In this document: piece by piece, positions 1 through 36,899 of the stretch
Layout: the number at the start of each line of letters is the position of its first letter
How positions within the stretch are numbered: the stretch's first letter is position 1
NCBI GenBank assembly: GCA_017883235.1
Contig: JADGNY010000068.1
Coordinates: forward strand, 1-36,899
Length of the DNA stretch: 36,899 nucleotides
Origin: Thermoanaerobaculia bacterium
GTDB lineage: Bacteria; Acidobacteriota; Thermoanaerobaculia; Gp7-AA8
Reading direction: 5' to 3'
The notes under the pieces: model-generated
Databases searched by the model: none
What the model was told of the DNA's origin: nothing
Seen by the model: only the letters and a program-made list of their open reading frames with translations
Translations under genes and position numbers: made by a program

Positions 1-236
1 GGCGGTTTTCCGGAGCGCTGGCGTCTCGCCGGCTGGCCCGGCGTGCGTCCCGCCGCCGGGGTTACCGCAAATGTTTGGCGTCTTGCCGGGCGGGCGGCGG
101 TGGTTCCCAGAGCGCTGGCGTCACGCCAGGCGTCTCGCCCCCGAACCGGCAAGACTCACCGCACTCGCGGGTAACCCGGCGGCGGGACGCACGCCGGGCC
201 AGCCGGCGAGACGCCAGCGCTCCGGAAACCGCCGCC
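1..236. repeat. Large inverted repeat (about 65-bp arms) with dispersed GGCGAGACGCC motif
   Basis: Bases 1-67 are almost exactly the reverse complement of about 169-236, with only two single-base length differences. Transcripts from either strand could fold into a hairpin of about 65 bp with a loop of about 100 bases. Each arm holds the motif GGCGAGACGCCAGCGCTCC (205-223; reverse complement at 12-30), and a degenerate copy lies in the loop near 111-140. The same motif recurs near 26.15, 26.80 and 33.90 kb. It sits just past the stop of the minus-strand VWA gene, so it could end or stabilise that transcript; that role is inference. Confidence 0.8.
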
Positions 237-244
237 GCCCGTCC

Positions 245-2452
245 TCACCTCGGGTAATACCCGCTCGTGGCCCGCACGGTCACTTTCCGGCCCGGCACTT
301 CCACGCTGATCTTCCGCAGCTCGCGGCTCGACTGATCGCCGGGGGAGACATACGTCAGCAGATACTCGCCGCGGGTGTCGTCGCGGATCTGGGCGAAGAT
401 GCGCGGGAGGTCGACCTTTCGCGTGAAACGGAAAAACGCGCCGCCGGTGGCCTCGGCGATTTTCCTGAGAGTGCGTTCGTCGCTGCCAAGCCCGGACCCC
501 GTAAAGAGCTGGACCACGTAGAGCGGCACGCCGATCTCCCGGGAGTACTGCAGCACGCCCGCCGGCGTCGCGGAGCCGGCGTTGTTGTAGCAGTCGGTGA
601 AGACGACCAAGGCGCGCTTTCCGGGGACACCGCGGAACTGCTGCAGCGAGTAGAGGATCGCATCAAAGATGGCCGTGCCGCCTCCGGCGCGCATGTCGTC
701 GATCGACGACGACACCCGCGCGCGGTCGCTGGTCAGCGGCTGCAGCAGGCGGGGTTGCTCGTCGAACGCGACGACGAAGGTCTGGTCGGCGGCGCCGAGC
801 GATCCCTTGACGAACTCGTTCGCGTAGTCGATGACGTCGATCATCGCCGCCCTCATGCTGCCGGACGTGTCGAGCGCCAGGCCGATCGAGATCGGATCGA
901 CAGACCCGCTCTGCACCTGGGCCGTGACCACGCGGCCGTCTTCCTTCACCAGAAAGTCGGAAGAGGTGAGGCCGTCGACGTACCGCCCCTGCTCCTGCAC
1001 GATGGCGTAGACCTGCACCGCGTCGACTCCAACCTGCTCCGACCCACCCGCGGCGTTCAGCAGCTTTGCATCCTCGGCGGTAGCGCCGCTGTCGTCATGC
1101 GCCACGGCGTGGATGAAGCCGGGCGCGGAGGGCGACGGCAGCGTCAAGTCGTAGCGGTACGGCGCCTCGGTGAGCGTAGCCAGCTTCGTTTCGTTCCAGT
1201 AGAGATCGACACCGGCCAGCCGCCGTCCTTCCGGGACGCGCGGAGTGACCTCGACGGTCGTGCGCGAGGCGACGCGATCGCCGAGCGGCGCGACGATGTT
1301 CACGCCGAGGGCGACAGCGCGGTCGTTCAGCGTGACGGTTTCCTCGCCGAGCCGGCGCTCCGCCGCATCCCAGGCAACGGCGCGAACGGTGTGCACGTGC
1401 GGCGTACTGCCCAGGGCCACCTTCGCGCGGAACGGACGGCGCGTCAGCTCGGCCACGCGAGCGTCATCGAGAAAGAGCTCCACGCGCGCGGTATCGGCGG
1501 AGGTGGCTACGCCGAAGTCGACATTGCCGACCGTCACTCCCCGATGCGGATAGAGCAAATGCACGTTGCCGGCGGCTACATCCGCGCGCACCTCCGACTC
1601 CGGCTCGGAGCCGAGCTCGTCGAGGAATCGGCGCGCCGCGTCGGCGAGCGACGACGGCTTTGTGGCCATGGCGAACGCATGCTGGTACGCATCAATCGCC
1701 TTCCCACTCTCGCGCTCGGCGCGCAAGACCTGGCCGATTAGCATCCAGGCGCTCGCCGCGATTTCCGGGGTTACCGGGTGCGCGACGAGATCCTCGAGCA
1801 CATTCATCGCGACGGAGAATTGCTTGCCGTTCCTCGCGCTCCGCAGGAGGATCGCGGCCGCGCCGAGCTGCGCTCCCTGAAACGCTTCGTGATCATTTTC
1901 AAGCTTCGCCATCACGGAAGCTTTCCTGAAGATCTGCGTGGCATCCGCAACGTTTCCCGCATCGAGCAGGCCGCCGGCCCACATGACCGTCGACTGCGAC
2001 TCCTTCCCGTCGCGGCGCAGTTCGGCGGCGCGGAGGAATGCCGGCGCCTCCTGCCGCATCGCATTCAGCTCGACGGCGAACTTGGAGAGATCGCCGAATC
2101 CATTCTCCAGCTCGAGGATGACCCCGCCCAGCGGATCGAGCAGCAGCAGATGGCGATCCTTTCCACGAAATTGCTTGAGGTCAGGGAACGCGTCGATCTG
2201 GGGCGTCTGCATCGCCGCGGAGAGCACCATCTCCCCCATCGCCCGGGCCACAGAAGGATTGGCTTCCGCGGCGGCGATCCATTTGCCGCCGTTCTTGTCA
2301 CTACGGCCGGTGCCGTGCAGATCGAGCAGGACGAGCCGATTGCTCGCCTGCGCCGCCTTCAGCGCCTCATCGAGCGGTTTCCAGGCAGGTTGTGCGTAGA
2401 GAGCGGCCGCGAAAAGAAAGCCGAACGCCAGCGCGAGCGTGCGCGAGAACAT
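245..2452 (-). CDS. Secreted VWA-domain protein (VWFA-related Acidobacterial type) with N-terminal thioredoxin-like fold
   Basis: This is a 735-aa protein. The start is at MFSRTLAL because an AGGAG ribosome site lies a few bases upstream and a clear signal peptide (cleavage near ALYAQ) follows; the longer open frame upstream is not needed. After the signal comes a thioredoxin-like segment (WKPLDEALKAAQ, LVLLDLHG) that lacks a CxxC pair, so it is not an active oxidoreductase. A helical TPR-like stretch and Ig-like beta segments follow. The C-terminal third is a von Willebrand A domain with a MIDAS motif DTSGSM near residue 528. VWA proteins of this kind are abundant in Acidobacteriota and have no assigned substrate. 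It probably acts outside the inner membrane in metal-dependent binding. It is divergent from the AAA ATPase gene and ends at the large inverted repeat. Confidence 0.85.
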   Translation of the reverse strand: MFSRTLALAFGFLFAAALYAQPAWKPLDEALKAAQASNRLVLLDLHGTGRSDKNGGKWIAAAEANPSVARAMGEMVLSAAMQTPQIDAFPDLKQFRGKDRHLLLLDPLGGVILELENGFGDLSKFAVELNAMRQEAPAFLRAAELRRDGKESQSTVMWAGGLLDAGNVADATQIFRKASVMAKLENDHEAFQGAQLGAAAILLRSARNGKQFSVAMNVLEDLVAHPVTPEIAASAWMLIGQVLRAERESGKAIDAYQHAFAMATKPSSLADAARRFLDELGSEPESEVRADVAAGNVHLLYPHRGVTVGNVDFGVATSADTARVELFLDDARVAELTRRPFRAKVALGSTPHVHTVRAVAWDAAERRLGEETVTLNDRAVALGVNIVAPLGDRVASRTTVEVTPRVPEGRRLAGVDLYWNETKLATLTEAPYRYDLTLPSPSAPGFIHAVAHDDSGATAEDAKLLNAAGGSEQVGVDAVQVYAIVQEQGRYVDGLTSSDFLVKEDGRVVTAQVQSGSVDPISIGLALDTSGSMRAAMIDVIDYANEFVKGSLGAADQTFVVAFDEQPRLLQPLTSDRARVSSSIDDMRAGGGTAIFDAILYSLQQFRGVPGKRALVVFTDCYNNAGSATPAGVLQYSREIGVPLYVVQLFTGSGLGSDERTLRKIAEATGGAFFRFTRKVDLPRIFAQIRDDTRGEYLLTYVSPGDQSSRELRKISVEVPGRKVTVRATSGYYPR

Positions 2453-2596
2453 GAGTCTCCTTTGGGCGATACCGGCGGGGGGATTGTAACCGCTTCCTGG
2501 ACGCAGCGTGGTAATACGATGTTCCAGAGGAGTGACCGAGACTCCACCCTGATTACCAACCGGCCACCGCCCTTCGTGGCCGGCACGTTGTTGCGT
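2453..2596. promoter_or_regulatory. Divergent intergenic region between the VWA gene and the ATPase gene
   Basis: This 144-bp gap separates two outward-facing genes and must hold both promoters. The AGGAG ribosome site of the VWA gene is next to its start codon. No convincing -35/-10 pair or operator palindrome was recognised. Confidence 0.4.
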
Positions 2597-3769
2597 ATGA
2601 TCATCATGAAACGAGAGCCTTTGATCGTCACCCATCTCACAGCGAAGAATTGGCGGAACTTCCGACGCATTGACGTTGACCTTCGGGAACGTGTATTCCT
2701 CGTCGGGCCCAACGCCTCCGGCAAGTCGAACTTCCTCGACATCTTCCGGTTCCTGCGCGACATTGCAAAGTCAGACGGAGGCGGACTTCAGAAAGCGATC
2801 AAGGATCGGGGAGGGGTATCAAACCTTCGAAGTCTGGCCGCGCGGAAGGATCCGGAGATCTCGACCGAGATCTCTCTCGGAGAGGCCTGCGAACCGCCCC
2901 GCTGGCGCTACGCGCTCGCTGTTCGGCAGGGAGCAGTCGGAAAAAGGCCGCCGTTCGTAAGCTATGAGCGCGTATGGCGCGACGATGAACTGATTCTCGA
3001 CCGGCCAAATGATGCTGACAAAGCCGATCCCCAGCGTCTCACGCAGACATACCTCGAACAGATCGGCTCGAACGAGACGTTTCGAGAAATCCCGCTGTTC
3101 CTGCAGAACACTACCTATTTACATCTCGTGCCTCAGCTGTTGCGCCACGCCGATCAGATTCAGGGTCGAATCATCGAAGATGATCCATTCGGTCAAGCCT
3201 TTCTCGAGCGCATCGCGAGAACGACCAGGAAGAGCCAGAAGTCGCGGCTGCGCATCATCCAAGACGCCCTGAAAATCGCTGTTCCACAACTTGAGCAACT
3301 GGAGTTCGTCCGGGACGAGGACACCGGGATGCCTCATCTTCAGGCGATCTACTCTCATTGGCGTCCAAATGCGGGATGGCAGCGAGAGGATCAGTTTTCG
3401 GACGGAACGCTGCGGCTCATCGGCCTTCTCTGGTCGCTCCTGGAAGGTGAATCAATGCTGCTGCTGGAGGAGCCCGAGCAATCACTCAATTCCGCCATCG
3501 TCGGGCAGTTGGCGCCCATGATCCACCGCGTTCAAAAGCGGCGCCATCGCCAGGTTCTGATCAGTACCCATAGCGATGCCCTGCTGAGCGAAGGGATCGA
3601 TGGCCGTGAGGTCTTGATGCTTACGCCCTCTAAGGAAGGAACTGAAGTCAAGGTCGCCGCGGACATTGACGAGATCAGGGTGCTCCTCGAGTCCGGATTC
3701 ACCGCAGGAGAGGCGATCCTTCCTCGCAGCAACCCTCCCTTTCCTGAGCAGCTATCGCTAGTTGATTGA
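2597..3769 (+). CDS. AAA (AAA_15/AAA_21, OLD/RecF-like) ATPase, candidate defence component
   Basis: This is a roughly 390-aa ABC-like ATPase of the kind fused to or paired with TOPRIM nucleases. The N-terminus has the typical strand LTAKNWRNF followed by Walker A GPNASGKS (near residue 40). The signature-like stretch FSDGTLRLIGLLW, Walker B MLLLEEPEQSL and the switch histidine in STHSDAL follow in the expected order near the C-terminus. Start candidates are ATG 2597 and ATG 2606; neither has a strong ribosome site. The stop is only a few bases from the start of the TOPRIM-like gene, with which it overlaps if that gene uses TTG 3762, so the two form a unit. OLD, Gabija GajA and PARIS AriA use the same ATPase type. 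The exact substrate cannot be read from sequence. Confidence 0.8.
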   Translation: MIIMKREPLIVTHLTAKNWRNFRRIDVDLRERVFLVGPNASGKSNFLDIFRFLRDIAKSDGGGLQKAIKDRGGVSNLRSLAARKDPEISTEISLGEACEPPRWRYALAVRQGAVGKRPPFVSYERVWRDDELILDRPNDADKADPQRLTQTYLEQIGSNETFREIPLFLQNTTYLHLVPQLLRHADQIQGRIIEDDPFGQAFLERIARTTRKSQKSRLRIIQDALKIAVPQLEQLEFVRDEDTGMPHLQAIYSHWRPNAGWQREDQFSDGTLRLIGLLWSLLEGESMLLLEEPEQSLNSAIVGQLAPMIHRVQKRRHRQVLISTHSDALLSEGIDGREVLMLTPSKEGTEVKVAADIDEIRVLLESGFTAGEAILPRSNPPFPEQLSLVD

Positions 3770-3773
3770 CTCA

Positions 3774-4361
3774 ATGATCGTCGCTGTCGAGGATGCGCTA
3801 AGCGAATCGGTCGTGCGCAAGTTGATTGCGGTCATCCGGCCAGATCTCAATATTTCGATCGTGATGGGGAAACGAGGACGCGGCTACATTCAGACCAAAG
3901 CGCGCGCACTGAACAGGACCGCACGCTCGGTGCCCGTCTTCATCCTGGCCGATCTTGATCGGCCAATTCCGTGCCCGTTTGACCTGATCAACCAATGGCT
4001 GCCGACCTTTCGCGCCCCAGCATTATTGGTTCGGATCGCGGTCATGGAAGTCGAATCGTGGGTAATGGCTCATCGAGAAGCGTTTGCAGCGCATTTGGGA
4101 GTACCGCTTCATCGGATTCCGCCGGACACCGACACAATCCCGCGGCCAAAGGAATTCGTAGTGGGACTTGCACGCATGTCGAAACGAAGGGACATCCGGG
4201 AGGATCTCGTTCCCTCCCCTGGCTCCACCTCGGCCGTTGGACCGGCGTTCAACGCAACTGTGAGCCGTTTCGTAACTGAGACTTGGGATCCACGTGCTGC
4301 ATCCACGGCGTCTCCAAGTCTGCGACGCGCGCTCGATCGCCTTCGCGCCTTTGGAACTTGA
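3774..4361 (+). CDS. TOPRIM-like (DUF4276-like) partner of the AAA ATPase
   Basis: This is a 195-aa protein. It begins at ATG 3774; TTG 3762, overlapping the ATPase stop, is possible and would add four residues. It shows a TOPRIM-like layout: an acidic start VEDALSES with a conserved-looking glutamate, then strand plus acidic pair FILADLDR (DxD), then AVMEVESWVMAH, a helix with an acidic residue. The C-terminal half has GSTSAVGPAFNATVSRFV. TOPRIM domains next to OLD-type ATPases are usually metal-dependent nucleases or tRNA/DNA-targeting effectors (OLD, Gabija, PARIS AriB). The family call rests on motif layout by eye, so DUF4276 membership is likely rather than certain. It converges on pilB with a 15-base gap. 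Confidence 0.65.
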   Translation: MIVAVEDALSESVVRKLIAVIRPDLNISIVMGKRGRGYIQTKARALNRTARSVPVFILADLDRPIPCPFDLINQWLPTFRAPALLVRIAVMEVESWVMAHREAFAAHLGVPLHRIPPDTDTIPRPKEFVVGLARMSKRRDIREDLVPSPGSTSAVGPAFNATVSRFVTETWDPRAASTASPSLRRALDRLRAFGT

Positions 4362-4370
4362 CCCGCATGC

Positions 4371-4388
4371 ACGGGGTCAGATCCCCGT
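4371..4388. terminator. Short hairpin between convergent genes
   Basis: ACGGGG at 4371-4376 pairs perfectly with CCCCGT at 4383-4388 around a 6-base loop. It lies between two tail-to-tail genes and covers the pilB stop. It has no T run, so it is at best a weak or bidirectional terminator. Confidence 0.35.
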
Positions 4389-6182
4389 AACGCGCACTAC
4401 TTCCTCGAAACTGGTCACCCCTTCGGCCAGCTTGCGCAGCGCCGACTGACGCAGCGTACGCATGCCGCGTTTGACGGCCATCTCCTTGATCTTGAGGAAG
4501 TCTTCCGACCGGTCGATGAGGTCGCGGATGGCGTTGTCGATCTGGAGAATCTCGAAGATGCCGGTGCGGCCGAAGTAGCCGGTGTTGCGGCAGCGGATGC
4601 AGCCGGCCCCTTCTTTGACGATGATCCTCTTTCCCGGCGGCGCCTGCAGGTTGAGCATGCCCGCCTCCTCGACGCTCAGCGGGCGGTTGCGCTTACAGTC
4701 CTCGCAGATGCGGCGCACCAGCCGCTGCGCCATCGCTCCCACGAGCGTCGACGAGATCAGGAACGGCTGGATGCCGAGATCGATCAGGCGCGTCACCGAC
4801 GTCGCCGAATCGTTGGTGTGCAGCGTCGAGAAGACGAGATGCCCGGTCAGCGCGGCCTGCACGGCATTCTGCGCGGTCTCCTCATCGCGGATCTCACCGA
4901 CCATGATGATGTCGGGATCCTGGCGGAGAATCGTGCGCAGCGCCGAGGGAAACGTGATGCCGATCTTCGTCTGCACCGAGGTCTGGTTGAAATCGTCCCA
5001 CACCATCTCGATCGGATCTTCGATCGTGGTGATGTTGATCTCCGGCGACGCCAGCGACTTGAGCGCCGAATAGAGCGTGACGGTCTTGCCCGATCCGGTC
5101 GGGCCGGTGACGAGGATGATGCCGTGCGGGCGCTTGATCCATTCGCCGAACATGTGCAGCTCGTCCTCGTAGAACCCGAGGCCGGACAAATCGCGCAGTA
5201 GGACGTCGGGATCGAAGATGCGCATGACCAGCTTCTCGCCGAACGCGGTCGGCAGCGTGGAGACGCGCAGCTCGACCTCTTTCCCTTCGCGCTCGGTCTT
5301 GATGCGGCCGTCCTGCGGGCGGCGCCGCTCGGCGATGTCCATCCGGCACATGGTCTTGATGCGCGAGGTGATGGCCAGGTTGACCAGTTTCGGCACGCGC
5401 TGGATCTCGTGCAGCACGCCGTCGATGCGGAAGCGGATCATGGCCGCCTCGCGCTTCGGCTCGATGTGGATGTCGCTGGCGCGCGAATCGTAGGCGTGCT
5501 GGAGGAGGAAGTCGACGGCATTGACGATGTGCGCGTCGCTGGTCTCGATCTCATTGCCCGACTTGAGCTTGACGTACTGTTCGAGGTTGGAGAGATCGAT
5601 GGCGCCGCGCCCCAGGTCGCGGCCCGCCTTCGTCACCGAGGCCCGGAAGCCGTACTGCTCGGTGATCACCCCCATGATGTCGCTCTCCGACGACACCACG
5701 ATCTCGATCTCCTGCTTCACCATCTGGTGGTAGGTATCGAGGGCGACGGTGTCGAACGGGTTGACGACGGAGACGATGAGCTTCCCGTCGCGGACGGCCA
5801 CCGGGGTCATGCGGTGTTTCTTCGCGAAGGGGCGCGAGATCTTCGACTCGATCATCTCGACGTCGAGTTTGAGCGGATCGATTTTGAAGAACTTGAGGCT
5901 GGCATCCTCGGCGATGAGCCGCGCCAGCAGAAAGTCGTCGATGCGCATGCCGGAGCTGCTGGCATCGGTGAGGTTCATCCCCATGAGGGCTTTGAACGGA
6001 CTCGCTTCCTCTTCGCCGCGGGCGCGCGCCGAACGCGATTGCGCGCGAAGCTGGCGATCGAGATTGTCGACTTCTACCTTCTGCTTCTCGTCGATGAATC
6101 CCGCGTTCTGGAGGAGCTCGCCGAGGTACGAAAGCGTGACTTCGCGCGACTTGCGGCCGGCTGTGAGGGTGGTGGCGGTCAT
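4377..6182 (-). CDS. pilB: Type IV pilus assembly / type II secretion ATPase PilB (GspE family)
   Basis: This 601-aa protein is full length for PilB. The N-terminal part is the MshEN/GSPII_E_N region (DDFLLARLIAEDASLKFF, RPFAKKHRMTPVAVRDG). The motor core carries Walker A GPTGSGKT near residue 360, the aspartate/Walker B stretch DPDIIMVGEIRDEETA, and the histidine box STLHTNDS. Two CxxC pairs (CEDC and CIRC) form the zinc knot typical of PilB/GspE. The protein is a cytoplasmic hexameric ATPase that powers pilin polymerisation at the inner membrane. No other pilus gene is present nearby, so it appears split from the rest of the pil cluster. The start is ATG 6182; no strong ribosome site is visible. 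Confidence 0.93.
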   Translation of the reverse strand: MTATTLTAGRKSREVTLSYLGELLQNAGFIDEKQKVEVDNLDRQLRAQSRSARARGEEEASPFKALMGMNLTDASSSGMRIDDFLLARLIAEDASLKFFKIDPLKLDVEMIESKISRPFAKKHRMTPVAVRDGKLIVSVVNPFDTVALDTYHQMVKQEIEIVVSSESDIMGVITEQYGFRASVTKAGRDLGRGAIDLSNLEQYVKLKSGNEIETSDAHIVNAVDFLLQHAYDSRASDIHIEPKREAAMIRFRIDGVLHEIQRVPKLVNLAITSRIKTMCRMDIAERRRPQDGRIKTEREGKEVELRVSTLPTAFGEKLVMRIFDPDVLLRDLSGLGFYEDELHMFGEWIKRPHGIILVTGPTGSGKTVTLYSALKSLASPEINITTIEDPIEMVWDDFNQTSVQTKIGITFPSALRTILRQDPDIIMVGEIRDEETAQNAVQAALTGHLVFSTLHTNDSATSVTRLIDLGIQPFLISSTLVGAMAQRLVRRICEDCKRNRPLSVEEAGMLNLQAPPGKRIIVKEGAGCIRCRNTGYFGRTGIFEILQIDNAIRDLIDRSEDFLKIKEMAVKRGMRTLRQSALRKLAEGVTSFEEVVRVTGI

Positions 6183-6286
6183 GGCAAGGGTGAATGATGA
6201 CCGAAGCGGACCGAATTACGCCAGCGGGGTAGGGAAATACCGTCCAGCGTCTCTCCTAATCAGAGAGAGGAATCGGAGGTATCCCG

Positions 6287-7417
6287 ATGAGAACGTTGCG
6301 GAGTGCGGTTTGTGCCCTACTGCTATTCGGTCTGCCGTTCGCTGGATTCGCGCAGGCTCCTGCTACTGGAACTGCCGCCAACGAGAAGAAAAAAACGGCC
6401 GAGGTAACCAAGGTCTATGTCCCGAAGAAGCCTGTAGCCCGGCTCGGAGAGGTCGTTGTCGTCAGCGTCGCAAACGATGACTTGTTTCGCGCAAGTGCCG
6501 GGGCGAACAAGGTTACGTTGTTCGTTAACGGCCAAGACACCTCGATCGAACCGATCGACAGCGCGACGTCCAACTACGTCTTTCGGCTCGAGCGAAACGA
6601 CAAGAACACGAAACTTTGGGAGCGGATCCTGGAGGCGCCCTTCACGAATAGAACTACGGAGATCCATGTAAGCATCGGCAGCGGTGGCAAGCCATTGCCC
6701 GTCGCAGACAACGTCGGCACCTTGACGTTTGAGAAAACCAACTTCGAAAACCCAGCGCCGTGGATATGGATCGGAATCTTCATCGTGGTGATGATCTACT
6801 TCTTCCATCTGGTTTTCTCCACCGATATCCTGCGCAACGGACCGAAGGTTGGCGAGCAGGTTCAGGCATTCAGCCTCGGGCGCTCACAAATGGCATGGTG
6901 GTTGTTCATCGTGGTCGTCAGCTATGTCACGATCTGGATGATCACCGGAAATCGCGACACGGTAAGCAATTCGACCCTGATTCTGATCGGCATCAGCGGC
7001 GCGACCGCCCTCGGAGCTGTCGCCATCGACGCAACCGCTTCGACGCGAACGAAAGCGGCGATCGATCGCCTGAATACGGAGTTGACAACGCTACAGGCGC
7101 AACGTGCCGCGACAGGCGCGACTCCGGCTCTCATAGCCGCGATTGACGACCGCATCGCCGCGATCCAGGAGGAGCAGACGAACATCGTCAAGACCCCGCC
7201 TAGTGTCGGTTGGCTTACCGACATTCTGACGGACGACAGCGGCGCGGTCGCGCTGCACCGGCTGCAGGTGCTGCTCTGGACCTTCGTCATCGGCGTGGTC
7301 TTTCTCGCATCGGTGGCCCACGTCCTCTCCATGCCAGAGTTCAACCCAACTCTGCTTGCGCTGATGGGAATCAGCGGTGCGACCTATCTCGGGTTCAAGA
7401 TGCCTACGACAGGCTGA
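6287..7417 (+). CDS. Membrane protein with internally duplicated two-helix module, unknown function
   Basis: This is a 376-aa protein with GGAGG at 6275-6279 before ATG 6287. A signal peptide (residues 1-23) is followed by an extracytoplasmic beta-like domain (about 40-150) and a helix at 158-178. Two membrane modules come next: residues 198-247 and 323-371. They resemble each other: both start with a basic residue plus Q and a W-rich helix, and end in the near-identical motifs IGISGATALG and MGISGATYLG. A charged, probably coiled-coil segment (about 255-300) joins them. I do not know a named function for this family. The duplication suggests a pseudo-symmetric membrane assembly. It is a single gene, divergent from pilB and with its own ribosome site. 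Confidence 0.75.
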   Translation: MRTLRSAVCALLLFGLPFAGFAQAPATGTAANEKKKTAEVTKVYVPKKPVARLGEVVVVSVANDDLFRASAGANKVTLFVNGQDTSIEPIDSATSNYVFRLERNDKNTKLWERILEAPFTNRTTEIHVSIGSGGKPLPVADNVGTLTFEKTNFENPAPWIWIGIFIVVMIYFFHLVFSTDILRNGPKVGEQVQAFSLGRSQMAWWLFIVVVSYVTIWMITGNRDTVSNSTLILIGISGATALGAVAIDATASTRTKAAIDRLNTELTTLQAQRAATGATPALIAAIDDRIAAIQEEQTNIVKTPPSVGWLTDILTDDSGAVALHRLQVLLWTFVIGVVFLASVAHVLSMPEFNPTLLALMGISGATYLGFKMPTTG

Positions 7418-7445
7418 TTCGTTCGAAACACATCGGGGGTTCCTG

Positions 7446-7517
7446 ATCCGCAGATGACGCAGATGGACACAGATAAAGACGAGCCCTATCTGCGTCTCAT
7501 CTGCGTCTTCTGCGGAT
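7446..7517. repeat. Imperfect inverted repeat of the CCGCAGATGACGCAG type
   Basis: Left arm 7446-7475 and right arm 7487-7517 are imperfect reverse complements of about 30 bp with an 11-base loop. The arms are built from short direct repeats of a GCAGAT-like word. Part of the left arm (GATCCGCAGATGACGCAG) occurs again, identical, near 21036-21053, so this is a dispersed element. It follows the stop of the duplicated membrane protein and may act as a transcript end. Confidence 0.7.
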
Positions 7518-7572
7518 AGATCCGTCGGGCGGGTACACAAGATGCAGAGCACGGTAGCGGAGGTAGTTTTCG

Positions 7573-7719
7573 ATGCTGCTCATACTTGCCATCATCCTGC
7601 TCGTCGCCTGGTTGGCCGGGTTCCTGGTGTTTCACGTCACCAGCGGACTCATTCACATCATCGTCGTCGTCGCCGTCATTCTCTTCATCCTGCACTTCGT
7701 CCGAGGAGGGCGGCGGTAG
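7573..7719 (+). CDS. Small membrane protein, lmo0937/DUF5670-like (48 aa)
   Basis: ATG 7573 follows GGAGG at 7559-7563 with a 9-base spacer, and the frame closes at TAG 7717-7719. The 48-aa product is almost entirely two hydrophobic segments: LAIILLVAWLAGFLVF, and after HVTSGLIH a second one, IIVVVAVILFILHF. A basic tail RGGRR follows. Length, the two-helix layout and the GLIHI turn match the lmo0937 family of short bacterial membrane proteins, whose role is unknown (often stress-linked). It lies tail-to-tail with the methyltransferase gene, four bases apart. Confidence 0.75.
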   Translation: MLLILAIILLVAWLAGFLVFHVTSGLIHIIVVVAVILFILHFVRGGRR

Positions 7720-7723
7720 CCGC

Positions 7724-8989
7724 TCACCGCACTTCGAGCAGGAATCCCTTCAGGTACTCCCCTTCCGGGCAGAACAACGACACCGGGTGGTCGGGGGCGG
7801 CGGTGAGCCGGCGGACGAACGCCACACGCCGCCCCGCATCCTGCGCGGCGGAGAAGATGATCTTCTGGAAGAGGTCGAGCGACATGTGGCCGCTGCAGGA
7901 GAAGGTCAGCATCCGCGCGCCGGGATCGAGCAGCTTCATGGCGAAGAGATTGATGTCCTTGTAGCCGCGCGCGGCGCGGTCGATGTCGCCGCGCGATTTT
8001 GCAAACGCGGGCGGATCGCAGATGAGGAGATCGAAGCGCGACGTGGTCTTGCGGACGTAGTCGAATGCGTCGGCGACGACGAAGCTCGCCTCATCAAAGC
8101 CATTGAGCCCGTGATTCTGGCGGGCCACCTCGATCGCGCCGGCGGAGATGTCGACGTTCTCCACCGAGGCCGCGCCGCCGGCAGCGGCGTAAACCCCGAA
8201 GGCGCCGCTGTAGGAGAAGAGATTCAGCACCCGGCGGCCGCCGGCCAGCGTGCGCGTCAGGGCGCGGTTCTCGCGCTGGTCGAGAAAGAAGCCGGTCTTC
8301 TGTCCCGAGGGGGGATCGACGCGGAAGCGCAGCCCGTTCTCGACGATCTCCGTTGACGGCTCCCCTTCCCCGGTCCACTCCGGATCCATCGGCAGGCGCT
8401 CGATGTGCCGCGCGGGGATGTCGTTCTTCCACCAGATGCCGCGCAGAGCCAGCTCGCGGCTGAGAACATCATTAATAACAGGCCGGAGCTGCTCGAGTCC
8501 CGCGTTGGCGATCTCGACGACGGCCAAGTCGTCATATCGATCGACCGTCAATCCGCTGAGCTCATCCCCCTCGGCATTGATGACGCGCATGGCGTTTGTG
8601 GCGTATGTGGTCAGGTCTAAAGTCGAAAGTGCAGGACGAACATCCCTCAAACGAGCAACATCTCTGGGCACTTTCGACTTTAGACCTGACCCCATACGCC
8701 GCGCGATCGACGACACCATCCGCTCGCACAGCGTCTCCTCGGTCAGCACCTCGTCCCCGAACGTCAGCGCCCGAACGCGGATCTGGGAATGCAGCGAATG
8801 GAACCCCGAGGCCACGCGGCGGCCGCGCGGATCGACGAGATCGGCGATGGCAGCCTCCTCCGGCCCGCTCTCGCGCGCGATCGCGCCGGCGAAGATCCAG
8901 GGATGGCGATTGGCGACCAGCCGCTCCTTGCCGGGCTTGAGCGTCAGGATGCGGCGGTTCGCCGGTTCGAAGAAATCCACGGCGCGCAT
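7724..8989 (-). CDS. Class I SAM-dependent rRNA (cytosine-C5) methyltransferase, RlmI/COG1092 family, with an in-frame repeat insertion
   Basis: This is a 421-aa protein, starting at ATG 8989 (MRAVDFFEPANRRILTLKPG). The N-terminal PUA domain includes RHPWIFAGAIARESG. Next come the family linker (INAEGDELSGLTVDRYD), GQKTGFFLDQRENR, SAM motif I NLFSYSGAFGVYAAAGG and catalytic motif DLLICDPPAFAKS. RlmI-type enzymes methylate cytosine in 23S rRNA. Between SSIARRM and TNAMRVINAEGD lie about 31 extra residues, encoded by a palindromic repeat element (8607-8693) that is found again near 25.4 kb. The normal family joins these two segments directly. The insertion keeps the frame and has no stop, so the enzyme may still be made with an extra loop between the PUA and catalytic domains. 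Confidence 0.88.
   Translation of the reverse strand: MRAVDFFEPANRRILTLKPGKERLVANRHPWIFAGAIARESGPEEAAIADLVDPRGRRVASGFHSLHSQIRVRALTFGDEVLTEETLCERMVSSIARRMGSGLKSKVPRDVARLRDVRPALSTLDLTTYATNAMRVINAEGDELSGLTVDRYDDLAVVEIANAGLEQLRPVINDVLSRELALRGIWWKNDIPARHIERLPMDPEWTGEGEPSTEIVENGLRFRVDPPSGQKTGFFLDQRENRALTRTLAGGRRVLNLFSYSGAFGVYAAAGGAASVENVDISAGAIEVARQNHGLNGFDEASFVVADAFDYVRKTTSRFDLLICDPPAFAKSRGDIDRAARGYKDINLFAMKLLDPGARMLTFSCSGHMSLDLFQKIIFSAAQDAGRRVAFVRRLTAAPDHPVSLFCPEGEYLKGFLLEVR
8607..8693. repeat. REP-like palindromic element inserted in the rRNA methyltransferase gene
   Basis: The 23-base core 8610-8632, beginning GTCAGGTCTAAAGTCGAAAG, is a perfect reverse complement of 8668-8690, with a 35-base loop. 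The flanks extend the pairing with only two mismatches, out to about 8599 and 8701. A second, partly decayed copy lies at 25366-25446. The GGGGTCAGGTCT-type end and the palindrome resemble REP elements moved by RAYT (Y1 transposase-like) proteins; that link is recalled, and no transposase is in the window. Confidence 0.85.
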
Positions 8990-9010
8990 CGTACGACGTA
9001 TGCTTCTGCG

Positions 9011-9679
9011 GTGAACGAAGAACAGACTGTATGGATCGTCATCGGCCTGGCCGCTGTGCTCGCCGTGGCGCTCATCGTCATCCTGGCCCGGAAATCGTCG
9101 GCGCTCTCCGAGCGGCTCGAGCGCCTGGTGACCTCCTTCGGATGGGAAACGCCGCGGCGCGTCTGGTGGACGGGCGCCATCCGTGCCCGCTGGCGCGGCT
9201 TCGACGTCGAACTGCGTCACATGCGCCGCTACAAAAGCACCCCGGAGCGGCTGTTGCTGATGGTGAAGACAGCCTCGCCGGCGCGTGTGATCGTGAAGCG
9301 CCGGATCCTCGGTTTTCTGTCGAAGCCGATCACGCTGTTCGGTCCGCCGCTGGTCGAGCCGACGAACCTCCCCGACCGCGAGCGGTTCTGGATCCGCTCG
9401 GATGAGCTGGTGTTCGTGGAGCGCCTCGTTGCGTACGCCGAGGTGCCGCCGGCGCTGGAGACGAACCTCATCGCCCGATTCGACGTCGTCGATCTCGGGC
9501 CGAAGCAGCTTCGCATCCTGCGCGCCGTGGACGAGGGCGCGGTGAGGAAGCACTTCGACCGTCCCTTCCTCAAGTTCGGCCGCGACTACGAACTGATCGA
9601 CACGATCACCACCGAGGAGTGGACGCTGGCGGCCTTGATCGTGGAGAAGCTGGGGCTGCGGGGATACGAGATGGCGTGA
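9011..9679 (+). CDS. Membrane-anchored protein of unknown function (222 aa)
   Basis: The start is taken as GTG 9011, which gives MNEEQTVWIVIGLAAVLAV followed by one N-terminal transmembrane helix (residues about 8-27) and a soluble cytoplasmic or periplasmic domain. Only 21 bases separate this start from the start of the divergent methyltransferase, so both promoters must overlap the coding edges. The soluble part has the segments FGWETPRRVWWTGAIRARW and DYELIDTITTEEW but no catalytic motif that I recognise. The strand is supported by frame length and by high GC at third positions. Confidence 0.65.
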   Translation: MNEEQTVWIVIGLAAVLAVALIVILARKSSALSERLERLVTSFGWETPRRVWWTGAIRARWRGFDVELRHMRRYKSTPERLLLMVKTASPARVIVKRRILGFLSKPITLFGPPLVEPTNLPDRERFWIRSDELVFVERLVAYAEVPPALETNLIARFDVVDLGPKQLRILRAVDEGAVRKHFDRPFLKFGRDYELIDTITTEEWTLAALIVEKLGLRGYEMA

Positions 9680-10002
9680 GGCCGGACCTCGCGGACCGAT
9701 GAACCTCGCTTTTTTCTGATTGCAAATCGTCAGGATTATTTGTACCATTGCTACTCGTCTTTCCCATCGATTCGTTTCCCATCAGCAAGCTGTCCCGGTG
9801 TGCTGTGTGTGTGCGGCAGCTTTGTGCGAGAGCGCAGCCCGGCGATCCTGGCTTCCGTCGTGGGAGTCGCGTCTGCCCTGCGCAACGGTCGATGCAGATA
9901 TCAGGAGATCAAATGGACAACGACCGCACCCCGTTCGGCTCGGGGCTCGCAGCCTCTGGTACTCGCCATCCCCTCTCTACACAACACAAGGAGCATTTCT
10001 CG
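9680..10002 (+). other. Long leader region before the secreted nuclease gene
   Basis: This 323-bp gap has no gene I can support. Bases 9710-9755 are AT-rich and are the likely promoter area. Bases 9795-9905 are GC-rich with several possible small hairpins (for example TGCG at about 9825 pairing with CGCA). It ends with AAGGAG (9988-9993), the ribosome site of the nuclease gene. A structured leader is possible, but I could not match it to a known riboswitch. Confidence 0.4.
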
Positions 10003-13000
10003 ATGAATGTCCGCCGGTACTCCCTTCTACTGTTGCTTTGCTTTGTCTTCCTCGCTCAGATCGCGAGCGCGCAAGTCGTCATCAGCCAGGTTTATGGCGG
10101 TGGCGGCAACGCCGGCGCCCCCCTAAAAAACGATTTCATCGAGATCTTCAACCGAGGCACCTCGCCGCAGAGTCTGGCGGGATGGTCCGTTCAGTACGCG
10201 AGCACTGCCGGCAGCTCGTGGCAGGTGACCAACCTGACGGCGATTTCGCTGGCCCCCGGTCAGTACTATCTCATCCAGGAAGCGGCCGGGGCAGGCACGC
10301 AGCCGAATCTGCCAACTCCCGATGCAACTGGCGGCATCGCCATGGCCCTGGGAGCCGGGAAAGTTGCACTGGTGTCGAACACCACCGCTCTGACGTGCGG
10401 CGCGACCAACAACTGCCCTGGCATCTCTGCAATCATCGATCTGGTCGGCTTCGGTACAGGAACGAGCAGCTTCGAGGGTGCCGGACCCACCGGGACCTTG
10501 AGCAACACGACCGCAGCGTTTCGTGCCTCGAGCGGTTGCACGGATTCGAACAACAACGCCAGCGACTTTGCCGTCGCCGCACCGGCTCCCCGCAACACCG
10601 CCGCAGCACTTCACACATGCACCGCCACCACCCCAACCCTGTCGATCGGCAACGTTTCCGCGCTCGAAGGTGACAGCGGCACGACGACCTTCACGTTCAC
10701 GGTCTCGCTTTCAGGCGGCACAGCACCTCCGGGCGGCGTGACCTTCAACATCGCAACCGCGGACGGGTCGGCGACGACTGCCAACAGTGACTATGTCGCC
10801 AAGACGCTGACCGCGCAGAGCGTCACATCCACCTACACCTTCACCGTCCTCGTGAACGGCGATACCGATGTCGAGCCGAACGAAACGTTCAGCGTGAACG
10901 TCACAAGCATCGTCGGAGCGACGAACACCACCGCGACTGCGACGGGCACGATTACCAACGATGACAGCCCGACCCCGCCGACCGGCACCGGCTCCGCGAA
11001 TCCCTCCTCGCTCGCCGTCGGTGACACGACAACGATGACGGTGAACGTCACGCCGGGAGTCAAGCCGGCGAGCACGGGAATCACCGTGACGGCGAATCTC
11101 GCGGCCATCGGCGGATCGGTACAGCCGTTCGCAGGCAGCGGAAACACGTTCACCCTCGATGCAACCGTCGCCACGGGCACGACCCTCGGCGCGAAAACGA
11201 TTCCGGTAACGATCTCCGACGCGCAGGGACGCTCGTCGAGCACCTCGATCAGCCTCAGCATCGTACAACCGCCCCCACCGGCCGACCATGTCGTCATCAG
11301 TCAAATTTACGGCGGCGGCGGCAACTCCGGCGCGACCTACACGAATGATTTCGTCGAGCTCTACAACCCGACCAACATTCCGTTTGACATGGCCGGCTGG
11401 ACGATTCAATACGCATCCGCCGCCGGCACGGCATGGAACAACTTTCAGACGCTCGGCGGAATCATCGGGCCGGGCCAGTATTACCTGATCTCGCTCGCGT
11501 CCGGCGGCGCGACCGGCGATCCGCTTCCCGCGGCAAACGTTTTCGGCAGCATCAACATGAGCGCCACCACCGGCAAGGTAGCGCTCGTCCGCAACGGCAC
11601 GATTCAATCAGGCGGCTGCCCCATCTCGTCCCCCAATCCGGACGTGATCGATTTCGTCGGCTACGGAACATCGGCAACGTGCAGCGAAGGAAACCTGAGC
11701 GCGCCCGCGCCGAGCAACACGACGGCGATCCTGAGGAAAAACAGCGGAAACACGGACACCAACATCAACCGCGACGACTTCGTCACGGGCACACCCACGC
11801 CGCGCCGCACGGCGATCATCGCGGAGCTCGGACCGTCGGTGGTCAACACCGATCCGGCATCGAACGGCACCAACGAGCCGCACGACGGCGGCGTAACGGT
11901 CAATTTCAGCGAGGCCGTCGACGTCGATGCCGCCTGGTACAACATCAACTGCGCGGTAACAGGCCTGCATAACGACGCCACCGTCGCGCACACGAGCGAC
12001 TTCAAGTCGTACGTCATCACGCCGAATGCAAACTTCCAGTTCGGCGAGACCTGCTCGGTCACGATCAATAAAGACGCGATTCACGATCAGGACACCGATG
12101 ACAGCGCGCCGAACACCGACACGCTGTTTGCGGATTACAACTGGAGCTTCACCGTCGTCGGGGCCGGCCAGCCGGCTCCCTATCCTCCCAGCGTTCACCT
12201 GACGATGGGCAATCCGACGAACGCGGCGGCAGACGTCAACCAGCCGAACAACTACCTGATGGTGAAGCCGACCTACTCGCTTTCCTACAATCGGGACATC
12301 GGCAGGCCGAACTGGGTGAGCTGGCATCTGGACAGCTCGTGGTTCGGCAGCCTGGCGCGCGTGGACACCTTCCGAGCTGATCCTGCCGTTCCGCCCGATT
12401 GGTATCGCGTGCAGGGGTTCGATTTCTCTCTCTCCGGTTTCGACCGCGGCCACATGACGCCGAACGCCGACCGCGACAATGAAAATCGCATCCCGATCAA
12501 TCAGGAAACCTACCTGATGTCGAACATGGTGGCGCAGGCCCCAGACAACAATCAGGGGCCGTGGGCGAATCTGGAGAACGATCTCCGGACCATCGTCGCC
12601 GCGGGCGATATGGAGCTGTACATCGTCTCCGGACCGGCGGGAGTAGGGGGCATCGGCAGCAACGGGCCAGCCACGACCGTCGCCAACGGCCACGTCATCG
12701 TACCGGCGTACACATGGAAGGCCGCACTCGTCCTGCCGAAGGGCGATAACGACCTCTCGCGCGTCACCGCTTCGACGCGCACGATCGCGGTCATCATGCC
12801 CAACATCCAGGGCATCCAAAACACCGACTGGCACACGTACCTCACCACCGTCGACGCGGTCGAGGCGCTGTGCGTCTGCGATCTCTTTTCGAACGTTCCT
12901 GCCGCAGTGCAGAACAGCATCGAGGCGGGCGTCAACGGCACCAATCCTCCGGGCACCGCCAATCAGTCCGTGAGCACGAACGAGGACGCGTCGAAGACAT

Positions 13001-15174
13001 TCACGCTCGACGCCGTCAGTGCCACCAACGGCCCTCTCACCTACACGATCGTGACGACACCGTCCCACGGCGTGCTTTCCGGCACCGGCGGATCGCAAAC
13101 CTATACGCCCGCTCCCGATTTCAACGGCAACGATTCCTTCACCTACCGCGTAAGCGACAGCACAGGCACCTCGAATACGTCCACCGTTACGATCTCGGTT
13201 CTCGAGGTGAACGATCCTCCCACGGCCGCAGACGACGCCAAGTCGACGGATGAGGACACCACCCTCACCTTCGCCGGCTCCGATCTGACGGCCAACGACA
13301 GTACAGGCCCGGCGAATGAGAGCAGCCAGACGCTCACGGTCACCGCGGTTACCGCGACCGCCACGACACACGGCAGCGTCACGCTCACCTCGGGAACGGT
13401 GAGCTACGTTCCTGACGCCAACTACAACGGACCGGCGGGCTTCACCTATCAGGTCTGCGACAACGGCATCACCGGCGGCCTCTCCGACTCGCAATGCGCC
13501 ACCGCCACGGTCAATGTCACCGTGAATGAGGTGAACGACCGCCCCACCGCCGCAGACGACGCGAAGTCGACGGATGAGGACACCCCCCTCACGTTCGCGA
13601 GCTCCGATCTCACGGCCAACGACAGCACGGGACCGGCGAACGAGAGCAGCCAGTCGCTCACGGTCAACGCGGTCACCGCGACCGCCAACACGCACGGCAC
13701 CGTCACACTGACATCCGGCGTGGTGAGCTACATCCCCGACGCGAACTACAACGGCGCGGCCAGCTTCACCTACCGCGTCTGCGACAACGGCTTCACCAAC
13801 GGCCTCTCCGATCCGTTGTGCACCACCGCCACGGTCAACGTCACCGTAAACCCGGTGAATGATCCCCCCACCGCGTCGATCGTGACCGTGACGACCTCTC
13901 CCGAAGGAACGGCGGTGACGGCAACGGCGAACGTGAGCGATCCCGACGCGAATGAATCGTTCACCTATGCCTGGAACGTGAAGAAGAACGGATCGCCCTA
14001 CGCGAGCGGCAGCACCTCCTCGATCAACTTCACGCCTGACGACAACGGTGCCTACCTCGTGTCGCTCACCGTCACCGACGCAAGCGGTGCTACCGGCAGC
14101 GACTCCCGCACGATCAACGTCACCAACGTCGCCCCCGTCATCACTTCGGCCGTGCTTTCCGCCGTGTCGATTGATGAGAACGGCAGCGTGACCATCTCCG
14201 GCGCCTTTACCGACCCGGGAACCGCCGATACGCACACGGTGATCGTGAACTGGGGCGACGGCAGCGCCAACTCCATGGTCCCTCTCGCATCAGGCAGCCG
14301 CGTCTTCTCGTTGGCACACCAGTACCTCGACGACGCGCCGTCCGGCACCGCTTCCGACGTTTACTCGATTTCCGTGACCGTTGCGGACGATGACGCCGGC
14401 ACTGCCAACGCCAGCGCTTCGGTGACCGTGAACAACGTCGCTCCCTCGATCAACTCGGTGACCGGTCCGACCATGCCGCTCTCGCTCGGAACGGTAACGT
14501 CCATCAACATCAGCTACAGCGACATCGGCACGCTCGATACGCATACCGCGGTGATCACCTGGGACGACGGCTCCTCGTCTCCGGCTGCCTGCGCCGCGGG
14601 CACGTGTACGGCCACGCACACCTACGCGGCAGCCGGTGTCTACGGCGTCGCCATCAGCCTCTCCGATGACGACACCGGCAGCGCGACGGCGCGGTTCGAC
14701 TACGTCGTGGTCTATGACCCGAGCGCGGGATTCGTCACCGGCGGCGGCTGGATCAATTCACCGCTCGGCGCCTACATCGCCAATCCGAGTCTGACCGGAA
14801 AGGCCACCTTCGGCTTCAGCTCGAAGTATGAGAACGGACAGAGCATACCGTCAGGCAATACACAGTTCCAGTTCCACGCCACGAACTTCGACTTCGCCAC
14901 CACGTCGTACCAGTGGCTGGTCGTCGCCGGAGCGAAGGCGCAGTACAAGGGGACCGGTACCTTGAACGGCAGCGGCCACTACGGTTTCCTTCTCACCGCG
15001 ACCGACGGCGACGTCAAAGGCGGAGATGGAGTGGACAAGTTCCGCATCCAGATCTGGAACCAGCAGACGGGCGACACGGTGTACGACAACGCGCTGGGCG
15101 CGTCTGCCGACATCGACTCCGCCAACCCGCAGCAGATCGGCAGCGGAAGCATCGTCATCCATAGTGGGAAGTAA
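10003..15174 (+). CDS. Very large secreted multidomain DNA/RNA endonuclease (lamin-tail, Calx-beta, DRGH nuclease, cadherin/PKD-like)
   Basis: This is a 1723-aa protein starting at ATG 10003 after AAGGAG; the longer open frame upstream lacks a signal peptide. Domains in order: signal peptide (1-24); lamin-tail domain 1 (25-200, VVISQVYGGGGN); Calx-beta (about 213-322); lamin-tail 2 (about 428-604, VVISQIYGGGGN); Ig-like SbsA/Big_5 (610-720); non-specific endonuclease NUC1 (about 732-963) with the DRGH motif at 814-817 and metal-site region NNQGPW; three cadherin-like repeats (986-1285); PKD-like domains (1290-1573); and a C-terminal 'post-COAP' type domain with the motif TGGGWI. DRGH nucleases cut DNA and RNA using a catalytic histidine and a metal ion. 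Together this implies a secreted or surface nuclease for scavenging nucleic acid. Lamin-tail domains also occur in ExeM-like extracellular nucleases. No sorting motif is evident at the C-terminus. Confidence 0.88.
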   Translation: MNVRRYSLLLLLCFVFLAQIASAQVVISQVYGGGGNAGAPLKNDFIEIFNRGTSPQSLAGWSVQYASTAGSSWQVTNLTAISLAPGQYYLIQEAAGAGTQPNLPTPDATGGIAMALGAGKVALVSNTTALTCGATNNCPGISAIIDLVGFGTGTSSFEGAGPTGTLSNTTAAFRASSGCTDSNNNASDFAVAAPAPRNTAAALHTCTATTPTLSIGNVSALEGDSGTTTFTFTVSLSGGTAPPGGVTFNIATADGSATTANSDYVAKTLTAQSVTSTYTFTVLVNGDTDVEPNETFSVNVTSIVGATNTTATATGTITNDDSPTPPTGTGSANPSSLAVGDTTTMTVNVTPGVKPASTGITVTANLAAIGGSVQPFAGSGNTFTLDATVATGTTLGAKTIPVTISDAQGRSSSTSISLSIVQPPPPADHVVISQIYGGGGNSGATYTNDFVELYNPTNIPFDMAGWTIQYASAAGTAWNNFQTLGGIIGPGQYYLISLASGGATGDPLPAANVFGSINMSATTGKVALVRNGTIQSGGCPISSPNPDVIDFVGYGTSATCSEGNLSAPAPSNTTAILRKNSGNTDTNINRDDFVTGTPTPRRTAIIAELGPSVVNTDPASNGTNEPHDGGVTVNFSEAVDVDAAWYNINCAVTGLHNDATVAHTSDFKSYVITPNANFQFGETCSVTINKDAIHDQDTDDSAPNTDTLFADYNWSFTVVGAGQPAPYPPSVHLTMGNPTNAAADVNQPNNYLMVKPTYSLSYNRDIGRPNWVSWHLDSSWFGSLARVDTFRADPAVPPDWYRVQGFDFSLSGFDRGHMTPNADRDNENRIPINQETYLMSNMVAQAPDNNQGPWANLENDLRTIVAAGDMELYIVSGPAGVGGIGSNGPATTVANGHVIVPAYTWKAALVLPKGDNDLSRVTASTRTIAVIMPNIQGIQNTDWHTYLTTVDAVEALCVCDLFSNVPAAVQNSIEAGVNGTNPPGTANQSVSTNEDASKTFTLDAVSATNGPLTYTIVTTPSHGVLSGTGGSQTYTPAPDFNGNDSFTYRVSDSTGTSNTSTVTISVLEVNDPPTAADDAKSTDEDTTLTFAGSDLTANDSTGPANESSQTLTVTAVTATATTHGSVTLTSGTVSYVPDANYNGPAGFTYQVCDNGITGGLSDSQCATATVNVTVNEVNDRPTAADDAKSTDEDTPLTFASSDLTANDSTGPANESSQSLTVNAVTATANTHGTVTLTSGVVSYIPDANYNGAASFTYRVCDNGFTNGLSDPLCTTATVNVTVNPVNDPPTASIVTVTTSPEGTAVTATANVSDPDANESFTYAWNVKKNGSPYASGSTSSINFTPDDNGAYLVSLTVTDASGATGSDSRTINVTNVAPVITSAVLSAVSIDENGSVTISGAFTDPGTADTHTVIVNWGDGSANSMVPLASGSRVFSLAHQYLDDAPSGTASDVYSISVTVADDDAGTANASASVTVNNVAPSINSVTGPTMPLSLGTVTSINISYSDIGTLDTHTAVITWDDGSSSPAACAAGTCTATHTYAAAGVYGVAISLSDDDTGSATARFDYVVVYDPSAGFVTGGGWINSPLGAYIANPSLTGKATFGFSSKYENGQSIPSGNTQFQFHATNFDFATTSYQWLVVAGAKAQYKGTGTLNGSGHYGFLLTATDGDVKGGDGVDKFRIQIWNQQTGDTVYDNALGASADIDSANPQQIGSGSIVIHSGK
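13207..13854 (+). repeat. Tandem duplication of a 324-bp cadherin-like domain
   Basis: Two adjacent units begin at 13207 and 13531, exactly 324 bp (108 codons) apart. They share long identical peptide stretches such as TAADDAKSTDEDT and LTANDSTGPANESSQ. The high identity compared with the other repeats in the protein points to a recent in-frame duplication. Confidence 0.9.
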
Positions 15175-15191
15175 CCACTAGTTGCAACCGT

Positions 15192-15220
15192 GAGTCGGAG
15201 CCCCAAATGGGCTCCGACTC
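15192..15220. terminator. Strong hairpin between convergent genes
   Basis: GAGTCGGAGCCC (15192-15203) pairs perfectly with 15209-15220 over a 5-base loop. It lies between the nuclease stop and the stop of the minus-strand membrane protein. There is no clear T run on either side, but position and a perfect 12-bp stem favour a bidirectional terminator. Confidence 0.7.
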
Positions 15221-15224
15221 GCGA

Positions 15225-16580
15225 TCACTTCCTGCCCGCCTGCGCCGGCGCGGCCAGCACACCCGCCGGCTGCGGGGCGGGGTACGAGAGCGCGTAGAGC
15301 CGCAGTTGGAACAGCGAGAACCACGCCGCGCCGAAGAGGGCCAGCAGCACGATCAATCCCGTCCGGCGTGTCAGCGACTCCACCAGCGCCGGCACGATTC
15401 CGAAGAGCGCCAGGATCAGCGGCGTGGCCAGCAACACGTCAAAAAGGTAGGGATGAAGCGCCACCGCCTGGCTGAAGACCGCCGCGTAGAGCAGATACGA
15501 ACCAGTCAAGGCGATCAGCGCCACCACCGCGATGCGCGGCGCGCGCCGCCGGACGAACGCGGCCAGCGTCGCCAGCAACGCCGCGGCGCCGCAGAAGAAG
15601 AGCGATTCCCATCGGAAGAGGAATTCATGATTGCCGGGCCGCCCCGAGCGCACGATGTCGCGTCCGAAGGCGATGTCGAGATGATCGCCGTAGAACATCG
15701 CATCGCCATCGAGTCCGCTGCGGTACTGAAAACGGGAGCCGGCCAGTTGCACGTCCGAATGCCTGGTCTCGTACCTGGCGCCCATCAGCTCGATCCCGTA
15801 GACCCCGAGCGCGCAGATCCACGGAACGAGCAACGTCACCACGAGAAGTTTCAGCGGCGGCCGCTCTTCGCGGAGCAGAAGGACCGCGGCAACATACGAG
15901 GCGATGAACATCAGGCCGATGATCGACTCGATGTAGGAGAGTGCGAAGATGGCCAGCGCCTGCAGCACCGTGACAACGCGCGTCCGGCGGCCGCCGAGCG
16001 CCCGCTCTTCCAGCAGCAGAAAACTGATCGACGCCATCAGGGAGTACTCGTGCTCCGACATCCTCCAGAAGCCGGCCAGATTGTCGGGGAAGGTGAACCA
16101 GACCATCTGCACCGCCACGCCGAGGACGAAGGCGTGGAGAGGCTCGGCGCCGAGGCGGCGGGCCAGGCGGTACGTGAACAACGCCAGCAGCGACGCGATC
16201 AGCAGCGCCACCACCTCGTGGTGAAACGCCAGCAGGCGCCAGCCGTACCGGCCGGTCATCGCCATCCACACCTTCTCGGCCAGGAAGCTGCTGATCATGA
16301 ATCCGCCAGTGAAGGAGCGATAGATGATCTTCTCGTCAGGCGTCGGCCAGACCAGCCCATACGACGCGAAGAAACCGTGATGAAGCCAGCGTCCCAGGAT
16401 CGTGTGCGCGCGCATCGGGAGATCGCTGCTGGACAGCGATCCCACCCACCGCTGATGCACGTTCACCCAGACGTATCCGAATGCGATCAGGCCGGCAATC
16501 AGAAACAGCGCGAAGATCGTGACGCCGCCCAGCCGCTCATCACCGGAAGGCGCCGGGTCGTTTTCCTCCGCGATACTCAT
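15225..16580 (-). CDS. Polytopic membrane protein, unknown function
   Basis: This 451-aa protein starts at ATG 16580, whose ATGA overlaps the stop of the esterase gene upstream, so the two are translationally coupled. About ten hydrophobic helices are visible (for example VTIFALFLIAGLIAFGYVW, LLIASLLALFTYRLARRLG, LILALFGIVPALVES). The layout, with charged loops such as MRAHTILGRWLHHGFF, recalls membrane glycosyltransferase-like or O-antigen-type proteins. I see no diagnostic acidic motif, so no function is assigned. A longer frame upstream exists but runs into the esterase gene in another frame. Confidence 0.75.
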   Translation of the reverse strand: MSIAEENDPAPSGDERLGGVTIFALFLIAGLIAFGYVWVNVHQRWVGSLSSSDLPMRAHTILGRWLHHGFFASYGLVWPTPDEKIIYRSFTGGFMISSFLAEKVWMAMTGRYGWRLLAFHHEVVALLIASLLALFTYRLARRLGAEPLHAFVLGVAVQMVWFTFPDNLAGFWRMSEHEYSLMASISFLLLEERALGGRRTRVVTVLQALAIFALSYIESIIGLMFIASYVAAVLLLREERPPLKLLVVTLLVPWICALGVYGIELMGARYETRHSDVQLAGSRFQYRSGLDGDAMFYGDHLDIAFGRDIVRSGRPGNHEFLFRWESLFFCGAAALLATLAAFVRRRAPRIAVVALIALTGSYLLYAAVFSQAVALHPYLFDVLLATPLILALFGIVPALVESLTRRTGLIVLLALFGAAWFSLFQLRLYALSYPAPQPAGVLAAPAQAGRK

Positions 16581-17374
16581 CGAACCGCCTTGCGCTGCTG
16601 GAACAGCCACTCCCAGAGTGCTTCGTCGCCGAACGCGCTGTCCCAGGCGTTGTGACCGACGCCTGGAAACTCGACGTACCGTACGTCGGCCCCTTCCTGT
16701 TTCAACGCCTCGGCCATCTTCCGCGACTCGGAGACCGGAATCACCGGATCGGCATCGCCATGAAAGATGCGGATGGGAAGGTACCGCAGCGCACGTGCGG
16801 TGAATGCATATGGATCCGAAGCGCTCATCGTCAGCGGCGACTGCTGCACCGCCGTCGTCGTCTCGTGCGGCAGCAGCCCTCCGCACACGACCACCAGCGC
16901 CGCCCACGTATCGGGGTGCGCCAGCGCCAGATGGTAGGTGCCATATCCCCCCATCGACAGTCCGGCCAGGTAGATGCGGGAGCGGTCGCCATGAAACTCG
17001 GCGATGCTCTTCTCGAGTGCCGCCATCGCCGCCTCGGCCGGCTCCCCGAGCCAGCGTGTATCGTCCGGCGCCTGCGGAAAGACGACGACCGCCGGCACCC
17101 GCCCTGGATTGGCGCGGATCGCCGCCGCCACCCCGATCTGCGTCGAGCGCAGCCCGTCCATGCCGCGTTCCCCCGAGCCATGCAGAAAAAGAATCACCGG
17201 CCAGCGCTTCGACTCGTCGAATCCGAGCGGCACATAGACCGAATACGGATACGTCGTCCCGCCGACGACGACCGTCCGGATCAAAAAGCCGGTTTCCCGC
17301 GGACACATGGTGCGGCAGGAGAGTACCGCCAAGCACGCGACGGGCAACAGCGAGAGGATGCGGCCAACCTTCAC
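16577..17374 (-). CDS. Lipoprotein alpha/beta-hydrolase, esterase/phospholipase type
   Basis: This is a 265-aa protein from GTG 17374. The N-terminus is a lipoprotein-type signal (ILSLLPVACLAVLSC). The hydrolase core has the oxyanion HG motif in FLHGSGERG, the nucleophile serine in GLSMGGYGT, the acid aspartate in HGDADPVIP and the catalytic histidine in GVGHNAW, all in the normal order and spacing for dienelactone-hydrolase/poly-hydroxybutyrate-depolymerase-like esterases. The likely location is the outer membrane or periplasm. It is the first gene of a two-gene unit, with an ATGA overlap to the following membrane protein. Longer in-frame starts overlap the divergent gene at 17525 and are disfavoured. 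The ribosome site is weak. Confidence 0.82.
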   Translation of the reverse strand: MKVGRILSLLPVACLAVLSCRTMCPRETGFLIRTVVVGGTTYPYSVYVPLGFDESKRWPVILFLHGSGERGMDGLRSTQIGVAAAIRANPGRVPAVVVFPQAPDDTRWLGEPAEAAMAALEKSIAEFHGDRSRIYLAGLSMGGYGTYHLALAHPDTWAALVVVCGGLLPHETTTAVQQSPLTMSASDPYAFTARALRYLPIRIFHGDADPVIPVSESRKMAEALKQEGADVRYVEFPGVGHNAWDSAFGDEALWEWLFQQRKAVR

Positions 17375-17419
17375 GGCAGGCGAGGATACAACGTGAAGCC
17401 GAAGGCGCAGGGTGTCAAC

Positions 17420-17519
17420 GCCCAACTCGGCGCGCCGGCGGACTTCGGCCCGCCGCTTGTTACTATATGCTTCACGTTTCCTGGCGCGGGCCGAAGCCGC
17501 TGAGCTGGGAACGTTAGAC
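17420..17519 (+). other. attC-like folded site upstream of the 17525 gene
   Basis: GCCCAAC at 17420-17426 fits the inverse core RYYYAAC. GTTAGAC at 17513-17519 fits the core GTTRRRY. Between them, 17438-17453 pairs with 17486-17500 over 15 bp, with a single unpaired A (17442) on one side, as in the extrahelical bases of integron attC sites. The central loop is about 32 bases. The start codon of the next gene lies five bases after the core, as in cassettes. No integrase gene is in the window. Confidence 0.5.
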
Positions 17520-17524
17520 ACGCC

Positions 17525-17962
17525 ATGTACACGCATGAGAACTTTGCAGCGGATGTCGCACGGAACTTTGGGTTCCTGGAGACCGAATACGGTATGCGTC
17601 GAGAGCCCCCTCACGTCGCCGGCATCGGCTCCTGGGTCGTGTACGCCAATTCGCTGATGAAGATCATCGTCGAATACGAAACCGGTGGCTATTGTGGTGT
17701 TTCCGTCGTGAATCTTCGCCACGTGAAGCGCGATCCAATGGAGAGATCCGAGTTTGATCTTGAAGAAATTGTCGCCGTCGGCGGGCCGCGACAGACACGA
17801 CGGCAAGAACCCAGATCGATGAGCGAAGCGGTTGCGAAGAGCGCCGAGACGCTCCGCTCGGTGGGCGCGTCTGTGTTGAAAGGCGACTTTGAGGCGCTAC
17901 ACGCCCGGCAGCGAAGACTCGTGGAAGCGGCCCGGCGAAATAACCCGCTGTCGCCTAACTGA
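17525..17962 (+). CDS. Hypothetical protein in a cassette-like setting (145 aa)
   Basis: ATG 17525 begins five bases after an attC-type core site, and the stop TGA (17960-17962) directly follows GCCTAAC (17953-17959), a new inverse core. This tight fit between gene and sites is typical of integron gene cassettes. The protein has FAADVARNFGFLETEYGM, then VYANSLMKIIVEYE and a basic C-terminal helix (ALHARQRRLVEAARR). It looks like a small immunity- or DUF-type cytosolic protein, but I do not recognise the family. Cassettes usually lack their own promoters; the AT-rich stretch TACTATATGC upstream (17461-17470) might supply one. Confidence 0.6.
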   Translation: MYTHENFAADVARNFGFLETEYGMRREPPHVAGIGSWVVYANSLMKIIVEYETGGYCGVSVVNLRHVKRDPMERSEFDLEEIVAVGGPRQTRRQEPRSMSEAVAKSAETLRSVGASVLKGDFEALHARQRRLVEAARRNNPLSPN

Positions 17963-18030
17963 CTCTAAGTAGCGCGTGCAGCGGATGTGGTCCCTCGGGC
18001 GGCTACACCTCCGCGGCACCTCCGTTCACA
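17953..18030 (+). other. Second, weaker attC-like site downstream of the 17525 gene
   Basis: GCCTAAC (17953-17959) fits the inverse core. A hairpin follows: GTGC 17976-17979 pairs with GCAC 18016-18019, GCGGA 17981-17985 with TCCGC 18010-18014, and TGTGG with CTACA, with single unpaired bases between the blocks. A GTT (18024-18026) sits where the core should be, but the next bases (CACA) do not fit RRRY. It is either a decayed site or a chance fold. Confidence 0.35.
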
Positions 18031-18159
18031 ACTCCACTACACTGCAGCGGTGCGTTTACACCGAATTCGTACAATCCGAACCGAAGCTGGTGGGAGCAAA
18101 CCCAGAACCGCGTAGAGCTGACAAACGGCATCAGCCGCCGTCACAGTGGTCCTGAGCTC

Positions 18160-18399
18160 GTGGAGCACGGTATCGCTGTCGCCGAGGTTCTCCGGCTCAA
18201 ACTAAGAAGCAGCTTTCCGCGAAGGCATTTTCGCCTGCATGTATCGTGGAACTCCAAACCTCTCTTCGAGTCGCAGCGTCACTACGAACTGACCCGCAAG
18301 TGCGTTGTGTCGTTTTGGCAGACGCGGCGCGGAGAAGAGCTGTTCCCGGCGATCGAGGAATTCAAGCACGAGGCCATCGGTGAGCTTGCCGTGCCCTGA
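18160..18399 (+). CDS. Small hypothetical protein, possibly 5'-truncated
   Basis: GTG 18160 gives a 79-aa product with SFPRRHFRLHVSWNSKPLFE and a helical C-terminus (FKHEAIGELAVP). The same frame stays open upstream, back to a stop near 17957, and reads protein-like (for example NPNRSWWEQTQNRVELTNG), but holds no ATG, GTG or TTG. The original start may therefore have been lost, or a CTG may be used. The family is not recognised. It lies in the run of small plus-strand accessory genes. Confidence 0.45.
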   Translation: MEHGIAVAEVLRLKLRSSFPRRHFRLHVSWNSKPLFESQRHYELTRKCVVSFWQTRRGEELFPAIEEFKHEAIGELAVP

Positions 18400-18513
18400 A
18401 TGGAAGGGCACTCAGCTCTGCGCTGCACCGCATTTTCCCGGGCCGCGGCGTGTTACAGTGCCGCGTACCGCCCTACGCCGGTGAGGTTGGATCCGTCGGG
18501 CGGCGACGTTCCG

Positions 18514-18903
18514 ATGAGTTCACGACAACACTCCGTGGGCCTCTTGGCGCTGATCCTCGTGTCAGCCGGCATTCTTGTGATCGCGGCGGCCTGCCGCCAA
18601 CCGGGCAACCGTGAACGGTTTCGGCAGGAAGCCAGGGAGCGCCTGATGGCGAAGATCAAAGAAGAACAGGCCATCGAAGCACGCTTGAGACGGGTGGGCG
18701 TAGGCACGCCGTCAACCGAGGTGGTGAAGCAGTTCGGAAATCCAGGCTCGGCCGCTCCATGCAGCAACGCCAACAAGTGCTGGTACTACGACATCTCCGG
18801 GCAGAAGTATTTCATCTGCTTCGACCAACACGACAACGTGGCGTGCGAGGGCAGGGCATATCTACTGCCGCAGCAGTATCCACGGATGCCGCCACCCAAC
18901 TAG
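18514..18903 (+). CDS. Small BamE/OmlA-like lipoprotein (129 aa)
   Basis: The start is placed at ATG 18514 (MSSRQHSVGLL), which puts a signal sequence with a lipobox (VIAAAC) in the right place; the upstream ATG 18400 would add 38 unlikely residues. The mature part has a helical charged segment (ERFRQEARERLMAKIKEEQ), then VGVGTPSTEVVKQFGNPG, the small-residue turn typical of the BamE/SmpA or BLIP-like fold. A domain with cysteines (CSNANKCWYY, CFDQHDNVAC) follows. Its role is unknown; the envelope is the likely site. The stop TAG directly follows ACCCAAC, which fits an attC inverse core, but no good partner core follows. Confidence 0.6.
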   Translation: MSSRQHSVGLLALILVSAGILVIAAACRQPGNRERFRQEARERLMAKIKEEQAIEARLRRVGVGTPSTEVVKQFGNPGSAAPCSNANKCWYYDISGQKYFICFDQHDNVACEGRAYLLPQQYPRMPPPN

Positions 18904-18960
18904 CGTGGGCGGACGCAGGCCGCCTTGCTGCGCCACCCGCCGTGCTGCCGCGTCGCGAGG

Positions 18961-19000
18961 TTTTCTCTGTGTCCTCTGTGTCTCTGTGGTTCAAAAGATC
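18961..19000 (+). repeat. Dispersed CTCTGTGTCTCTGTGG-type sequence
   Basis: This stretch has repeated TCTCTGTG/CCTCTGTG words. I recall closely similar sequences as a common intergenic repeat in Acidobacteriota and Planctomycetota genomes. It occurs once here, so only the internal repetition is visible directly. Confidence 0.4.
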
Positions 19001-19038
19001 TTCATACGAGCGCGGTACAATGTAGCGCGCGGCTACCG

Positions 19039-19743
19039 ATGCCAAAGGTGAAGTCGGCCTTTCTTGATTTCGTTCGATTTGTCGTGAATGGCGACATCGA
19101 CGAACTGTCGCGCCGCCTGGCGGCCAGTCCCTCTCTTGCCACCGAGGCCGCTGAAGTTGGCGCTGCACGTCAAAGCGCGCCGGACTTCTTTTTCGCCGAA
19201 ATCGCTCACTATCTTTACGCCGGCGACACGGCCCTCCATATGGCTGCCGCCGCGTTTCGGTTTCCGGTCGCAAAGCTCCTCGTTGCGCATGGGGCGGACT
19301 GCGGCGCGAGGAATCGCCGCGGCGCAGAGCCCCTTCACGACGCGGCGGACGCCAACCGCTGGGAGCCGGATTCATAGGTGGAGACGATCGAGTACCTCTT
19401 GCCGGCTGGCGCAGACCCCAACGCTTTGGATCGCAGCGGCGTGTCGCCCTTGCACCGAGCCGTGCGAACGCGGTCGCTGCCCGCGGTTCGAGCGCTGCTG
19501 GATGGCGGCGCCAACCCGAGAGCGCCGAACAAGGCCGGGTCAACACCCCTGCATCTCGCCGTTCAGACCACTGGGCGGGGAGGGAGCGGTTCCGAGCACG
19601 CACGCCAGCAGCAGACGGGCATCATCCGGCTGCTGCTGGAACGCGGCGCAAGCCCGACCGACAAAGACGGGAGAGGCAGACAGGTGCATCAGACGGCAAC
19701 GAGTGAGTGAATTCGAAGTTTGCTCATCGGAAGTTCCAGCTAA
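19039..19743 (+). pseudogene. Ankyrin-repeat protein gene broken by two in-frame nonsense codons
   Basis: From ATG 19039 one frame encodes an ankyrin-repeat protein of about 234 residues, interrupted by TAG (19375-19377) after NRWEPDS and TGA (19708-19710) after QTATSE. Both sides of each stop continue the same family. VETIEYLLPAGADPNALD and GVSPLHRAVRTRSLPAVRAL follow the first stop, and IRSLLIGSSS then TAA (19741-19743) follows the second. Family members usually have Q and W at these positions, so CAG-to-TAG and TGG-to-TGA changes are the simplest history. Ankyrin motifs are GDTALHMAAAAF, EPLHDAADAN, SPLHRAV and TPLHLAVQ. The first 112-residue part may still be translated, and GTG 19378 could restart. 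A non-functional relic is most likely. Confidence 0.75.
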
Positions 19744-19830
19744 CCACCAGCTCACGCTGACCGGGGCCGCCTTGCTGGTTTTCCGAGCGCCTGAAAGGCA
19801 ACTTCTCGCCTCGGGCACTCTCATCCTTAG

Positions 19831-20256
19831 ATGAGATTGCCGCGCGTTCTCGCTTCGTTCGTACTAATCGTTCTCGCCGTCACCGCAGGTGCGGCCACAT
19901 CGAGAACGATTGGCCGTGTGACGCTGCATGCGTCACCAGACGCGCGATCTGCGACGTTGGGAACGTTACCTGTCGGCACCATCGTCGAGGTCTCGTCCTG
20001 CTCCCCTTCGTGGTGCCAGGTGACCTGGCAGGGTCGCAGCGGATGGGCGCCGCGCCGGTACCTCACGTCGCCAACGCAGCCGAAGACCGGCCACGGTTAC
20101 CGGAACTCCGATGGCCAGTGGGTCCCCTCACCCACCCAAAGCCCGAACGGGCCGCCGAAGGGAGCAACCGCTCAGTGCAATGACGGGACGTACAGCTTCT
20201 CCCGCCATCGCAGCGGGACCTGTTCTCACCACGGCGGAGTTCGGCAGTGGCTGTGA
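19831..20256 (+). CDS. Secreted SH3-like protein with C-terminal DUF3761-like domain
   Basis: This is a 141-aa protein from ATG 19831. A signal peptide (MRLPRVLASFVLIVLAVTAG) is followed by a bacterial SH3 domain (RVTLHASPDARSATLGTLP, then VEVSSCSPSWCQVTWQGRSGW). A Pro-rich linker leads to a C-terminus CNDGTYSFSRHRSGTCSHHG ending GVRQWL, which matches the DUF3761 pattern with its two Cys and paired His. SH3b domains often bind cell wall peptides. Its likely location is periplasmic or secreted. It is the last gene of the plus-strand small-gene run and faces the minus-strand defence cluster. Confidence 0.8.
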   Translation: MRLPRVLASFVLIVLAVTAGAATSRTIGRVTLHASPDARSATLGTLPVGTIVEVSSCSPSWCQVTWQGRSGWAPRRYLTSPTQPKTGHGYRNSDGQWVPSPTQSPNGPPKGATAQCNDGTYSFSRHRSGTCSHHGGVRQWL

Positions 20257-20278
20257 ACGATCGGTAATGAAATTCACG

Positions 20279-20815
20279 TCACACCGCTACTTCCGCGATC
20301 CAGGAGTCGATTTTTTCGATTGCTGCCGTTGCCTCGGATTGCGTGACGTGTGGTTTGATTTCAAGGAGCTTTGCGGCACGTTTCGCAGCGGGTACGCCTG
20401 GATGCTGCCGTGTGACAAAGAGTGCTGTTGCCAGCGGCTCCAACTGCTTGACACCGAGTGATCCGAGCTCTCTTGCCGTGAATTGAATCGCGTGCGCGTG
20501 CGTTGCAATCGTTTTCGGGAAGCGCTCGCGCAACTGCTCGTAACGATCACCGACGTCATACGTGACTCCCCTCTCGCGAGGCGACACACGAACGATGTCG
20601 TCCGCTTCCATCGATGCAAGGCGATCCTGCAGCTTGAAGGAAAAGGGGCCGTAGTAGTGGATGCGAAACTCATCGGAAAGCGGAACGTCGAAGAGCTCTT
20701 TCATGACGTACGCGGCCTTCTGCAGCAGTGTCTCGCCGCACGGCTTTCCCGTTTCCCGAACGGTTGCGACGAATGTCCCCAGGATTGCTGCCTGCTTGAG
20801 GTATTCCGAGCTCAT
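20279..20815 (-). CDS. Panacea/YwgA-like protein (possible antitoxin-type), 178 aa
   Basis: ATG 20815 is preceded by GAGG four bases away. The protein contains LLQKAAYVMKELFDVPLSD followed by FRIHYYGPFSFKLQDRL. This is the 'K.Y + YGPF' layout seen in YwgA and in SocA/DUF4065 (Panacea) proteins, some of which are antitoxins. The assignment is by pattern only. Its ATGA start overlaps the stop of the short frame upstream, so it is the last gene of the minus-strand SIR2-HerA-KTSC run. A DNA- or protein-binding regulator is plausible. Confidence 0.55.
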   Translation of the reverse strand: MSSEYLKQAAILGTFVATVRETGKPCGETLLQKAAYVMKELFDVPLSDEFRIHYYGPFSFKLQDRLASMEADDIVRVSPRERGVTYDVGDRYEQLRERFPKTIATHAHAIQFTARELGSLGVKQLEPLATALFVTRQHPGVPAAKRAAKLLEIKPHVTQSEATAAIEKIDSWIAEVAV

Positions 20816-21063
20816 GATGCCTCCGTCGCGTCAAGGATGGTTCTGAGGTTTGCATTCAGCCACGTGCGCGCTTCGTCGAGTATCTCCGGCGCCACGAAGA
20901 CATAGTCGAAGACGGCTTTCGGCAGCTTTCCGAGTATCTGCGAGACCTGGATCGATGAGACCACGACTCCGTCGTCACGTTCGACGGCAAAGCGCAGAGG
21001 TTTCGGTGAGGCGGATTCCGGCTTCCCCGACGAACGATCCGCAGATGACGCAGTCGCGCGGCC
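20812..21063 (-). CDS. Open frame in line with the KTSC gene, without a clear start
   Basis: This frame directly continues the KTSC gene beyond its TGA (21064-21066) and ends at TGA 20812-20814, overlapping the next ATG. It reads protein-like: PKPLRFAVERDDGVVVSSIQ, then VSQILGKLPKAVFDYVFVAP and EILDEARTWLNANLRTILD. It has no ATG. GTG 20964 would give only 50 residues. The first residues (GRATASSADRSS) come from a copy of the GCAGATGACGCAG repeat, which may have replaced the original start. It could be a decayed gene or a C-terminal part reached by stop read-through. The family is not recognised. Confidence 0.4.
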   Translation of the reverse strand, partial: GRATASSADRSSGKPESASPKPLRFAVERDDGVVVSSIQVSQILGKLPKAVFDYVFVAPEILDEARTWLNANLRTILDATEAS

Positions 21064-21288
21064 TCAAACGGCCACCCGCTCGTAGGGATAGACGTTTTTG
21101 TAGTTCCTGTTGAGGTAGGAGCCAACAGACGTCGCTCTCCGTAGGTGTTCAAACTCGTGCTCGGGCACTCCTTTGTAGGTGTATGTCGAGCCGCCGAGAA
21201 ATTGAACGTACACCGTTCGATTCTCTGCATCGTAGCCGACGGCTGCGACGTTCGATGAAATCACGGGTTGCATTTCGGGCATTGGCAT
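21064..21288 (-). CDS. KTSC-domain protein (74 aa)
   Basis: GAGGAG lies just before ATG 21288. The 74-residue protein is one KTSC-type domain. The beta strands are VAAVGYDAENRTVYVQFLGG and STYTYKGVPEHEFEHL, followed by the family end ATSVGSYLNRNYKNVYPY. KTSC domains are short and of unknown role. The gene starts 9 bases after the HerA stop and is surely co-transcribed with the SIR2-HerA pair, so it may be an accessory part of that system. Confidence 0.75.
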   Translation of the reverse strand: MPMPEMQPVISSNVAAVGYDAENRTVYVQFLGGSTYTYKGVPEHEFEHLRRATSVGSYLNRNYKNVYPYERVAV

Positions 21289-21297
21289 ATTTTCTCC

Positions 21298-23073
21298 TCA
21301 GTTGAATGATTGGTTTCTCCAGTTGAGCACACTGATCTCATATTCTTCTACATCCGGGCGCGAACTCGTCCACAGCGTCGAGGCGATTGGGTCAGAACTC
21401 TTCACGGCATTATCTGCCTGGAAGAATTTAACGCGCGACGGAATACGGACGGCTTCGCCACTGACGATAGCTTCACCAGTTCGCAGGCTTGAAAGCACCT
21501 CTGCCATTTCACGCAACTCATCCTGCATCGCCGCCGAAACATGCCCCTTGTCGCGAGTGTTCGTCATTCTCAGAGCGATAATAGAGCCGCACTGACTCAA
21601 GACTGTCTCGTCCAATTCTGATGGGCGTTGCGTGACGAGCAGCATTCCAACCCCATACTTTCTGCCCTCTTTCGCAATCGCCTGAACGGTCCTAGAGGAG
21701 ATCGAGTCTTCTCCCGCTTTTAGGTAGGCGTGTGCCTCATCCAAGACGACGAGCAATGGCTGGCGTTTCCCGCCGACGAGCGTGTTTTGTCCCCAGTAAA
21801 GCGCGTCGTAGGTGATCTTTAGAATACAGCCTGAAATCGCTTGCATGACGTCTGATGGAATGGCGGAAAGGTCCAGAATAGAAATCGGCACACCGTGGCC
21901 AAACCACGTTGCGAACAAGCGCGGCAAATCATTGGGTGTGCCGCCATCCAGAGCTGGGGAATAACCAACCGGTCTAAACAAGAAATTGTAGCTTTGGTCT
22001 AGGAGCCGAGAACGCATCCCGTCGAGAAATCCAAGGATACCCTTTGCTCTCGTGTTCAAGAAGGGTGCGCTGCTTCCCATACCGGCCGTCGGGTATTGGT
22101 TCGATTTTAGTGTGGCTGGATCACCTGCCGCATTCCGGGTCTCCGGAGTTATCCGGTCAGCCTTAAAAGTGATTCGCTCAAAGTCATCCAACTCGAACCA
22201 AAGCTGGTTAATCGAGAATGCGATCGGGCTATCCGCAGTGATTGCCTCTTCACGTAGTCCGCCAATTACGCCAGCCGAGACACGCTTTAGCTCCAAAACC
22301 TTACCGCGGATGTAGTCTTCATTCTGGTCTGAGAGCTTGCCCGGGAATATTGCCATCAACTCCTTGAAGGGCAGCGCCCAGAATGGAACGCACAGCTCCT
22401 CCTCACCAACTGCGGCATTCGCTCCCACTCTGAAAACGCGGCATTTACCAGACAATGAACTCGCATACTCCCCGTGTGGATCGATCATGAGAACTCGCGC
22501 ACTCGGGAAGGCCTTCTCGGCGATAGCTTTCACGATGATACTCACGGCGTTCGATTTCCCGCTACCAGTTGCTCCAAGGATCGCGCAATGCCTGGAGATG
22601 AGCTTGTCCATGTCAAGTTGCGCGCGGAGGCCCTCCGATGCGCTCTGATGGCCGATCTCAATCGACGATTGGACGTTGTAGCCTCCATATACAATGCGGA
22701 GGTCTTCATTGGTCACGAGATGGACCTGATCTCCCGAGGTGGGCGATTGTAGCACGCCTCTCTCGAAGGATGAACCTATCTGCTCGCCGACCAATATCAT
22801 TCGCAACCAGCGGTGGCCGTCTGCGGTAGACGGATTCTCCTTGTAGGCCATCAACAGCGAGTCTGGCATTGCCAGAACGCCAGCTTGCGTGATCAGCCCA
22901 TACAGGTTGGCGTATCCCAGCGGGATCTTGAGAAAAGAACCGATTTGCCCAATTCTGTAAACTGTGCCGTCAACAATCGGCATGTTCGACGGGTAGTTGC
23001 TGGCCATCTTGATCGCCACCGAGTTCCCGCTGACACTCTCAACCTGGCCGATATGTGTTGGGTTGTGTTTCAT
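21298..23073 (-). CDS. HerA-type ATPase (SIR2-HerA defence)
   Basis: This is a roughly 591-aa HerA/FtsK-superfamily motor. The N-terminal HAS-barrel (HIGQVESVSGNSVAIKMA) is followed by Walker A GATGSGKSNAV near residue 170, Walker B LLVVLDEAHAYL, and the sensor/arginine-finger region TQRPSELDETVLSQCGS and MTNTRDKGHV. HerA proteins form hexamers and, in this family, assemble with SIR2 to degrade nucleic acid or NAD+ on infection. The start is ATG 23073, or TTG 23082 overlapping the SIR2 stop. Translation is coupled to SIR2. Base composition is clearly less GC-rich than neighbouring genes, in keeping with horizontal gain. Confidence 0.9.
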   Translation of the reverse strand: MKHNPTHIGQVESVSGNSVAIKMASNYPSNMPIVDGTVYRIGQIGSFLKIPLGYANLYGLITQAGVLAMPDSLLMAYKENPSTADGHRWLRMILVGEQIGSSFERGVLQSPTSGDQVHLVTNEDLRIVYGGYNVQSSIEIGHQSASEGLRAQLDMDKLISRHCAILGATGSGKSNAVSIIVKAIAEKAFPSARVLMIDPHGEYASSLSGKCRVFRVGANAAVGEEELCVPFWALPFKELMAIFPGKLSDQNEDYIRGKVLELKRVSAGVIGGLREEAITADSPIAFSINQLWFELDDFERITFKADRITPETRNAAGDPATLKSNQYPTAGMGSSAPFLNTRAKGILGFLDGMRSRLLDQSYNFLFRPVGYSPALDGGTPNDLPRLFATWFGHGVPISILDLSAIPSDVMQAISGCILKITYDALYWGQNTLVGGKRQPLLVVLDEAHAYLKAGEDSISSRTVQAIAKEGRKYGVGMLLVTQRPSELDETVLSQCGSIIALRMTNTRDKGHVSAAMQDELREMAEVLSSLRTGEAIVSGEAVRIPSRVKFFQADNAVKSSDPIASTLWTSSRPDVEEYEISVLNWRNQSFN

Positions 23074-23078
23074 GACGA

Positions 23079-24365
23079 TCAAAGCGTGCTGACAGGGCCA
23101 TCAGACGACGATAAATGGTTCAGGAAATCAGTGAGCTTCTCAAAGTCGGGGAGAAGAAAACGGCCAGTTCCTTCCCAACGCTCGTCGCCCATGCGCTCTC
23201 CTGCCTCACCGGAAGGCGTGGCGGCGTCCTCGTCGAAGTATTGGCTCACGCGAATTGATTCGTTCATCGAGTTTGGTTCGTCCCCTAACCTCCACTCGCC
23301 GAATTTCCCGCCGATCACCGCGTGGCGACGCCCATACACGGACATCTTCCCTTCCGTTTCCCGTGTGGCCATATTGCGAACGCTGTTCGCATCATCTGCG
23401 AGACGAAACACACTCTTGTTATCCTGGCCGCGAAACTCGTCGTAGTACATCGCGATCACGTGAGAGTTTGCGCCTCGGCGAAGCGACGTCACAATCCTCT
23501 CATTGATGTGATTGTCCCCAAACGAGTACCCGCATGTGAAGAGAACAGCGTCGTCCTGTTGGAGGAATGCACAGAGCCGATCAATGAGGCCGACATACGG
23601 CTGCTTCTTGGAGGTGTCGTATTTCAGGTGCGACGGATAGATCAAAATCGAATCTGCAGCCGCCATTTTGTCGCGAATTACCGCTTTGTCGCGCTCGCGG
23701 TAGGTCCACCCAAGAGAGCCATGCATTTTCCAGAGCTTTACCAAGCGGGTATATGCGTCGATATCCTCGACTGCTTCTGGACAGAAGAATGGTTCAAAAC
23801 TTCCAGCGAACCCGTCGAAGTAGGGTATCCTAGAGTCCTCAAGAGCTATCTCGAAAAGGTAGTCATAGTTAGTCGTAAAGAGTTCGGCAGGAAACTTTCG
23901 TCTCGCTTTGGCAACCCAGTTGGCCAGACTGGAATGGGCAAGCTTTGGCCGGTCTTCTGGCTTTAGCGCTTCATGGACTGAGACAAGCCTTACGACCTGA
24001 GTCTTTACCAGGTCAGCCAATTTGGAGAAGCCATTCGACTTCAGGCCGTTTAGGGTGCCCCCGCCAATGACTGCACGTTTTGCTTCAATGCTTGAGAGCA
24101 GCGATTCGATGTTGAAGGCGAGTTCACCAATCTCGATCTCAGCTCGAATCTTCTTAACGGCCGCTGCGAATTTAGGTGAATGGGCCTCTACGGCAGCAAC
24201 GATGGCCTGTGTCATCTGCTCGCTGGCTGGAACGCAAACCGTCGGCAGCCCGGTCGCGAATGACGAACCTGCCCCGAAGAGGAATCCGATACGCTTCTTG
24301 TCGGAGATCAGTATTTGATGAATGCCTCTGATGTGTTCGCGTGGGTCGTGGGTGTTCATACTCAT
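23079..24365 (-). CDS. SIR2-family NADase (SIR2_2), SIR2-HerA defence effector
   Basis: This is a 428-aa protein starting at ATG 24365, with GAGG eight bases upstream; the longer in-frame ATG 24428 lacks a ribosome site. SIR2 motifs in order are GFLFGAGSSFATGLP (NAD+ loop, residues 27-41), TTNYDYLFE near residue 163, and KMHGSLGW with the catalytic-type histidine near residue 213. A C-terminal Rossmann part has FTCGYSFGDNHINERIV. SIR2 proteins of this type deplete NAD+ or act with HerA in abortive-infection defence (SIR2-HerA). The stop is four to ten bases from the HerA start. An upstream WYL-like gene may belong to the same cluster. Confidence 0.9.
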   Translation of the reverse strand: MSMNTHDPREHIRGIHQILISDKKRIGFLFGAGSSFATGLPTVCVPASEQMTQAIVAAVEAHSPKFAAAVKKIRAEIEIGELAFNIESLLSSIEAKRAVIGGGTLNGLKSNGFSKLADLVKTQVVRLVSVHEALKPEDRPKLAHSSLANWVAKARRKFPAELFTTNYDYLFEIALEDSRIPYFDGFAGSFEPFFCPEAVEDIDAYTRLVKLWKMHGSLGWTYRERDKAVIRDKMAAADSILIYPSHLKYDTSKKQPYVGLIDRLCAFLQQDDAVLFTCGYSFGDNHINERIVTSLRRGANSHVIAMYYDEFRGQDNKSVFRLADDANSVRNMATRETEGKMSVYGRRHAVIGGKFGEWRLGDEPNSMNESIRVSQYFDEDAATPSGEAGERMGDERWEGTGRFLLPDFEKLTDFLNHLSSSDGPVSTL

Positions 24366-24564
24366 TAAAGCGACCTCGCTTTCGATGTGGTGATTTCTTG
24401 GTCTCCTAATAGGTGCGTCAGCGTGCAAAATGGGTCCTCGTAACTCGTTGGGCGCTGGCTACTTGCGATAACTTACTTGAACACTCGCGACGATCCGTCA
24501 ATTATTTGCATTCACCGGCGAAGCCGCGAGGAACATCAAGGGCCTGGCCTCACGGAGGACGCCC

Positions 24565-24858
24565 CTAGACACGGCAATGCACGGACTTCATGTACTTGTC
24601 GTTTGGACTGTAACCCGGCCTGTTAGACGAGAATGCGGTACCGGCCTGGTTGAGGTCGGTGATCTGCCTGACCTCAGACAGTTTCCATCCTACGGGATCT
24701 CCGGATTCGCTGAAGCCATCCGTCTGCCAGGCGCGGAGCACTTCATTGTCAGCGCGACTGATGCCGTGACAGTGCGGCTCTACGGTTGGTGTACCACCGC
24801 CGTAGAAGAAGCGGAGTATGGCTCGACCCTGGATGGCTGCACAGATTGCTGCGTTCAT
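24565..24858 (-). CDS. WYL-like single-domain protein (97 aa)
   Basis: AAGG lies before ATG 24858. The protein reads IQGRAILRFFYGGGTPTVEP, then HCHGISRADNEVLRAWQTDG, and GWKLSEVRQITDL. This is the strand pattern of WYL domains (R..L.F.Y...R.VEP..., LRA.Q, WK...I), but it has no helix-turn-helix. WYL domains sense nucleotide-like ligands and regulate several defence systems. It lies 200 bp upstream of SIR2 on the same strand. Whether it is part of that operon or separate cannot be decided from sequence. Confidence 0.6.
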   Translation of the reverse strand: MNAAICAAIQGRAILRFFYGGGTPTVEPHCHGISRADNEVLRAWQTDGFSESGDPVGWKLSEVRQITDLNQAGTAFSSNRPGYSPNDKYMKSVHCRV

Positions 24859-25050
24859 GACTGACCTTGGGGTTCTGCGTCCGGAGATCCTAGTCGGAAT
24901 TCGCTGTCCTTGAGTGACATAACTACAGCTCTCGATTTAATTGTAGACCGATCGTCCAGCGGCGTCAAACGACTTCCAAAGACTTGTCGGTTATTCGCAC
25001 TCTCATCCACCGGGCTAGCCGCAGACGGAGGATACGGGTGACGAAAAGCA

Positions 25051-25076
25051 CCGGGGCCCGCTCACGCAGGCCCCGG
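25051..25076 (-). terminator. Intrinsic terminator-like hairpin (minus strand)
   Basis: CCGGGGCC at 25051-25058 pairs perfectly with GGCCCCGG at 25069-25076 over a 10-base loop. On the minus strand the stem is followed by TGCTTTT, so it fits an intrinsic terminator for transcription coming from higher coordinates, where the tandem peptide genes lie. Confidence 0.65.
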
Positions 25077-25365
25077 CTCTACTACTTGTAGACTACCGCT
25101 TCCGTGGCGGCGGGGTTCGAACAGCGCGATGAAACATGCAGTCTCGGGTGATTCGACCCATCGAAAAACCTCAACAGACCGGCAGCTCCGGCTCCATCCC
25201 AACGGCAGGCCCGCCGTCGGCGCCCGCTGGATTCTTCACACCAGCCGTCACCGCATCAAGCGTTACCAGGAGCAGATCAAGCGCGGCCTACCAGGCTTCC
25301 GGGATCAAGGGGTCGCGATCATGACGACCAGGATCGAGCCCCTACGAGGGGTTCTCTGGGAGTCT

Positions 25366-25446
25366 GGTCTAAAGCCTAAAGTGTCGAAAGACTGGATGTC
25401 CAGATGCAACGAGCCCGCGTCGGCACTTTCGACTTTAGACCTGACC
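25366..25446. repeat. Second, decayed copy of the REP-like element
   Basis: The right arm 25423-25446 is identical to the arm at 8668-8690 in the methyltransferase gene. The left arm (25366-25392) keeps GGTCTAAAG but has changes. Its translated frame (SGLKPKVSKD, ALSTLDL) matches the insertion in the methyltransferase (SGLKSKVPRD, ALSTLDL), which confirms the shared origin. Confidence 0.8.
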
Positions 25447-25486
25447 CTCAAAATGACCTGCAGGTGGGACGTTCATTTGTACCGGC

Positions 25487-25556
25487 TTCTCTTCGCGCCT
25501 TCGCGTCTTCGCGTGAGATCGATGTCACGCGAAGCCGCGAAGCCGCGAAGGGGAAG
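25487..25556. repeat. Long GC-rich hairpin after peptide gene 2
   Basis: CTTCTCTTCGCG-type left arm (25487-25516) and reverse-complement right arm (25525-25556) are built from CTTCGCG words. A second hairpin of the same type follows peptide gene 1. Each sits directly downstream of its peptide gene on the minus strand. Confidence 0.8.
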
Positions 25557-25565
25557 AGATGCGGG

Positions 25566-25739
25566 CTAGGGCCTCGGCCAGACAATCTCGATCTGGTCGA
25601 GCGCGTGAACGACCGCCCGCCTGATCGCCGCGAACAACCCTCCACCTTCCCGCCCGTCACGAGGTGCACCAAACGCGGGCACCGTGAGACAACCGACGAA
25701 CAGACAGAGTGCCACGGACTTCCGAAACGACTTCGACAT
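25566..25739 (-). CDS. Small secreted peptide, copy 2 (57 aa)
   Basis: GGAGG lies just before ATG 25739. The product is MSKSFRKSVALCLFVGCLTV plus a mature part PAFGAPRDGREGGG, LFAAIRRAVVHALDQIEIVW, PRP: a basic n-region, hydrophobic core, and Ala cleavage region (about residue 25), then a mature chain of roughly 33 residues. It is a paralogue of the next gene to the right; they match over most of the mature chain (RDGREGGG, AAIRRAVV, ALDQIEIVWP). The mature chain has an amphipathic basic helix (AAIRRAVVHALDQI) ending in WPRP. The family is not known to me. It could be a small exported regulatory or antimicrobial peptide, but that is inference. Confidence 0.7.
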   Translation of the reverse strand: MSKSFRKSVALCLFVGCLTVPAFGAPRDGREGGGLFAAIRRAVVHALDQIEIVWPRP

Positions 25740-25774
25740 ACACCCTCCAAGTCCCAAGTGGGACGGTTACTTGT

Positions 25775-25846
25775 TTCTCTTCGCGTCTTCGCGTCTTCGC
25801 GTGAGACCGATGTCACGCGAAGACGCGAAGCCGCGAAGGGGAAGAA
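25775..25846. repeat. Long GC-rich hairpin after peptide gene 1
   Basis: The left arm 25775-25804 and right arm 25813-25846 pair over about 30 bp and use the same CTTCGCGTCTTCGCG words as the hairpin at 25487-25556. It lies between the two peptide genes. It probably separates their transcripts or stabilises them. Confidence 0.8.
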
Positions 25847-25853
25847 ACGCGAG

Positions 25854-26030
25854 TTAGGGGTGCGGCCAGACAATCTCGATCTGGTCGAGCGCGCGCACGA
25901 CCGCCCGCCTGATCGCCGCGAGCAAGCCTCCACCTTCCCGCCCATCACGTGTCGTGCTGAACGCCGAGGTGGTCGAGAGACAACTGACGAACAGACAGAG
26001 AACGGCTGCTTTCCGGAATGATCTCGACAT
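25854..26030 (-). CDS. Small secreted peptide, copy 1 (58 aa)
   Basis: GGAGG lies six bases before ATG 26030. The product is MSRSFRKAAVLCLFVSCLST, then TSAFSTTRDGREGGG, LLAAIRRAVVRALDQIEIVW, PHP. It has a signal peptide and a basic amphipathic mature chain ending in WPHP. The start is 291 bp from the start of copy 2, and each gene is followed by the same hairpin, so the whole gene-plus-hairpin unit was duplicated. The signal peptides have diverged more than the mature chains, which suggests selection on the mature peptide. No partner export or modification gene is visible nearby. Confidence 0.72.
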   Translation of the reverse strand: MSRSFRKAAVLCLFVSCLSTTSAFSTTRDGREGGGLLAAIRRAVVRALDQIEIVWPHP

Positions 26031-26144
26031 ACAAAACCTCCGAGCGGGCGCCTCGTTTCGAGCTCGCCCTCCTGATAGGAGTGTCGGTGGAGAGCATTTC
26101 CCCTACTCATGATTCTGGAAACACGTGCGGTCTGGCAGCCCGTC

Positions 26145-26165
26145 GGGCGAGACACCAGCGCTCCG
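26145..26165 (+). repeat. Dispersed GGCGAGACGCCAGCGCTCC-type motif
   Basis: This degenerate copy (GGGCGAGACACCAGCGCTCC) of the motif at 205-223 and 33895-33913 lies between the peptide genes and the first 21-bp array. Confidence 0.6.
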
Positions 26166-26199
26166 TCGCGCTAACTGAATCGGATCCCCCGGAGGAAGT

Positions 26200-26565
26200 T
26201 CATCGCTCTGCGGAGCAAAACTTCTGCTCTGCGGAGCAAAACTTCTGCTCTGCGGAGCAAAACTTCTGCTCTGGGGAGCAAGATTTCTGCTCTGGGGAGC
26301 AAAACTTCTGCTCTGGGGAGCAAAACTTCTGCTCTGGGGAGCAAAACTTCTGCTCTGGGGAGCAAAACTTCTGCTCTGGGGAGCAAACTTTCTGCTCTGG
26401 GGAGCAAAACTTCTGCTCCGCGGAGCAGACTTTCTGCTCTGCGGAGCAAACTTTCTGCTCCGCGGAGCAGCGTCTTCGCCTTGTGCTTTCAGACCGTCGC
26501 TCTGCAACGCCTTGAAACAAGGGCAGTTGCAAGGGCTTAGGTGAATCGTCTCGATCATCTGTCAT
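26200..26565 (-). CDS. Possible heptad-repeat protein over the first 21-bp array
   Basis: From ATG 26565 a 121-aa frame starts MTDDRDDSPKPLQLPLFQGV and then repeats CSAEQKF/CSPEQKF units of seven residues to the stop at 26200. Because the array has no stop in any frame, open length alone is weak evidence. The non-repeat N-terminus looks protein-like, and one change is synonymous (AAA/AAG), but GCG/CCA changes alter the residue. A coding role is possible but unproven. Confidence 0.3.
   Translation of the reverse strand: MTDDRDDSPKPLQLPLFQGVAERRSESTRRRRCSAEQKVCSAEQKVCSAEQKFCSPEQKVCSPEQKFCSPEQKFCSPEQKFCSPEQKFCSPEQKSCSPEQKFCSAEQKFCSAEQKFCSAER
26205..26470. repeat. Tandem array of 13 x 21-bp hairpin units
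   Basis: Thirteen units start at 26206 and every 21 bases to 26458. Each has TGCTC, a 4-base loop, GAGCA, then a 7-base spacer close to AAACTTC. The loop is TGCG in units 1-3 and 12, TGGG in units 4-10, and CGCG in units 11 and 13. GAGCA can pair with the TGCTC on either side (loop 4 or loop 7). Unlike CRISPR, spacers are only 7 bases and nearly identical. Both strands read as heptapeptide repeats. Confidence 0.92.
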
Positions 26566-26601
26566 TTATTCCCACTCTTGACGCTGAAATCACCGGTCCA
26601 A

Positions 26602-26700
26602 CTGATGCGCATCAGCAGTCAACTGGTGCGCGGAGGCAGTGAGCTGCCTTTTGGAGGCAGTGAGCTGCCTTTCAGAGGCAGTGAGCTGCCTTTCGGTCAC
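26602..26700. repeat. Second 21-bp array with the same hairpin plan but different sequence
   Basis: Three clear units (26635, 26656, 26677) read GGCAG, TGAG, CTGCC, then 7 bases (TTTTGGA, TTTCAGA, TTTCGGT). Two further, diverged units lie at 26602 (CTGAT, GCGC, ATCAG) and 26623. The layout 5+4+5+7 = 21 is the same as in the first array, although the stem sequence differs. On the minus strand (GTG 26700 to TGA 26590) five heptads of the form (S/T)xRQLTA are read. Leu (CTC/TTG) and Ala (GCC/GCT) codons change silently between units, which favours a protein-level constraint. Confidence 0.85.
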
Positions 26701-26790
26701 TGCGTTTCCCAAGGAGCTTCTGACTAAACGGAGCGGTGGACGTCCTGCCGCATTGTTACCAGGCGAATGTGTGGGGTGTGCCGGGTCGGC

Positions 26791-26809
26791 GGCGAGACGC
26801 CAGCGCTCC
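26791..26809 (+). repeat. Dispersed GGCGAGACGCCAGCGCTCC motif
   Basis: This copy of the motif found at 205-223 and 33895-33913 is followed by the GC-rich words TCGCGACACG and TCGCGGCTCG. It lies just before the YbjN-like gene. Confidence 0.8.
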
Positions 26810-26933
26810 CTCGCGACACGTCGCGGCTCGTCGCGGCTCCGTCGCGCGCTCGCGCAACCGCTCGCAATCATTCCCTCATGATATCCGCCGCATTCGCGGC
26901 ACGAGCGACTCCTTTGCTTTACAATCAGCGGCG

Positions 26934-27443
26934 ATGGCTGCCAAAAAGGAAAAATCATTCAACACTGCCTGCCAGGAAGAGGTCTACCGGCAGGTCAAGT
27001 CGTATCTCGATGAGCTCGTCGACGAGCATTTCGACGATGCCGAGCATTGCGACTTCTATCTGAAGTACGGCTCCACGGTGCTGGAGATCTCCATCGAGCC
27101 GTATCAGGAGGATGATGCCGTCATCGAGGTGCTGGCCTTCTGCGTTCAGGGGGTCGAGCCCTCCTTCGAGCTGATGCAGGAGCTTTTGCGCGTGAATGCC
27201 GAGGTTCCCCTCGGCGCGTTCAGCATGGCCGGCGAGGATCTTTTCTTCTCCCACTCATTCCTCGGCCGCCGCCTCCGTCCCGAGCAGCTCATCGCCTCGC
27301 TCGACGTGGTGGCCAACATCTCCGACGAGTACGACGAGAAGCTCGTCACGAAGTACGGCGGCGAGACCGCCATCGACCGCCTGCGCAGCGGAGGTGTGCG
27401 GCCGCACGCCAAGATCGCCGCGCGAAAGGCGGACAGTAATTGA
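26934..27443 (+). CDS. YbjN-like (T3SS-chaperone-fold) protein
   Basis: This is a 169-aa protein from ATG 26934. It has the YbjN-type layout: amphipathic helix (QEEVYRQVKSYLDELVDEHF), then strands DFYLKYGSTVLEISIEPYQE and AVIEVLAFCVQGVE, then FELMQELLRVNAEVPLGAFS and a second helix set (FLGRRLRPEQLIASLDVVAN). Such proteins are cytoplasmic, chaperone-like or regulatory, and of poorly known role. The TGA stop overlaps the TTG start of the next gene. The start lacks a strong ribosome site, but TTTACAAT upstream could be a -10 element. Confidence 0.78.
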   Translation: MAAKKEKSFNTACQEEVYRQVKSYLDELVDEHFDDAEHCDFYLKYGSTVLEISIEPYQEDDAVIEVLAFCVQGVEPSFELMQELLRVNAEVPLGAFSMAGEDLFFSHSFLGRRLRPEQLIASLDVVANISDEYDEKLVTKYGGETAIDRLRSGGVRPHAKIAARKADSN

Positions 27444-28105
27444 AACGAACGGCATACCGCTTGCTGTTTCATGGCGATATGACTAACTCTTTGGGCACGG
27501 CAGCCGCGGCGATTCTTCTCTGCGCGGGCCTGCTGGCCGGCTGTACCGGCGGACAGGAAAGCCACGCCGCCGAGGAGCAGACGCCGAAGAAGAACGGCAT
27601 CCCGGTGGTCATGACCGCCTCCCCCGCGCAGCCGCAGGTCGATGCCAGAGCGGCTCTCAAGTCGATCAGCGCGGTGATCCCGATCTACGCGGGCGCGAAA
27701 TACCGGGACGACCTGACCCGCCGCGACTCGGTAATGATCAAGAACCAGTACGGCCCGAGCGCCGAGGTCTACACGCTGGCCACCGACGACTCGTTCCCGC
27801 AGGTCTACCACTACTACACCACCTACCTGGCGCAGTTCCGGGCCTTCCCGGCGCAGTCGCCGTATCCCGCACCGCAGACGTGGCGCACGCTGGAGGTGCA
27901 GCTCAACCAGGCCATGCAGGACCCGTTCATCCCCGGCGACACGATGAAGCCGGGAACCAAACAGGTCATGCTGCAGGTCGCTGAAACGGAGGCCGAGCCG
28001 AAGACGGTGATCCGTTACGTCATCACGCAGCAGCCGATCGCGGCGAGCGAGGTCCAGACCCCGAAGGCGGCGGTTGCTTCTCCGAATGCACTGGATCGGG
28101 AGTAG
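27440..28105 (+). CDS. Lipoprotein of unknown function (221 aa)
   Basis: The start is TTG 27440, overlapping the YbjN stop; ATG 27479 in the same frame is the alternative. Either leads into the lipoprotein signal AAAAILLCAGLLAGC. The mature part has no catalytic motif that I recognise: ISAVIPIYAGAKYRDDLTRR, YHYYTTYLAQFRAFPAQSPY, then VIRYVITQQPIAASEV. It is probably anchored to the outer or inner membrane. It is translationally coupled to the YbjN-like gene. Confidence 0.65.
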   Translation: MKRTAYRLLFHGDMTNSLGTAAAAILLCAGLLAGCTGGQESHAAEEQTPKKNGIPVVMTASPAQPQVDARAALKSISAVIPIYAGAKYRDDLTRRDSVMIKNQYGPSAEVYTLATDDSFPQVYHYYTTYLAQFRAFPAQSPYPAPQTWRTLEVQLNQAMQDPFIPGDTMKPGTKQVMLQVAETEAEPKTVIRYVITQQPIAASEVQTPKAAVASPNALDRE

Positions 28106-28114
28106 CGGCGCTGC

Positions 28115-28252
28115 GCGCGTTGTCGGTTATCGGTTATCGGTTGTCGGTAGATTCGTGGATTCGTAGATTAGTGATCTGTGGGTCAGCAGATCGGTGGATC
28201 AATCGTAGAGTTGGCGTGCAACCAAACCGATAACCGACAACCGACAACGCGC
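28115..28252. repeat. Inverted repeat of GGTTATCGGTTGTCGG-type words
   Basis: The left arm 28115-28142 and right arm 28225-28252 are reverse complements over 28 bp with one or two mismatches. They are made of tandem CGGTTATC/CGGTTGTC words. The loop holds repeated GATTCGTGGATTCG words. It lies between the lipoprotein and the UspA gene. Confidence 0.85.
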
Positions 28253-28268
28253 GGAGCGCAGAAAAACC

Positions 28269-29099
28269 ATGTACCCCTGGCGCCGCATCGTAGTTCCGAC
28301 TGATTTTTCGACGGCCGCGGAGTGGTCGTTCGATTCGGCAGTGCGGCTGGCCGGCTCGACCGCCGCGGAGCTGGTCATTCTTCACGTTCGGGCCACGCGG
28401 GCCTCGAATCCTGAAGAGCTGCGCTTCCCGGCCGACGATTCGCTCTACGAGTACGCCGAGCAGCACGAGCTGGAGAAGTTGCGGGACCACGCCCGGCGGG
28501 CCAATGCCACGGTGCGGACGAGGCTGGTCATCCAGCGCGCTCCCGATCCGGGCGCCGCCATCTGCCGTTCGGCGGGGGAGGAAGGGGCCGATCTCATCGT
28601 CATTTCCACGCATGCACGCCACCATGTCGCGCATCTGATCATCGGCTCGACGACGCTCAACGTCCTTTCCGGGGCTCCGGTACCCGTCCTGGCCATCCGG
28701 TACGGCATCCGCGCCCGCCTCGGTCTGCAGCGGATCCTGGTCCCGGTGCATCTGCAGCAGGGCTCGACGTCGGCGGCGGCGCTGGCGGCCTCGATCGCCC
28801 GGCGGGAGAAGTCGGAGGTTCAGCTGATCATCGTCTGCGAAGATGCGGAGCAGGCCGCCGCGGAGGCGCTGGTTTCCCAGATGACAGATGAGCTGTTCGC
28901 CGGTATCGAAACATTGCCGATCGTGTTGAAGGGAAAGAACATCGACGCCGAGCTGGTGCGTTACGTCCGGGGGGCGGATGCCGATGCCCTCTTCCTGAAC
29001 GCGGCGGCGCACGAGATCAGCACCCTGAAGCAGGAGATCATCCGGCAGGTGGAGACGCCTGTCATGCTTGTGCCCGCCAGCCAGCCACCTCGTCCCTGA
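28269..29099 (+). CDS. Universal stress protein with two UspA domains
   Basis: This is a 276-aa protein from ATG 28269. The first UspA domain starts RRIVVPTDFSTAAEWSFDSA and carries GADLIVISTHARH and GSTTLNVLSGAPVPVLAI, the usual G-x2-G...-G(S/T) nucleotide-binding region in slightly altered form. The second starts LQRILVPVHLQQGSTSAAAL and ends EIIRQVETPVMLVPA; its glycine loop is weak, so it may not bind ATP. Tandem UspA proteins are cytosolic and respond to stress. It is a single gene, preceded by an inverted repeat and followed by a hairpin. Confidence 0.85.
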   Translation: MYPWRRIVVPTDFSTAAEWSFDSAVRLAGSTAAELVILHVRATRASNPEELRFPADDSLYEYAEQHELEKLRDHARRANATVRTRLVIQRAPDPGAAICRSAGEEGADLIVISTHARHHVAHLIIGSTTLNVLSGAPVPVLAIRYGIRARLGLQRILVPVHLQQGSTSAAALAASIARREKSEVQLIIVCEDAEQAAAEALVSQMTDELFAGIETLPIVLKGKNIDAELVRYVRGADADALFLNAAAHEISTLKQEIIRQVETPVMLVPASQPPRP

Positions 29100-29119
29100 G
29101 CCAAAAAAAACTTTTTGGC
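29100..29119 (+). terminator. Hairpin after the UspA gene
   Basis: GCCAAAAA (29100-29107) pairs with TTTTTGGC (29112-29119) over a 4-base loop. It starts right after the UspA stop. The T run is inside the stem, so it is a terminator-like hairpin rather than a textbook one. Confidence 0.6.
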
Positions 29120-29170
29120 GCGGGGGGTAGGGATTTCCGGTCCCCAGACACTCCTCATGTGGACCCGGTT

Positions 29171-29452
29171 ATGAAACTAGCCTCTACCAATAAAACTGTC
29201 GCCGGGCATGACCCGGCGACAGAAACCATTTTCCTCTCGCACCGGCATGCTTCGTTTTTGGCGAAGATGTCGGACGAGATTAACCCCGTGATGCCCAAGG
29301 CATTCGGGTGGCCCCATGCGATCCGCACGATTATCGACCGCATCGAGGAGAGCAACATCGATCTCACTGTTGCGAGCAGTGAGTATGAGATCGCTCAACT
29401 CGCCGCAGGCGAACTGCGCGCGAAAGGCCGGAGGCGAACTGCATCCCGCTGA
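29171..29452 (+). CDS. Small hypothetical protein (93 aa)
   Basis: ATG 29171 (or GTG 29159) begins MKLASTNKTVAGHDPATE. The C-terminal part, PHAIRTIIDRIEESNIDLTV and SSEYEIAQLAAGELRAKGRR, looks helical. I do not recognise the family with certainty. The stop TGA (29450-29452) directly abuts the stop of the minus-strand RHH gene, so the two are tail-to-tail with no gap. Confidence 0.5.
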   Translation: MKLASTNKTVAGHDPATETIFLSHRHASFLAKMSDEINPVMPKAFGWPHAIRTIIDRIEESNIDLTVASSEYEIAQLAAGELRAKGRRRTASR

Positions 29453-29731
29453 CTAGCGGGTTTTCCGATTCTTCATCGGCGATCCGGTCAGAAGCTCGAC
29501 AAGCGTCCCGATCGAATCCGCCTGTGCAAGATCGACGTTGCTCTGGAAAGCAGCTTCGATCAAGCCTCGGATGATTTCCGCGCGACTGATTGCCTTGCCA
29601 TGCTTCAGACGAATGTCGATGGCAAGACGATCGAGGTACGCGACATGCCGATCCAACAGGACGACTGTAATCTTCGCCCAGGGCTCGGTGTGGACAATGG
29701 GTCTACCGCGGTTGCCTTTTGCTGGTGTCAC
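29453..29731 (-). CDS. Ribbon-helix-helix (CopG/RHH-like) protein
   Basis: AGGAG lies five to six bases before GTG 29731; TTG 29746 in the same frame lacks a ribosome site. The 92-aa product has KITVVLLDRHVAYLDRLAID, then RLKHGKAISRAEIIRGLIEA. This is the strand, helix, helix order of RHH DNA-binding proteins (plasmid-copy or antitoxin type). No toxin gene is next to it. It probably binds its own promoter. Confidence 0.6.
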   Translation of the reverse strand: MTPAKGNRGRPIVHTEPWAKITVVLLDRHVAYLDRLAIDIRLKHGKAISRAEIIRGLIEAAFQSNVDLAQADSIGTLVELLTGSPMKNRKTR

Positions 29732-29918
29732 ACGTTCTCCTCTCAACTACGATTTGGGATGGACAAACCACGCACAGTGTAATCTGTTCGTTCCTCCGAG
29801 TCCATCAGTATTTAAGGACAGAATCGCTGATCGGGGACGAAGCTGGCGCGATGGGGAGTCGCCCGCAAATCTTACGCGGAAGGCCGGGCGGAGGCAAGGG
29901 GTTTGTGGGGTCTAGTTC
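29732..29918. other. Region upstream of the RHH gene
   Basis: It contains the ribosome site and probable promoter of the RHH gene on the minus strand. No gene was seen. Confidence 0.4.
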
Positions 29919-30130
29919 ATCCTGACGGCGAGCACAGCGAGCCTGTCAGGATCTCCGGTGAGACCGCGCGGCGGTCGGTTCCAGCAGAGTTCGAAGTCTC
30001 CCATCCTGACGGCGAGCGCAGCGGAGCCTGTCAGGATCTCCGGTCAGACCGCGCGGCAGTCGGTTCCAGCAGAGGCCTCGCGATTCCACCCGAGATCCTG
30101 ACAGGCTCGCTGCGCTCGCCGTCAGGATGG
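29919..30130. repeat. Three copies of a CATCCTGACGGCGAGCGCAG element (two direct, one inverted)
   Basis: Copies at 29919-29989 and 30001-30074 are direct, about 82 bp apart, and extend over TCCGGT(G/C)AGACCGCGCGG and GGTTCCAGCAGAG. A third, inverted copy lies at 30094-30130. Each copy is itself near-palindromic (ATCCTGACGG ... CTGTCAGGAT), so each forms a hairpin. They lie just past the stop of the ABC permease, where they may end transcription. Confidence 0.85.
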
Positions 30131-30141
30131 ACTTTAGAACC

Positions 30142-30939
30142 TCAGCTCATCGCCCGCTTGTCGAAGGCCTTCAGGCCCATCCACATGAAGAGAACCGTCA
30201 GCACCACCAGGGCGGCCAGGATCGCGGCGATCGGCATGTGCGGCACTCCCGGCGTGAGCGCGGCACGCATCCCCTCGGACACATACACCAGCGGGTTGAT
30301 CAGCACCAGCCATTTCATTACCGGGACATGGGCGAGCCCCGCCCATGGGTAGTACGTGCAGCCGAACATGATCATCGGCGCCACGATCACGCTGAACATC
30401 AGGCCGATCTGCTGCGGCGCGATGCCGGTACCGAGGTAGAGGCCCATCGCCGAGAAAGCCGCCCCGCCGAGGATGGTCACGGCGAGGAGCAGCGGAGCGT
30501 TGGCGAAACTGAGGCCGGGGATCGGCCCCATGATCAGCCGGGCAACCGGCAGCACGAAGAGCGCGGCCACGATGCCCTGCAGAACGCCGGCGAAGACTTT
30601 CTCCACCGCTACCAGTTGAATCGGCACCGGCGAGAGCAGCCGGTCTTCGATCTCTTTGGTGAAGCCGAAGTCCTGCATCATCGGGAGCGCCACCGACTGG
30701 ATGGCCGAAAGGGTCAGGCTCAGCGCCACCACGCCCGGGAGCATCGTCGTCGAGTAGCCGCGCGGAATCATCCCCATCTTCGGCAGAAGAAAGCCGAAGA
30801 CGACGACGAAGAGGATCGGCTGCAGGGCCGTGCGGACGAGGAAGTAGGGCAGCTCGCGGCGGGCTACGGTGAGATCGCGGCGCAGGATGGCCAAAAACAC
30901 GCGCGACGGGGCGACGGGAGCAAGCGATTCCGCGGTCAT
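30142..30939 (-). CDS. ABC-2 type exporter permease
   Basis: This 265-aa protein starts at ATG 30939, overlapping the ATPase stop (ATGA). Six hydrophobic helices are visible, including ALQPILFVVVFGFLLP, LQGIVAALFVLPVARLIMG and AALVVLTVLFMWMGL. The family motif region is SPVPIQLVAVEKVFAGVLQG. With the ATPase upstream it forms an ABC-2 exporter (drug, polyketide or polysaccharide type); the substrate cannot be told. Confidence 0.85.
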   Translation of the reverse strand: MTAESLAPVAPSRVFLAILRRDLTVARRELPYFLVRTALQPILFVVVFGFLLPKMGMIPRGYSTTMLPGVVALSLTLSAIQSVALPMMQDFGFTKEIEDRLLSPVPIQLVAVEKVFAGVLQGIVAALFVLPVARLIMGPIPGLSFANAPLLLAVTILGGAAFSAMGLYLGTGIAPQQIGLMFSVIVAPMIMFGCTYYPWAGLAHVPVMKWLVLINPLVYVSEGMRAALTPGVPHMPIAAILAALVVLTVLFMWMGLKAFDKRAMS

Positions 30940-31925
30940 GTCAGTTTCCTTCCGGTGAGCGAGATGAAGAGCGTCTCCAGGCTGGGCCGCGAGAGGTGGA
31001 TGTCGCGGACGATCCTGCCATGCGCCTCGCCGGCGTCGATGAGGGCGGGGATGAGCGCCCCTCCCCGCTTGCTGAAGACGCGCAGCAGCGGACCCCGCGC
31101 CTCGGCGTTCGAGACCCCCTCCATCGCCCGCACCGCATCGGCGACAACGGTGGCATCGCCGTCGAAGGTGACCTCGACGAGCGTGTCGCCGGGCGCCTTG
31201 AGTTTCAGCGCCGCGGGGGTGTCGAGCGCCAGGAGTTTCCCCTGGTCGATGATGGCCAGCCGGCCGCAGAGCTGATCGGCTTCTTCCATGTAGTGGGTCG
31301 ACATCACGATCGTTCTCCCCTGCGCGTGCAATTCGCGCAGGATCTCCCACAACGAGAGGCGCGCCTGGGGATCGAGGCCGACGGTCGGCTCGTCGAGGAA
31401 GACGACGCGCGGGTCGTGCGAGAGCGCGCGGGCGATCATGAGGCGCTGCTGCTGGCCGCCGGAGAGCTGGTCGACCTTGGCATTCATCTTGTCGGCGATG
31501 CCGAGCCGCTCGAGCAGCTCCTGGCCGCGGCGATGGGCATCGGCGCGGGAGATGCCGAAGTAGGTGGCGTGGAAGACGAGATTCTCGATGACGCTGAGAC
31601 TGCGGTCGGGATTCGGCCGCTGCGGAACGACGCCGATGCGCCGGCGCACGTCGGCCGGCTGGGTGGTGACGTTGGCGCCGGCGACGACCGCTTCGCCCGC
31701 GGTGATGCGGACGCGGGTGGTGAGGATGCCGATCAGCGTGGTCTTGCCCGCCCCGTTCGGGCCGAGCACGCCGAAGAATTCACCTTCGGCGACGGCGAGA
31801 TCGAGGGCGTCGATGGCCACGATACCGCCGGACGGCGGCGCGGGAGGAGCCGGCACACCCCGCTTCTTTTTGACAGCCGGCGCTGGATAGACCTTGCGCA
31901 ACGAGCGCGTTTCGATGGCATTCAT
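30936..31925 (-). CDS. ABC transporter ATP-binding protein (DrrA/CcmA type)
   Basis: This is a 329-aa protein from ATG 31925. Walker A GPNGAGKTT, signature LSGGQQQR, Walker B VVFLDEP, D-loop GLDPQ and switch histidine STHYMEE are all intact. A C-terminal extension (DTLVEVTFDGDATVVADAVR) is typical of the DrrA/NatA type. It has an unusual Pro-rich insert (GVPAPPAPPSGG) near residues 23-34 before the core strand. It is coupled to the permease gene by a 4-base overlap. Confidence 0.9.
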   Translation of the reverse strand: MNAIETRSLRKVYPAPAVKKKRGVPAPPAPPSGGIVAIDALDLAVAEGEFFGVLGPNGAGKTTLIGILTTRVRITAGEAVVAGANVTTQPADVRRRIGVVPQRPNPDRSLSVIENLVFHATYFGISRADAHRRGQELLERLGIADKMNAKVDQLSGGQQQRLMIARALSHDPRVVFLDEPTVGLDPQARLSLWEILRELHAQGRTIVMSTHYMEEADQLCGRLAIIDQGKLLALDTPAALKLKAPGDTLVEVTFDGDATVVADAVRAMEGVSNAEARGPLLRVFSKRGGALIPALIDAGEAHGRIVRDIHLSRPSLETLFISLTGRKLT

Positions 31926-31961
31926 GCGAAGGCGAAGGATATCCCGATCGAGGGGAAGACC

Positions 31962-31992
31962 ATGGAGTTCGATCTCTCTTCTGATATCCCGG
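31962..31992 (+). repeat. Fragment matching the 3' part of the 32579 gene
   Basis: 31 bases here match 33179-33209 in the downstream secreted-protein gene with one difference (MEFDLSSDIP against MECDLSSDIP when translated). It ends exactly at the base before the YoeB stop. It looks like the remnant of a duplicated copy whose body was lost. Confidence 0.75.
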
Positions 31993-32259
31993 TCATTCGT
32001 AATGCGTCCACATCCGGATGACTTTCACGATCCGCTCGCGGCGGAGGACCTGGTAGACGAGACGGTGGTGAATGTTGATCCGGCGCGAGAATGCTCCGGC
32101 GAGGTCTCCGACGAGCTTTTCAAACGGAGGGGGAGTTTGAAAGGGATCGGCGCGGAGGATCTCGATCAATGCTTCGGCTTTGGGCTTGAGACCGGAACGG
32201 CTCAGCTTCTTGGCGTCCTTCGCGGCCTGCGGTGTGAAGACGATCCGCCAGGCGCTCAC
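31993..32259 (-). CDS. yoeB: Txe/YoeB-family toxin
   Basis: This is an 88-aa protein from GTG 32259, which overlaps the antitoxin stop as GTGA; longer in-frame starts lie inside the antitoxin gene. It shows the YoeB pattern: SAWRIVFTPQAAKDAKKLSR, then PFQTPPPFEKLVGDLAGAFS, then RRINIHHRLVYQVLRRERI and a C-terminal MWTHYE. YoeB is a RelE-fold ribosome-dependent mRNA endoribonuclease that blocks translation. It is paired with the YefM-type antitoxin directly upstream. Confidence 0.9.
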   Translation of the reverse strand: MSAWRIVFTPQAAKDAKKLSRSGLKPKAEALIEILRADPFQTPPPFEKLVGDLAGAFSRRINIHHRLVYQVLRRERIVKVIRMWTHYE

Positions 32260-32498
32260 CAGTCGAGAGACTCCAGACACTCCTTGACCGGCGTGGCCAA
32301 TCCCTTGCGGATCGAGGCGCGCATTCCGGGGATCGAGACCAGGTACAACGTCTCCTGAATGGCGCGCCAGTCGTCCATGGAGACGAGGACTGCGTCGGCG
32401 CGCTTGCCGGTGATCTGCACCGGCTCGCTGGTGACGGTGGTCTCGTCGATCAGCTTGTAGAGATTCGTCCGCGCTTCACTGGCGGTGATCGTTTTCAT
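32256..32498 (-). CDS. yefM: YefM/Phd-family antitoxin
   Basis: This is an 80-aa protein from ATG 32498. It starts MKTITASEARTNLYKLIDET, the typical Phd/YefM DNA-binding N-terminus, and has PVQITGKRADAVLVSMDDWR. The C-terminal half wraps and neutralises YoeB. It is the first gene of the toxin-antitoxin pair. The upstream operator has GTAC-rich palindromes, so autoregulation is expected. Confidence 0.9.
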   Translation of the reverse strand: MKTITASEARTNLYKLIDETTVTSEPVQITGKRADAVLVSMDDWRAIQETLYLVSIPGMRASIRKGLATPVKECLESLDW

Positions 32499-32510
32499 GA
32501 TGGTTAAGAT

Positions 32511-32535
32511 CGTACGGGATTACGTACGCATACGT
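32511..32535. promoter_or_regulatory. Palindromic operator upstream of yefM
   Basis: CGTAC (32511-32515) and GTACG (32524-32528) are inverted around an AT-rich centre, with a further TACG word to the right. It lies 13 bases beyond the yefM start, where YefM-type regulators bind GTAC-centred palindromes. It also lies in the promoter area of the divergent gene at 32579. Confidence 0.5.
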
Positions 32536-32578
32536 CAAACGGACTAGAATGCTCCTCTCGCAAACAGGAGGAATACCC

Positions 32579-33328
32579 ATGAGAATCGCCCTCGCGTCGC
32601 TTCTATGCGCACTCGCGCTCCCGATCTTCGCTCAGGAAATGGAACAGGTCCTTCTGACCGTCGCTCCCTCGGTGGTCATGTGTGCCTACAACTCGCGCTA
32701 CGAGACTCACCTCGTCGTCTACAACCAGAACGCGCGAAAGGTGACCACGGCTTGCGCCGGCGACGGTTGTGGCGACATCGGCCCCACCGCAGGGCGGGAG
32801 ATCACCGGCAATGCCTCCTCGGTGCCGCTTCCGACCTTCCTTTACATGCCGAAGGCGGACGCAAACGGCCTCCGGATGTCGCTCATCGTCGAAAGCGGCG
32901 ACCGCGATAACCAGGAAGACCGCTCCTTCGCCGAGTTGCCGATCGTGCGCGCCGCGGACTTCGTTGACACGAAGATGAGCTTCGTCGGCGTGCGCATGGA
33001 TCCGGGCTTCCGGCAAACCGTGCGCATCTTTGGACTGGACGGCACCACCTTCGGGAAGGTCCAGGTGCGTGCTTACGATCTGGCCACCGAGGAGCTGGTG
33101 TATGACGAGCCGATGTGGCTGTGGCCGTTGAGCGACGAGCGCAATGACCAGGGCCAGGCGCTACGGCCCTCGTTCAGCATGGAGTGCGATCTCTCTTCTG
33201 ATATCCCGGCCAACGGTCATCAAGTGCGGATCGAGATCGAGCCGCTCAGCGAGGGCCTGAAGTTCTGGGCCTTTGTCTCGGTGACCAACAACAAGACGCA
33301 GCACTTCTACACGATCGTGCCGCGGTAG
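32579..33328 (+). CDS. Secreted protein of unknown function (249 aa)
   Basis: AGGAGG precedes ATG 32579. A signal peptide (MRIALASLLCALALPIFAQE) is followed by a beta-rich mature protein with VMCAYNSRYETHLVVYNQNA, two Cys in TACAGDGCGDIG, and an immunoglobulin-like C-terminus (WAFVSVTNNKTQHFYTIVPR). It resembles other small secreted beta proteins of Acidobacteriota, but I do not know the family. A 31-base piece of its 3' part is copied at 31962-31992. It shares its upstream region with the divergent yefM promoter. Confidence 0.7.
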   Translation: MRIALASLLCALALPIFAQEMEQVLLTVAPSVVMCAYNSRYETHLVVYNQNARKVTTACAGDGCGDIGPTAGREITGNASSVPLPTFLYMPKADANGLRMSLIVESGDRDNQEDRSFAELPIVRAADFVDTKMSFVGVRMDPGFRQTVRIFGLDGTTFGKVQVRAYDLATEELVYDEPMWLWPLSDERNDQGQALRPSFSMECDLSSDIPANGHQVRIEIEPLSEGLKFWAFVSVTNNKTQHFYTIVPR

Positions 33329-33339
33329 GACGGGGTCAC

Positions 33340-33364
33340 GAGAAGCCGGCGACGCCGGCTTCTC
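33340..33364 (+). terminator. Perfect 11-bp hairpin after the secreted-protein gene
   Basis: GAGAAGCCGGC (33340-33350) pairs perfectly with GCCGGCTTCTC (33354-33364) over a 3-base loop, 12 bases after the stop. No T run follows. Confidence 0.65.
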
Positions 33365-33440
33365 GGAGCTCGCCGGCGGTCCAGTCCAAGCCGGCGGGCT
33401 CCTCCGGCTCGCTCAGACAGGCGCCGCGACTCCCGTAGTG

Positions 33441-33635
33441 TCACAGCGCAACGTCGAGCGGCTTCTCCTTCATGGCGCTCACGCGCAGCACCGAGAAACC
33501 GAGCACGTTGCCCTCGGCGTCGACCTTTTCCATCACCTGATCATTCGCGGTTTCGCGGAAGTACCCTGCCTTCTGGTCGAAGATCACCTCGAGGTAGTCG
33601 CCTTCGGCGTCGTACCAGATCTTCAGGTGCTTCAT
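33441..33635 (-). CDS. DUF2283-family protein (64 aa)
   Basis: ATG 33635 overlaps the stop of the VapB-like gene (ATGA). The protein starts MKHLKIWYDAEGDYLEVIFD, the typical DUF2283 strand pattern, and continues with EKVDAEGNVLGFSVLRVS. DUF2283 proteins are of unknown role and often sit in toxin-antitoxin-like pairs. The coupling here suggests that the two products work together. Confidence 0.8.
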   Translation of the reverse strand: MKHLKIWYDAEGDYLEVIFDQKAGYFRETANDQVMEKVDAEGNVLGFSVLRVSAMKEKPLDVAL

Positions 33636-33823
33636 GAGAGCCGGCGTCTCCTCGGAGCTTTGGCGCCTGGGTCAGCTCCTCCGAGTTTGGCCAGGCGACG
33701 CGCACTCTCTCGGTCGATGAGAGCGCGCAAGCCTTCGTGGACGAGAGACGTTCGGTTCTGAATACCGGTCAACCGTTGGGCTGCTTCGATCAGGCCGTCG
33801 TCGAGATTGATGGTCGTACGCAT
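33632..33823 (-). CDS. VapB-like RHH antitoxin
   Basis: ATG 33823 begins MRTTINLDDGLIEAAQRLTG, the RHH start typical of VapB (TTINLD), followed by NRTSLVHEGLRALIDRESAR and a basic tail (RRRR). The 63-aa product would normally pair with a VapC PIN-domain toxin. Here the coupled partner is a DUF2283 protein instead. Confidence 0.8.
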   Translation of the reverse strand: MRTTINLDDGLIEAAQRLTGIQNRTSLVHEGLRALIDRESARRLAKLGGADPGAKAPRRRRLS

Positions 33824-33870
33824 GGCAGACATCATGATGACGCAAGCCGCACATTTTCGCGAGCACACGG

Positions 33871-33913
33871 GGGCGAGACGCCCCCGGGCCAGCCGGCGAG
33901 ACGCCAGCGCTCC
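33871..33913 (+). repeat. Two dispersed GGCGAGACGCC motifs in tandem
   Basis: GGCGAGACG at 33872 and GGCGAGACGCCAGCGCTCC at 33895-33913, joined by CCCCCGGGCCAGCC, match the arms of the inverted repeat at 1-236. It lies between the VapB-like and enoyl-CoA hydratase genes. Confidence 0.8.
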
Positions 33914-33934
33914 GTTTCGCGCGCTGCGCGCGCT

Positions 33935-34729
33935 TCACTTCCCCTGAAAATTCGCGGCCCGCTTCTCCAGGAATGCGCGCATTCCCTCCTTGGTGTCCTC
34001 GCTGGCGCAGAGGAGGCCGAAGAGGGTGGCTTCGAGGAACTGGCCTTCTTCGAAGGGCATCTCCAGGCCGTTGTTGACGGCTTCGATGGCGGCGCGGATC
34101 GCCAGCGGTCCGCGGGACATGATCTTCTTTGCCATCTCTTCGCAGGTGCCCATGAGCTGGTCGGCGGGAACTACGCGGTTGACGAGGCCGATCTTTTCGG
34201 CGTCGGCGGCTCCGATGCGGTCGCCGGTGCAGACGAGCTCCAGGGCCTTTCCCTTGCCGAGCAGCCTGGCCATGCGCTGCGTGCCGCCGTATCCGGGGAT
34301 GATGCCGAGAGTGACTTCGGGGAGGCCGAGCTGCGCTTTCTCCGAGGCGATGCGGATGTGACAGGCCAGGGCCAGCTCGCAGCCGCCGCCGAGAGCGAAG
34401 CCGTTGATGGCGGCGATGACGATCTTCGGGAAGCGCTCGATGAACGAGAGGATGAACTGGCCTCGCTCGGAGGTCTCCTTGCCGGTGATCGGCGACTTCT
34501 GCGCCAGCTCGTTGATATCGGCGCCGGCGACGAAGGCTTTCTCGCCCCCTCCGGTGAGGATGACCGCTTTGACGTTCGCGTCGTCGCGGCCTTCGGCGAA
34601 GACTTTGTAGATCTCCTCCACCGTTTGCCCATTCAGAGCGTTGAGGACTTTGGGACGGTCGATCGTCACGTAGAGGATGCCGTCGCGGACTTCCGCTTTG
34701 ACGTTTTCGAGGTTTTCGTAGGGCATCAT
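33935..34729 (-). CDS. Enoyl-CoA hydratase (crotonase family)
   Basis: This is a 264-aa protein. ATG 34729 (or 34726) overlaps the dehydrogenase stop. Crotonase motifs: VTIDRPKVLNALNGQTVEEI, AFVAGADINELAQ (oxyanion hole), INGFALGGGCELALACHIRI, and LGLPEVTLGIIPGYGGTQRM with the catalytic-region glutamate. It hydrates trans-2-enoyl-CoA to 3-hydroxyacyl-CoA. With the dehydrogenase next door it forms a two-step unit of beta-oxidation or butyrate-type metabolism. Confidence 0.93.
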   Translation of the reverse strand: MMPYENLENVKAEVRDGILYVTIDRPKVLNALNGQTVEEIYKVFAEGRDDANVKAVILTGGGEKAFVAGADINELAQKSPITGKETSERGQFILSFIERFPKIVIAAINGFALGGGCELALACHIRIASEKAQLGLPEVTLGIIPGYGGTQRMARLLGKGKALELVCTGDRIGAADAEKIGLVNRVVPADQLMGTCEEMAKKIMSRGPLAIRAAIEAVNNGLEMPFEEGQFLEATLFGLLCASEDTKEGMRAFLEKRAANFQGK

Positions 34730-35616
34730 TTCACCTTGTCGAACGGCACCGGGGTGCCCGAGGCGTAGTCGTAGAAGCCGGTTCCTGTTTTGTTCTTCCC
34801 GAGCCTGCCGGCAAGGACCATCTTGCGCAGCAGCGGCGGCGCGGCGAATCTCTTTTCCTGGTACTCGGCGAACATGACCTCGGTGATGAAGTAGGTGGTG
34901 TCGAGACCGACGAAGTCGAGCAGGGTGAAGGGGCCCATCGGGTAGCCGCAACCGAGCATCATTGCTTTGTCGATGTCTTCGATCGAGCCGACACCTTCCT
35001 CATAAGCCCGGATGGCGTCGAGGATGTAGGGGACGAGAAGGCGGTTGACGATGAAGCCGGAGTTGTCGCGCGCGGCGACCGCTTCCTTACCGAGTGATTT
35101 GGCGAACTGGAAAGCACGGTTGAACGATTCGTCGCTGGTGAGAATGGTGCGGACAACCTCGACCAGCTTCATCAGCGGAACCGGGTTGAAGAAGTGCATG
35201 CCGACGAACTGCTTCGGCCGCGCGGTGGCCATCGACAGCTCGGTGATCGTGAGCGACGACGTGTTCGAAGCGAAGATCGCATCCTTCTTCACGATCTTAT
35301 CGAGCGCGGCGTAGGTCTCTTTCTTCAGCTCAGCGTTCTCGATGATGGCCTCGATGACGATGTCGCAATCGGCGAGGTCATCGAGACTGGTCGTCCCTTT
35401 GAGACGGGCTATGCAGGCATCTTTGTCGGCAGCCTGCAGCTTGCCTTTCTCGACGAACTTGCCGAGGGATTTGTCGATCCCGGCCATACCCTTGTCCAGA
35501 AACTTCTGTTCCACTTCGCGCACGACGGTCTCGTATCCGGCCTGCGCCGCGATCTGCGCGATCCCCGAGCCCATGAGGCCGCAGCCGAGAACGCCTACCT
35601 TCTTGATGTCTGACAT
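34726..35616 (-). CDS. 3-hydroxybutyryl-CoA (3-hydroxyacyl-CoA) dehydrogenase
   Basis: This is a 296-aa protein; AAAGGAG precedes ATG 35616. The NAD-binding Rossmann start is VGVLGCGLMGSGIAQIA. Catalytic-region motifs are FASNTSSLTITEL and GMHFFNPVPLMKLVEVV with the active-site histidine, then NSGFIVNRLLVPY and a C-terminal dimer domain (GYPMGPFTLLDFVGLD). It oxidises 3-hydroxyacyl-CoA to 3-ketoacyl-CoA or the reverse. It is the first gene of the pair with enoyl-CoA hydratase. Confidence 0.93.
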   Translation of the reverse strand: MSDIKKVGVLGCGLMGSGIAQIAAQAGYETVVREVEQKFLDKGMAGIDKSLGKFVEKGKLQAADKDACIARLKGTTSLDDLADCDIVIEAIIENAELKKETYAALDKIVKKDAIFASNTSSLTITELSMATARPKQFVGMHFFNPVPLMKLVEVVRTILTSDESFNRAFQFAKSLGKEAVAARDNSGFIVNRLLVPYILDAIRAYEEGVGSIEDIDKAMMLGCGYPMGPFTLLDFVGLDTTYFITEVMFAEYQEKRFAAPPLLRKMVLAGRLGKNKTGTGFYDYASGTPVPFDKVK

Positions 35617-35660
35617 GTAATGCTCCTTTGGCGGGCGCATTCTAACGAAGGATGAGGGCG

Positions 35661-35701
35661 GAAGGATGAAGGATGAATTCACCCCTCATCCTTCATCCTT
35701 C
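35661..35701. repeat. Perfect 16-bp inverted repeat of GAAGGATGAAGGATGA words
   Basis: GAAGGATGAAGGATGA (35661-35676) is the exact reverse complement of 35686-35701. It lies between the divergent dehydrogenase and MFS genes and so may separate their promoters. Confidence 0.85.
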
Positions 35702-35721
35702 ATACTTCATCCTTTCAACGC

Positions 35722-36899
35722 ATGTCGAAGCTGAAACCGCAAGTACGCCTGCTGGCCTTCGCCTCGCTGCTCAACGATACGGCGAGCGAGATGATCTATC
35801 CGTTGCTGCCGGTGTTCCTGACGAGCGTCCTCGGCGCGACGCCGGTGACGGTCGGAGTAATCGAGGGGGCGGCGGACGGGCTGGCCTCGATCCTCAAGTA
35901 CGTTGCCGGTTCGCTTTCGGACCGATTGCCGCGCCGCAAGCCGCTGGTGGTCGGCGGCTACGCGCTGGCCGCCGCATCGCGGGCGCTGATCGCCGTGGCT
36001 GGTCGATGGCCGGCGGTCCTGACCGCGCGCCTCATCGACAGGACCGGCAAGGGAATCCGTTCCGCACCGCGCGACGCCATCATCGCCGACGTCACGCCGG
36101 CCGAGGATCGGGGCCGGGCCTTCGGTTTCCAGCGCGCGCTCGACCATACCGGCGCGGTATTGGGGCCTCTGCTGGCCCTCCTCTTCCTCGACGTCATCCA
36201 CATCCCGATGCGGACGCTGTTCATGATCGCGGTAGTGCCAGGGGCGGTGGGCGTTGCGATGCTCGTGCTTTTTCTGCGTGAAGAACCCCACGCACAGAAA
36301 AAGCCGAGTGACCAGGCAACCCCTCAGCCCGGCAAGCTTCCGAGCAACTTCTGGCTGGCCATTACCGCCATCTCTCTCTTCTCGCTGGCCAACTCGAGCG
36401 ACGCCTTTCTGATCCTGCAGGCACATGCGTCAGGCGTTTCGACGGCGATGCTCCCGGCGCTGTGGGCCGCGCATCACGTGATCAAGTCGCTTTTCTCGAC
36501 GCGCGCCGGCGCACTGTCGGACCGCATCGACCGGCGGCTGCTGCTGATCGCGGGCTGGATGTTCTATGCCGCGATCTATGCGGTCTTTCCCTTCGCGCGA
36601 TCGCTGACGTTCTTCGTCGTGCTGTTCGTCCTCTATGCAATCCCGGGCACGCTTTCCGAGGGGGCCGAACGGGCCTGGATCAGCGACATGGTTCCCGCTG
36701 AAGCGCGCGGGAAGAGTTTCGGCGTCTACTACCTCGCCAACGGCCTGTGCGTCCTGGCCGGAACGGTGCTGTTCGGCGAGATCTACCAGCACGTAACGCC
36801 ACAAGCTGCGTTCTGGGCGGGAGCGGGGTTGGCGGTGATGGGGGCGGGGGCGGTTTTGGTGGTACCGAAAGACGGGGGTCGGGAGTCGGGGATCGGGAG
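35722..36899 (+). CDS. MFS transporter, 3' end beyond the window
   Basis: ATG 35722 opens a frame with no stop up to the window end (392 codons). It starts MSKLKPQVRLLAFASLLND, and shows the MFS loop motif GSLSDRLPRRKPL between helices 2 and 3, RTGKGIRSAPRDAIIAD, and an internal repeat of that loop, GALSDRIDRRLLLIAG, in the second half. About twelve helices are expected; around eleven are visible. It is probably a drug or metabolite exporter. The last bases (GGGAGTCGGGGATCGGGAG) look like an intergenic repeat, so the stop is probably very near. Confidence 0.85.
   Translation, partial: MSKLKPQVRLLAFASLLNDTASEMIYPLLPVFLTSVLGATPVTVGVIEGAADGLASILKYVAGSLSDRLPRRKPLVVGGYALAAASRALIAVAGRWPAVLTARLIDRTGKGIRSAPRDAIIADVTPAEDRGRAFGFQRALDHTGAVLGPLLALLFLDVIHIPMRTLFMIAVVPGAVGVAMLVLFLREEPHAQKKPSDQATPQPGKLPSNFWLAITAISLFSLANSSDAFLILQAHASGVSTAMLPALWAAHHVIKSLFSTRAGALSDRIDRRLLLIAGWMFYAAIYAVFPFARSLTFFVVLFVLYAIPGTLSEGAERAWISDMVPAEARGKSFGVYYLANGLCVLAGTVLFGEIYQHVTPQAAFWAGAGLAVMGAGAVLVVPKDGGRESGIG

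Follow-up and report, generated by a model that had tools for sequence, protein, structure and literature searches.

Two arrays of 21-bp repeat units found in the window (the whole 36,899-nt stretch that was analysed, from the genome of a Thermoanaerobaculia bacterium) represent, in palindromic form, a class of bacterial satellites that is already known and still unexplained. The observation is real and more general than the preliminary description of this DNA had suggested, and each of the two arrays is one locus of a multi-locus family. The explanation that we somewhat favour is that palindromic seeds would be expanded by slippage and then dispersed, with a unit length of about two helical turns held by a reader of duplex DNA, a presumed partner protein with an equally presumed function. 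Palindromic units in families of unrelated sequence point to such a reader, one that would recognise duplex geometry, or else to inverted copying during replication, and they provide a testable handle on the question.

Both arrays, originally described as two 21-bp arrays within 500 bp, were recovered by TRF and by a list of units. Array 1, of the TGCTC satellite family, occupies positions 26,204-26,469 of the forward strand; its first stem base is at 26,204, and the TRF call runs from 26,205 to 26,469 with a period of 21. It consists of 13 units of 21 bp with the pattern (C/T)GCTC-NNNN-GAGCA, that is, a 5-bp stem, a 4-nt loop and a 5-bp stem, followed by seven bases which in most units read AAACTTC or AACTTTC. 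The number of units and the stem TGCTC/GAGCA were as first reported, except that the first stem is CGCTC and the remaining 12 are TGCTC. The loops follow the order TGCG (three units), TGGG (seven), CGCG, TGCG and CGCG, in agreement with the ordered loops noted earlier. Three reading frames are open throughout the array, as can happen when a 21-bp unit contains no stop codon.

Array 2, of the GGCAG family, lies at 26,631-26,696 on the same strand (3.1 copies by TRF), and its units, GGCAG-TGAG-CTGCC plus a 7-bp spacer, start at 26,635, 26,656 and 26,677. The earlier count of three to five units was correct for the three that are in register; the CTGAT element that had been counted along with them is an isolated perfect 14-bp palindrome, CTGATGCGCATCAG (CTGAT-GCGC-ATCAG; 26,602-26,615, forward strand), situated 33 bp upstream of the first GGCAG unit and out of the 21-bp register. 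Between the two arrays lies a dispersed element (26,501-26,581, forward strand) which includes the motif TTTATTCCC (26,563-26,575); copies of it are found beside arrays on contigs C243 (88% identity), C118 and C56, the last adjoining a GGCAG array.

The probability that a shuffled 21-mer of the same composition contains a 5-4-5 hairpin was 0.0265-0.0294, and that of both arrays jointly was roughly 1 in 1000 by chance, before allowing for choice. At about 0.03 per shuffled unit, each array by itself is weak evidence, and the two alone are therefore suggestive and not decisive.

The source genome (G000; 6.92 Mb in 246 contigs, of which C101 carries the window) contains TGCTC arrays at eight loci on seven contigs: C101, C130 (two), C228, C5, C146, C243 and C118. 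At C130, C5 and C146 the TGCTC array is abutted by an array of another family, TTGATC, whose core differs from that of TGCTC by an exchanged pair. GGCAG arrays were found on seven contigs (C56, C71, C78, C101, C103, C125 and C227) and reach 24.5 units at C71; the GGCAG pattern is present in only one of the three congeners, G000, with no match in G001 or G002. Neither window array is present at the corresponding locus of these two congeners. The gene downstream of the arrays, TY-Chap1/YbjN, is present in 16 of 18 family genomes, and in G001 and G002 the similarity beside it ends at about window positions 26,889-26,914.

A search blind to the stems was carried out in the 18 family genomes, using the array 1 spacer sequence AACTTT repeated every 21 bp with one mismatch allowed and with the cores left unspecified. 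It yielded 29 matches in G000, 49 in G001 and one in G016, so that three of the 18 genomes contain such arrays (G016 at one place), with no match in the 15 others; the same pattern read backwards gave 0, 4 and 0 matches in these three genomes and 2 in G017. When no mismatches were allowed, an order-wide search of 19 genomes returned matches in G000 and G001 only. The cores accompanying this spacer were GATCGAC (C201, C168, C194 and C208), GTTGA (G001 C9), CTCC together with CTCT (G001 C18, C26 and C66) and AGCTCG (G016 C4); in the array at C181 the palindrome is no longer than CTCGAG. The AACTTT signal is thus common to many families, and it is absent from GGCAG and from the families labelled L170, L176 and L195.

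A random sample was also drawn, consisting of bases 1001-21000 (or to the contig end) of randomly numbered contigs, 20 from G000, 10 from G001 and 10 from G002; 27 contigs of G000 that had already been examined were omitted. Arrays were counted if their units measured 9-70 bp with at least 2.5 copies and a TRF score of 50, and TRF rows were dropped when more than half overlapped by a better-scoring row. Units of 21-22 or 63-64 bp accounted for 7 of the 13 arrays in the G000 stretches (309,299 bp) and for 6 of the 9 in those of G001 (177,904 bp), and the G002 stretches (96,010 bp) contained no array of any size at this score. At a laxer threshold (score 40, 2.8 copies), 12 of the 32 arrays in G000 and G001 had units of 21, 22, 43, 63 or 64 bp, 9-bp units being the next commonest (6 of 32); the seven arrays then detected in G002 (120,511 bp) were all of 9-12 bp. 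Grouping at 72% circular identity placed 54 arrays from stretches of G000, G001, G002 and G016 in 31 families. In a coding test based on greedily selected ORFs (130 aa or longer, GC3 above 0.72), 21 of 25 array loci were free of overlap with a qualifying ORF and four overlapped one.

Palindromic bias was measured by a stem score, defined as the longest perfect stem in the circular consensus unit with loops of 0-7 allowed, and compared with that of shuffled units; this score was used in place of a circular-reflection score, which was weak per family. The 12 families of 20-22-bp arrays from the random stretches had a mean stem of 5.00 compared to 3.40 after shuffling (sd 0.23; 0 of 1000 shuffles), and the nine of the random-stretch families with at least five copies had 5.33 compared to 3.48. 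Over all examined stretches of G000 and G001 the corresponding values were 4.55 and 3.38 (31 families), and 4.48 and 3.38 (27 families) after removal of units with AACTT/AAGTT. A mirror-symmetry control displayed no excess. Other unit sizes showed a small excess, both in the random stretches (15 families, 3.13 versus 2.72, 25 of 1000 shuffles) and in all examined stretches (26 families, 3.04 versus 2.71, 18 of 1000). The idea that unrelated arrays have a plan in common beyond chance was therefore upheld in families drawn at random. The strict 5-4-5-7 layout proposed along with it was not: across families the stems span 2-8 bp and the loops 0-6, and in 9 of 31 families the stem is 3 bp or shorter.

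Several related measures add less. The presence of two dyads per unit, 10.5 bp apart, was considered and set aside; the best axes are mostly 21 apart in sum, and this is not separate evidence because an odd period with one dyad already yields such a spacing. Symmetry calculated from the spacer only was 0.37 compared to 0.25 in shuffles (21 families, 8 of 2000), a modest effect which leans on the non-independent AACTTT families. Scanning a collection of genome contigs with an exact palindromic pattern yielded 27 stretches, several of them coding by eye, the pattern itself demanding a palindrome. In viral contigs the palindromic pattern had no matches, as against 13 for a non-palindromic control, and no general preference for palindromic 21-bp units is accordingly claimed.

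The class of satellites with 20-21-nt repeats was reportedly defined by Subirana and Messeguer in J. Bacteriol. in 2020. No description of palindromic 21-nt satellites was encountered in the literature searched, that class-defining paper lying outside the search. Regular repeats with palindromic parts are likewise a property of CRISPR arrays, whose spacers could not be accommodated within a 21-bp period. As described in parts of a further article by Subirana and Messeguer (PMC8161180), non-coding bacterial satellites of this kind have a constant repeat size of 20-21 or 52 nt and occur in many bacterial groups as several same-length families per genome, which differ in sequence and are species-specific; the repeats of one species share a short signal (Table 2 of that article). 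The same sections suggest a role of nucleoid proteins or of small RNAs, the length being that of two helical turns, and set at least four repeats as the search criterion; among the satellite-rich genomes that the article names are the Bacillus simplex group and Paenibacillus. On most of the features tested, the two arrays agree with this class. Constant length, unrelated families, non-coding location and species specificity were all found for them; as to the number of repeats, array 1 has 13, and array 2 has 3.1 in the window, fewer than that criterion asks for, and belongs to a family that reaches 24.5 at C71. What distinguishes the arrays of this lineage is that their variable part is palindromic beyond chance. 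The text of PMC8161180 contains no word beginning with "palindrom", "hairpin", "symmetr" or "stem", although according to parts of that article the 52-nt repeats often have signals and "their reverse" together in one repeat. The palindromic bias is an addition to a known satellite class, and its novelty is not established.

For a distant comparison, 20 random 20-kb stretches of Neobacillus sp. OS1-33 were analysed. Five of the 12 arrays detected had units of 21 bp and two had units of 51-52 bp, as described for Bacillus. The seven families of 19-22-bp arrays had a mean stem of 3.14 compared to 3.24 in shuffled units (709 of 1000 shuffles reached it), indicating no bias, even though one of the stretches holds the array that had led to the choice of this genome via the palindromic pattern, which if anything would favour the stem. 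A distant genome hence has the 21-bp length in common with this lineage but lacks the palindromic bias, which suggests that the bias is lineage-specific; satellites of about 21 nt do not, in general, require hairpins.

Covariation within the stems was calculated for eight families as the mean excess (z) over the two best pairing axes. It was -0.4 for GATCGAC, 2.0 for TGCTC, 3.8 for TTGATC, -1.1 for CTCT, 0.0 for CTCC, -0.6 for GTTGA, -0.6 for NNCTCC and -2.1 for GGCAG, i.e. positive in two families and at or below zero in six. The TTGATC value depends on a single variable pair for each axis, and axes unrelated to the pairing reach 7.0 in this family; in TGCTC the highest axis of all is a pairing axis (2.8). 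In the outer pair of GATCGAC, 42 distinct units were distributed as C-G 18, T-G 10, C-A 7, T-A 6 and C-T 1, with no preference for pairing and no compensatory changes in this variable pair. Stem covariation, put forward at the outset as the test of the shared plan, was consequently positive in two of eight families only. The preliminary description had also proposed that the plan would be a coincidence if related genomes carried only one of the arrays or if the stems did not covary. In partial agreement with these conditions, neither array was seen at the congeners' locus and covariation is inconsistent; this does not make the plan a coincidence, since families chosen without regard to it show it again. 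The original interpretation, a selected structure or a repeat-generating process, is a fair reading given the excess of stems, although not one consistently backed by covariation. Overall, the palindrome seems to reflect the way in which families originate or are maintained, and not pair-by-pair repair.

These data bear directly on the possibility that the arrays are transcribed as hairpins, acting as small RNAs or as an RNA sponge, with selection on the RNA stem. The predicted folds are strong (z-scores of -11.85 for array 1 and -4.63 for array 2), albeit such values are to be expected from any array of palindromic units. The positive covariation in TGCTC and TTGATC and the exchanged pair that separates their cores are in line with this scenario, as is the discussion of transcription in parts of PMC8161180, according to which B. 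coagulans transcribes its 52-nt repeats, and 52-nt RNAs would fold into double-helical regions. The inconsistent covariation weakens it: the remaining six families show none, the TTGATC signal is exceeded by unrelated axes, and the variable GATCGAC pair does not favour pairing. No Rfam family matched the window at the gathering score, the 30 sub-threshold matches in 26,000-26,900 being mostly miRNA hairpins. We consider an RNA function very unlikely.

A different scenario, which we regard as possible though doubtful, is that the arrays are selected binding sites, along which a dimeric DNA-binding protein would polymerise on one helical face, with a role in nucleoid organisation or in the regulation of neighbouring genes; both the length and the dyad would then be under selection. 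A unit of 21 bp corresponds to two helical turns, and palindromic cores suit dimers. Stem columns were more conserved than loop columns in all five families whose loop exceeds one base, and the short AACTTT signal found across different cores resembles the species signals listed in Table 2 of PMC8161180. Against this stand cores that differ wholly between families within one genome, and a mixed outcome for stem and spacer, the stem being the more conserved in six of eight families and the less conserved in two. Furthermore, among 20 neighbouring proteins (a part of the neighbours) at 13 array loci, no function was common to most. They include UvrB, a RecG-like helicase, a dienelactone hydrolase, a glycosyl transferase and two histidine kinases, and for five of the 20 no Pfam entry passed the applied cut-off.

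The arrays are dispersed, as indicated by composite arrays that recur in different flanks: the same composite is present at C130 and C5 (92% identity over 529 bp), and another at C3 and C92 of G001 (96% over 217 bp). Sequences beside the arrays recur as well. With one mismatch allowed, GTGGGAATAAANG occurs seven times in G000, compared to three for its backwards control, and six of the seven copies adjoin the six TGCTC loci that are uncut by a contig end, those at C5 and C146 being cut and outside this tally. The motifs GGAATAAA/TTTATTCC were not found in the 309 kb of random stretches, nor at any of 15 other arrays within 0.8 kb on each side where sequence reaches. In G001, within the stretch 15,000-20,500 of C9, GGAATAAA and TTTATTCCC form an inverted pair beside the GTTGA array, on its downstream side; this motif also accompanies the TGCTC arrays of G000. 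A dispersed repeat, GGCGAGACRCCAGCGCTCC.., is located on each side of both window arrays (26,146-26,170 and 26,791-26,815), and a repeat resembling it also adjoins the array at C146.

Insertion as a transposon was considered and rejected. Of the flanking direct repeats, the 25-bp one at the window arrays is itself a further dispersed repeat, and a 29-bp one at C181 is array sequence. Among 19 array loci, the only long direct repeat in the flanks that was neither dispersed nor array sequence was found at C228, other loci having short repeats or array sequence, and no consistent target-site duplication was seen. At that single locus (5,227-5,772), the TGCTC array is situated at the end of a glycosyl transferase gene and is flanked by an exact direct repeat of 43 bp, which gives the impression of an insertion accompanied by a long duplication.

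A related possibility is that the arrays are mobile or REP/BIME-like elements moved as passive cargo by a RAYT (Y1) transposase. REP/BIME elements are likewise short intergenic palindromes present at many loci per genome, and parts of PMC3733652 describe a tag of four nucleotides, GTAG or CGTC, that accompanies the palindrome. The arrays described here differ in being head-to-tail repeats of 21 bp, with up to 24.5 units (C71), in unrelated families, and the window contig has no Y1 gene. The dispersed copies with common parts, the presence of GTGGGAATAAANG beside every uncut TGCTC locus and the linked element at the GGCAG array of C56 would suit a cargo, and 19-22-nt arrays were detected by TRF within 2 kb of three of the nine Y1_Tnp matches in G000. 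This proximity is, however, close to chance (about one locus expected, from eight arrays per 309 kb) and unlinked to the window arrays. Y1_Tnp was found on none of the seven contigs with the eight TGCTC loci, and among the GGCAG contigs only on C71, about 17 kb away. Together with the missing target-site duplications and the restriction of the flanking motif to some loci (0 of 15 others within 800 bp), this makes transposase-driven movement highly improbable. About 1 kb from one Y1 transposase, on C87 (about 2,350-2,800), there is a dense, scrambled set of repeats of GGCCCTTCCTTC and GAGAGGGTCAG.

The reading that we favour, palindromic seeds expanded and dispersed under a length constraint, may be written as a cycle. 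A local template switch or a hairpin event during replication would create a palindromic seed, and slippage would then amplify it in tandem, favoured by the self-folding unit. According to parts of PMC8794818, template switching can create perfect stems in one event, and thus offers a replication process yielding reverse-complement repeats; the cases in those parts concern RNA genes and compensatory changes, the latter not being consistently present here. The arrays would next be copied into further intergenic locations, in some cases along with adjoining sequence, as the recurring composites demonstrate, and would decay by substitution, for which consistent compensation is not observed (two of eight families point otherwise). 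Finally, a reader of duplex DNA, probably a polymerising nucleoid protein, would need two-turn spacing and so keep arrays of about 21 bp. This last step is the weakest of the cycle: the length preference is observed, and the protein is postulated. Searches of the neighbours, of Y1 genes and of the flanks identified no binding protein or recombinase for the arrays. Further difficulties for this reading are the short stems of 9 of 31 families, the small excess at other unit sizes and the unbiased satellites of Neobacillus. Template switching, moreover, should repair mismatched stems and so produce covariation, which is not consistently seen.

A bolder version, which we think unlikely, is that 21-bp palindromic units of any sequence are made by a dedicated, sequence-blind enzyme of this lineage, or are kept by a polymerising protein equally indifferent to sequence. 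If this were true, new families with the same architecture would be born repeatedly, and it would be a DNA shape that is written or preserved, and not a sequence.

Other repeats and genes were observed in the window. A dispersed repeat based on TTCGCGTCTTCGCGTGA is present twice, at 25,491-25,556 and 25,779-25,844, and also has matches at C243 (92-94%) and C9 of G001 (82-84%). At 29,918-30,130 an 85-bp tandem duplication with CATCCTGACGGCGAGC is followed by the same end in inverted orientation, and at 13,203-13,874 a 324-bp tandem repeat of 2.1 copies, its length a multiple of three, lies within an ORF of 1808 aa. Upstream of the arrays, on the reverse strand (21,298-24,428), adjacent genes encode a HerA-like ATPase and a SIR2-like protein (best PADLOC matches: HerA, E=5.1e-142; SIR2, E=1.8e-105), likely a SIR2-HerA anti-phage defence pair.
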